A stretch of 42,313 bases of DNA from a virus: positions 1 to 42,313 of the IMG/VR virus record IMGVR_UViG_3300048583_000273; one strand, 5' to 3'. Under the pieces are notes generated by a model. That model was not told the origin of the DNA. It searched no databases and was given only the letters and a program-made list of their open reading frames with translations. How positions within the stretch are numbered: the first letter of the stretch is position 1; each line of letters opens with the position of its first letter. The translations under genes were made by a program, and so were the position numbers. Shown here in pieces: positions 1-42,313 of the stretch.

Positions 1-1
1 T

Positions 2-1474
2 AATGGTTTTTATAGCCATAATACTGGTGAGACAATTAGAGGGTTGAGAGCAAATGACGTAATTTCGGACGAATTTAAGTCGCTAAACCAAGAAATCTTT
101 GAAAATGTTATTGCTGGTTTCGCTTCTGTAGAAAGTTCTCCTCAAGAAAAAGTTGCTAATAGATTTGAAAAAGATTTTAATGATATTATTGGTTTAGATA
201 CACATGAAAGAAAAGACGATAGAAATATTTCTAATCAAATAGTTATTTCTGGAACAGCTTATTATCACTTTAATCATTTTGCTCAATATTGGGATAAATG
301 GCATCAAATAATAGCTTCTAAAGGAGATTCTAAAAAATTAGAAGAAATATTTCCTAGCGGAATAGAAGAAGGTTTTGATTGGAGAGATTATTCTATTATC
401 AGACTTCCTTATGATATTCTTCCCAAGAGTTATATGGATTCTGGTAATATAGCAAGATCTAGAGCAACTCTTAATAAGGGTTTGTTTGAAATGGAATTTC
501 TTGGTATTTTCTCTAAAGATTCTGATGGTTTCTTTAAAGCTTCTCTTATTGAGTCTTGTGTTGCTTCAGAACATAATCAAATACAAAAATCTTCTGGAAT
601 AGTTAATTTCTTTCCCAGATTAAGTGGTGATCATGATAAAAAATACTATATGGGTGTTGATACGGCTTCACAAGTAGATAATTTTGCTATTGTTATAATA
701 GAAGCTCATAATGACCACAGAAGAGTTGTTTATTGTTGGACAACTAATACAAATGAATTTAAAAAGGCTAGAAAATCTGGGGAGATTGCTGAAACAGACT
801 TTTTTAAATATTGTTCTGGTAAAATAAGAGAACTTCTTTCAAGATTTCAAATAGAGAAAATATCCATTGATTCTCAGGGTGGTGGTAGAACTATTTATGA
901 GTCTTTACATGATAAATCTTCTCTTAAACCTGGAGAACAGATGATTTGGGAGACTATTATACCAGGAAAGCTTCAAGAAACAGATTCAGAAGAGGGTTTA
1001 CATATTATTGAAATGGTTAACTTTAGAAAACAAGAATATACTTCTGGAGCTAATCATGGTCTTAAAAAAGATTTTGAAGATAAAAAATGTTTATTTCCAG
1101 AATATAATCCTGCTATTTTAGCTAGTTATTCTGGTTTAGAGGGTAAATTTGCTGAACAAATGGAAGATAATATTATTAATATTGAAGAACTTAAAAGAGA
1201 ACTTACTTTAATAGTTGTAACTTCTAGTGCAACTGGTAATGAGAGATTTGATACTCCGGAAAATAAAATAGCTGGAACAGAAAAGGGTGCTTATAAAAAA
1301 GATAGATATTCTGCTCTTATTATGGCTAATATGGCTGCTAGACAAGATTATCATAATGAGAATGATTATTCTTCTCGTTCTATTGAACAAATTGCTAATA
1401 GATCTTTAGAAACAAGCGAGGCTAATTTTATTGGTCCTTCTTGGATTGTTAATAAATTAAACGACCTTTATTAA
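2..1474 (+). CDS. terL: Terminase large subunit, 5' truncated by window edge
   Basis: This is the large terminase: the ATP-driven motor and nuclease that packages DNA into the prohead through the portal. The frame is open to the left edge, so the N-terminal part with Walker A is missing. A TTG at 44 is only an internal codon. The visible part starts near a Walker B-like segment (VISDEF, Asp-Glu codons at 68-73). It continues into an RNase H-fold nuclease domain with three acidic sites: GVDTA (Asp codon 659-661), SIDSQGGG (Asp 869-871) and KDRYSA (Asp 1301-1303). That order and spacing is typical of TerL nucleases. The portal gene follows, as expected. Codons are strongly AT-rich. No small terminase is visible. 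The identification rests on motifs and neighbours; I am confident in the family, not in a subtype. Confidence 0.9.
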   Translation, partial: NGFYSHNTGETIRGLRANDVISDEFKSLNQEIFENVIAGFASVESSPQEKVANRFEKDFNDIIGLDTHERKDDRNISNQIVISGTAYYHFNHFAQYWDKWHQIIASKGDSKKLEEIFPSGIEEGFDWRDYSIIRLPYDILPKSYMDSGNIARSRATLNKGLFEMEFLGIFSKDSDGFFKASLIESCVASEHNQIQKSSGIVNFFPRLSGDHDKKYYMGVDTASQVDNFAIVIIEAHNDHRRVVYCWTTNTNEFKKARKSGEIAETDFFKYCSGKIRELLSRFQIEKISIDSQGGGRTIYESLHDKSSLKPGEQMIWETIIPGKLQETDSEEGLHIIEMVNFRKQEYTSGANHGLKKDFEDKKCLFPEYNPAILASYSGLEGKFAEQMEDNIINIEELKRELTLIVVTSSATGNERFDTPENKIAGTEKGAYKKDRYSALIMANMAARQDYHNENDYSSRSIEQIANRSLETSEANFIGPSWIVNKLNDLY

Positions 1475-1494
1475 AAAGAGTATTTATTAATAGT
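1473..1494 (+). promoter_or_regulatory. Recurrent GAGTATTTAT..ATAG motif, copy 1
   Basis: GAGTATTTAT lies at 1478-1487, three bases after the terminase stop, with ATAG two bases further on, in the short gap before the portal gene. The same bipartite motif occurs in four other intergenic gaps plus one degenerate copy. It is probably a phage promoter or RNA-processing site. The function is inferred from recurrence and position only. Confidence 0.55.
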
Positions 1495-1522
1495 ATTGGT
1501 AATTCAATTAGAGAAAAATAAA

Positions 1523-3493
1523 ATGCAAGTTACCCCAAAAGACTATATTCAACTTCCTGAAGATCTTTACCAGGAAGAAGATGGTAATCTAATAATGAGA
1601 TCTACAGCTTCAAGAGCTAGAACTTTTGAAGGTTGGAATAACGATGTTTCTATAAAAAGTACTTTTGCTAAATCTGATTACGATTATTTTAGAGATCCTA
1701 ATTCTTGTAGATCAAGAGCTTCTATTACGACTCTTTGTCAAGAAGCCTATGAAAAGGTTGGTATAATTAAAAATGTTATTGATTTAATGTCAGATTTTGG
1801 CTCAAAAGGTATTAGAATAAGACATAATAATGTTGAAATTGATAAGTTTTGTAGAAAATGGGCTGATAAAGTTAATATTCAAGAAAGAAGTGAAAGATTT
1901 TTAAGTTCTCTTTATAAATCTGGATCTGTTGTTATTTATGAAAAGAGAGGAAGAGCTACCAATAGTATTACTTCCAAGTATATACCTATTGAGTATCTCT
2001 TCCTTAATCCGGCTTCTGTAGAAATTGTTGGTGAAGATAAGGGTATTATCCCTTCTGATATTAAATATGTCATTAAGTATTCTCAAAATACTCTAAGACT
2101 TCTAGGAAGAGATGATGCTGTAAAAGCAATTATTCCAGAAGATCTTAAAAGATATAAGAATACTACCAATCCACTTCCATCTGATAGAGTTTCTGTTTAT
2201 AATTATAAAAAAGACGATTGGGCTTTTTGGGGAAATTCTATTATTTATGCTTTATTAGATGATCTTAAAGTATTAGAAAAGTTAAAATTATCTGATATTG
2301 CCGCTTTAGATGGTGCTATTTCTTCTGTTAGATTGTGGACTGTTGGTAAATTAACAGATAATCCACAAACAACTATTCTTCCAACAAGAGCAATGCTTCA
2401 AAAGGTTGCTAAGATTATTGCTAATGGTGTTGGTGGTGGTTCTATGGATCTTGTTTTTGGTCCAGAATTAGATTTTAAAGAATCTGGAACAACTATTCAC
2501 CAATTTCTTGGAGAGGCTAAGTATAAACCAACTTTAGATTCTATTTATGATGGTTTAGGTATTCCATCTCCTTTAAGAAGTTCTAATAAGTCTAATGCTG
2601 CTGGAAATAATGTTTCTCTTAAAACGCTTGTTGAAAGATTAAATTATGGAAGAGTATTACTTATTGACTTTTGGAAGAAACAATTAAGAAAAATATTTGA
2701 AACCCTTGGATTTAAAACAGATGAAGATCCAATTATTGAATTTGATAATATGGTTCTTACCGATGAAGCTGCTGAAAAGAAATTAATATTAGATATGGCT
2801 GATAGAGATATTATTGATCTTGAGACTGTAAGAGAAAGGTTTAATCTTAGTCCAAGTATTACTAAAAGAAATCTTAACAAAGAGACTTCTCAAAGAGGTA
2901 AAACAGAACCTATTAAGGCTGGACCTTTTCATAATGCTAATGTTCAGGATGATCTTAAGAAACAATTATTACAATCTGGTGTAGTTTATCCTAAAGAAGT
3001 TGGATTAGATATAGATGTTACTGATGAGGAAGTTCAAAAGAGAACTAAAGCTAAAGAAAAAGCTGCAAAACAATCTAAAAGTCTAGGTAATAAACCATTT
3101 ACAGATACACCTGGAAGACCAAGAAATATTACCGAAACCAAAAAAAGACAGAAAAAAGCTTCTGCTATAGTTTGGGCTTCTAATGCTCAAAAAGAAATAT
3201 CTGATATTTTTACACCAATAGCTTTAAAAGTTTATAAAAAGAAAAATGTTAGAAGTTTATCAGTAGAAGAAACTAATAACTTAGAAGTTTCAAAAGCTAA
3301 AATACTAATGGCTATAGAACCCTTTTCTCCTATTAATGAAGAAGTTATATCTAAAGCTATTTCAAGTAAAGTTGATATTTCTGATTTATTATCTTATTGG
3401 AATGATACAGAAAAAGAGTTAGGCGAGCTTACAGTTGCTCAAAAAAGAGAGATTAATAGTATTTTTTATTCAGAAAGTAAATTAAATGGCTAA
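1523..3493 (+). CDS. Portal protein
   Basis: This is the dodecameric portal that sits at one capsid vertex, nucleates prohead assembly, docks the terminase and becomes the head-tail gate. The call rests on position between terminase and protease, the length (656 aa), and an N-terminal half with typical portal features. These include an early helical stretch (IKNVIDLMSDFGSKGIRIRH) and a central segment that reads like the portal wing/stem (FWGNSIIYALLDDLKVLEKL). The last ~170 residues are lysine-rich and helical, a common variable portal tail. I chose ATG 1523 (MQVTPKDY) over an in-frame TTG at 1496, because the TTG falls inside the recurrent promoter-like motif. The ribosome site is weak (GAGA). 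The end overlaps the next gene by 8 nt. Confidence 0.85.
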   Translation: MQVTPKDYIQLPEDLYQEEDGNLIMRSTASRARTFEGWNNDVSIKSTFAKSDYDYFRDPNSCRSRASITTLCQEAYEKVGIIKNVIDLMSDFGSKGIRIRHNNVEIDKFCRKWADKVNIQERSERFLSSLYKSGSVVIYEKRGRATNSITSKYIPIEYLFLNPASVEIVGEDKGIIPSDIKYVIKYSQNTLRLLGRDDAVKAIIPEDLKRYKNTTNPLPSDRVSVYNYKKDDWAFWGNSIIYALLDDLKVLEKLKLSDIAALDGAISSVRLWTVGKLTDNPQTTILPTRAMLQKVAKIIANGVGGGSMDLVFGPELDFKESGTTIHQFLGEAKYKPTLDSIYDGLGIPSPLRSSNKSNAAGNNVSLKTLVERLNYGRVLLIDFWKKQLRKIFETLGFKTDEDPIIEFDNMVLTDEAAEKKLILDMADRDIIDLETVRERFNLSPSITKRNLNKETSQRGKTEPIKAGPFHNANVQDDLKKQLLQSGVVYPKEVGLDIDVTDEEVQKRTKAKEKAAKQSKSLGNKPFTDTPGRPRNITETKKRQKKASAIVWASNAQKEISDIFTPIALKVYKKKNVRSLSVEETNNLEVSKAKILMAIEPFSPINEEVISKAISSKVDISDLLSYWNDTEKELGELTVAQKREINSIFYSESKLNG

Positions 3494-3761
3494 AGTAGTA
3501 GTTACATATGATACCGAATCAAAAGAGTTAGTTATGACCGTAGATGGAGAAAGTAAGGGTGATATTGAATCTTTTCACGCTTATTCAGAAGGTGAGGGAG
3601 ATCAAAAATACGGCTATTTTGAAGCTGGATTTAAAACATCTAAAGAGAACGGCGTGAGATACAGAATGTCTGCTCATGGCTCAAAAATAGAACAATCAGA
3701 TCCTCTGGAAGACTTTTTTAGAAGTAAATTAAAAGTAACTTCTGATAAAAATTTTAAATAA
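3486..3761 (+). CDS. Small acidic head-region protein, unknown
   Basis: This is a 91-aa protein whose ATG lies inside the last codons of the portal gene, so the two are probably translationally coupled. It is rich in Glu, Asp and Lys, has no membrane segment, and looks like a small beta-rich domain (MAKVVVTYDTESKELVMTVD at the start). I do not recognise the family. Its place between portal and prohead protease suggests a head-assembly or minor head role, but that is inference. Codon use matches the AT-rich core genes. Its stop codon overlaps the edge of the second copy of the recurrent promoter-like motif. Confidence 0.75.
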   Translation: MAKVVVTYDTESKELVMTVDGESKGDIESFHAYSEGEGDQKYGYFEAGFKTSKENGVRYRMSAHGSKIEQSDPLEDFFRSKLKVTSDKNFK

Positions 3762-3778
3762 GAGTATTTATTCTATAG
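3762..3778 (+). promoter_or_regulatory. Recurrent GAGTATTTAT..ATAG motif, copy 2
   Basis: GAGTATTTAT occupies 3762-3771, directly after the TAA of the preceding gene, and ATAG lies at 3775-3778. It sits 24 nt upstream of the protease-scaffold ATG. Same candidate promoter or processing element as at 1478. Confidence 0.55.
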
Positions 3779-3801
3779 ATAAATTTAGTTAAGGTTAAAA
3801 T

Positions 3802-5103
3802 ATGATAATTTTTGATCAAGAAAAGAAAGATGGTTTAGAAGAGATTCTTTTATCTAAAGCGTCTATTAATCTAGATTGTCAATTAAAGCCAAAATTAAAT
3901 ATTTCAAAAGCATCAAAGAATGAAAGTTTAGATATTTATAATCTTGACTGTATTCTTGTTTCGGTTGGCTGGAATGAAAATGATGATGTTTTTGATAAAA
4001 TTGAAACATGGAAAGCTAGAGCTACTCCAATAAATAAACGTTTCAATTTTATGCATAATGAAAAGGATATTATTGGACATATTACAACTGCTGAAGTTTT
4101 AGATAAAGATGGTAATATTATTCCAGATGATACTAAAGAAGAAGATTTGCCAGATTTTTTCGAAATTTCTGTTGGATCAGTTCTTTATTCATTTTGGGAA
4201 GATAAAGAATTACAAAGTAGAGCAAATACATTAATTCAGGAAATTCCTGAAGGAAAATGGTTTGTTTCTATGGAAGTTCTTTTTCCTAGTTTTGATTATG
4301 CATTAACCAAAGGTAATGAGCAAAGAATTATTGAAAGAAGCCAAGAAACTTCTTTCTTAACAAAATATCTTCGAATTTACAATGGTAAAGGTGAATACGA
4401 AGGATGGAAAGTCGGAAGAAAATTAAAAAATATGTTTTTTAGTGGGAACGCTCTTGTGAACAATCCTGCTAATAAACGTTCATTAATTACTTCTTTTAAT
4501 TTTAACGGGGCGCAAGCTTCTACAAGTATTTTTAACGAGGTAAACATGGCCGTAGATCAAAAAGATTACGACAAGACAGTTGCTGAACTTGCAGTCTCTA
4601 AAAAAGATGTTGAAGCAGTAACTACTGAAAGAGATTTGCTTAAAGCTAATGCTGAGTCATTGAAAAATGATTTAGAAAGTTCAAAAGCTTTAAATGTAGA
4701 ACTTAAGAAAGAATTAGAAACTCTTAAGTCAGAAGCTAGTAAGAAAGATGAAAAACTTTCTGAAGTTAACAAAAGTTTAGCTGAAGTTTTGGAAAAAGTT
4801 AAAGATCAATCTAGAGTTTCTACTCTTGTATCTGAAGGCGTTGATAAAGCTAAAGCTGAAGAATTGGTTCTTAAGTTTTCAAAAGCTTCTGATGAAATGT
4901 TTGGTGAAGTTGTAAATCTTTATAAGAGCAACAAACCTGAAACCAAAAGTTCAGTAGAAACTGAAACAAAGAATTTAGAAAGTACTAAAGCAGAAAAAGC
5001 TGAAGCAGATCTTTTAATAGAAACTAAAGTTGATGAATCTGATAAGTTATTAGAATCAGCTCAAGCTTTCATTTCAAACGTTTTCAAAAAGGATGCTAAA
5101 TAA
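3802..5103 (+). CDS. Prohead protease-scaffold fusion
   Basis: This probably makes both the maturation protease and the internal scaffold of the prohead. Residues 1 to ~235 resemble the phage prohead serine protease fold. There is a candidate catalytic His in FMHNEKDIIGH (His85), a candidate Ser in FVSMEV (Ser156), and the late GNALVNNPANKRS segment that is characteristic of these proteases. From ~250 to the end the protein is a long Lys/Glu-rich coiled coil (TVAELAVSKKDVEAV onward), typical of scaffold. Fused or nested protease-scaffold genes are well known (lambda C/Nu3 type). The start ATG has an AAGG ribosome site. The stop overlaps the next ATG by one base. Catalytic residue assignment is by motif only. 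An internal start at 4546 is annotated separately. Confidence 0.8.
   Translation: MIIFDQEKKDGLEEILLSKASINLDCQLKPKLNISKASKNESLDIYNLDCILVSVGWNENDDVFDKIETWKARATPINKRFNFMHNEKDIIGHITTAEVLDKDGNIIPDDTKEEDLPDFFEISVGSVLYSFWEDKELQSRANTLIQEIPEGKWFVSMEVLFPSFDYALTKGNEQRIIERSQETSFLTKYLRIYNGKGEYEGWKVGRKLKNMFFSGNALVNNPANKRSLITSFNFNGAQASTSIFNEVNMAVDQKDYDKTVAELAVSKKDVEAVTTERDLLKANAESLKNDLESSKALNVELKKELETLKSEASKKDEKLSEVNKSLAEVLEKVKDQSRVSTLVSEGVDKAKAEELVLKFSKASDEMFGEVVNLYKSNKPETKSSVETETKNLESTKAEKAEADLLIETKVDESDKLLESAQAFISNVFKKDAK
4546..5103 (+). CDS. Nested scaffold protein from internal in-frame start
   Basis: Inside the protease-scaffold gene, at residue 249, an ATG (4546-4548) is preceded by GAGGT at 4537-4541. 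This is one of the better Shine-Dalgarno matches in the window. It lies exactly where the protease-like part ends and the coiled coil begins. Initiation here would give a 185-aa scaffold (MAVDQKDYDKTVAEL...) with the same stop codon. Nested scaffold starts are established for lambda C/Nu3 and related phages; here the case is inferred from ribosome site and domain boundary. The product would be nearly all helical, Lys/Glu/Ser-rich, and removed or cleaved during head maturation. Confidence 0.6.
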   Translation: MAVDQKDYDKTVAELAVSKKDVEAVTTERDLLKANAESLKNDLESSKALNVELKKELETLKSEASKKDEKLSEVNKSLAEVLEKVKDQSRVSTLVSEGVDKAKAEELVLKFSKASDEMFGEVVNLYKSNKPETKSSVETETKNLESTKAEKAEADLLIETKVDESDKLLESAQAFISNVFKKDAK

Positions 5104-5558
5104 TGCTTAAACCTGATCGCAATTTAACCCAATGGGTTTTCAATTATAAGGCTGGAGCAGCAGCTACTAAAGGCGGTCTAGTTTCATCTAGTACTTCCGC
5201 TTCTGGTGTTGGTGCTAACGGTCCTGCTACCGCTTCTTATGTTGCTAATCCATCTGGAGCATTTGTTCTGGGCGTTCTTTTAGATGATGTAGAAGTTCTA
5301 CATGCTAATCTTGATAGAAATCACTATAAAGAAGTTGTTGGTGTTGGTGATCAAGTTAGTATTGGTAGTGAAGGCTGGGTTGTTACCGATATGGTATATC
5401 CTGGTGTTACTCCTACTGCTGGACAAACAGCATATCTAGGACAAAGTGGTTATTTTACTAATGTACAAACTCCTGCTCAAGCTCCAAAAGTTGGTCGCTT
5501 CGAGACTTCAAAAGACGAAGATGGGTTTGTTAAAGTTTCTCTTAACATTCCTCTATAA
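5103..5558 (+). CDS. Capsid decoration-like head protein
   Basis: This 151-aa protein is coded directly before the major capsid gene, and its ATG overlaps the previous stop (TAATG). It is Gly/Ala/Ser/Val-rich and beta-strand rich, with a flexible low-complexity N-terminal stretch (SSSTSASGVGANGPATASYV). The compact C-terminus includes VGRFETSKDEDGFVKVSLNI. Proteins of this size and place are often capsid decoration, stabilisation or head-fibre proteins, and the composition fits, but no catalytic or family-defining motif is visible. It could also be a minor head protein. It has no membrane segment and its codon use matches the neighbours. Confidence 0.6.
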   Translation: MLKPDRNLTQWVFNYKAGAAATKGGLVSSSTSASGVGANGPATASYVANPSGAFVLGVLLDDVEVLHANLDRNHYKEVVGVGDQVSIGSEGWVVTDMVYPGVTPTAGQTAYLGQSGYFTNVQTPAQAPKVGRFETSKDEDGFVKVSLNIPL

Positions 5559-5567
5559 GGTGAATAA

Positions 5568-6566
5568 ATGAATTCATTATTTAATAAACCGCCAGCTCAC
5601 CTTGTTGATCTTATGAAGAAGGCTGGCGATTCTGATCCGTACGTAGCATGGCCTAATCAAAGATTGCTAGCTAAAGCTATTAGTCTTCCTTTGGAAGAAG
5701 CTCTTTTAGCTGGTGATATTCTTGGTGGTCTTTTCCAAAGTGTAAACTTAACCAATGGTGAAAGTTTAGACTATCCAATGGATATTTTAAATCCAGGTGA
5801 TGAAGAAGATTTCATTGCTTATGTTTGTCCAGATCAGGGTAGAATTCCTGAAAGACAAGTTAGTGCTGATTATATGCACTTAAGAACTTACAGAATTGCT
5901 AACTCTATTGATATGATTCTTAGAATTATTAGAGAAGCTAACTGGGATGTTCTTGGTAGAGCGCTTCAAGTTATGCAAGCTGGTTTCGTACAAAAGATGA
6001 ACATTGACGGATGGAGAACTTTAATTAGTTCTGCTGAAAGTCGTGGTCTTGAAATTTATGATTCGGCTGCTTCTGCTGGTGTTTTCTCACGAAGATTACT
6101 TTCTTTAATGAAGATTGAATTTCGTAGAAATGGTGGATCATTTACCCACGTTAATCGTAGAAAAATGACTCACTTATACTTATCTCCAGAAGGAATTGAA
6201 GATATTCGTTTATGGGGTACTTCTGAAATTGATGATTTAACCCGTAGAGATTTATTCTTAATGTCCGATGGTGTAATGCCTAGTATTAATGGTGTTAGAC
6301 TATTAGACCTAGACGAATTTGGTGTTGGACAATCAATGAATGATTATTATGTTCAAGTTAAAGGTACTGCTATTGGTAATTCTAAAGTAGAAATTGCTGT
6401 TGGCGCTGATTTAACTAATCCTTCATTTGTAATGCCTATTAGAGAATCTTTAATGATTACTAATGACCCAATGCTTCATAGAAGTCAAAAAGCTGGTTTC
6501 TATGGTTGGTTCGAAGGTGGCTTTGCTGCTCTAGATAATAGAGATCTATTAATAGGCGCTTTCTAA
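5568..6566 (+). CDS. Major capsid protein (HK97-fold)
   Basis: The 332-aa product is the likely main shell protein. Evidence is position (after protease-scaffold and decoration-like genes, before a strong terminator), size, and HK97-fold-like features. It has a helical N-arm (HLVDLMKKAG), an E-loop-like acidic segment, a long spine-helix-like region (ANWDVLGRALQVMQAGFVQK) and a C-terminal beta-rich end (GFYGWFEGGFAALDNRDLLI). The ribosome site is strong (AAGGTG, 8 nt before ATG), as expected for the most abundant virion protein. No separate cleavage site can be pinned down. Codon use is AT-rich. Confidence 0.85.
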   Translation: MNSLFNKPPAHLVDLMKKAGDSDPYVAWPNQRLLAKAISLPLEEALLAGDILGGLFQSVNLTNGESLDYPMDILNPGDEEDFIAYVCPDQGRIPERQVSADYMHLRTYRIANSIDMILRIIREANWDVLGRALQVMQAGFVQKMNIDGWRTLISSAESRGLEIYDSAASAGVFSRRLLSLMKIEFRRNGGSFTHVNRRKMTHLYLSPEGIEDIRLWGTSEIDDLTRRDLFLMSDGVMPSINGVRLLDLDEFGVGQSMNDYYVQVKGTAIGNSKVEIAVGADLTNPSFVMPIRESLMITNDPMLHRSQKAGFYGWFEGGFAALDNRDLLIGAF

Positions 6567-6600
6567 GTCTATATAATAATAATTTTTTGGATATAATAAA

Positions 6601-6632
6601 GGGTAGAGGTTTATAGCTTCTACCCTTTTTTT
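6601..6632 (+). terminator. Rho-independent terminator after major capsid gene
   Basis: A 9-bp stem (GGGTAGAGG at 6601-6609 paired with CTTCTACCC at 6617-6625, one G-T pair) with a 7-nt loop is followed by seven T residues (6626-6632). It closes the head operon 34 nt after the capsid stop and separates it from the tailspike genes. It is the clearest intrinsic terminator in the window. Confidence 0.9.
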
Positions 6633-6653
6633 ATTAAATTTATTAGGTATAAA

Positions 6654-9600
6654 ATGTCAAGTAATAGTATAATTCCAGGTGTTCAGGGTGACGGATCTCT
6701 TTTTAATAAAACTGGTCTTATTAAAAGGAATCTTTCTGGAGATTTAAATCAGGGATTAAAAAACCCTTTCCATTATCTGGATGTTGCTGGATTATCTGTT
6801 AATGCTGATATAGCAGATGGAATAACAAATGCTAGAGAAGCTTTAGTTCAGGCTGATTCTGAAGGCCCTATTATTTTGCCTCCTGGAATATATACTGTTA
6901 ATTCTAATTTAACGCTATCTAATAAAGTAACATTTTTACCTGGGGCTAAATTAAAACCAGCTAATGAAGTTGTTATTACATTGTCTGATGGTTATGTTGC
7001 TAATGATGAACAGCATGTGTTTGATATTAGTGCTGGTGGAACAATTACGCTAACTAAAAAAATACCAGTTTATCCAGAACATTGGGGAGCTAGAGTAGCT
7101 AATCCAGGTGATCCATTTTTTGATTCAACATTATTTGTACAAGCTGCTATTAATGCTACAAGAAATGTTCGTTTTTTATCTGGTCAATATATATGTACTG
7201 TAACATGTGATCCAGATAACGGTTCTGTATTATTAGAAGGAAATAATACTTGGTTAACAGCAGCAGCTAGTAATCAGTTTGCACTAACATTATCTGGTGA
7301 ATATGCTAGCGGAGTTTGTAGAATTAGTAATATCACTTTTTATGGTGATAATCCACAACATGGAGCTGATCCAGGTAGAACAAAACACGGACTATTAATA
7401 AATGTTGCTTCAAATGTTTTTCTAGATAATTGCTGGTTTCAATTTTGTGATTTAGGTTTAGTAACACAATTAACAATTATAACTACTTATTCAAATTTAG
7501 TTTTTAATCAATGCAGAGTAGGAATTTACTATACTGCTAGAACAGCAAGTACATCAACTCTTACAATAACAACACCATTAGGACAGACTTTTAATTTACC
7601 AGATCCACTATATGGTGTTGGACATCCAGCAGAACAACTTTTGATTGGTCCTCGCATGACATTATGTGATATAGGATTTGTAGTAGATTCGCCAGGAAAT
7701 GAATGGTCACCATCAAGAGATTTTAAAATTGATAAACCTCTTTTTCAATATTGTAAAATTGGAATGTTATTATTACCAGATGTTGGCCCAACAGCAGATA
7801 GTACTTTTATAAACAATCCATGGTTTGAAGGTCAGAATGTAACAACATCTGTATCATTTAATGGTGTTACATATCAAGGTTGTGATGTTTATATTTCTGG
7901 AATGCAAGCTATTCAAAATGGTGGATGGATAAGCTCTATAAGAGCTAGAACAACAGCAAACTATAGATTGGAAAATGCTTCTTGGACTACTAGTGGAGAT
8001 AGTAATTTTGATTTATTTGATGTTCAAGATAAAGCTAGTGTAACAGGAGAGCTTGTAAACGCGATAAACAGAATACCTTTTAGAGTACGGGCTGGTATAC
8101 CAACGCAATATTCTCAAGGGCCAATATTTGAATGCAGTCCAATGATTTCTAAAGGATATACATTAAAAGATGATTCTAAACTTTTGTTTTCAAAAAGTTG
8201 TGAAACAGGTGATTTACCTACAGCTTTTTTTGGTGGAACTTCATTAGGTGTTATAAATGATGGCCCAAGTGATGCTAATGAATCTTTAGGTTTTTTAGCA
8301 ACTGCTGGTAATGGTGTTTTATTTGGTAGTACTTTTGTTGGTATTCCAGTAACACAATATGTAGCTAAGTTTGCTATAAAAGCATATTGCCCAATTCGTA
8401 CTTTTACAGTAGATCCTGGAACAGATATATTTACAAGTACTAGTCATGGTTTTGTAAATAATATGGAAGTAAGATTATTTACTACAACAACTTTACCAAC
8501 AGGAACTGCTTTAAATACATCTTATTATATAATTGATGCATCAACAGATACTTTTAAGTTATCAACAACCGTTGGTGGTAGTTCAATTAATGTAGAAAAT
8601 ATTGGAACTGGTACACATACAATACAACAAATTACAGAATTTAATTTAAGAACGCAAAATGTAGGATCTGGAGCATTTATAGGAACTATTAATTTACCAA
8701 CTACAACAACATGGAAAACTTGGTGTATTAATGGTATAACTCCTAGTTCTGTAACAGATAGTTCATTTTTTATTGGTGGTTCAACATCAACTGTTGTTAG
8801 AGCGTTTTTAATAGCTCAAATGTATATGGTAAAAGTTGATAATTTTGCCGATTCTTTATTATTAATAGATTCACAACAATTTTATAGTAATAATTATATA
8901 GAATCGTCTGGTTATATTGATGGTCCTAAAGATAAAGCAGAAGCAATATCTTCATCTTCAACTCCAACATTTGATTATACGGATTATGATGGAGATACTA
9001 AAACTCATACACAAACTAGTCTTATTACACCAGTAATAACAATGAATCGTCCTGGAAGACATGATTTATTAATCACTCAGGATTTAGTTGGTTATCATGA
9101 AATATTATGGCCAACTAATATGAAATTTAGATATCTTCCTCCACAACCAGATCCTTTACCAGGAAAGAAAAGTCTTTTATCTTGGGTGTATGATGGAACT
9201 CATGGTGTAGCTGATGGAATAAAACATTCTTATAATTTTGTTGCCGATTTTGATGCTGTTCCTGCTTATGGTACTACTCCAACAATTACTTTTCCAAACG
9301 CTGGAACAATATTAATTAAAATTAGGCTTAACGAAGAAACTCCTTCTGGTTCAAAAACAAGACTAATAAATCCTTCAGATTCTCATTATCCACATACTAA
9401 TAGTCTTGCTTATTTAGATATACTAAGATCAACTAGAGTGGATGCAATTACCCTTAGTTCTTCAATAGATAGAGAAGAATGGCATTGGTTAATTATTAGA
9501 ACAAGTTCTGGTGATGGTTGGCAAGCTTTACAAGCTAATTTAGATGGTATCTTATACAGTGTTTCAACAGCTTCTCATTTAACATTAACTACCCAATCTT

Positions 9601-9866
9601 ATTTAATAGGAAGTGCTAATTGTCAAGCAGAAGTTGATAGATGGTTAATTTTTAATTCTAGATTAAATGATGCTAATTGTCAAGCTGTTATAGCTTCTGA
9701 TAAAACTATTTCTAATACTTCTTTACCATCTGGTTTATTAGCTAGATACGAAATGAACTATGATAGAGGAACTAAAATAATTCAAGATTGGTCTGGTAAT
9801 GGAAGAGATATTCCAATGACTAATATTACACCTTCATTATTTGTTATTAATTCGGGAACCAACTAA
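6654..9866 (+). CDS. Tailspike / beta-helix adhesin with lectin-like C-terminus
   Basis: This 1070-aa virion adhesin probably binds, and may cut, host surface polysaccharide. Residues 1 to ~45 form an N-terminal anchor (GSLFNKTGLIKRNLSGDLNQ) shared with the next gene. Residues ~45-130 are the pectate-lyase-like entry (EGPIILPPGIYTVNSNLTLS). Residues ~130-560 form a right-handed parallel beta-helix. Residues ~582-660 are a small beta module (LPTGTALNTSYYIIDASTDT). From ~760 to the end is a domain resembling concanavalin/LamG-type sandwiches, ending in DWSGNGRDIPMTNITPSLFV. The whole protein aligns along its length with the second half of the next gene. Codon use is AT-rich. ATG 6654 has an AGGT ribosome site. 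No catalytic residues can be assigned, so enzyme activity is not proven. Confidence 0.8.
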   Translation: MSSNSIIPGVQGDGSLFNKTGLIKRNLSGDLNQGLKNPFHYLDVAGLSVNADIADGITNAREALVQADSEGPIILPPGIYTVNSNLTLSNKVTFLPGAKLKPANEVVITLSDGYVANDEQHVFDISAGGTITLTKKIPVYPEHWGARVANPGDPFFDSTLFVQAAINATRNVRFLSGQYICTVTCDPDNGSVLLEGNNTWLTAAASNQFALTLSGEYASGVCRISNITFYGDNPQHGADPGRTKHGLLINVASNVFLDNCWFQFCDLGLVTQLTIITTYSNLVFNQCRVGIYYTARTASTSTLTITTPLGQTFNLPDPLYGVGHPAEQLLIGPRMTLCDIGFVVDSPGNEWSPSRDFKIDKPLFQYCKIGMLLLPDVGPTADSTFINNPWFEGQNVTTSVSFNGVTYQGCDVYISGMQAIQNGGWISSIRARTTANYRLENASWTTSGDSNFDLFDVQDKASVTGELVNAINRIPFRVRAGIPTQYSQGPIFECSPMISKGYTLKDDSKLLFSKSCETGDLPTAFFGGTSLGVINDGPSDANESLGFLATAGNGVLFGSTFVGIPVTQYVAKFAIKAYCPIRTFTVDPGTDIFTSTSHGFVNNMEVRLFTTTTLPTGTALNTSYYIIDASTDTFKLSTTVGGSSINVENIGTGTHTIQQITEFNLRTQNVGSGAFIGTINLPTTTTWKTWCINGITPSSVTDSSFFIGGSTSTVVRAFLIAQMYMVKVDNFADSLLLIDSQQFYSNNYIESSGYIDGPKDKAEAISSSSTPTFDYTDYDGDTKTHTQTSLITPVITMNRPGRHDLLITQDLVGYHEILWPTNMKFRYLPPQPDPLPGKKSLLSWVYDGTHGVADGIKHSYNFVADFDAVPAYGTTPTITFPNAGTILIKIRLNEETPSGSKTRLINPSDSHYPHTNSLAYLDILRSTRVDAITLSSSIDREEWHWLIIRTSSGDGWQALQANLDGILYSVSTASHLTLTTQSYLIGSANCQAEVDRWLIFNSRLNDANCQAVIASDKTISNTSLPSGLLARYEMNYDRGTKIIQDWSGNGRDIPMTNITPSLFVINSGTN

Positions 9867-12800
9867 TGCAATTTGAACCAGAATCTGGCTTAAAATTTGA
9901 TGGAAATTTATATAATAATAAAGCTATTACCAAAAGAAATCTATCAAATTCTTTAAATAGTGGTTATAAAAATGTTCTTCATTATAGTGATAGTAATATT
10001 ACTGATGGAGTAAGAGATTCTAGAGCTGCAATTGTTGCTGCTGATGCTATTGGTCCAGTATTTTTTCCACCTGGTGTGTACGCGATTGCTTCTAATTTAA
10101 CATTTACTAATAAGCCAACATTTGCTCCAGGTGCTAGAATAAAACCTTCAACAGGAGTAATTATTACTTTATCAGAAGGTTTTCACGCAACAGATACTCA
10201 ATATATTTTTGATACTTCTGCTTCTGGTAGTTCTATTATTGTTGCTAAAGCAGATCATTTAACAGCAGATAATTTTGGTGCTACTCCAGCTTCATCAACT
10301 AATCTTGTATTTTTTCAAAGAGCACTTGCATCAGCTATATCTTCTGGAATATCTTTAGTTGTTCCTCCTGATGAATATACGTTTGAAGGAACATGGGGAA
10401 TTAATGCAGATAATGTAGAAATTTTTGGTTCTGATGGACGCAAAAGCATATTACATTTTAATGCTGGGTATTTAGGATTCTCTGATTGCGATTCTCCAAA
10501 AGTAGATAATTTAACTATTACTGGAAGCGATCACGATTCTGATGGAGTTTATTTTTTTAATGGTACTGTTAATGCGTCAATAACAAATTGTACTATTAAA
10601 GGATTTGGTGATGATCCAGGTGGTCAACATGGAGCAATTCTATTTGAATTAGTGAATGGATGTACTGCTATAGGTAATGTTTTAGAAGATAATAATGGTA
10701 ATTCAACTTGTGCAGATATTATATTTACAACTTGTAAAGATATTGTTTGTATTGGTAATCGTTGTGTATCTCCTAATGGTGGTGGTATATCAATAGATAA
10801 TAATCCAAATGATTTAGATATTAGATTTATTGTTTCTAATAATATTATTAAAGGTAAATCTAAACATGGTCTTATTATTGGTTATGGAGCAGATATAAAT
10901 AGAGGTTCTATAACAGGAAATGTTATATATGATTGTTCTGTTACCGGAATGTATATTCAGGGTGGATCAGGAGATTCTAGTGGTGAAGTAGTTATTACTG
11001 GAAATATGATATCATATTGTGGTGGAAGTCAACCAGTTGATGACGCTGGTAATTGTGGGGTGTTTATTAGTGGTAATAGTGGTACTTTTACAGGAAACTA
11101 TATTAGCGATTCTGGATACGATACTTCTGATTTACCAAGAGGAACAGGTTTGGGTAGATCAATTTTATTCGGACACTGTAAACATTGGACTATTACAGGT
11201 AATACTTTTAGAAATAGTGCAAATATTAGTTTAGACTTTTTATCACAAAATACTGCTAAAAATATATTAATTGCTAATAATATTATTTTAGATGGTGGAA
11301 CAAGATTGATACAAGTTGCTAATTCTACAGCAGGAGCAACAAAAAACTTTACTATTACTGGAAATATTTTTGAGAGACTAAATACAGATGGTACAGCTAT
11401 ATCTATTTTAGATATTGGTGGTCAAGGCATGGAGCTACTAATCACTAATAATGAGTTTCGTGGTATTAGAGACGATGCTGATTCTGCTGCAATTTTATGG
11501 ATTCGTGAGAATTATGGTAGAACTACTATTACTGGTAATACATTTCGTAATTGGGATAGAGGATTAGACTCAACATATTTAGCTGGAAACACAAATGTTG
11601 ATTGGGGTTTTGGGGAAGCCGTTTATGTAGATGATAATTTATTTGATACTGTAGATATCCCATTTAATTTAAGAACAGATATTTATAATGCTGTTGGTAG
11701 AAGTAATCGTTTTATTAGCTGTTCTCCTGGTTATAATACCGCAATAGTTCCAGCAAATATAGTAAATGGAATACTAGATGGTTATTATGTTGATTCGTTA
11801 CCAGCTAGACGTTGTAGACCAGGAGATAGATTAAAACTTCTAAAACCAAATGCTACTAATTCAGTAGAATATTTTAACACAGCTTCTTTACCAAGCGTAT
11901 CAGCTTTTACAGTTTCTTCTGGAAATATTTTTAATCATACTTCTCATGGTCTTAGAGTATATGATCGTATTAAATTTACAAGCGGTTCTATTCCAACCCC
12001 TTTAGAAATTGGTGTTGATTATTATGTTGCTACTGTTCCTGATGCAAATACTTTCACAATAAGTAAATATTTTTCTTGGGACACTTTAACTCTTACAAGT
12101 ACTGGTAGTGGAAATTATCAAAAGCAACAAGTATCTCCTACTTGGTTGGCTGATACTTCTGGATTAAATAGAGCTAATCATACAGGAGTACAACAATCTA
12201 CAACCATATCTGATTTTAAAGGAACTGTTTTAAATTCTTTAGGAACAACAACATATAGTCAATTATTAGGTTCTGCGACATCTTTACTTAATGGAGATTC
12301 TAATTTAGATGGTACCGGGGATGCTAATGATACTATAGGCGCTTATAATGGAACCTGGGGAGGATCTGCTAATTATGGTTTATCACCAATTCATACTGGT
12401 AAATCGTTTATATTAGATGGTTCAAATTATATTACACAGATATCAGAAGCCGGTGATTTTAATAATAATACTACGATTGCTGCATGGGTTAAAAGGGCTA
12501 GTTCGTCTGAAGCTGGTCGTATAGCTTCAAAAAGAACTGATAGTAATAATGCTTGGGAATTATATATTAATACAGATGGATCAGTATCTTTATATGATTC
12601 TGCGGCAAATATATTTTCTACTTCTGCTGGTGTTATAGGAAATAATACTTGGCATCACGTAGCAGTTGTTATTAATGGTGCTAGTAGTAGATTTTATATT
12701 GATGGTGTGGCTAGTGGATCTACTTTTAATCCAACAATAAGTAGTCTAAATACTCCAGTTAATTGGGGTAGACTTGGAGCCTTTGGAGGACTTGATTATT

Positions 12801-15800
12801 TAACTGGTGAGTTATATCAATGTGCTATTTGGATAGGAACAATTCTTACATCTGATCAAATTGCTTTACTATCTAATCCAAATTTAACGAATTTACTAGC
12901 AGTTAGAGGAACTGGTTATAGTAATGTTTTGAACTATACTAATGAAGATGTTTCAAACGGTATTACAGATGCAAGATCAGCAATTGCTGCTGCCGATGCA
13001 GTAGGTCCAGTATTTTTCCCACCAGGAATTTACGTAATTAATTCAAATATTACTTTAGCTAACAAGCCTACATTTGCACCAGGAGCAAGAATTAAACCAG
13101 ATAGCAGTGTTGTAGTGACTCTATCAAAAGGTTTTGTGTCGGATGAAGATCAATACGTCTTTGATATAACAGCAGGCGGGAGTGTTTCGGTTGTTACTAG
13201 ACGAGCGGTAACTCCTGATAATTTTGGTGCAGCACGGGATGGAGTAACCGACGATTCTGCGGCTGTGACAGCGGCATTAGAGGCAGGTGATTCCAACCAT
13301 ATTAACGTAAAATTCCTCACTGGGGCGTATGTTTGCAGCTCTGTTGCCGATATGTCTGCTGGTAATATGCGAGTGAAGGTAGTTGGCGAGAACGCTGCTC
13401 TAATTCCAGCTTCAACAAATACTTTCGCATTACGCTTTTTTGGGTTACCACCAATCGGGCCGATGGAAATCAGTGGTCTAGCTTTCTGGGGTATAGACCG
13501 TACTAAAGATGGACTAGAAATAGCTTGTGTTACAAGCGCTAAAATAGAGAACTGTGTCTTCACTAATTGTGGAATTGGGTTATTAATCAACGGTACTATT
13601 GATAGCACTTACGATAATCTAAAAATAGATGGTTGCTATGTCGGTATTCATATGACAGTTCGTAATGGAATAGATCACCCAACAGCCATTTACAATGTTA
13701 ATGGTAGAACAGTAACAACTTCAGCATCAAACTATGCTGGTCAACCTACTGAACAGCTATTCAATAGGATTGACATTAAGCACTGTGCTATCGGAATAGT
13801 TGTGGATCAAAAAGGATCGCCGTATGCACGGCAACAATGTTTATTGATGAACAAAGTGGTTATGCATGAAGTTGTAGTTGGGTATGTTCAAAAAGGTGAT
13901 GAGATTCAGTTAGGCAATAACGGCAACCAATGGGTAACCTTCCAAAATCCTTGGTTAGAGAACATTGGCACTACAGCTTTAGTCCATACCAATCAAGGCG
14001 GACCTTATGGAAACATAATAACATATGATGGCGACACCCAAGAGTACTGTGGATTCTCTAATCTTGGTGGCTATTTGTGTGTGAGAAACGGTGGGGCAGC
14101 CAGACTATATGCAGCTAATCGGTCGTTTACATATTTAGATTGTAGCGATTGTGATGTAAACTCATATATTGGCCCAAATGCTACAGTAGTTGAGCATAAC
14201 GGATTGGGAAGAAATGACTACAAACCAGTGTATAGTGACTATACTACACCGTATAATACAACTAATAATGCTGGAGGTACATTAGCTTCGTCGTATTGCT
14301 TGCCGTTTTCTGGTCAGGTTAGCTTAGAGCATGCTGAATCTGGTTCATTGTTGTATTCTAAGACACAGTTTATAGGTGACCAGACGATAAACTCTACTGG
14401 GGAAACTTTTCAGGTTGCTGACGGGGTTTTAGACAGAAAAGAAAGTTTAGGACACATACTTCGACAGTCTACTGGCCCATGGGTAAACGGGATTACTTCA
14501 CAACAAAACCAATTGTATGTTATGAAGTATAGTGTAAGAGCGTACTCTCCAGCGTACACATTTACAGCTAGCGGAGCCACGATCACTGCCACTGGTCACG
14601 ATCTAATAAACGGACAAGAAGTTCAGCTCACAACGATAGGTACACTGCCAACTGGGCTTTCGTTAAATACGTCGTACTACATAGTAGGGGTATCTGGAGA
14701 TACTTTCGGATTGTCTGTAACCGCTGGCGGGTCTGCCATAACCACAACGGGGTCAGGAAGCGGAACTCATACGATTAAACAAAAAAATGGATTCGTTATT
14801 TACAATGCAAATTTAGCTAACGGATTTATTTTTAGAGGTTGGCCCCTAATAACTGACAGGTGGGAAACGTATTTTGCTGTGGGGATGGCTGAATCATTAG
14901 GTTCTGCTGGTGACATTCTTATGATAAGTGGGGTGGCTAATGTTGTAAGGAAGATTGTGCTGGGGCCGATATTCATTATGAAGGTAAATAATGAATCGGA
15001 GGCAATGAGGATTTGTCGTAGTCAAGCCTTTTATGCAACTCAGTACCCGGCCCCACTAATAAACCGTAAAGAGAAAGCTGAGTCTGTAGCCTCGTCAGCC
15101 ACTCCAACACTCGACTACTCTGACTCGGACGGCGATACAAAGACTAGCCTTCTGAACAATGTCACGGCCCCGACGATCACAATGGCACGCCCTGGGCGGC
15201 ATGACTGGGTTGTAACCCAAGATGCAACTGGCAGTCGTGAAATACTGTGGCCGACCAATATGCGATTCCGCTACATGGCTCCTCAGCCAGACCTGACACC
15301 TGGCAAGAAAAGCCTGCTGTCCTGGGTCTATGATGGCACCCACGGAGTAGCCGATGGGGTACAGCACAGCAACAACTACATCGCAGACTTCGATGCCGTA
15401 GGTGCAATTGGTAGTAGTGTATCAATTCCATTCCCGGATGCAGGAACGATTCTGGTTAAGTGTCGTCTAGCTGTTGCTACACCAGTCGCAAAGACAAGAT
15501 TGTTCCAAACGAAAGTCACCAGCCCGGACTCGCATTACCCCTATACAGATGGAGATATTTATTGCGACTGGTTACGAAGCACACGCATAGAATCGATTAC
15601 CCCGAGCGGTAGCGTTAACCGAACGCTGTGGCACTGGGTCATAGTACAAACTGACTCAACTGACGGATGGAACCTAATACAGTCACTAGACGGATCAACA
15701 CTATACACAATTCACTCAGCTACTCACGAAACAATCGGCACTTTGAACTTTGTTCTAGCTCCAGTTAACTGTCAAGCAGAGATTGACAGAGTTCTGATAT

Positions 15801-16018
15801 TCAACTCACGACTAGGTGCTAGCGGGATAGGCAACGCTACAGCTACCACAAAAACAACACCCAACTCCGATATGCCGTCTGGAATGTTAGCCCGATATGA
15901 GCTGAATAATGACCGGGGTGGCAAGCTGATCCAAGACTGGTCGGGCAATGGCAGAGACATCACGTTGACCGATGCCACACCAAGCCTATTTGTAGTCAAC
16001 TCAGGAACAAATTCATAA
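9866..16018 (+). CDS. Giant double tailspike: two fused beta-helix adhesins
   Basis: This 2050-aa protein is two tailspikes in one chain. Unit 1 has a shared anchor (1 to ~35), the entry segment (GPVFFPPGVYAIASNLTF), a beta-helix to ~620 with many ITGNxI/F turns, a beta module (~675-752), and a clear LamG/concanavalin domain (~808-1008; TWHHVAVVINGASSRFYIDG). Unit 2 begins at ~1013 without its own anchor (GYSNVLNYTNEDVSNGITDA). It has a canonical pectate-lyase-3 motif (DGVTDDSAAVTAALEAG), a beta-helix, a beta module (~1565-1640), and a C-terminal domain near-identical in places to the 1070-aa spike. Codons turn GC-rich from ~13,110-13,160, inside unit 2. The ATG overlaps the previous stop. 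The role is probably capsule or lipopolysaccharide binding or depolymerisation. A misassembled joint cannot be excluded from sequence alone. Confidence 0.8.
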   Translation: MQFEPESGLKFDGNLYNNKAITKRNLSNSLNSGYKNVLHYSDSNITDGVRDSRAAIVAADAIGPVFFPPGVYAIASNLTFTNKPTFAPGARIKPSTGVIITLSEGFHATDTQYIFDTSASGSSIIVAKADHLTADNFGATPASSTNLVFFQRALASAISSGISLVVPPDEYTFEGTWGINADNVEIFGSDGRKSILHFNAGYLGFSDCDSPKVDNLTITGSDHDSDGVYFFNGTVNASITNCTIKGFGDDPGGQHGAILFELVNGCTAIGNVLEDNNGNSTCADIIFTTCKDIVCIGNRCVSPNGGGISIDNNPNDLDIRFIVSNNIIKGKSKHGLIIGYGADINRGSITGNVIYDCSVTGMYIQGGSGDSSGEVVITGNMISYCGGSQPVDDAGNCGVFISGNSGTFTGNYISDSGYDTSDLPRGTGLGRSILFGHCKHWTITGNTFRNSANISLDFLSQNTAKNILIANNIILDGGTRLIQVANSTAGATKNFTITGNIFERLNTDGTAISILDIGGQGMELLITNNEFRGIRDDADSAAILWIRENYGRTTITGNTFRNWDRGLDSTYLAGNTNVDWGFGEAVYVDDNLFDTVDIPFNLRTDIYNAVGRSNRFISCSPGYNTAIVPANIVNGILDGYYVDSLPARRCRPGDRLKLLKPNATNSVEYFNTASLPSVSAFTVSSGNIFNHTSHGLRVYDRIKFTSGSIPTPLEIGVDYYVATVPDANTFTISKYFSWDTLTLTSTGSGNYQKQQVSPTWLADTSGLNRANHTGVQQSTTISDFKGTVLNSLGTTTYSQLLGSATSLLNGDSNLDGTGDANDTIGAYNGTWGGSANYGLSPIHTGKSFILDGSNYITQISEAGDFNNNTTIAAWVKRASSSEAGRIASKRTDSNNAWELYINTDGSVSLYDSAANIFSTSAGVIGNNTWHHVAVVINGASSRFYIDGVASGSTFNPTISSLNTPVNWGRLGAFGGLDYLTGELYQCAIWIGTILTSDQIALLSNPNLTNLLAVRGTGYSNVLNYTNEDVSNGITDARSAIAAADAVGPVFFPPGIYVINSNITLANKPTFAPGARIKPDSSVVVTLSKGFVSDEDQYVFDITAGGSVSVVTRRAVTPDNFGAARDGVTDDSAAVTAALEAGDSNHINVKFLTGAYVCSSVADMSAGNMRVKVVGENAALIPASTNTFALRFFGLPPIGPMEISGLAFWGIDRTKDGLEIACVTSAKIENCVFTNCGIGLLINGTIDSTYDNLKIDGCYVGIHMTVRNGIDHPTAIYNVNGRTVTTSASNYAGQPTEQLFNRIDIKHCAIGIVVDQKGSPYARQQCLLMNKVVMHEVVVGYVQKGDEIQLGNNGNQWVTFQNPWLENIGTTALVHTNQGGPYGNIITYDGDTQEYCGFSNLGGYLCVRNGGAARLYAANRSFTYLDCSDCDVNSYIGPNATVVEHNGLGRNDYKPVYSDYTTPYNTTNNAGGTLASSYCLPFSGQVSLEHAESGSLLYSKTQFIGDQTINSTGETFQVADGVLDRKESLGHILRQSTGPWVNGITSQQNQLYVMKYSVRAYSPAYTFTASGATITATGHDLINGQEVQLTTIGTLPTGLSLNTSYYIVGVSGDTFGLSVTAGGSAITTTGSGSGTHTIKQKNGFVIYNANLANGFIFRGWPLITDRWETYFAVGMAESLGSAGDILMISGVANVVRKIVLGPIFIMKVNNESEAMRICRSQAFYATQYPAPLINRKEKAESVASSATPTLDYSDSDGDTKTSLLNNVTAPTITMARPGRHDWVVTQDATGSREILWPTNMRFRYMAPQPDLTPGKKSLLSWVYDGTHGVADGVQHSNNYIADFDAVGAIGSSVSIPFPDAGTILVKCRLAVATPVAKTRLFQTKVTSPDSHYPYTDGDIYCDWLRSTRIESITPSGSVNRTLWHWVIVQTDSTDGWNLIQSLDGSTLYTIHSATHETIGTLNFVLAPVNCQAEIDRVLIFNSRLGASGIGNATATTKTTPNSDMPSGMLARYELNNDRGGKLIQDWSGNGRDITLTDATPSLFVVNSGTNS

Positions 16019-16045
16019 AACATATTTATAATACAAGGATTTAAA

Positions 16046-16447
16046 ATGGCATACTCATCAACTTTTCCATATACTGGTTCTGATAGTTTATATGTTAAAC
16101 CTGTTAGTCCAGGATCTCTTCCAAACAATTCTCCTAACTGGGGAAATGATTCAATTAATTCTTCTTCAGCAGGTTTTGGAGCAGTTGTTTTTACTGGTCT
16201 AACTGACGGACAAGTTTACTGGGTTTTTGCTCAGATTGGTGGAAGTAAAGCTTCTACTGATATACTTTTAGGTATTATAAGTCCAAGCTCAGATGTTTCA
16301 AGTATTTCTTCACAAATATCTTCTTTATCATCTGAAGTAGAAAAAATACCAAGAGCATCTGGATCAATTACTCCAGGAGCACCTTTCAGAAGACGTAAAA
16401 ATTCTGCTGATGAAACAAATTTTGTAGAGTACTTAGAACCAGAGTGA
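16046..16447 (+). CDS. Small fibre-associated protein with coiled coil
   Basis: This 133-aa protein directly follows the giant spike, with an AAGGA ribosome site 5 nt before the ATG. Residues 1 to ~85 look like a small beta domain (LTDGQVYWVFAQIGGSKAST). Residues ~87-105 form a short serine-rich heptad coil (SSISSQISSLSSEVEKI). The C-terminus is basic, then acidic. Such beta-plus-coil proteins often form trimeric fibre parts or adaptors, but no specific family is recognised. Codons are AT-rich again, in contrast to the preceding spike end. It stops with TGA, which runs directly into copy 3 of the recurrent promoter-like motif. Confidence 0.65.
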   Translation: MAYSSTFPYTGSDSLYVKPVSPGSLPNNSPNWGNDSINSSSAGFGAVVFTGLTDGQVYWVFAQIGGSKASTDILLGIISPSSDVSSISSQISSLSSEVEKIPRASGSITPGAPFRRRKNSADETNFVEYLEPE

Positions 16448-16468
16448 AAAAGAGTATTTATATATAGG
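16448..16468 (+). promoter_or_regulatory. Recurrent GAGTATTTAT..ATAG motif, copy 3
   Basis: GAGTATTTAT lies at 16452-16461 and ATAG at 16464-16467, four bases after the preceding TGA and just upstream of the 95-aa gene. The AGGTG at 16466-16470 may also serve as the ribosome site for the ATG at 16475. Confidence 0.55.
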
Positions 16469-16474
16469 TGTTTT

Positions 16475-16762
16475 ATGTCTTATGCCGAACTTGAGCATGT
16501 TTCAAGCTTAATAAGAGTTTGGGTAGATGATAATAAATTCGGTGATCCATATGAATGGGCTGCCGCTGTAAGATGGCTTAATAAACAAGAAGTAGAAATA
16601 TGTTTACAACAACAGAGACTAACACCATCTGTTTATAGAGCTGTAATAAAAGTTTTAAAAAGTTATGGTGTTAGTAGAATCCTTATTAAAACCTATCCAG
16701 AAGGTTCAAAAGGAAAAGAGAAAATTCGTTGGCTAGACATATCTGTTATTAAGGAGTTATAA
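16475..16762 (+). CDS. Hypothetical 95-aa protein
   Basis: A short, mostly helical, mildly basic protein rich in aromatic and charged residues (VWVDDNKFGDPYEWAAAVRW). It has no membrane segment, signal peptide or recognisable catalytic motif. It ends one base before the next small gene and is preceded by the recurrent promoter-like motif, so it likely starts a transcription unit of small genes. Codon use matches the AT-rich core. I do not recognise the family; a non-structural or assembly role is equally possible. Confidence 0.6.
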   Translation: MSYAELEHVSSLIRVWVDDNKFGDPYEWAAAVRWLNKQEVEICLQQQRLTPSVYRAVIKVLKSYGVSRILIKTYPEGSKGKEKIRWLDISVIKEL

Positions 16763-16763
16763 A

Positions 16764-16973
16764 ATGTCAAAAGTATTACCAAAAGTTCATTGTGGATTAT
16801 TTATTGAAGCTAATTTTGATGAATCTGATCAGCCAGGTTTTGAAATGAAGATTGATGTTAATTATCGAAATCTTCCACAATTAGGCTTAGTAGCTTTAGA
16901 AAAAGAAATTGCTGGTTTAATTGATAGAATGGCTTCATACGGGGAAGTAGATACTAATATATCAGAAAAATAA
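16764..16973 (+). CDS. Hypothetical 69-aa protein
   Basis: A small acidic protein with an amphipathic C-terminal helix (LGLVALEKEIAGLIDRMASY). The middle (GFEMKIDVNYRNLPQLG) looks beta-stranded. The ATG follows the previous stop by one base and has a good ribosome site (AAGGAG). Its stop codon overlaps the start of a tiny membrane peptide (TAATG), suggesting coupled translation. No family recognised. Confidence 0.6.
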   Translation: MSKVLPKVHCGLFIEANFDESDQPGFEMKIDVNYRNLPQLGLVALEKEIAGLIDRMASYGEVDTNISEK

Positions 16974-17077
16974 TGTTCTGGTATCCTTTAATCGCAACTT
17001 TTTGTTCTTTAATAGTAACTTTTTTTGTTGCGATTATTATTTTATTAGCTGATTTCTTTTATAAAAATAAATTATAA
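16973..17077 (+). CDS. 34-aa membrane peptide
   Basis: An ATG overlapping the previous stop (TAATG) opens a 34-residue frame, MFWYPLIATFCSLIVTFFVA followed by a further hydrophobic run and the polar tail YKNKL. Residues ~5-29 form one predicted transmembrane helix with a basic C-terminal end. Overlap with the preceding stop and the clean hydrophobic design argue for a real gene. It resembles the small single-pass membrane proteins common in phages (holin-like, antiholin or superinfection-related), but no family can be assigned. A 10-bp inverted repeat lies within it. Confidence 0.5.
   Translation: MFWYPLIATFCSLIVTFFVAIIILLADFFYKNKL
16989..17036. repeat. 10-bp perfect inverted repeat inside the small membrane gene
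   Basis: TAATCGCAAC (16989-16998) and its exact reverse complement GTTGCGATTA (17027-17036) flank a T-rich 28-nt spacer. No T-run follows the right arm, so it is not a classic terminator. It could be an RNA hairpin or a protein-binding site. Confidence 0.6.
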
Positions 17078-17150
17078 ACTTATATAACAATTTTTTTAAA
17101 CAAATACGCTACAACAACCTATCAAATTTTTTATTAAAAGGTTATAGTAA

Positions 17151-17522
17151 ATGGCATTTTTAGATAATAGAGTTTTAGATCTTGGTCTTAATGTACTTGA
17201 TACAGAAGCTAATAGATTAGATATATGCTCTCAAGAACCAACAACTTATGCAGAGGCTACTTCTACATATACTTTGGGAAATAAAACTTCTCTTAGTATT
17301 GGTTCACCAGAAGCTCGTACTCCAAGTGGTAGAAAAGTTGTTGTTGCAGCAATTACTGATGGTTCTGTAACAGGAACTGGAACAGCTTCACATTATGCTA
17401 TTGTAGATACTGTTAATAGTAGATTATTAGCTACTCAATCTTTATCTGCTAGTCAAGCTGTAACAACTGGAAACACTTTTAGTCTTGGAGCAATAGATAT
17501 TGGTATTCCAGCACCAGCTTAG
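17151..17522 (+). CDS. Beta-rich small virion protein, fibre region
   Basis: This 123-aa protein opens MAFLDNRVLDLGLNVLDTEA. It continues with the pattern ICSQEPTTYAEA, SGRKVVVAAITDGSVTGTGT, HYAIVDTVNSRLLATQSL. I recognise this layout as a widespread short phage structural protein found near tail fibre genes, of unknown exact role, with beta strands and Ser/Thr-rich turns. AAGG lies 9 nt before the ATG. The 73-nt gap before it holds no clear motif. Codons are AT-rich. Confidence 0.6.
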   Translation: MAFLDNRVLDLGLNVLDTEANRLDICSQEPTTYAEATSTYTLGNKTSLSIGSPEARTPSGRKVVVAAITDGSVTGTGTASHYAIVDTVNSRLLATQSLSASQAVTTGNTFSLGAIDIGIPAPA

Positions 17523-17574
17523 TTTTAAGTTAAAATTTTTAATACTATAGATATTCATACTAAAGGAAGTAAAT

Positions 17575-17805
17575 ATGCCTGCTCAAAATATTGATCAAAT
17601 TAAATTATTATTAGACGAAATTTATGCAGAAGATGTTGCTGAAGATACAGAGTTTCAGACTCAAATTGACGCATTATCAACTAGTGTTGCAGCGGTTACT
17701 GCTGAGCGTGATGCACTACAAGCAGAAAAAGCAACAACCTTGGTTGAGTTGCGGGGTATCTTGGATTCGCTAGCAGCCCGTATTGCCGCACTGGAGTCAG
17801 CGTGA
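17575..17805 (+). CDS. Short coiled-coil protein, fibre region
   Basis: A 76-aa, nearly all-helical protein with heptads from ~20 to the end (FQTQIDALSTSVAAVTAERD, then LVELRGILDSLAARIAALES). It is probably an oligomeric coil, perhaps an assembly or anchor partner for the fibre protein coded right after it. The next GTG start overlaps its stop (GTGA). An AAGGAAG ribosome site precedes the ATG. Codon use changes within the gene: AT-rich to about 17,690, then GC-richer, which is the left edge of a GC-rich block running to about 21.9 kb. Confidence 0.65.
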   Translation: MPAQNIDQIKLLLDEIYAEDVAEDTEFQTQIDALSTSVAAVTAERDALQAEKATTLVELRGILDSLAARIAALESA

Positions 17806-18857
17806 CGTACGCCGACATGCTGCATGAAGCCAATGTATTGGTAACCCGCGTGAGTCAACTGGAGCAAGTCATGCCACCTGTGCAAGACACATATGTGAAC
17901 ATGATGACGGAGGCTGGTGTGTTGGCTGGTCGGGTGAGTGTGTTGGAAAGTGCGTTGGTGCCAAGGCAGCGACAGCTAGTAGGCGGCTGGAGACTCCGGC
18001 AATCGTTTTCGCGTGGATCTTTCGCAATCGACTTCGCAACGATGCGGTGCATGGTGCAGGGGCATGGCCCGAGCAACACAGTTGTTGAGTTTCAGCTGCC
18101 GCAGAGGGGCACTGGTACAAACCCAAGCAACTGGCCGCAGGTGCAACCGAGCACAGCCCCTAGAAGATTTTGGCCAAGTGACACATACGCTAACGGCATT
18201 TGCTTTTGGCAAGGCAAGTTCTGGGTAAGCCCTCGCAAGCATTACGACACAGCACCACCGAGCAATCTTACGCTATTTGCAGCGGACGGCGAAACGCGAG
18301 TGGTAAATTTGCCAAGACAGAAGTTTAGCGGGTTTGTAAAACGCGGTCCTGGATTGGAGCCACTGCTGGGCTCTGGTGGTTATGAGTCTGGGCAGGGATC
18401 AGCGTGTGGCCCGACACTCGGAACGCTAAATGGCCAAGTGTTAATCAACTTCAATTTTGGTGGAAACTGGGATTCGAGAGAAGTCAGAGATCCAGACTAT
18501 AGTACCGTTGGCAACACTGATTCATGGGTAGCGTATGCACCACGAAATGGACAAGGCCGTTGGGGGTGTGACTGGATTAGTGGAGGCGGATTAGTGTTGC
18601 CAGAGGGAATTTGTTATTGGCCACAGTTTGGAACTGGGCAGCTTGACTACGCCTATCAGTCTCGGTGTTTTGCTAGATCATGGAGAAATGCAAAATACGT
18701 ATACGATGCAGAAACACATAGACTGAAACGCACTGAAGCCGTACCTGACGTTCCTGGCTGGTTTGCTGTAGGCGGTCAGGAAGTTGATGCGGCTGGCAGA
18801 GTGTATCTGTCACAAGAGAGCCCAGAGGCTGATGTGATTATAAGAGTGTACGAATAA
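17802..18857 (+). CDS. Fibre/adhesin with coiled-coil anchor (paralogue A)
   Basis: This 351-aa protein has a GTG start overlapping the previous stop. Residues 1 to ~55 form a two-part coiled coil (ADMLHEANVLVTRVSQLEQV, then EAGVLAGRVSVLESAL) shared with the 437-aa protein coded at 21921. The remaining ~300 residues are Gly/Trp/Tyr-rich and likely form a beta-propeller or sandwich tip. Shared landmarks include GGYESGQGSACGPTL and ICYWPQFGTGQLDYAYQ, matching GGYYSSQGASLGPTL and LCYWTQQSVGPRDYALQ in the paralogue. It probably binds host receptors, but no catalytic site is evident. The gene is GC-richer than the core. A homologous N-terminus with a diverged tip is what swapped receptor-binding modules look like. 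Confidence 0.65.
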   Translation: MTYADMLHEANVLVTRVSQLEQVMPPVQDTYVNMMTEAGVLAGRVSVLESALVPRQRQLVGGWRLRQSFSRGSFAIDFATMRCMVQGHGPSNTVVEFQLPQRGTGTNPSNWPQVQPSTAPRRFWPSDTYANGICFWQGKFWVSPRKHYDTAPPSNLTLFAADGETRVVNLPRQKFSGFVKRGPGLEPLLGSGGYESGQGSACGPTLGTLNGQVLINFNFGGNWDSREVRDPDYSTVGNTDSWVAYAPRNGQGRWGCDWISGGGLVLPEGICYWPQFGTGQLDYAYQSRCFARSWRNAKYVYDAETHRLKRTEAVPDVPGWFAVGGQEVDAAGRVYLSQESPEADVIIRVYE

Positions 18858-18924
18858 CGGTTTGCAATTAGTGAGTTTATATGCCTTACACAATACGAAC
18901 ACTATTCTCACAGGACCGGCACGC

Positions 18925-21432
18925 ATGAGACAACGCTCACTAGCCAGTACATTATATCGGCCATTGGCAAAATGGCTGAACGAACCAATAGAAGACGCTA
19001 TCGATCCTGATACGCTTGCATTTATTGCACGCATGGACGTTGCCCCAACTGCCGAACAAACAGACGCCTATAACTTTTTTGTAGTTAAGGCAAAAGAAAT
19101 CGGGATATGGAACTACATTACTGACTGTGGTTTTCTGTGTGGTCACGATGCTCAATCAAGTAGGCTGGGCGTTAAGGATGTCATTAACCTGACAAATGTT
19201 GGTGCTGGTCCGACGCACTATCAAGGTTATGGTTTTCGTGGTAATGGTACAAATCAGGCGTTAGATACTGGCTACGTATTTCCGTCTGAGCTGCGGAACA
19301 ACGCTTCGTTAGGTGTTTACAGTGCTGAGGAGTTACCAAACGGTGCAGCAGGTGATATTGGAAACACAAACTCCACCATCGTTGTAAGCCTAGTAGATGG
19401 CGTTCAGGCGTGTTTTGGTCGGATAAATTCAGCTATAGCTACAGCTGGTTTTACCCAAACTAATAGCATGGGCTTTTACGCTATTAGTCGCCAAAACGCT
19501 ACCAACCAAGTGAGAGTGTATAAGCGTGGTGTAGCCGGTCCCGTTTCAGGCGTTTCCGAAGCACCAGATTCGACCTACACAATTTGGGTTTGCGGAAGAA
19601 ATCGTGCTGCTCCTGTATACTCAACTCAAATGCTTAGTTACTGGCACATTGGCACAGGTATTCCTGCATGGATGCAAGCAGCGTACTCGGATCTTGTGGA
19701 ACTGACTGTTACAAGACTAGCAGCGTCACATGCGGTAATGCCAGTGCTGACACCAGAAACTAGAAGCATGTACCGATATTTCATTTCGCTGACACGTTCA
19801 GATAGGTATATCGTTGGCGGATTTGACAACAGGCATTGGCCGCTCGCGCTTCCATCGGCTCCCGATCCAGGTATAGCAGATGAGACCACTCCGCAGATGC
19901 TCGCTAACTTTCAGTCTATTACGGGAGAGCTTCCTGCGATCCTGACAGTGGACTGGGTTGACCCTTTAGGACGACCAACGGAAGCAGCCGAACAGCTTGC
20001 CGACATAAAGGCACATTATGCGGCAGGTGGACTAATATCCATTCAGCAGCACCCTGGAAACCCCGTTACTGGCACGTTTCAACAAACTCCATCAAGGCCC
20101 GGAAACACAGGCAATCAATACGACAGGACTGGCGATCCTGTAGTAGCGTGCTTGGCTGGTGGATCGAAGCGTACCGAATTTCTCGCTTGGGTAGATCGCA
20201 TCATCGCATTCCTAAATTCGTGCGTGACTGACGGCGGCCAGAAAATTCCCATCATGGCTAAGTGGATGCACGAAATCGACTTACAGTTTTTTTGGTGGTC
20301 TGATGCAGTGCCAGCCAACACAGTTCAGCTATGGAAAGATTTTGTTGACCGAATAAAGGCAGCCGGAGTTGATAACGTTATATTTGATTTTCAGAGAGAC
20401 TTTAAGGCAACGCCAAGCGTTACCTGGTGGCCTGGCGACGAGTATGCGGATATTCAAAGCGGATCAAGCTACGACGACGAAACGACTACCCCGGTTGGAC
20501 AGTCGCGTATGTCCGACGAGTTAGCCGCATGCCTCACGGTTTCTCGAAGAAAACCGAGATGGTTTGCGGAATTGGGATATAGACAAGGCCAAAGTGTTTC
20601 GGATTTATGGAGCACAAAAACAGGCTTTTATGTCCGTGACAACTATCCGGATATAAGCGGTTTCAATATCTGGAGGCCGCCTTGGGGACCGCTAGACGGC
20701 GATTCAAACAACGCATCGTTGGTTGCGATGGTGGCTGATTCGTCGTGTATCACTCGCAGCCGAGTTTCGGATTGTTATACGCCACCAAGCGTGTCAACTC
20801 CATCGTCTCCAGTTGATTGGTGGTTTGCCGATTCAATAATGGATTTTGATTTTCAAAATTCGAGATTCCGTTACAACGGAGTTAGTTACAGCACTTTCGT
20901 CGATTTAGTTACTGCTGGCTTCGCAAGTGAGTTAAGTGGCATCACTCGTATAACACTTGGAAGCTTACTGCCATCTTCTTATACGATACTCGCGAGGGGC
21001 GTGACACACACAGTTACAACCGTGGCAGGAACAGCGCAATACATAGCTACACTCGACGATGGTAATGATGCAGTACCTTTGGATGAAGCTGTGATACTTA
21101 CTAGGCAGACAATCCTTGGACAAGATCGTTTGGGTGCAAGTGTTTGGTCCGGTGGAACGACCTACCCAACTGATTCTAGTTTAATGGCAACAAGCACGGC
21201 TGAGACTGGCGGTAATACAGTGACTTACGCATCGCGTATTGCGCTCAATGATTTTGCTACGTCATTTAACGGAGCAGCGGCTATCACACTTAGTACTGTG
21301 CCAATGCCAGTAGTTACGCAGCTAGTCGTTGGCAATCGCGAAGATGGGTTGCGACCTTGGGGTGGAACTGTGCATCGTATAGCAATACTCAGCACAGTAC
21401 TCAGCAATGCGCAATTGACCACAATATGGTAA
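18925..21432 (+). CDS. Tail-associated GH26-like glycoside hydrolase with lectin-like domains
   Basis: This 835-aa virion enzyme candidate probably cuts a mannose-containing or similar beta-glycan on the host surface. Residues ~40-280 look like a concanavalin/LamG-like binding domain (GYGFRGNGTNQALDTGYVFP). Residues ~300-600 match glycoside hydrolase family 26: LISIQQHPGNP, then KWMHEIDLQFFWW with Glu450 as likely acid/base, VDRIKAAGVDNVIFDFQRDF, and RWFAELGYR with Glu549 as likely nucleophile. The order and ~100-residue gap fit GH26. A second beta-sandwich fills ~620-835. ATG 18925 with AGGA is preferred to a TTG at 18862, which lacks a ribosome site. The gene is clearly GC-richer than the phage core, so probably imported. 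Substrate is inferred from family only. Confidence 0.7.
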   Translation: MRQRSLASTLYRPLAKWLNEPIEDAIDPDTLAFIARMDVAPTAEQTDAYNFFVVKAKEIGIWNYITDCGFLCGHDAQSSRLGVKDVINLTNVGAGPTHYQGYGFRGNGTNQALDTGYVFPSELRNNASLGVYSAEELPNGAAGDIGNTNSTIVVSLVDGVQACFGRINSAIATAGFTQTNSMGFYAISRQNATNQVRVYKRGVAGPVSGVSEAPDSTYTIWVCGRNRAAPVYSTQMLSYWHIGTGIPAWMQAAYSDLVELTVTRLAASHAVMPVLTPETRSMYRYFISLTRSDRYIVGGFDNRHWPLALPSAPDPGIADETTPQMLANFQSITGELPAILTVDWVDPLGRPTEAAEQLADIKAHYAAGGLISIQQHPGNPVTGTFQQTPSRPGNTGNQYDRTGDPVVACLAGGSKRTEFLAWVDRIIAFLNSCVTDGGQKIPIMAKWMHEIDLQFFWWSDAVPANTVQLWKDFVDRIKAAGVDNVIFDFQRDFKATPSVTWWPGDEYADIQSGSSYDDETTTPVGQSRMSDELAACLTVSRRKPRWFAELGYRQGQSVSDLWSTKTGFYVRDNYPDISGFNIWRPPWGPLDGDSNNASLVAMVADSSCITRSRVSDCYTPPSVSTPSSPVDWWFADSIMDFDFQNSRFRYNGVSYSTFVDLVTAGFASELSGITRITLGSLLPSSYTILARGVTHTVTTVAGTAQYIATLDDGNDAVPLDEAVILTRQTILGQDRLGASVWSGGTTYPTDSSLMATSTAETGGNTVTYASRIALNDFATSFNGAAAITLSTVPMPVVTQLVVGNREDGLRPWGGTVHRIAILSTVLSNAQLTTIW

Positions 21433-21474
21433 TCATTATTCGTCATAGGTACATTAAATCGATAAAGGTAACAC

Positions 21475-21876
21475 ATGGCAACTCAAGCAATTAGGTTTTT
21501 AGGCCCTCCAGGTGAAACGATTACACTTGATGTGTTCACTTTAGCTAGTGATACGGCTGAACAGTCTGGTTTGGTATGCACTGAAGCGACCAATCGCAAG
21601 GGGCTTTATACCACAGCCAACTTTACCGATACGCTAGCCGGACGCTTTCTGATTATCGGAAAGGTGTCAGGGATAGCAATCGGTAACGATTTTGTTGATA
21701 TACTAAACGAAGATGGAACGTACGATAGCCATGCATTAACTACAAATGATGCAATTGCAGCAATACAATCTACAGCAGCAGTAATTGCTCTATCAAACGT
21801 GATAAAAAGCGGTGAAGCCTTCACGGCTAGCGGGCCGAATGACGTAGACAAAGTTGTTACGTTTACTAGGAATTAG
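21475..21876 (+). CDS. Small beta-sandwich virion protein, fibre region
   Basis: A 133-aa protein with a short beta domain (RKGLYTTANFTDTLAGRFLI and VSGIAIGNDFVDILNEDGTY). It then has an Ala/Ile helix and a polar C-terminus. The pattern (turn GLY-T, LAG-F/Y, acidic DG-Y) is common in small structural proteins coded among phage tail fibre genes; its exact job is unknown. The ribosome site is AAAGG. It has intermediate base composition, lying in the GC-richer block. It probably decorates or connects the neighbouring adhesins. Confidence 0.55.
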   Translation: MATQAIRFLGPPGETITLDVFTLASDTAEQSGLVCTEATNRKGLYTTANFTDTLAGRFLIIGKVSGIAIGNDFVDILNEDGTYDSHALTTNDAIAAIQSTAAVIALSNVIKSGEAFTASGPNDVDKVVTFTRN

Positions 21877-21920
21877 TATATGTTTAGCACGATAAAAATA
21901 CTAACAATACTGGAGAAAAT

Positions 21921-23234
21921 GTGAACTATTCAGATTTATTACATGAAGTTAATATATTATCATCTCGTTTGAGTCAATTAGAACAAGATATACCATATAT
22001 AATTAATACATATCAAAGCATGCTTGTAGAGGCTAATATGTTGGTTAGTAGAGTAGCTGTGTTAGAGAGTGCAACTCCACCTGTTGTTCAACCAATCACT
22101 AAGCAAACGCTAACACCTACTAATTTACGAGCTGTTGGTGGATGGCAAATGCCAAGTAATGCTGGACTAGGCTTCGTCAGTGGCGGGCTGTATGTTGAGC
22201 GAGATGGACGACAGTTATCGTTTTTTACTTCTGGTAAAGAGACTAACTGTACTATCCACAAGATGACTTGTAGCCTAGATGTAATGGGACAAGTTGGTAC
22301 AAACCAAAAGCAATGGCCAAAGGCCGTTGCTAATTGGTCTGTGCTAGGGTTTCATCGAGACGCCAGCACTACACGAAACAATTCTGCTGGTGCTATGCGG
22401 GTGCAAGGGATTAGCAGGCCAAATCCTGGAGGTCCATTGCTGTGCAGTTCATGGGATCGATATGCGGTGTTTCCAGATGCTATGAACGGACCTTACTTGT
22501 CTTGGATAGCTGATGGCGGAAGTCCGATTAGTGTTGTGCAAACACCAAGTCATGTTAATTCTCGGGTGATGTTTGGCCGTGGATTCTGCAAGATTCCACA
22601 ATGGTTTGCTGACCAGTATTTGCAAGGACGGACGTTTGGGGTTGGTCACGGTGGTTACTACAGTAGCCAAGGAGCTAGCCTTGGCCCAACGCTATACGTT
22701 TGTGACACACCAGAGCCAGGGGCAACGCTGATTCGCAATGCTCAGGTCTTGCTCGCGTTTAATGCATGGGTCGGTGACCCGCGAAATGCTGAACGCCGCT
22801 TCGGTGACTACAGTAACGGACTGTGGGCACCTGAACCAGATGCAAACGGCGTTGGATACTGGGTGGACGATGTAGACGGTGGGCCTGTTTGGATCGATAC
22901 ACCAACGCTAACGGGGCTTTGTTACTGGACTCAACAATCAGTTGGGCCGCGTGACTACGCATTGCAAAACGAGACGTTTACCTACACGACCAAAACCAGA
23001 CTGTATGTATACTCGCCAGAGACAATCGCTGCTGTCGCATCGGGACAGCTTGTGCACAATCAAGCTAGAGCACAGTACTACGAGTGGCCTAATCCGTTTG
23101 ATAATTCGTTGTATACGCACGTTTGGCCATGCGGTGCGGCGTGGGATGGCGAGTATTTGTACGTGGCTTACAAAAACGCCGGTTCCGATATGTACGACAC
23201 GCAACCAGTCATTATGGCTTATGAGGTGGTTTAA
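21921..23234 (+). CDS. Fibre/adhesin with coiled-coil anchor (paralogue B)
   Basis: A 437-aa relative of the protein coded at 17802. GTG start with GGAG 6 nt upstream. The first ~52 residues are the same type of coil (SDLLHEVNILSSRLSQLEQD, then EANMLVSRVAVLES), here in AT-rich codons. From about 22,090 the DNA turns GC-richer and the tip is different but shares GGYYSSQGASLGPTL and CYWTQQSVGPRDYALQ with paralogue A. The tip is rich in Gly, Trp and Tyr and ends in a strand-rich repeat (LYVAYKNAGSDMYDTQPVIM). A receptor-binding role is likely. The compositional change after the anchor is a sign of module exchange. The stop overlaps the next ATG. Confidence 0.65.
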   Translation: MNYSDLLHEVNILSSRLSQLEQDIPYIINTYQSMLVEANMLVSRVAVLESATPPVVQPITKQTLTPTNLRAVGGWQMPSNAGLGFVSGGLYVERDGRQLSFFTSGKETNCTIHKMTCSLDVMGQVGTNQKQWPKAVANWSVLGFHRDASTTRNNSAGAMRVQGISRPNPGGPLLCSSWDRYAVFPDAMNGPYLSWIADGGSPISVVQTPSHVNSRVMFGRGFCKIPQWFADQYLQGRTFGVGHGGYYSSQGASLGPTLYVCDTPEPGATLIRNAQVLLAFNAWVGDPRNAERRFGDYSNGLWAPEPDANGVGYWVDDVDGGPVWIDTPTLTGLCYWTQQSVGPRDYALQNETFTYTTKTRLYVYSPETIAAVASGQLVHNQARAQYYEWPNPFDNSLYTHVWPCGAAWDGEYLYVAYKNAGSDMYDTQPVIMAYEVV

Positions 23235-24751
23235 TGCCTATAGCATATGTAAAAGCAACAACTGCTAACAACAACGGAACGAACAGCGTAACCGTGTCTT
23301 TGACAAGTGTAACGTCTGGATCTTTTCTGTTATTAAGCATAATCTCAGACACCGCTACGACTGGTCCAGGAGGCTCGTGGATTTTATTAGATTCCAATAC
23401 GACGGTACCATCACTACGGGTGTCAACGTATTATCAATTTGCAACATCCAGTGGAACCTATTCAGCAACTATTACAAAGACAGATAGTTTTGTCATCATA
23501 GCAAATATTGCCGAATTTACTGGTGTTGACACTGCTAGTCCAATTCAGGCCACAACAGACATCGCAGGGTTTGGAACCTCTGTATCAACCTCTAGTCTTT
23601 CTGCCACTGCGGGCGGAGTAAGAGTAGCGGCGATTGGGTACATATCGGTAGGGCCAACTTCATATCCAAGCGGGTACACGTTATACGCTTCTCAAGGTAT
23701 TGTGCAAAGAAACTTTTACCTGTACCGCAAAGCAGCGGCATCGGACGGAAGTGAGACGTTAACAGCAAATGCAACCTCAGTAAACAATATCACAATTGTC
23801 TATTCTACATTAAGACCCGCTCCTGAAACTGGAAGTAGTCACTCGCTAACTGCTACTGGAATAGATACAGCGACTCCAACAGTTGATAGCTCAGCGATTA
23901 CTCAAATACATTCGCTGACAGGTACTGGTATTTTTACAGGAATACCAACTATTAGTTCGCTATCTGTAAGTCAAATACACGTTATAATAGCAAGTGATAT
24001 TAACACTGCTTTACCAATAGTTGGATTACCATCCCTTACGCAATCACATTTACTGATAGCTACAGGTATAGTAACTAATACAACTACAATTAGTAACCCA
24101 TTAATATCTCAAAATCATGTAATATCAACTAATAATTTAACTTCTGGAATACCTACTCTTTCTCAGATATCAATAATAACAGATGGTAATGATTCATTAA
24201 TAGCTAATGATATTGATATTGGTCAACCATCTTTAACAAGTTCTACAATATCTCAAAGCCATATTTTAAGTGGTGTTAATTTAGATTTAAATCAGGCAGA
24301 TGTAAATACTGGTAATTTATCACAAAATAATATTCTTAATCCAAGTAATATTTCTGTTAATAATCCATCTATCGAAAATTCTGATTTAAAACAGAATCAT
24401 TTATTATCAGTAAATAATATTAGTTTAAATAATCCAACGATAGATCAGACTACTTTATCAACATCTTCTTTATTAATACCTTTAAACATAAATACTACTA
24501 GTACGGTTATAGATCTTGTTAATATTTCTCAAAAACACAATTTTACTGCTACAAATATTTCAAGCGGAGCAGTACAGGTATCTATTGTTAATATTGACGA
24601 ATATAATATATTATATGGTTTAAATATTAGTACTTCAACACCAACAATTGGTAATACTATAGTAAATCCTTTTACAATAATAAGACCATCAAAAAATGTT
24701 CCAAAAGGTTTAATTAAAGATAATTATCCAATTGGAAAAGTTATTGTTTAA
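23234..24751 (+). CDS. Fibre with twelve 23-residue repeats
   Basis: This 505-aa protein starts on the overlap with the previous stop. Residues 1-200 form a beta-rich domain (VTVSLTSVTSGSFLLLSI ... TVPSLRVSTYYQFATSSG ... FVIIANIAEFTGVDT) resembling small beta-sandwich receptor-binding folds. Residues 203-477 are twelve copies of a 23-residue unit of the form H-x-L-x4-I-x4-P-x-I-x4-I-x-Q (one unit of 25, last one partial). This kind of repeat is known in phage tail proteins and probably forms a beta-solenoid shaft. The DNA starts GC-richer and becomes AT-rich along the repeats, so the front domain looks exchanged. The C-terminal 28 residues are a basic, non-repeated tail. Confidence 0.7.
   Translation: MPIAYVKATTANNNGTNSVTVSLTSVTSGSFLLLSIISDTATTGPGGSWILLDSNTTVPSLRVSTYYQFATSSGTYSATITKTDSFVIIANIAEFTGVDTASPIQATTDIAGFGTSVSTSSLSATAGGVRVAAIGYISVGPTSYPSGYTLYASQGIVQRNFYLYRKAAASDGSETLTANATSVNNITIVYSTLRPAPETGSSHSLTATGIDTATPTVDSSAITQIHSLTGTGIFTGIPTISSLSVSQIHVIIASDINTALPIVGLPSLTQSHLLIATGIVTNTTTISNPLISQNHVISTNNLTSGIPTLSQISIITDGNDSLIANDIDIGQPSLTSSTISQSHILSGVNLDLNQADVNTGNLSQNNILNPSNISVNNPSIENSDLKQNHLLSVNNISLNNPTIDQTTLSTSSLLIPLNINTTSTVIDLVNISQKHNFTATNISSGAVQVSIVNIDEYNILYGLNISTSTPTIGNTIVNPFTIIRPSKNVPKGLIKDNYPIGKVIV
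23840..24664 (+). repeat. Twelve-unit 23-residue protein repeat array
   Basis: Eleven full units (ten of 69 nt, the fifth of 75 nt) and one partial unit, in frame. The conserved positions are His1, Leu3, Ile8, Pro13, Ile15, Ile20, Gln22. At DNA level the units are diverged, so this is an old array, not a recent copy-number expansion. Confidence 0.8.
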
Positions 24752-24777
24752 AATTTAACAAACAGTATAGGTAAAAA

Positions 24778-25143
24778 ATGTCTATCCAAAGATATAAAGG
24801 TCAACCATTACCAATATCTATTAAATTTAGAAAAAATCCTTTAATATCATATGGTTTAGACTATTCTGATATTGAAGATATTTCAATGAATTTAAAAGTT
24901 AATTTAGAAACAGATTTAGATGATCAGTATTTGGAAAAAAAATTGTCTGATGATGGTATTCTTGTAGATGAACAAAATAATTTATTTATTATGGGTATTA
25001 CAGAATCTGATTATACTAACTTAATTGCCGGAACAACTTATTATTTAACGTTAAATATCAAAGTTTCTGGAATAGTAAATTTTATAGAGCTTCCAATAGA
25101 AGATAGAGCTGTTTTAATTACCGGAGATACTAATAGAGAATAG
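24778..25143 (+). CDS. Small beta-sandwich tail/baseplate protein
   Basis: A 121-aa protein opening with MSIQRYKGQPLPISIKFRKN and running through alternating strands to AGTTYYLTLNIKVSGIVNFI. The layout resembles N-terminal Ig-like domains of phage baseplate or fibre anchor proteins (BppU-N type), but the similarity is only by pattern. An AGGT ribosome site lies 6 nt before the ATG. It is the last gene of the adhesin block, and its stop is followed by one base and then copy 4 of the promoter-like motif. Codon use is AT-rich. Confidence 0.55.
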   Translation: MSIQRYKGQPLPISIKFRKNPLISYGLDYSDIEDISMNLKVNLETDLDDQYLEKKLSDDGILVDEQNNLFIMGITESDYTNLIAGTTYYLTLNIKVSGIVNFIELPIEDRAVLITGDTNRE

Positions 25144-25144
25144 A

Positions 25145-25163
25145 GAGTATTTATAAGTATAGG
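25145..25163 (+). promoter_or_regulatory. Recurrent GAGTATTTAT..ATAG motif, copy 4
   Basis: GAGTATTTAT lies at 25145-25154, one base after the TAG stop, and ATAG at 25159-25162. The next ATG is 44 nt further on, which leaves room for a transcript start. It marks the change from adhesin block to connector genes. Confidence 0.6.
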
Positions 25164-25206
25164 TACTATTGTTTTATTTTTAGCTAAACATCAGAAGTAG
25201 TGAAAT

Positions 25207-25656
25207 ATGGACGAAATATTAATAATCTTAAGAGCTTTAAGTAATACTTTAGAATCTGATAATTCTTTAATGAATTTAATAATAACATCGTCAATAATAG
25301 TAAAAAGAGAATTTACTTTTGATGTTGATTATTTAATAAATATAACAAACCAAACAATAACTCCAGACCCAACGGATAATGGTTTTATATTATTAGTAGC
25401 TTATAAAGCAGCAATACTATTATTACAAACAGAGATTAGATCTTATTCTTATCAATCTGTAAAAATTGTAGATGGACCAAGTACAATAGATTTGTCTGGA
25501 AGATCAAAAGATCTAAAGGTATTATTAGATTCTATAATAGCCGATTATAATAATATTAAGAAAGATTACTTATTAAATCAAGAAGGTGGATCGTTTGGAT
25601 ATGCTGTTTTAACTCCAACAACAGTTGAATATATAAGAGCAAATAATTTTTCATGA
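25207..25656 (+). CDS. Head-tail connector (adaptor-like)
   Basis: This 149-aa, mostly helical protein fits adaptor proteins that sit under the portal ring. It has LVAYKAAILLLQTEIRSYSY, then SVKIVDGPSTIDLSGRSKDL, and a helical hairpin before a short C-terminus. Size, helix content and place at the head of the connector set support this. The next gene overlaps the stop (ATGA). Codons are AT-rich. The exact family is not proven. Confidence 0.65.
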   Translation: MDEILIILRALSNTLESDNSLMNLIITSSIIVKREFTFDVDYLINITNQTITPDPTDNGFILLVAYKAAILLLQTEIRSYSYQSVKIVDGPSTIDLSGRSKDLKVLLDSIIADYNNIKKDYLLNQEGGSFGYAVLTPTTVEYIRANNFS

Positions 25657-25937
25657 TACCAAATAAAAAACCTAATATATTAGTAGCTATATCTGTAACA
25701 ATAAGTCAAATATTTAATGTTTTACTATTTAATGGTTGGCCAGATGAGATGTTATCAGCTAGAGCTTATAGAGAAACAAATAAAGATGTTTATCTTTTTG
25801 GTATTATTAATCTTGGTTTTAAATGGTCTTTAATAGAAATTATTCTTAATAAATGTTTTTTCTGGCAAGATCAACATTGTTATAATACTTATATTTGGGA
25901 AGTATCAAGAATTGATCTAGGTGGTTATTATGATTAG
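25653..25937 (+). CDS. Small conserved-looking phage protein with PDEMLSARAYR motif
   Basis: A 94-aa protein with the striking segment FNGWPDEMLSARAYRETNKD and later QDQHCYNTYIWEVSR. I recognise this pattern (hydrophobic start, GxPDExxSxR, then HC and an acidic pair) as a short protein found in various phages, of unknown function, often drifting between structural and lysis genes. It overlaps both neighbours (ATGA at its start, 8 nt at its end), so it is tightly coupled to the connector genes. It has no signal peptide, though the first 30 residues are hydrophobic. Confidence 0.55.
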   Translation: MIPNKKPNILVAISVTISQIFNVLLFNGWPDEMLSARAYRETNKDVYLFGIINLGFKWSLIEIILNKCFFWQDQHCYNTYIWEVSRIDLGGYYD

Positions 25938-26322
25938 CTTACCTTCTGGATTTTTTAATTCATACTTTGAAACAGTTGATTTTCTATTAGAAGAACCTAA
26001 TATAGCTAAGATAATTACTCTTGTTTATAAGATTAGAAAGAATACTAATAATATAAACTATGAGGAAATGTTAGATGAGTTTGAAGAAACAACTGAAACA
26101 ATAAACGTAAGATTATATCATTCCCCAAGGGATTGGTTAAAGTCTGGAACTGTTCAGTTTGTAGATGGAAGAGTACAGATATTAGGCTATATGGCTGATT
26201 CTGAAAAGCTAATGAAATCAACTGAGATTAGATTTAGTGGTAGAACTTATAAGTTAACTGCTAATCCTTTACCACATGGTTTTGGAAGCAGATACTTTAT
26301 AGCTTTCCTTGATGTTATTTAA
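25930..26322 (+). CDS. Head closure / stopper-like connector
   Basis: A 130-aa protein. ATG 25930 is chosen over GTG 25921 because AGGTGG lies 5 nt upstream. It has NVRLYHSPRDWLKSGTVQFV, VDGRVQILGYMADSEKLMKS and LPHGFGSRYFIAFLDVI, a small strand-rich protein with the size and position of head-closure (stopper) proteins that seal the portal after packaging. Identification is by position and size more than by family motif. Confidence 0.6.
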   Translation: MISLPSGFFNSYFETVDFLLEEPNIAKIITLVYKIRKNTNNINYEEMLDEFEETTETINVRLYHSPRDWLKSGTVQFVDGRVQILGYMADSEKLMKSTEIRFSGRTYKLTANPLPHGFGSRYFIAFLDVI

Positions 26323-26345
26323 CTTTTTACTAGAATATACAATAA

Positions 26346-27047
26346 ATGACAATAATTTTCAAAGAAAGTTCAAAAAAAATTGCAGAAAAGATTCAAAAAC
26401 TTATTTTGCAACAGTTTTATTTACAGCTTCGTAAAGTATCAGATCTTATAAAACAGGATATTATTAAAGAAAATTTAAATATATGGAAACAAACACCAAC
26501 TTATCAGTCTTTAATATCTGGTGATTTAACACACGAATTTGGTATTCCTCAGGGAACAGCTAAAGGTAGAGTGGATTATATTCTTAATGAGTTTGGAAAA
26601 TCAATTTCAATAATACCAAAAATTAAAACTAGAAAAAGAGCTGGAGCATACGTTATGTTAGATATTAACGTATTTTCTAAGAATATTAATCCAGCAATCT
26701 TTGATTCTCCAGAGGCTAACGTAAAAACGGGCAAGAAGGCCTCTAATGACCTTTCTGGCGACTTTGGGTCGTTTGGAGCTATAGAGATCAGTAAAGAGCT
26801 TCCGTGGCTTAGATGGCTATTATATGAGGGTAATAAGTATATCGTTTATGGATACGAATATCAACCCATTGTTGCTGCTAATAGTAGATCAGGAAAGGGG
26901 TTGATGATAAAGTCGGATTCTAGTTGGAAAGTTCCCGCTCAATTCTCTGGAACAAAAAATTCTCATTGGATTATTCGGGCTTTAAATGATAATAGAAATT
27001 TTCTTATCAGTGAATATGGAAGAATTATAGAGAAACACTTAAAGTAA
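26346..27047 (+). CDS. Neck / tail-joining protein (HK97 gp10-like role)
   Basis: A 233-aa protein with a helical N-terminus (KIAEKIQKLILQQFYLQLRK) and a beta-rich C-terminal half (LPWLRWLLYEGNKYIVYGYE, then FSGTKNSHWIIRALNDNRN). The fold order and place between head-closure and tail-completion genes fit neck proteins of the gp10 type that join head and tail. Its stop overlaps the next ATG. A short stretch near 26,700-26,770 is less AT-biased than its surroundings. Confidence 0.6.
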   Translation: MTIIFKESSKKIAEKIQKLILQQFYLQLRKVSDLIKQDIIKENLNIWKQTPTYQSLISGDLTHEFGIPQGTAKGRVDYILNEFGKSISIIPKIKTRKRAGAYVMLDINVFSKNINPAIFDSPEANVKTGKKASNDLSGDFGSFGAIEISKELPWLRWLLYEGNKYIVYGYEYQPIVAANSRSGKGLMIKSDSSWKVPAQFSGTKNSHWIIRALNDNRNFLISEYGRIIEKHLK

Positions 27048-27862
27048 TGTTAAAATCATTTGATCTAAATAAACCAAATTATTCTAAAGTTTTATCTGAG
27101 AGTATTATTTCTTGGTTAGATTATTCTTTCTATTCTGATGGTGGTTATATTAATACTTCCGGAAATCTTAAACAGGTAGCTTTACCAGGTTATTCTGGTG
27201 GTACTATTTGGGGATCTAATAGAAAAAATTGGGTTTGGGAACAGGATAATATTAATATTTCTCAAAGTGGTTACACAATTAATTACAGAGATGGTTTAGT
27301 TATATTTAATTCTGTTCAATCTGGAGTTTATGCTACTTATTCTGTTAAGAATATTTTTATTTTTGATGGTAAAGATAATCCCTTTTTTCGTGGTGAAAGT
27401 GCTCTTTTAGATGTTTATGATGGTGTTTATAGAGAAAATTCTATTCAATTACCATGTATAGCACTTGAGTTAGGAAGTTCAAATTCTACTCCATATGCTC
27501 TTGGAACTTATGAAAGAAATGTTAGACAAGATATTATTTTAAATATTTTTCATAAAAATCCAGAGATTGTTGAGAAAATATCTGATATACTTTATAACCA
27601 AGTAGATACAGGTGTTCCACTTTTTGATTTCTTTAGAGCTTTTAATAGTGGCGATTTTCCCCTTAATTTTAATGGAACATTAATTAATCGCTCTGGAACA
27701 TATAATAATTTAATAAATCTTCATCCGTTTACAGCAGCTAGAAATAGGGCTTGTTATATTAAAGAAACCGAAATAGAATCTGTTTCTAAATTAGATAATA
27801 ATCTTTATCATGGTACTGTAAGATTTGAAACAGAAGCTGAATTATCTATGGGTATTTATTAA
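27047..27862 (+). CDS. Tail completion / terminator protein
   Basis: A 271-aa protein, largely beta-strand, with ALLDVYDGVYRENSIQLPCI and a mid-region ending RNVRQDIILNIFHKNPEIVE that reads like tail terminator proteins, which cap the tail tube and bind the head. Position (after neck, before the tail tube) supports this, but its length is above the usual ~130-170 aa, so an extra N-terminal domain is likely. The stop is followed six bases later by a degenerate copy of the promoter-like motif. Confidence 0.6.
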   Translation: MLKSFDLNKPNYSKVLSESIISWLDYSFYSDGGYINTSGNLKQVALPGYSGGTIWGSNRKNWVWEQDNINISQSGYTINYRDGLVIFNSVQSGVYATYSVKNIFIFDGKDNPFFRGESALLDVYDGVYRENSIQLPCIALELGSSNSTPYALGTYERNVRQDIILNIFHKNPEIVEKISDILYNQVDTGVPLFDFFRAFNSGDFPLNFNGTLINRSGTYNNLINLHPFTAARNRACYIKETEIESVSKLDNNLYHGTVRFETEAELSMGIY

Positions 27863-27868
27863 AACAAA

Positions 27869-27880
27869 GAGTATATATAT
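27869..27880 (+). promoter_or_regulatory. Degenerate recurrent motif, copy 5
   Basis: GAGTATATAT at 27869-27878 resembles GAGTATTTAT but lies right against the ATG at 27881. There is no room for a separate ribosome site unless AAAGAG serves. It is the weakest of the six copies. Confidence 0.3.
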
Positions 27881-28105
27881 ATGAATATAAATTTTCCATT
27901 AACATATCCAGTTATAAAACCTATTAAAGAGTCAGTTTTTATTTCACGATCTACTACCGGTGGTGATATCGTTTTACTTACGTTTACTACTCAGCCAATA
28001 GATCAAATAGTAGCTATTAGTGCTGATGCAACTTTTACTGTGTTAGCAGATGGATCTGGTACTATTTTATACCAATGGCAAGATTATAACTGGGCAGCAA
28101 CCTAA
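27881..28105 (+). CDS. Small protein ending in the first half of an Ig-like domain
   Basis: A 74-aa protein whose first ~45 residues are a polar, basic lead-in. Its last ~28 residues read like the first half of an Ig-like sandwich: SADATFTVLADGSGTILYQW, then QDYNWAAT at the stop. The expected second half is missing here but appears as the C-terminus of the next gene. The stop overlaps the next ATG (TAATG). It may be the stump of a once longer Ig-domain tail protein. Alone, it could still act as a short adaptor. Confidence 0.55.
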   Translation: MNINFPLTYPVIKPIKESVFISRSTTGGDIVLLTFTTQPIDQIVAISADATFTVLADGSGTILYQWQDYNWAAT

Positions 28106-30192
28106 TGGCTATTACAATTACAAATCAGCAGATTCCATTACTACAACGTAAGGCCGCAACTGGAACCGGTACTGCAACTGTTGCTGGTACATTCACTGGA
28201 TCACCAACATCTATCAGTGCAACTATTCATCGCGTTGCCGATGATGCTGTTATTGTTGCCTCTCAGGTGATTGACGCTGCACCAACTGGCGGAGCTTACA
28301 GTGCTACAGTGGCCGGTATACCAGAATCCCTAGCCGATACCTATTATGTCGCGGTGTCGGCTGCGGGAACAGGTGACACGGCCAACACAAAAGGCGTATG
28401 GCAATTCCAGGTAGGACGCTGGCTAGCGGTGTTTGGACAGAGCAACGGAGCAGGACTTTTCGGTGGTGCCTCAGGTGCTCCAGCAGCTAGCGCCGGAACG
28501 TATTATCGGAGTTCAATCTACGAAGCGGTCCCAAATGCAAACGGTGTTCGCGAACTACTTAATGGTCTAGTCACACGGTTCGGCGTACCGTGGGGAATCG
28601 TCCAATATTGCCAACCAGCAACATCTATGTCCAATTGGCAGCCAGGCGTATCGTTTTACATAGACTTTGTGGCACGCATAACGACTGGCCCAAATGATTT
28701 TGAATGTCTGCAATGGGTTCATGGAGAGTCGGCAGCGGTAGATAGTGCAACAAATATGGATAATAACCCTGTGGGATATGCTGCTGCACTAGATTCAGTA
28801 CATGGCAGTTTAGCAACAGTAGTGGGCAGAACTAAAGCTCAATGTCCATTGATGGTTAGTGGGTTATCAAGAGAACTATCGACAACCTACAGCGATATAT
28901 CTTGGCATAGAGCACAGCAATGTTCAATATTCGCTGCTAATGAATATGACAATATTTACTATTCCCATTCGATGCTTGATGCGACAATGCAAGACACGAT
29001 CCATTGGGATAGCATTGCAGCCGGTCAGTTTGGCAAACGTGCTGCCCTTGCATGGGCTGAAGTGTTCGGACTGGAAACCCTATCCGCAAAATGGGAAATG
29101 CTTGCAGCTAATGCGGTTTCTGAGTCAACAACGCGAGTAGTTATGTCAGTGACTAGGGCTGGAGACTTTACCCCAAGTTCTGGAATAACAGGCTTTGAAG
29201 TCTCAAGCAACGGAATAGATTGGATACCCGCAACTGGCGTAAAGCTCTCCGCAACCCAGATAGAGCTAACGCATGCAAGTTTGCAATATAAAAATCGGGC
29301 GGTACGTTTTGGCTATGGGCTACAGCCCAATATATCGGCCATGCCAAAAGAGACCGATTTTGATACGCCACCGGTTCCGTCTATGTTTTGGACTGTATCA
29401 GAAGGCGGAACCAATCCAATCATCCAAATTACTCCGATGATGCGTGGTGTACACGGTAGCGGCGGATTTGTTATAAGTTGGGAGACTTCACCAGTAGCAA
29501 CTGTGCCTGGAAAAGAAATACTATTTATAGCAAGAGTGCCAAACCCTGTAGTAAATAGTGCAACCTCAAATGGAGAGGCTGTCGAGCTTTTAACTACTTC
29601 ACCTTTGGCTTCAGGCAATGTTGGTCGTCTATATCGAATAGTTACCAACGATACGAAAGCGGATTTAGTTTTGACATTTGCTTCCCAGACATTCGATCAG
29701 GGGATGCTAATACCGTACATCCTCCATGCTGGAACCTTAAATGTTGCAAGCTCGTATGGAGCAGACAACGCAGGTAGTACCTCGACTATTGACGCTAATA
29801 CACTAGCCAATAGCATGTTCGTAGCTATAGGATGGACTATTTACCCTGCCTCTGTTCCACCGATTACCGTAGAAACATCTGGAATAAGACAGAAATATCG
29901 ATCAGTTGGAACAGGCATGGACGGTGCCGAATGGGGAACAGCACCTACAACAAACGCTAACAATGAAATGTCGGCAGTAGTAGACGGGGTGCAGTCTCGA
30001 ATAATAGTGTTTGTATTTGATCCTCCGACTCCGGGCAGTTGGGGATGGCGAGATATTCCAGGGGAAACTACAACTACGCTAGTGATAGAAAATATAACTT
30101 ATGCCGATAATGGAAAACGTGTTCGCTGTATTGCAACAGATAATAACGGATCATTAAACAGCAACCAAGTGCAATTGACTTTAAATCTATAA
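28105..30192 (+). CDS. Virion carbohydrate esterase, SGNH/SASA type
   Basis: This 695-aa protein starts on the overlap with the previous stop. Residues 1 to ~105 form a beta domain. Residues ~106-330 form an SGNH hydrolase of the sialate O-acetylesterase (SASA) type: GQSN with Ser113, HGES at 206-209, and DTIH with Asp297 and His300. It would remove acetyl groups from surface glycans. Residues ~330-420 are the beta domain common behind such esterases (ITGFEVSSNGIDWIPATGV), followed by another beta region. The last ~50 residues (SWGWRDIPGETTTTLVIENI ... RVRCIATDNNGSLNSNQVQL) are the second half of an Ig domain. DNA is GC-richer than the neighbours except at this end. This looks like enzyme cargo inserted into a native tail gene. 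Confidence 0.75.
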   Translation: MAITITNQQIPLLQRKAATGTGTATVAGTFTGSPTSISATIHRVADDAVIVASQVIDAAPTGGAYSATVAGIPESLADTYYVAVSAAGTGDTANTKGVWQFQVGRWLAVFGQSNGAGLFGGASGAPAASAGTYYRSSIYEAVPNANGVRELLNGLVTRFGVPWGIVQYCQPATSMSNWQPGVSFYIDFVARITTGPNDFECLQWVHGESAAVDSATNMDNNPVGYAAALDSVHGSLATVVGRTKAQCPLMVSGLSRELSTTYSDISWHRAQQCSIFAANEYDNIYYSHSMLDATMQDTIHWDSIAAGQFGKRAALAWAEVFGLETLSAKWEMLAANAVSESTTRVVMSVTRAGDFTPSSGITGFEVSSNGIDWIPATGVKLSATQIELTHASLQYKNRAVRFGYGLQPNISAMPKETDFDTPPVPSMFWTVSEGGTNPIIQITPMMRGVHGSGGFVISWETSPVATVPGKEILFIARVPNPVVNSATSNGEAVELLTTSPLASGNVGRLYRIVTNDTKADLVLTFASQTFDQGMLIPYILHAGTLNVASSYGADNAGSTSTIDANTLANSMFVAIGWTIYPASVPPITVETSGIRQKYRSVGTGMDGAEWGTAPTTNANNEMSAVVDGVQSRIIVFVFDPPTPGSWGWRDIPGETTTTLVIENITYADNGKRVRCIATDNNGSLNSNQVQLTLNL

Positions 30193-30270
30193 CATTATAC
30201 AAAACGGGTTAAACTTTAATAAATAACTTATTATTTTATAAATAGCATAGCTAAACAATATTTTATAATT

Positions 30271-30296
30271 TTGACAAAAAGAGTATTTATATATAG
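30271..30296 (+). promoter_or_regulatory. Recurrent GAGTATTTAT..ATAG motif, copy 6
   Basis: GAGTATTTAT lies at 30281-30290 and ATAG at 30293-30296, with TTGACA just upstream (30271-30276). It stands in the 130-nt gap before the major tail protein gene. A T4-late-like TATAAATA on the + strand (30237-30244) lies upstream in the same AT-rich gap. The ATG at 30323 has its own GGAG ribosome site. Confidence 0.6.
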
Positions 30297-30322
30297 ATAC
30301 TTACTTCTTTTGGAGATAGATA

Positions 30323-31345
30323 ATGGCTTTAAATCAAAATAAAAGACTATTCTGGGCAGTAGAAGCTATAGGCTTTGCTCCAGATGGTAGCTCAACTTTC
30401 GTTCCCGCTCATGGTGTTCAATCTTTAGGTTCTAATTTAACTTTCAATCTTACTGAAGTTTTTGAACTTGGGCAAATTTCAATTTATGATAACGTAGAAG
30501 ATACTCCTGATATTGAGTTTACTATTGAAAAACTTATTGATGGTTATCCTTTAATTTATCACTTAGCTACTCCCAATGCTGCTTCACCATCTCTTGTAGG
30601 TAGATCTACAGAGCGCTGTATTATGGCTCTTTCTACTTTCGGAGATACACAAAACTCTGCTAGTGGTACTCCTAATACCCAAATGACGGCTTCTGGATTA
30701 TATGTAAGCTCAATGGCTTATAGTTTTCCAGCAGAAGATAATGCTACGGAATCTATTACTCTTGTTGGTAACAATAAAGTTTGGGCTTCTGGATCATTTA
30801 CTTTCACTGGTGGTTTTAATAATAATGATACGCCAGCTTCTGGTATTATGCGTAGACAACACGTTGTGATGGGTACAACTAGTGGTGTTGCTTCAGTATG
30901 GCCTAAGAATATTCCTGGTATTAATGCTAATGGTTATAATCCACAAAGAGCCGATGGAACTTCTTATTCAGCTAGAATTCAAAACGTATCAATTTCAACA
31001 GACCTTGGTAGAGAACAGCTTGTAGAATTAGGTCGTAGAAACCCATTCTTTAGATATGCTACTTTCCCTGTTGAAGTAACCTGTGATATTGAAGTTCTTT
31101 CTGTAGATGGTGATTTTGTAAGTGCTACAGAAGCCGGTATTTACGGTAATGGTAACAACTTATCTAATGAGCAAATTATTCTTAGAAGTGTTTGGGGCGA
31201 TGTTTGGGATCTTGGTAACAAGAATAAATTATCAAGTGTTTCTTCAAACATGTCAACAGATGGCAGTAATCAGGTTGATACTTTTAGTTTTAGTAACTTT
31301 AATGATTTAACTATATTATCTGAAAGCGATCCTGCTGGATTATAA
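30323..31345 (+). CDS. Major tail protein (tube)
   Basis: This 340-aa protein is the likely tail tube subunit. It is beta-rich with ISIYDNVEDTPDIEFTIEKL, DGYPLIYHLAT and ESITLVGNNKVWASGSFTFT, features I associate with long-tailed phage tube proteins. It stands alone behind a strong promoter-like motif and a good ribosome site (GGAG), as expected for a highly expressed gene, and lies upstream of tail assembly and tape measure genes. It is too short for a contractile sheath. Codons are AT-rich but include more C-ending ones, consistent with high expression. Confidence 0.75.
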   Translation: MALNQNKRLFWAVEAIGFAPDGSSTFVPAHGVQSLGSNLTFNLTEVFELGQISIYDNVEDTPDIEFTIEKLIDGYPLIYHLATPNAASPSLVGRSTERCIMALSTFGDTQNSASGTPNTQMTASGLYVSSMAYSFPAEDNATESITLVGNNKVWASGSFTFTGGFNNNDTPASGIMRRQHVVMGTTSGVASVWPKNIPGINANGYNPQRADGTSYSARIQNVSISTDLGREQLVELGRRNPFFRYATFPVEVTCDIEVLSVDGDFVSATEAGIYGNGNNLSNEQIILRSVWGDVWDLGNKNKLSSVSSNMSTDGSNQVDTFSFSNFNDLTILSESDPAGL

Positions 31346-31354
31346 TGTTTAATT

Positions 31355-32362
31355 ATGAAGGATTACGAAAAGGAAAGAATACTCTATAGAATACTTTCTG
31401 GAAAGACTATTTTAAGCAAGTTTGGGCTAGATGTTCTAACACCTAGCCTTAATTTGTTATATGAGGCAGAAGAAGTTTATTGTGAGTATATCGAAAAAAA
31501 GAAAGTTTTAACACAAGAGGAAATAAGAAATTTTCTCGTTTCAAATGGGGAAGTTTCTATAAAAGATATAGCTTTTTTAAAAGATTCTCAAAAAGTAATA
31601 GAGAGTCTTCAAAAAGAGCTTTGTTCTAATTTTTATACTATAAATGCAGATTCAATAAGATCTTTAATAAAACAAGCAAGAGATAAAAGAGATCAGGTTT
31701 TAATACAGCTTTCTAAGTATGAGGGATATTCATTAGAAAGTGTTGCTGGATATGCTAAATCTGTTTTTTTAATTTCTAATACAACTTATCAGGGAAATAA
31801 AAAGTATAAATTCAAGAAATATAGTCCGATTCAAATTATATCAGAACTAAATAATATTAATATTTCTAATACTGATATTCGTGAATTAGCTAAAAAATCT
31901 TCTTGGTCAAATACTTGGTATACCTTAAAAGGTTATAATATATTTGACGGTGTTCCTTCATTAGAACAGCAACTTTTATTAATGTGGTCTAAAATATATG
32001 ATAATATTAGAGAATCACCGTCTGCTCCTAACGAAGATTTAATACTTGACGATGATGCTATTGACGGTTGGTTAATTTTACAAAAAGAAGAGTCTATTAA
32101 AAAGAGTGCTGAAAACACTTTAAAATTAAATAAAAGTAGTAAAATAAATAATTGTCAAGAAGTTTTTATAGTAGCAAAAACTAAAGAAGAAGCTGATAGA
32201 ATTCAAAATATGAATAGTAAAACAGCTTTAAGAATAAAAGAACAAAGAATTAAACAAATTTATGAGAAGGGTAGGGTTGATCATCATAATCTAATAGATG
32301 TTAGAATGGATGTTCAGGAACAGTTTCATAAGATGCAAATGGAGCATATTCGTGGAAAATAG
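31355..32362 (+). CDS. Tail-region protein, helical, unknown (possible assembly factor)
   Basis: A 335-aa, strongly helical, Lys/Glu-rich protein coded 9 nt after the tail tube gene. It opens MKDYEKERILYRILSGKTIL and ends RMDVQEQFHKMQMEHIRGK. The length and helical content fit a tail assembly protein or chaperone, and the place between tube and tape measure supports that, but I see no family motif. It could also be a minor virion protein. It overlaps the next gene by 11 nt. Codon use is AT-rich. Confidence 0.55.
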   Translation: MKDYEKERILYRILSGKTILSKFGLDVLTPSLNLLYEAEEVYCEYIEKKKVLTQEEIRNFLVSNGEVSIKDIAFLKDSQKVIESLQKELCSNFYTINADSIRSLIKQARDKRDQVLIQLSKYEGYSLESVAGYAKSVFLISNTTYQGNKKYKFKKYSPIQIISELNNINISNTDIRELAKKSSWSNTWYTLKGYNIFDGVPSLEQQLLLMWSKIYDNIRESPSAPNEDLILDDDAIDGWLILQKEESIKKSAENTLKLNKSSKINNCQEVFIVAKTKEEADRIQNMNSKTALRIKEQRIKQIYEKGRVDHHNLIDVRMDVQEQFHKMQMEHIRGK

Positions 32363-32525
32363 ACTTAAAACAGTTATGATCGGAGCCATAGATTTATTTC
32401 AAATTGAATTTAAAGAGGAACTAAAGGACGAAGATTTTTATAAAAAGTTTTTAATAGTAAGAGAAAAGATTTTAGATTTAGGTAATCATCAGATACGTTT
32501 ATACAAAAAGGAACTAGGAAAATGA
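32352..32525 (+). CDS. Small tail assembly protein (57 aa)
   Basis: GTG 32352 with GGAG 7 nt upstream is preferred to an in-frame ATG at 32298, which would overlap the preceding gene by 65 nt and has no ribosome site. The product (starting MENRLKTVMIGAIDLFQIEF) includes REKILDLGNHQIRLYKKELG at the end. Its stop overlaps the next ATG (ATGA). Position before the 234-aa gene and the tape measure gene is that of the lambda G gene, so it may be the first tail chaperone. A possible -1 slip site lies near its end. Confidence 0.6.
   Translation: MENRLKTVMIGAIDLFQIEFKEELKDEDFYKKFLIVREKILDLGNHQIRLYKKELGK
32505..32510 (+). other. Candidate -1 frameshift site in tail chaperone pair
   Basis: In-frame codons AAA AAG (32505-32510) are preceded by C, giving C-AAA-AAG, a near-match to the canonical A-AAA-AAG slippery site. 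The -1 frame is open from 32486 through the ATG of the next gene. A slip would therefore fuse the 57-aa protein to the 234-aa protein, as in lambda G/GT. No stimulatory hairpin was identified. Confidence 0.3.
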
Positions 32526-33226
32526 AAAAAGAAGTTGTTATTAATGAAAAAACTTATTATGTCTCCAAACCAACTGCTAAAGATGAAGCTCAAGCTAAAC
32601 TACAACAAAGTAGAGTTTTTAGTGAAGCATTACAAAGTGGGGCTTGTTTAAAATCTCATCTCAATAAAGTTCTAAAAGATAGAAATATTTGGGATGAAAA
32701 GGATGAAAAATTTGTTGAAGAACTATCTGAAAAGATACTTTCTAATGTTCAAAAGCTTGAAGAGGGCGGTATTGATATTATGGAAGCTAGAAAGCTAGCT
32801 ATTGAAACTAATAATTTAAGAATGACTCTTTTAAATAAGCTTTCTATTCTTCGTGAAAACAGCTCTTTAACTGCCGAGGGTCAAGCAGATGATGCTTATT
32901 TTGACTCTCTAGTATCTAACTGCTGTTTTAATGATGATGGCTCAAAAGTATTTAAATCTTATGATGATTATATTAATAATTGCAGAGAAGATTATGCTGA
33001 AAAACTTGCTAGAGAACTAGCAAATATTGTTTACGGTAATGCTGATTATGTTAAAGATTTCCCAGAAAACAAGTTTTTAAGTGAGTTTGGGTTTGTTAAT
33101 AATGATCTTCAATATGTTAATGAAAATGGCGAACTTGTTGATGAGAATTATGAAGTAGTTAAAAAGGAAGAAAAAAAGGAAAGAAAACCGTTTCTTAAAA
33201 ATGGCGAACCTATTAAAGTAGAATAA
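32522..33226 (+). CDS. Tail assembly chaperone-like protein
   Basis: A 234-aa helical protein directly upstream of the tape measure gene. It opens MKKEVVINEKTYYVSKPTAK, has a long helix pair (EEGGIDIMEARKLAIETNNL), and ends in an acidic-then-basic tail (KKEEKKERKPFLKNGEPIKV). Position and size match tail assembly chaperones, which coat the tape measure protein during tube growth. Its ATG overlaps the previous stop. A -1 slip near 32505 could place it in a fusion with the preceding protein. No catalytic motif is seen. Confidence 0.6.
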   Translation: MKKEVVINEKTYYVSKPTAKDEAQAKLQQSRVFSEALQSGACLKSHLNKVLKDRNIWDEKDEKFVEELSEKILSNVQKLEEGGIDIMEARKLAIETNNLRMTLLNKLSILRENSSLTAEGQADDAYFDSLVSNCCFNDDGSKVFKSYDDYINNCREDYAEKLARELANIVYGNADYVKDFPENKFLSEFGFVNNDLQYVNENGELVDENYEVVKKEEKKERKPFLKNGEPIKVE

Positions 33227-33228
33227 AA

Positions 33229-36200
33229 ATGGCTGATAAATTTGGTATTACTGCTGAGCTTTTATTAGTATTAGATTCTAATATTGAGTCTACTGTAGAT
33301 CAATTAAAAAATAGACTTAATAAAAAGCCCGCTGTTCTTAGACTAGATCTTGAACAAGGTAATATTAAAAATATTTATAAAGAAGTTAAGTTTATACAAA
33401 AGGGGCTTGATGGTCGTCCTTTAAAGCTTAGATTAAAAGTTGCAGAAGAAGGTGTAAAAGAGGTTTATAAAGAAATAAACTTTTTAAAGAAAAGTATATA
33501 TACCACACCTTTAAAACTTAGACTAGAAGTTAATCAAGATGCTATTAAAGAAGCTTATAAAGAAATTACCTTTTTTAAGAGAAGTGTTGAAAATTCTCCT
33601 GTAAAAATAAGTCTTAATGTTTCTGGTCAGCCAGAAATTAAAAATGCTTATAAAGAAATTAATTCTCTTAAAACAAATACTAGTTCTCCGTTAAAAATAG
33701 TAATTGATAAGATAAATGATCAAGAGCTTGTTAATATATCTAATCTAATAAAAGGTCTTAGAAGCAAGAATTTAAGCATTGGTCTTAATCTAAAAAAGAA
33801 TACTTTAGATAATTTTCAAAAACTTAGTATTGCTGTTGGTTCTTTAAATACTCAAGTTTCTGGATTTAATCTTAATCAATTTGATGGAATAGCTCAAAGA
33901 GTAAGTACAATAGCTAGATCTATTTCTTCATTAAATAAAATTAATGGCAAAAAGATTACGTTTGATTTATCTCTTAAAGATATTAAAAATGTAGATAAGC
34001 TTGAATCTGGTTTAAATAAAGTTGCTGTATCTTTTACTAAAGCTACTACTAGTGGTACTAGTTTTAATAATGTTATTAAATCTATTGCAACATCTATATC
34101 AGCTTTACAATCCGGTTTGTCAACACTTAATGTTTCCAGCGTTAGTGCTGCTGCTAAAGCTGTTAAAACTCTATCAAGCAAATCTGCTATTAATGCTCAA
34201 AATAGCTTAACATCTGCTATAGGATCATCAAGAGATGCTTTATATGATTTAGGTTTACAGAGTGGTATTACTCTTAAAAGATTCGGTGCTTACACGTTGG
34301 TAACTGCTGGATTTTTTAGATTAAGTTTTGCTATTAGAAATGCTGTTGATGAATTTATTGGTTTTGATAAACAGTTAACTAGAATTAGACAGGTTACCGG
34401 ACAATCTGTAGAGAATACTAAAGCGCTTGGTGATGAGGTAGGTAGACTAGCTATTAAATATGGTGTTTCATCTTCTAGTATTTTAGAAACATCACAAGTT
34501 TTAGCTCAAGCTGGTTTTTCAACTGGGCAGGTTAAAGAAGCTCTTGAAGCTTTAACAAAAACTGAAATAGCAGCCACTTTCGATAGTATTGAAAACACTG
34601 TTGAAGGTGCTATATCTGCTATGGCTCAATTTAATATTAAAACAAGTGAGCTTGAAGAAACTTTAGGTAGTATAAACGCGGTTTCTGCTGCTTTTGCTGT
34701 AGAATCTTCCGATATAACAACCGCTATTCAAAAAGCTGGTGGTGCTTTTGCTTCTGCTGGTGGTAGTCTTAATGAATTAATTGGTTTGTTTACAACTGTA
34801 AGATCCACTACTAGAGAATCTGCTGACACTGTTGCTGTTGGTATTCGTACTATTACTACTAGACTTCAAAGATTAAGTACTTCTAAATTCTTAGAAGATT
34901 TTGGAATCAATATTAGAAGAACGGCAGAAGAAGTAAAGCAATTCCAAGATGAATTTGGTAGAACTCCAGATTTTAAAGCGGGTGATTTCGTTGGTGCTTT
35001 CGAGGCATTAAGAAGAATATCTGAAGAAACAGCTAAAATTGGTGGACAAGACCCTAGAATAGCTCAAATTGCTGAAGAACTAGCTGGTTTTAGACAGATC
35101 AACAAAATTATTCCTTTGTTAAGAAGCTTTGAGATTTCTCAAAACGCTATTCAAGTAGCTCTTGCTGGAACTGATAGTCTTACTAAAGATGCTGCTATAG
35201 CTCAAGAAAGTTATGCTAATCAATTAACAAAAGTTCGAGAAGAATTTCAATTAATGATTAGAGAATTTGGTCAAGACGAAAGTATAAAAGCTTTTATTAA
35301 AGATATTCTTGATTTAACAAAAGTTACTATTAAACTAGCAGCAACGCTAAAAGATCTATTAATTCCTCTTGGCATTTTGGGAGCTATAAAAATAGGTAAA
35401 TCTAGCGGAGTATTTTTTCAAGGTTTTAAAGATAGTTTTCTAGCTAGAAAAGACGGTGGTTATATTCCTGGTATAGGTAATAAAGACAGTGAATTAATCG
35501 CTGCTATGCCTGGAGAATATGTTATTAAGAAAAGTTCTGCAAAGAAACTTGGACCAACTAGATTAAATATGCTTAATCAGGGAGTTATTCCAAAATTTGC
35601 TGCTGGTGGTCTTGTTGGAAAAGCTGGAGCTGCTGTTGCTGGAGCCGCTGTTTTTTCTTCTTTTGGTGGCTTTAAGCTTTTTGAAGATCTTGATGATAAA
35701 ACTAAAGAAACGGCTATTGGATTAGGTGGATTAGCTTTACAGATAGGATTTGTTATAGGTTCTATAAAAAGTTTTAGCACGGAATTAGGAACTGCTAGAA
35801 AAGTAGCTAGTAAATTTACTAGTAGACCAACTGATCCAAAACTGGTATCAGATTTAAATACAAGAAGAGTTTTAAATAATAATTTTACTAGTGGTTATAA
35901 TTTTCTACAAACAAGAGGAAATAAAAATTCTGATAATATACAAAATGCTAAAAACGCTTTAAAACAAAGTAGAAACCAAGATTATAATTCTACTACTGGT
36001 CTTTTAAATACTAGAGAAATTAGAGAAGAAACTAGAAAAAGAATATTATCTTTTGGTGGATCTTCTCAAGATTATGCTAAACGTATACAAAATATTGATA
36101 AAAAAATAGTTAAAGCAAAAACTTCGTATGTTAAAGAATTAAACGAAAGTATTTCTAGAGAGAAAGTTGATCCAAGAAGCTTTGCTGGAAAACAGGGTTT

Positions 36201-39200
36201 AACAGAGCAATTTAGGGTTAAAGATAGTCAAACCGGTACTTTTAGAAATTTTAACACTAGAAAAGAAGCTTTTAATTTTGCAAGAAAAAGAAATCCATCA
36301 GAAAGAGGCGATGCTTTATTATCTCTTCAACAAGATAGAGCTTCTAACGTTTCTAAATTTAATAATCTTTCTAGACAAGAAAGAGTATTTAGAGTATTAG
36401 ATAATTCTGTTCAAAGAAGTAAAGCTAAATTACCTGGACCAGATATTAAATCTGCTGGATTATTAGGTAAATTTGAAGGAAGACAAGAATTAGTAAATCA
36501 AGCTGGTATAACATCTAGAATACAAGATAAAATAGTATCTGATCAATTAAATAATAGATTGTTTAATAGGGGTAAAGCTGGAGGTGTTGGTGCATCTCGT
36601 TCTATTTTAAATACAATAAATTCTTCTTCTAGATCTTTAGGTAAATTTGCAACATCTAATGCTGGACTTGGAGTTGGTGCTGCTGTTGGAATAGGTGGAG
36701 CTTTTGCTGGAAGCCTAGTTCAAAGAAGTGCCCAACCAACAGATACAAGTAATGGATCAAGAGGAAATTTTGCTTTAGGCGGTGCCTTAAGTCAAGCTTC
36801 TAGTGGAGCTGCTATTGGAGCTACTATAGGAACACTTATTGCTCCAGGTGTTGGTACTGCTATAGGAGCTGCTTTAGGGGGTGTTTCTGGTGCCGTTTAT
36901 GGAACAGTTAATTCTTTAAAAGAATTTGATAATCAATTAGCAGATGTTAATTCTAAAAAATCTATTAAAGAACTTGGTAGAATTTTCGATTCTATTAAAG
37001 ATGGAACAACAACTTCTGCTACATCATCTTTTGGTGTAACTTCTAATATTAGATCTTTGCAGACAAATCTTCAATCTACTTCAGATCCTTCTATAAGACA
37101 AAATATATTAGGCGAATTAGAAAATCAAAAAGTTAATATTAGTAATTTTATTGGCGATATATCTAAATTATCAAGTAGTTATGACAATTTTACTCAAAGA
37201 GTTGATATTGGTACACAAAGGCTTATCGCTGGTATTATAGGTATTCCTTTTTCAGAATTTGAAGATAATATTAAAAGGGATATTGAATCAGCTAATAAAT
37301 TAGATAACGCTTTTAAAGCCGGTGTAGAAACTATAAGAAATTTTGATAATAGTGTTAGATCTATTCTAAGATTTTCAGAAGCTTTTTCGGTAGCCTCTCA
37401 AAGAGTAAATGTTTTTACTGAGAATTTAAAATCTTTTGCTTCTGGTTCATCTGGATCAACAGTATTAACTAATAATTTATCTTCTGGGTTAGCTAATGTT
37501 GAAAACGGTATTAGTACTAGAGGATTAGAAAAGCAAGTATTAGATTTTACTGGTCAGTTTGGACAAGCTGGGCAAGTTCTAGGAAAAACTGCTGCTGATA
37601 TTATTAAAGTTAGTAATATATTACCAGATATTCTTTCTAATCTAAGATCTGGATCTGCTCTAGATGATACTGGAGCTGTTACAGAAAGATTTGCTGCTGC
37701 TTTAGGTAAATCTGGAGTTGGTAAAGAAGTAAGTAACCTTATTATTCAGAGAATTGAAGACTTATTAGGTGCTGATAATAAAGATCCGGAGTTTTTCAAA
37801 AATCTAAGTAAAGATCCATTAAAAGCTTTATCAACACTACTTGAAGGTACTAAGCCAGCACTAGATGCTATTTCTTCTGCTTATGAAACCTCTACAAATA
37901 AATTAAATGAATTTGCTTCTTCTCTTGAAAACCTAAGAGGTTTTGATAAAACTATTTTAGATGGCATTACTAAAGTAGCACAAAATAGATCGTCTTTAAT
38001 TCAAGCAAGAGGAACTTTTACTGGGCAAAATGTTGATGCTCAATTATTAGCTAATGAAAGAAATGTAACTAGAATTAATACTGGTGGAGCATCTGTTAAT
38101 CAATTACAAACTAGTGTTAACCAAAGAAAACAAAATATTCAGGGATTAACTTCTCAGTTAAATAATACAGAAGATATTCAAGCCAGAGCTAGAATTCAAG
38201 TAGCTTTGGAAAATGAAAGATCTGCCCTAGAAAGAACAACTTCAGCACTTTCTTATTTAGCTAATACTACTAATGAATTATCTATTCTACAACAACAGCT
38301 AAATAGAGCACAATCTGAAAGATTAAGTAAAAGAGATTTTGCTTTAGATTTTGCTTCTGGGTCAATTGAAGACAGAGTTAGATCTCAAAGAATTGTTTCT
38401 GGTGTTAATAAAGCAGCTAATTCCGGTACTTTGTCTGGTACTTCGCAAGAGCTTAGAAAAGACGTTATATCTTTTCTTAAAACATTTTCAGAATCTTTAA
38501 TAGGAGATTCTGGTAAAACTGGCAATCAAGTATTAAACGAAATTGCTAATAATGCTACTGGTTTACCTATTGGTTTTAGAAATACTGGTACGCCTACCAA
38601 GCAAGAAAATTCAATTCAAGCACAAATAGAAGCTTCTTTAAATACTCAGAAAGAGGCTCAGCAAGCTATTAATAATGCTCTTATTTCTGATAGACAGCAG
38701 TTTTCTCAACAGCTAAATAAAGATATGCAAACATTTTTTGCTGATCTTAGAAATATTTTAGCTGAAGGCCAAACTAGAGATCTTAGAAACCAAATAGGTT
38801 CTACTAGTAGTAAATTAGAAGAAACTAGACAAAGAAGAGATTCTTTAGGTAATATTCAAAGTAGGTTTGGTCAAAACGCATTGGTTAATGCTGCTAGTAT
38901 TAAATCTGTAAATGAAGATATTACTAAATTTACTTCTACTCCAGGTAAAATATCTAGTATTTCAGAAAGACTTGGATCAGAAAGAAATTTAGCTTTAAGA
39001 GAAAACAGAACTACTAGTAATATATTATTACCTGGAAGTGATGTTAGATCTTCTGTAGAAGACTTTGATAAAAGAGCTGGTTCTTTGGTTCAAAATCTTT
39101 CTCCTGATCAAATTGACAGAGTTAGACAAAATTTACAAACAGGTGATATAGGAAGAGATTTTTCAGACAATACTATTTCTGTTAAAAAAGCTTTTGCTGT

Positions 39201-39930
39201 TTTAGAACAAACAATAAACCAAATAGGATCAGAAGCTTCTGGTAAATTATTATATGCTAATGAAAAAAGAGAAAACTTGGTTTCTCAAGTTGGTGGAGCT
39301 AAAAACTTTGCTGCAATTTCTAAAGATGTTACGTCTAAAGATAGTGTATTACTAAAATCTTTAAACGATTTTCCTAAAGATGCTTCTATAAGTGGTTTAA
39401 ATTCAGAGATTACTAATCTAACAGGACAATTATTAGAATTAAACAACAGCTTTAGGAATTCTAATACTAGACCATTAATTAGAAGAAATTCTGGTGGAAT
39501 TGTTCCTGGATCTGGAAATACAGATTCTGTTCCCGCTTTACTTACCCCCGGGGAATTTGTTTTAAGTAAACCAGTAGTTAAAAAAATAGGTGTTCAAACC
39601 TTAAAAAGAACTAATAGTGGAGCAAAAAGGTTTAATTCCGGTGGACTTGTTCAGAATACTACTATAATAGATGCAGAGGTTGTTTCTAAATTTAACTTAG
39701 CAGTTAATCAACTTGGTGTTCAAATTAATAATATGAGAGATGCTATTTCTAAGATTCCTACAGAAATTGTTATGAATGGAACTCATAGGTTAGATGTTTA
39801 TATTAATGGTGCCCAAGCATTTAATCAAATGAAACCAGAACTAGCTAGTTTAATTCAATCTGAAATTAAAAACAGTATTAATAAGTTAATTAAAACAAAG
39901 ATGCCAAATCTTGGTAATTTTGAGGGCTAA
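33229..39930 (+). CDS. Tape measure protein
   Basis: This 2233-aa protein sets tail length and is packed inside the tail tube. Residues 35-154 are four 30-residue repeats. Residues ~370-600 match the phage tape-measure core (PhageMin-type: FDKQLTRIRQVTGQS, VGRLAIKYGVSSSSILETSQ, TTAIQKAGGAFASAGGSLNE). Glycine-rich hydrophobic segments lie at ~785-850 and ~1145-1225 and could cross a membrane during DNA entry. Two copies of a GG-(I/V)PG-G-DS-PGE segment lie at ~743-780 and ~2089-2125. The rest is long alpha-helix. At the commonly used ~0.15 nm per residue, the tail would be roughly 330 nm. The gene is AT-rich throughout. Confidence 0.92.
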   Translation: MADKFGITAELLLVLDSNIESTVDQLKNRLNKKPAVLRLDLEQGNIKNIYKEVKFIQKGLDGRPLKLRLKVAEEGVKEVYKEINFLKKSIYTTPLKLRLEVNQDAIKEAYKEITFFKRSVENSPVKISLNVSGQPEIKNAYKEINSLKTNTSSPLKIVIDKINDQELVNISNLIKGLRSKNLSIGLNLKKNTLDNFQKLSIAVGSLNTQVSGFNLNQFDGIAQRVSTIARSISSLNKINGKKITFDLSLKDIKNVDKLESGLNKVAVSFTKATTSGTSFNNVIKSIATSISALQSGLSTLNVSSVSAAAKAVKTLSSKSAINAQNSLTSAIGSSRDALYDLGLQSGITLKRFGAYTLVTAGFFRLSFAIRNAVDEFIGFDKQLTRIRQVTGQSVENTKALGDEVGRLAIKYGVSSSSILETSQVLAQAGFSTGQVKEALEALTKTEIAATFDSIENTVEGAISAMAQFNIKTSELEETLGSINAVSAAFAVESSDITTAIQKAGGAFASAGGSLNELIGLFTTVRSTTRESADTVAVGIRTITTRLQRLSTSKFLEDFGINIRRTAEEVKQFQDEFGRTPDFKAGDFVGAFEALRRISEETAKIGGQDPRIAQIAEELAGFRQINKIIPLLRSFEISQNAIQVALAGTDSLTKDAAIAQESYANQLTKVREEFQLMIREFGQDESIKAFIKDILDLTKVTIKLAATLKDLLIPLGILGAIKIGKSSGVFFQGFKDSFLARKDGGYIPGIGNKDSELIAAMPGEYVIKKSSAKKLGPTRLNMLNQGVIPKFAAGGLVGKAGAAVAGAAVFSSFGGFKLFEDLDDKTKETAIGLGGLALQIGFVIGSIKSFSTELGTARKVASKFTSRPTDPKLVSDLNTRRVLNNNFTSGYNFLQTRGNKNSDNIQNAKNALKQSRNQDYNSTTGLLNTREIREETRKRILSFGGSSQDYAKRIQNIDKKIVKAKTSYVKELNESISREKVDPRSFAGKQGLTEQFRVKDSQTGTFRNFNTRKEAFNFARKRNPSERGDALLSLQQDRASNVSKFNNLSRQERVFRVLDNSVQRSKAKLPGPDIKSAGLLGKFEGRQELVNQAGITSRIQDKIVSDQLNNRLFNRGKAGGVGASRSILNTINSSSRSLGKFATSNAGLGVGAAVGIGGAFAGSLVQRSAQPTDTSNGSRGNFALGGALSQASSGAAIGATIGTLIAPGVGTAIGAALGGVSGAVYGTVNSLKEFDNQLADVNSKKSIKELGRIFDSIKDGTTTSATSSFGVTSNIRSLQTNLQSTSDPSIRQNILGELENQKVNISNFIGDISKLSSSYDNFTQRVDIGTQRLIAGIIGIPFSEFEDNIKRDIESANKLDNAFKAGVETIRNFDNSVRSILRFSEAFSVASQRVNVFTENLKSFASGSSGSTVLTNNLSSGLANVENGISTRGLEKQVLDFTGQFGQAGQVLGKTAADIIKVSNILPDILSNLRSGSALDDTGAVTERFAAALGKSGVGKEVSNLIIQRIEDLLGADNKDPEFFKNLSKDPLKALSTLLEGTKPALDAISSAYETSTNKLNEFASSLENLRGFDKTILDGITKVAQNRSSLIQARGTFTGQNVDAQLLANERNVTRINTGGASVNQLQTSVNQRKQNIQGLTSQLNNTEDIQARARIQVALENERSALERTTSALSYLANTTNELSILQQQLNRAQSERLSKRDFALDFASGSIEDRVRSQRIVSGVNKAANSGTLSGTSQELRKDVISFLKTFSESLIGDSGKTGNQVLNEIANNATGLPIGFRNTGTPTKQENSIQAQIEASLNTQKEAQQAINNALISDRQQFSQQLNKDMQTFFADLRNILAEGQTRDLRNQIGSTSSKLEETRQRRDSLGNIQSRFGQNALVNAASIKSVNEDITKFTSTPGKISSISERLGSERNLALRENRTTSNILLPGSDVRSSVEDFDKRAGSLVQNLSPDQIDRVRQNLQTGDIGRDFSDNTISVKKAFAVLEQTINQIGSEASGKLLYANEKRENLVSQVGGAKNFAAISKDVTSKDSVLLKSLNDFPKDASISGLNSEITNLTGQLLELNNSFRNSNTRPLIRRNSGGIVPGSGNTDSVPALLTPGEFVLSKPVVKKIGVQTLKRTNSGAKRFNSGGLVQNTTIIDAEVVSKFNLAVNQLGVQINNMRDAISKIPTEIVMNGTHRLDVYINGAQAFNQMKPELASLIQSEIKNSINKLIKTKMPNLGNFEG
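33331..33690 (+). repeat. Four 30-residue repeats in the tape measure N-terminus
   Basis: Four in-frame 90-nt units code residues 35-154. Each has the form (L)KLRLxV-x5-IKxxYKEIxFxKKS-x4-P. The units are diverged at DNA level but collinear without gaps at protein level. They lie ahead of the PhageMin core. Confidence 0.8.
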
Positions 39931-42313
39931 ATGGCAAGATTAAGCTTTATTAAAGATTCTCTATATAATGCTAATAGCGCTATTGTAGACGAAACCGGAT
40001 CTCAAACAATTGAAAATTATAGAGTCTGTCATAAGCTTAATCAGTCTTCTGGTTATGTAAATTTTAAAAGCGGTGGCGAAAGAAGTTTATATTGTATTAC
40101 AGATCAGAACAATACTGTTCCATCTCAAATATTTACAAAAGTTTCTTTTTTAAGTGGGTATCAATATAATTTAGATTTTGATCTTATAATTAATGATGTT
40201 AGCGTTTTTCCTAGAACTTTTCAAACTTCTGATACATATGAATTAGTTGACGGTGAATACCAGGTATCTAAATCTGGATACTTTACTCCTTCAGAATCTG
40301 AATTAAATCAACTTCTAAGAAATAAAAGTTTAGACGAATATACAAGAAGACATGATATAGTAAAGGTTGTTGTTGATCCAATTAATCCAACGCCATTTTT
40401 AGATAATAAATTAAGAAAAGTTGAAATAGATTTTATTGGAGAGTCTTACGCTTCTTATAATTCTTTAACTCCAGAAATACATTCTTTTTATCCAAGTAAT
40501 TTATCTGGAACATTATTAGAAAATAGTAATTTATCTAATCCTTATAATCCTTCTTTTGTTTCCGGTCCAACAAATTCTAGTGGAAATGATTCTACTTGGA
40601 TTACTAATAAATCAAGCGTATCTGTTCCTGAAGATGGTTATAATTATAATGATTCGTATATAGATTTTTACTTTAATACTAGCGGTCTTTTTAATCAAGA
40701 AAATAATACAAGAAAAATAGATAAGTGTGTTTTTAGTCTTAGAGTAAATAATATATCTGGAAATATTACAAATAATCAAGAGTGGTGTTCTCTTGGTTTA
40801 TTTGCTAATAATATTACTAATAGTATAGGTTTTGGTTCTGGTTTTCATATTGATAACAAGGGTGGGTTTTATAGAGTAGAATCTAATATATCCTTTACAA
40901 AAGATAATAAACCTAATCAATTTTTTGGAACTTCCGATTTAATGGATGCTTTCAAAGTTAGAATGTATCAACCACCCGTAAATACTAGAATTTCAAGTGC
41001 TCAGATAGATTTTTATCTTTCGAGAGACGATATATTATGTATGCATAGTCAAGGTAATACTAATTATAAAAATACTTCTTTAGAGCCTTATCCTCACTAT
41101 TCTTTAAATACTGGCAAAAACAGATTAATTCAAGAATCTTATGGTTCTGATTTTTTCAACGTTTTACATAGACCTTTAAATTCTGGCGATGTATTAGATT
41201 ATGAATATTCTTTATTGTTTGGTAATTATTACGAATCTAGAATAGATAGTTATCAATACCATAATCATCATTATAAAAATTATGTATATCTTGAGCAAGA
41301 AAGCTTTATTAAAGAAACCATAAATACTTCTAATGATTTTACTATAATGTTACACTGTTCTACAAGTGGAAATTATAATTATATTAATGGTTTACCAGAA
41401 ACTAGAATACTAGAAAAATATACTGGTCATAACTTAGATTTTAAGTTATCTATTTTAGATAATCAATTAGAATTTGTTTCTTTTGATACAGCTAACAATC
41501 CAAGCTATTCATATTTTGATTCTTATCCTAATAGTTTATTATTGATTACTAAAAAGAAAATAGGATTAGTAGATGATTTAAACGTGTATATATCTTCCAC
41601 AAGCTCTTCTTTTCAAAAAGTTTTTAATGATGTTAGAAATATTAGAAAAGGTAATGGTGGTTTATATATAGGTGGTTCTGGAAATCAATTTGCTGGATAT
41701 ATTCATGAATATGGTGTATCTTCTAATTTTCTTAATGAAAGCGGTGTTCAAGATTTCTATAACGGAAGATTTAATATTTCCAAAGTTTTACATGAAGATA
41801 AGCCATTAAAACTTGATATTAAAGGTTTGACAGGATCTATTGATGATAAATTTGCTATAACTTTTGAGAAAATGTCATCAAAAGAAAGATTATATCAAAA
41901 TCATCCATCTCTTTTTGCTTATGATACTCTTTTAACTGGTCCAGAATCATATTTAATTAATTTTGATTACGAACTAAATACTAATAATCCGTTTGGTTTA
42001 AATATTTCAGGGTTTTATAACGAAACTTTTGGAAGAAATGGTATAGATGGTGATATATTTTTTAATAATCTTAATTTTAATATAAATCTATTAAATGGTT
42101 CTGGATTAATTTCTATACAACCATATACATACGCAAATGAATTAGTTTATCCTTTATCAGACTATAATTACGTTCCATATTTAGACCTATATTTAAAATC
42201 AACTTCTGATACTAATAAAGATTATAATTTAAAAATAAATAATATTTTTATATCTTTTGATGGATGGTATACTAATCAAACTGGTATACAACCAATATCT
42301 TTTATTACTAAGG
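39931..42313 (+). CDS. Large distal tail protein, 3' truncated by window edge
   Basis: An open frame starts at ATG 39931, directly after the tape measure stop, and runs to the window end without a stop (at least 794 codons). It begins MARLSFIKDSLYNANSAIVD. It is rich in Asn, Ser, Tyr and Phe and mostly beta-stranded. A segment near residues 570-610 (GGLYIGGSGNQFAGYIHEYG) looks like the end of a LamG/concanavalin-type domain. Position right after the tape measure gene is that of distal tail or baseplate hub proteins. The real family is not clear, and the C-terminus is not visible. Codons are AT-rich. Confidence 0.75.
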   Translation, partial: MARLSFIKDSLYNANSAIVDETGSQTIENYRVCHKLNQSSGYVNFKSGGERSLYCITDQNNTVPSQIFTKVSFLSGYQYNLDFDLIINDVSVFPRTFQTSDTYELVDGEYQVSKSGYFTPSESELNQLLRNKSLDEYTRRHDIVKVVVDPINPTPFLDNKLRKVEIDFIGESYASYNSLTPEIHSFYPSNLSGTLLENSNLSNPYNPSFVSGPTNSSGNDSTWITNKSSVSVPEDGYNYNDSYIDFYFNTSGLFNQENNTRKIDKCVFSLRVNNISGNITNNQEWCSLGLFANNITNSIGFGSGFHIDNKGGFYRVESNISFTKDNKPNQFFGTSDLMDAFKVRMYQPPVNTRISSAQIDFYLSRDDILCMHSQGNTNYKNTSLEPYPHYSLNTGKNRLIQESYGSDFFNVLHRPLNSGDVLDYEYSLLFGNYYESRIDSYQYHNHHYKNYVYLEQESFIKETINTSNDFTIMLHCSTSGNYNYINGLPETRILEKYTGHNLDFKLSILDNQLEFVSFDTANNPSYSYFDSYPNSLLLITKKKIGLVDDLNVYISSTSSSFQKVFNDVRNIRKGNGGLYIGGSGNQFAGYIHEYGVSSNFLNESGVQDFYNGRFNISKVLHEDKPLKLDIKGLTGSIDDKFAITFEKMSSKERLYQNHPSLFAYDTLLTGPESYLINFDYELNTNNPFGLNISGFYNETFGRNGIDGDIFFNNLNFNINLLNGSGLISIQPYTYANELVYPLSDYNYVPYLDLYLKSTSDTNKDYNLKINNIFISFDGWYTNQTGIQPISFITK

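Follow-up and report, generated by a model that had tools for sequence, protein, structure and literature searches.

Phage tail genes are known mosaics, in which the joints usually fall between domains. Such mosaicism is familiar in phages, as are Ig-like decorations and fibres with SGNH domains. In the literature covered, which is incomplete, we found no description of a joint placed inside a domain in such a way that a small protein and an enzyme share one Ig. Two consecutive genes of an uncultivated tailed phage (IMG/VR record IMGVR_UViG_3300048583_000273, of which the whole stretch of 42,313 nucleotides was analysed and is here called the window) suggest such an arrangement, and a first-pass annotation had proposed that an enzyme module landed inside a native Ig domain and that both halves survive as separate proteins. 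Hence, we ask whether the two gene products are parts of one domain, what the DNA between them encodes, and how the arrangement might have arisen and be translated. The principal features, all on the forward strand, are these:

27881..28105, + strand: 74-aa open reading frame (ORF), with an N-terminal part of about 32 aa followed by the first Ig-like half (strands A-C; residues 33-70 correspond to profile positions 5-42)
28103..28107, + strand: TAATG, in which the stop of the 74-aa ORF overlaps the start of the 695-aa ORF (read from the sequence)
28105..30192, + strand: 695-aa ORF, an esterase with the second Ig-like half fused in frame
28090..30036 (approximate), + strand: GC-rich cassette, probably inserted, comprising an N-terminal beta region, the SGNH/SASA esterase and a C-terminal beta region (placed by GC segmentation, border support and PF03629)
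30037..30192, + strand: second Ig-like half (strands C'-G), at the C-terminus of the esterase ORF (residues 645-693 correspond to profile positions 44-92)

One Ig-like domain across two reading frames

The end of the 74-aa gene had been read as the first half of an Ig-like domain and the end of the 695-aa gene as the second, the two giving one domain when joined, and an alignment with phage Ig-like domains had been suggested as a check. With the joined halves as query, tblastn recovered uninterrupted phage Ig domains (from Vibrio phages, Synechococcus phages and others), seven of which were aligned into a profile of 95 positions. In a small search against this profile, the 74-aa protein alone matched positions 5-42 (E 1.7e-14, 42 bits) and the C-terminus of the 695-aa protein alone matched positions 44-92 (E 9.3e-13, 37 bits), such that the halves are complementary, with zero overlap and almost no gap. 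Joined, they scored 92 bits over positions 5-92, exceeding the sum of the separate scores. When the search comprised 20,387 stop-to-stop segments from six frames of all loci and the window, the two halves were the only significant partial Ig matches (E 9e-11 and 4.8e-9), with nothing further below E = 0.8. The profile was built via the joined query, but each half matches alone, and PHROG 3995 (tail protein), which was made by others, agrees: the joined halves match its positions 210-289 of 294 at E 1.1e-8, spanning the joint, compared with 0.0063 for the 695-aa protein alone. Pfam I-set and Ig_3 were matched below cut-off only. The earlier reading of the two gene ends is thereby upheld, and in profile searches neither half appeared as a complete, different domain.

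The cut falls after YQWQDYN, following strand C, and the second half restarts at GSWGWRDIPGETTTTL, in strand C'; strand names are assigned by analogy with I-set domains. Signature residues of the Ig fold are kept on both sides, with YQW in strand C and D-x-G-x-x-x-R-C towards strand F. The match thus extends over the whole domain, which is distributed over two ORFs in different frames and not carried on a single chain. Profile comparison confirms that the C-termini of the 74-aa and 695-aa proteins constitute one predicted Ig-like domain with a single cut, which lies in the C-C' loop. As for the survival of both halves as separate proteins, both coding halves are indeed intact, although the second is the C-terminal tail of the esterase and not a protein of its own. 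Since the record comes from an uncultivated virus as a metagenomic contig, a chimeric assembly or a chance resemblance, with no true interrupted domain, might be invoked; this is highly improbable given the match statistics of the Ig profile and PHROG 3995, and for a chimera to arise two independent joints would have had to fall in the same loop of a single domain, with one of the two in frame.

The esterase module

Residues 160-316 of the 695-aa protein match PF03629 (SASA carbohydrate esterase) with E 2e-6 and 28 bits, against a cut-off of 24.8. The protein contains the catalytic motifs GQSN (111-114), HGES (206-209) and DTIH (297-300), of which GQSN and DTIH supply the catalytic serine and the D-x-x-H expected of SASA/SGNH esterases. 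Family match and motifs assign the inserted module to the SGNH/SASA carbohydrate esterases, with predicted activity; profile searches matched it to no nuclease family. Regions judged to be beta-rich by sequence alone flank the module, and a structure of the 695-aa protein predicted from the single sequence had a mean pLDDT of 32, too low for use. A resemblance between the C-terminal beta region and a 505-aa gene (23234-24751) was considered and dismissed, being inside the shuffled range.

Neither relatives of the esterase at normal thresholds nor a source of the cassette were found in IMG/VR, phages, plasmids and GTDB contigs; a search of 50 relative records, run without a positive control, found no esterase, and a sequence search of solved structures gave no match. 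The single, weak match to a phage fibre was the tail fibre of Pseudomonas phage KLEP17-4, which has a similar SGNH part (19% identity over 108 residues). Phages are known to carry receptor-binding enzymes with SGNH domains, including Klebsiella prophage fibres and gp63.1 of coliphage G7C (PMC13123978). The present module resembles them in having an SGNH/SASA module with GQSN and D-x-x-H in a region of phage structural genes, and differs in being very divergent and without a close relative, in lying between tail genes, in ending in half an Ig, and in having an activity predicted from sequence. Because phage fibres with SGNH domains have been shown to be esterases (PMC13123978), the enzyme is predicted probably to remove acetyl groups from host surface polysaccharide during adsorption.

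Base composition and borders of the insert

Maximum likelihood segmentation with two change points and GC as the only input placed a foreign segment at 28,090-30,079, with 47% GC, where the left flank has 28% and the right flank 34%, in agreement with the earlier remark that the DNA between the halves is GC-richer than both flanks. Support for the left border extends over 27,941-28,154, and for the right border, best placed at 30,065, over 30,044-30,140. The borders drawn from homology, at approximately 28,090 and 30,037, coincide with these. GC3 is 0.16 and 0.25 in the Ig halves, 0.35 in the insert and 0.10-0.24 in phage core genes; the halves are closer to the core genes than the insert is, and pooled they differ from the insert with p = 0.008. 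A direct repeat present at both joints (ATGGCRAGAT, starting positions 28075 and 30045) was rejected as a trace of the event, since repeats of equal length occurred in 36 of 298 random window pairs, which is not significant; the two copies also occupy non-homologous positions in the Ig alignment.

Base composition also varies elsewhere in the window. Among AT-rich genes there are GC-rich blocks at 13000-16000 and 17800-24000 (45-53% compared to about 28%), which look like exchanged receptor-binding cassettes; the second includes a GH26-like protein (18862-21432), and the genes at 17802 and 21921 have a common coiled-coil-like N-terminus and different C-terminal parts. A tail-spike-like N-terminal domain is common to the 1070-aa and 2050-aa genes (6654-16018), and the latter seems to contain two copies of that domain, separated by a LamG domain, in the manner of a fusion of two spikes.

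The left joint and its translation

The two ORFs overlap by one base within TAATG, as the first-pass annotation had noted in giving the intruder an ATG of its own. Further TAATG overlaps occur at five places in this genome (5103, 9866, 16973, 23234 and 27047), and coupled termination-reinitiation is therefore the ordinary reading. No strong ribosome-binding site was seen upstream of the internal ATG. The 695-aa frame lies at -1 relative to the 74-aa frame; a stop at 28,087 closes it upstream and it is open from 28,090. Two chains, produced through coupled reinitiation, are most likely and represent the simplest reading of the joint.

The main rival is a single polypeptide with the esterase nested in the C-C' loop, the two frames being due to ribosomal frameshifting or to a one-base sequencing or assembly error that masks the nested protein. 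Nested domains are tolerated in loops, altering one base within 28,087-28,105 would be enough to merge the frames, and both Ig halves are well preserved. We nevertheless regard this as unlikely, for the second frame starts normally on TAATG, like five other gene pairs here, and the Ig halves and insert differ in composition. Nor was a slippery heptamer (X-XXY-YYZ) found by eye in the overlap, that is, in the frame of the 74-aa ORF across 28,088-28,105, as an Ig extension made by programmed frameshifting would lead one to expect.

A sequence resembling a promoter bears on which of the two genes is resident:

27866..27884, + strand: promoter-like element upstream of the Ig gene, AAAGAGTATTTATATATAG
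30278..30296, + strand: promoter-like element upstream of the tail-tube-like gene, an exact copy of AAAGAGTATTTATATATAG

Other copies lie at 1475-1493 and 16449-16467, with weaker ones at 3759 and 25142. Allowing up to 3 mismatches, four copies were observed where 0.06 were expected, all on the forward strand and in AT-rich gaps upstream of four genes, two of which are the Ig gene and the tail-tube-like gene. The element is absent from all other loci compared and is possibly a phage-specific promoter. Since it precedes the Ig gene and none precedes the esterase, the Ig gene looks like the resident unit and the esterase like a passenger.

Neighbouring genes and an insertion hotspot

Two genes flank the locus:

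27047..27862, + strand: left neighbour, a conserved 271-aa gene of the tail region; homologues lie directly upstream of the tail-tube-like gene (95 loci)
30323..31345, + strand: tail-tube-like gene (340 aa), right neighbour; relatives occur in IMG/VR and in five metagenome-assembled genome (MAG) contigs

We infer the tail-tube-like nature of the 340-aa gene from its position before the tape measure at 33229. The flanking genes are conserved across a large family of uncultivated phages, and in 86 of 95 loci (a few of which are the same contig twice) they are adjacent, 16-114 bp apart. Cargo lies between them in the other nine, which identifies the gap as an insertion hotspot. It consists of LAGLIDADG endonucleases in L027, L030, L034, L066 and, on the other strand, L032; an apparently truncated relative of these in L035; unassigned ORFs in L043 and L054; and a glycosyltransferase in L070. 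Cargo also takes a different form in L070 (1918-4644), where a long PTPTVT repeat and additional sequence lengthen the 271-aa homologue to 908 aa. One tail-region relative (L106; CP070695.1, 41977-55083) belongs to a contig labelled as a Candidatus Heimdallarchaeota archaeon chromosome (MAG), a label that may reflect a binning or assembly mix-up.

An Ig gene is absent between the flanking genes in all relatives among the 95 loci, and 50 whole relative records held no Ig matching PHROG 3995. Searches of IMG/VR for relatives of the Ig halves gave pattern matches, none of which was confirmed. No relative was found in which the two proteins had never been contiguous, an observation that would have spoken against a split; the relatives are without both. 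An uninterrupted relative of the Ig gene was likewise not found, in searches that may leave out records very near the window. The nearest relatives have about 45-51% identity in the capsid or tube protein (46% for the best via the capsid), and the upstream gene led to none closer.

Origin of the split domain

Insertion into an existing Ig gene explains these observations in the fewest steps, and we consider it likely that a cassette was inserted in the C-C' loop codons of an Ig gene at the hotspot, which now specifies two chains. The ancestor would have been a small phage gene, encoding a short N-terminal part and one Ig-like domain, at the hotspot between conserved tail genes. A foreign esterase cassette would then have entered the codons of the C-C' loop. 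With the right joint in frame, strands C'-G would form the end of the esterase; on the left, the first Ig half would meet a stop overlapping the cassette's own ATG. One message would thus yield two chains by termination and reinitiation, the first comprising the N-terminal part with strands A-C and the second the esterase with C'-G. What stands of the original proposal is one domain interrupted by an esterase of different composition; the intact ancestor it supposed was not recovered. As neither an uninterrupted relative nor an Ig gene at this spot was seen in relatives, the module could have come already nested. The lack of a source for the cassette, of a strong ribosome-binding site upstream of the internal ATG and of a significant repeat at the joints also counts against the insertion scenario.

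A further possibility has the same anatomy as this insertion scenario and bears on function only. Insertion may have broken the domain, leaving a non-functional 74-aa peptide and a half-Ig that is a disordered tail of the esterase. Relatives live without the Ig gene, and some tail tubes can do without their Ig-like domains (PMC8718954); set against this, both halves are open and have kept their signature residues, which suggests recent insertion or selection. We rate such decay as a serious possibility that falls a little short of even.

Relation to known systems and significance

Homing endonucleases have made phage genes in pieces, as in nrdA/mobE of Aeh1, gene 60/mobA of T4 and gene 43 of phage 25, and for Aeh1 NrdA and the phage 25 polymerase reassembly has been shown, the split proteins being functional (PMC2988022). 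As in those cases, foreign DNA would here have divided a single phage coding region between two polypeptides, and relatives of this phage carry LAGLIDADG genes at the same spot. Unlike them, the intruder is an esterase without the endonuclease that defines those systems, and the cut falls inside a single small Ig domain; the intruder also runs in frame into the second half, whereas in Aeh1 and phage 25 neither half is joined to the intruding gene. Ig-like domains occur on phage tail and head proteins, for instance T5 pb6 and lambda gpV (PMC8718954). In these and in PHROG 3995 the same kind of domain normally makes up the C-terminal end of its structural protein, and in Vibrio phage JSF10 an Ig-like domain is found on a protein next to the tail terminator. 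In T5 pb6 and lambda gpV it is one intact C-terminal domain, whereas here an enzyme cassette divides it between two ORFs. Mosaicism in which a cassette breaks a domain apart is, in this sense, a variant of phage 'genes in pieces'.

The split Ig might serve as a two-chain docking joint, in which a virion-anchored 74-aa chain would take up the half-Ig of the esterase by strand complementation, although we regard this as rather doubtful. If so, an adsorption enzyme would be placed on the particle by cutting a domain and not by ordinary fusion, an unusual form of docking. Were the halves to pair, one recombination event would have turned an Ig domain into a two-part docking joint, and the result would be a natural split-Ig pair, comparable in concept to engineered split-domain tags. 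Should they fail to pair, the locus would provide a clear snapshot of domain loss through cassette insertion at a hotspot where relatives carry homing endonucleases.
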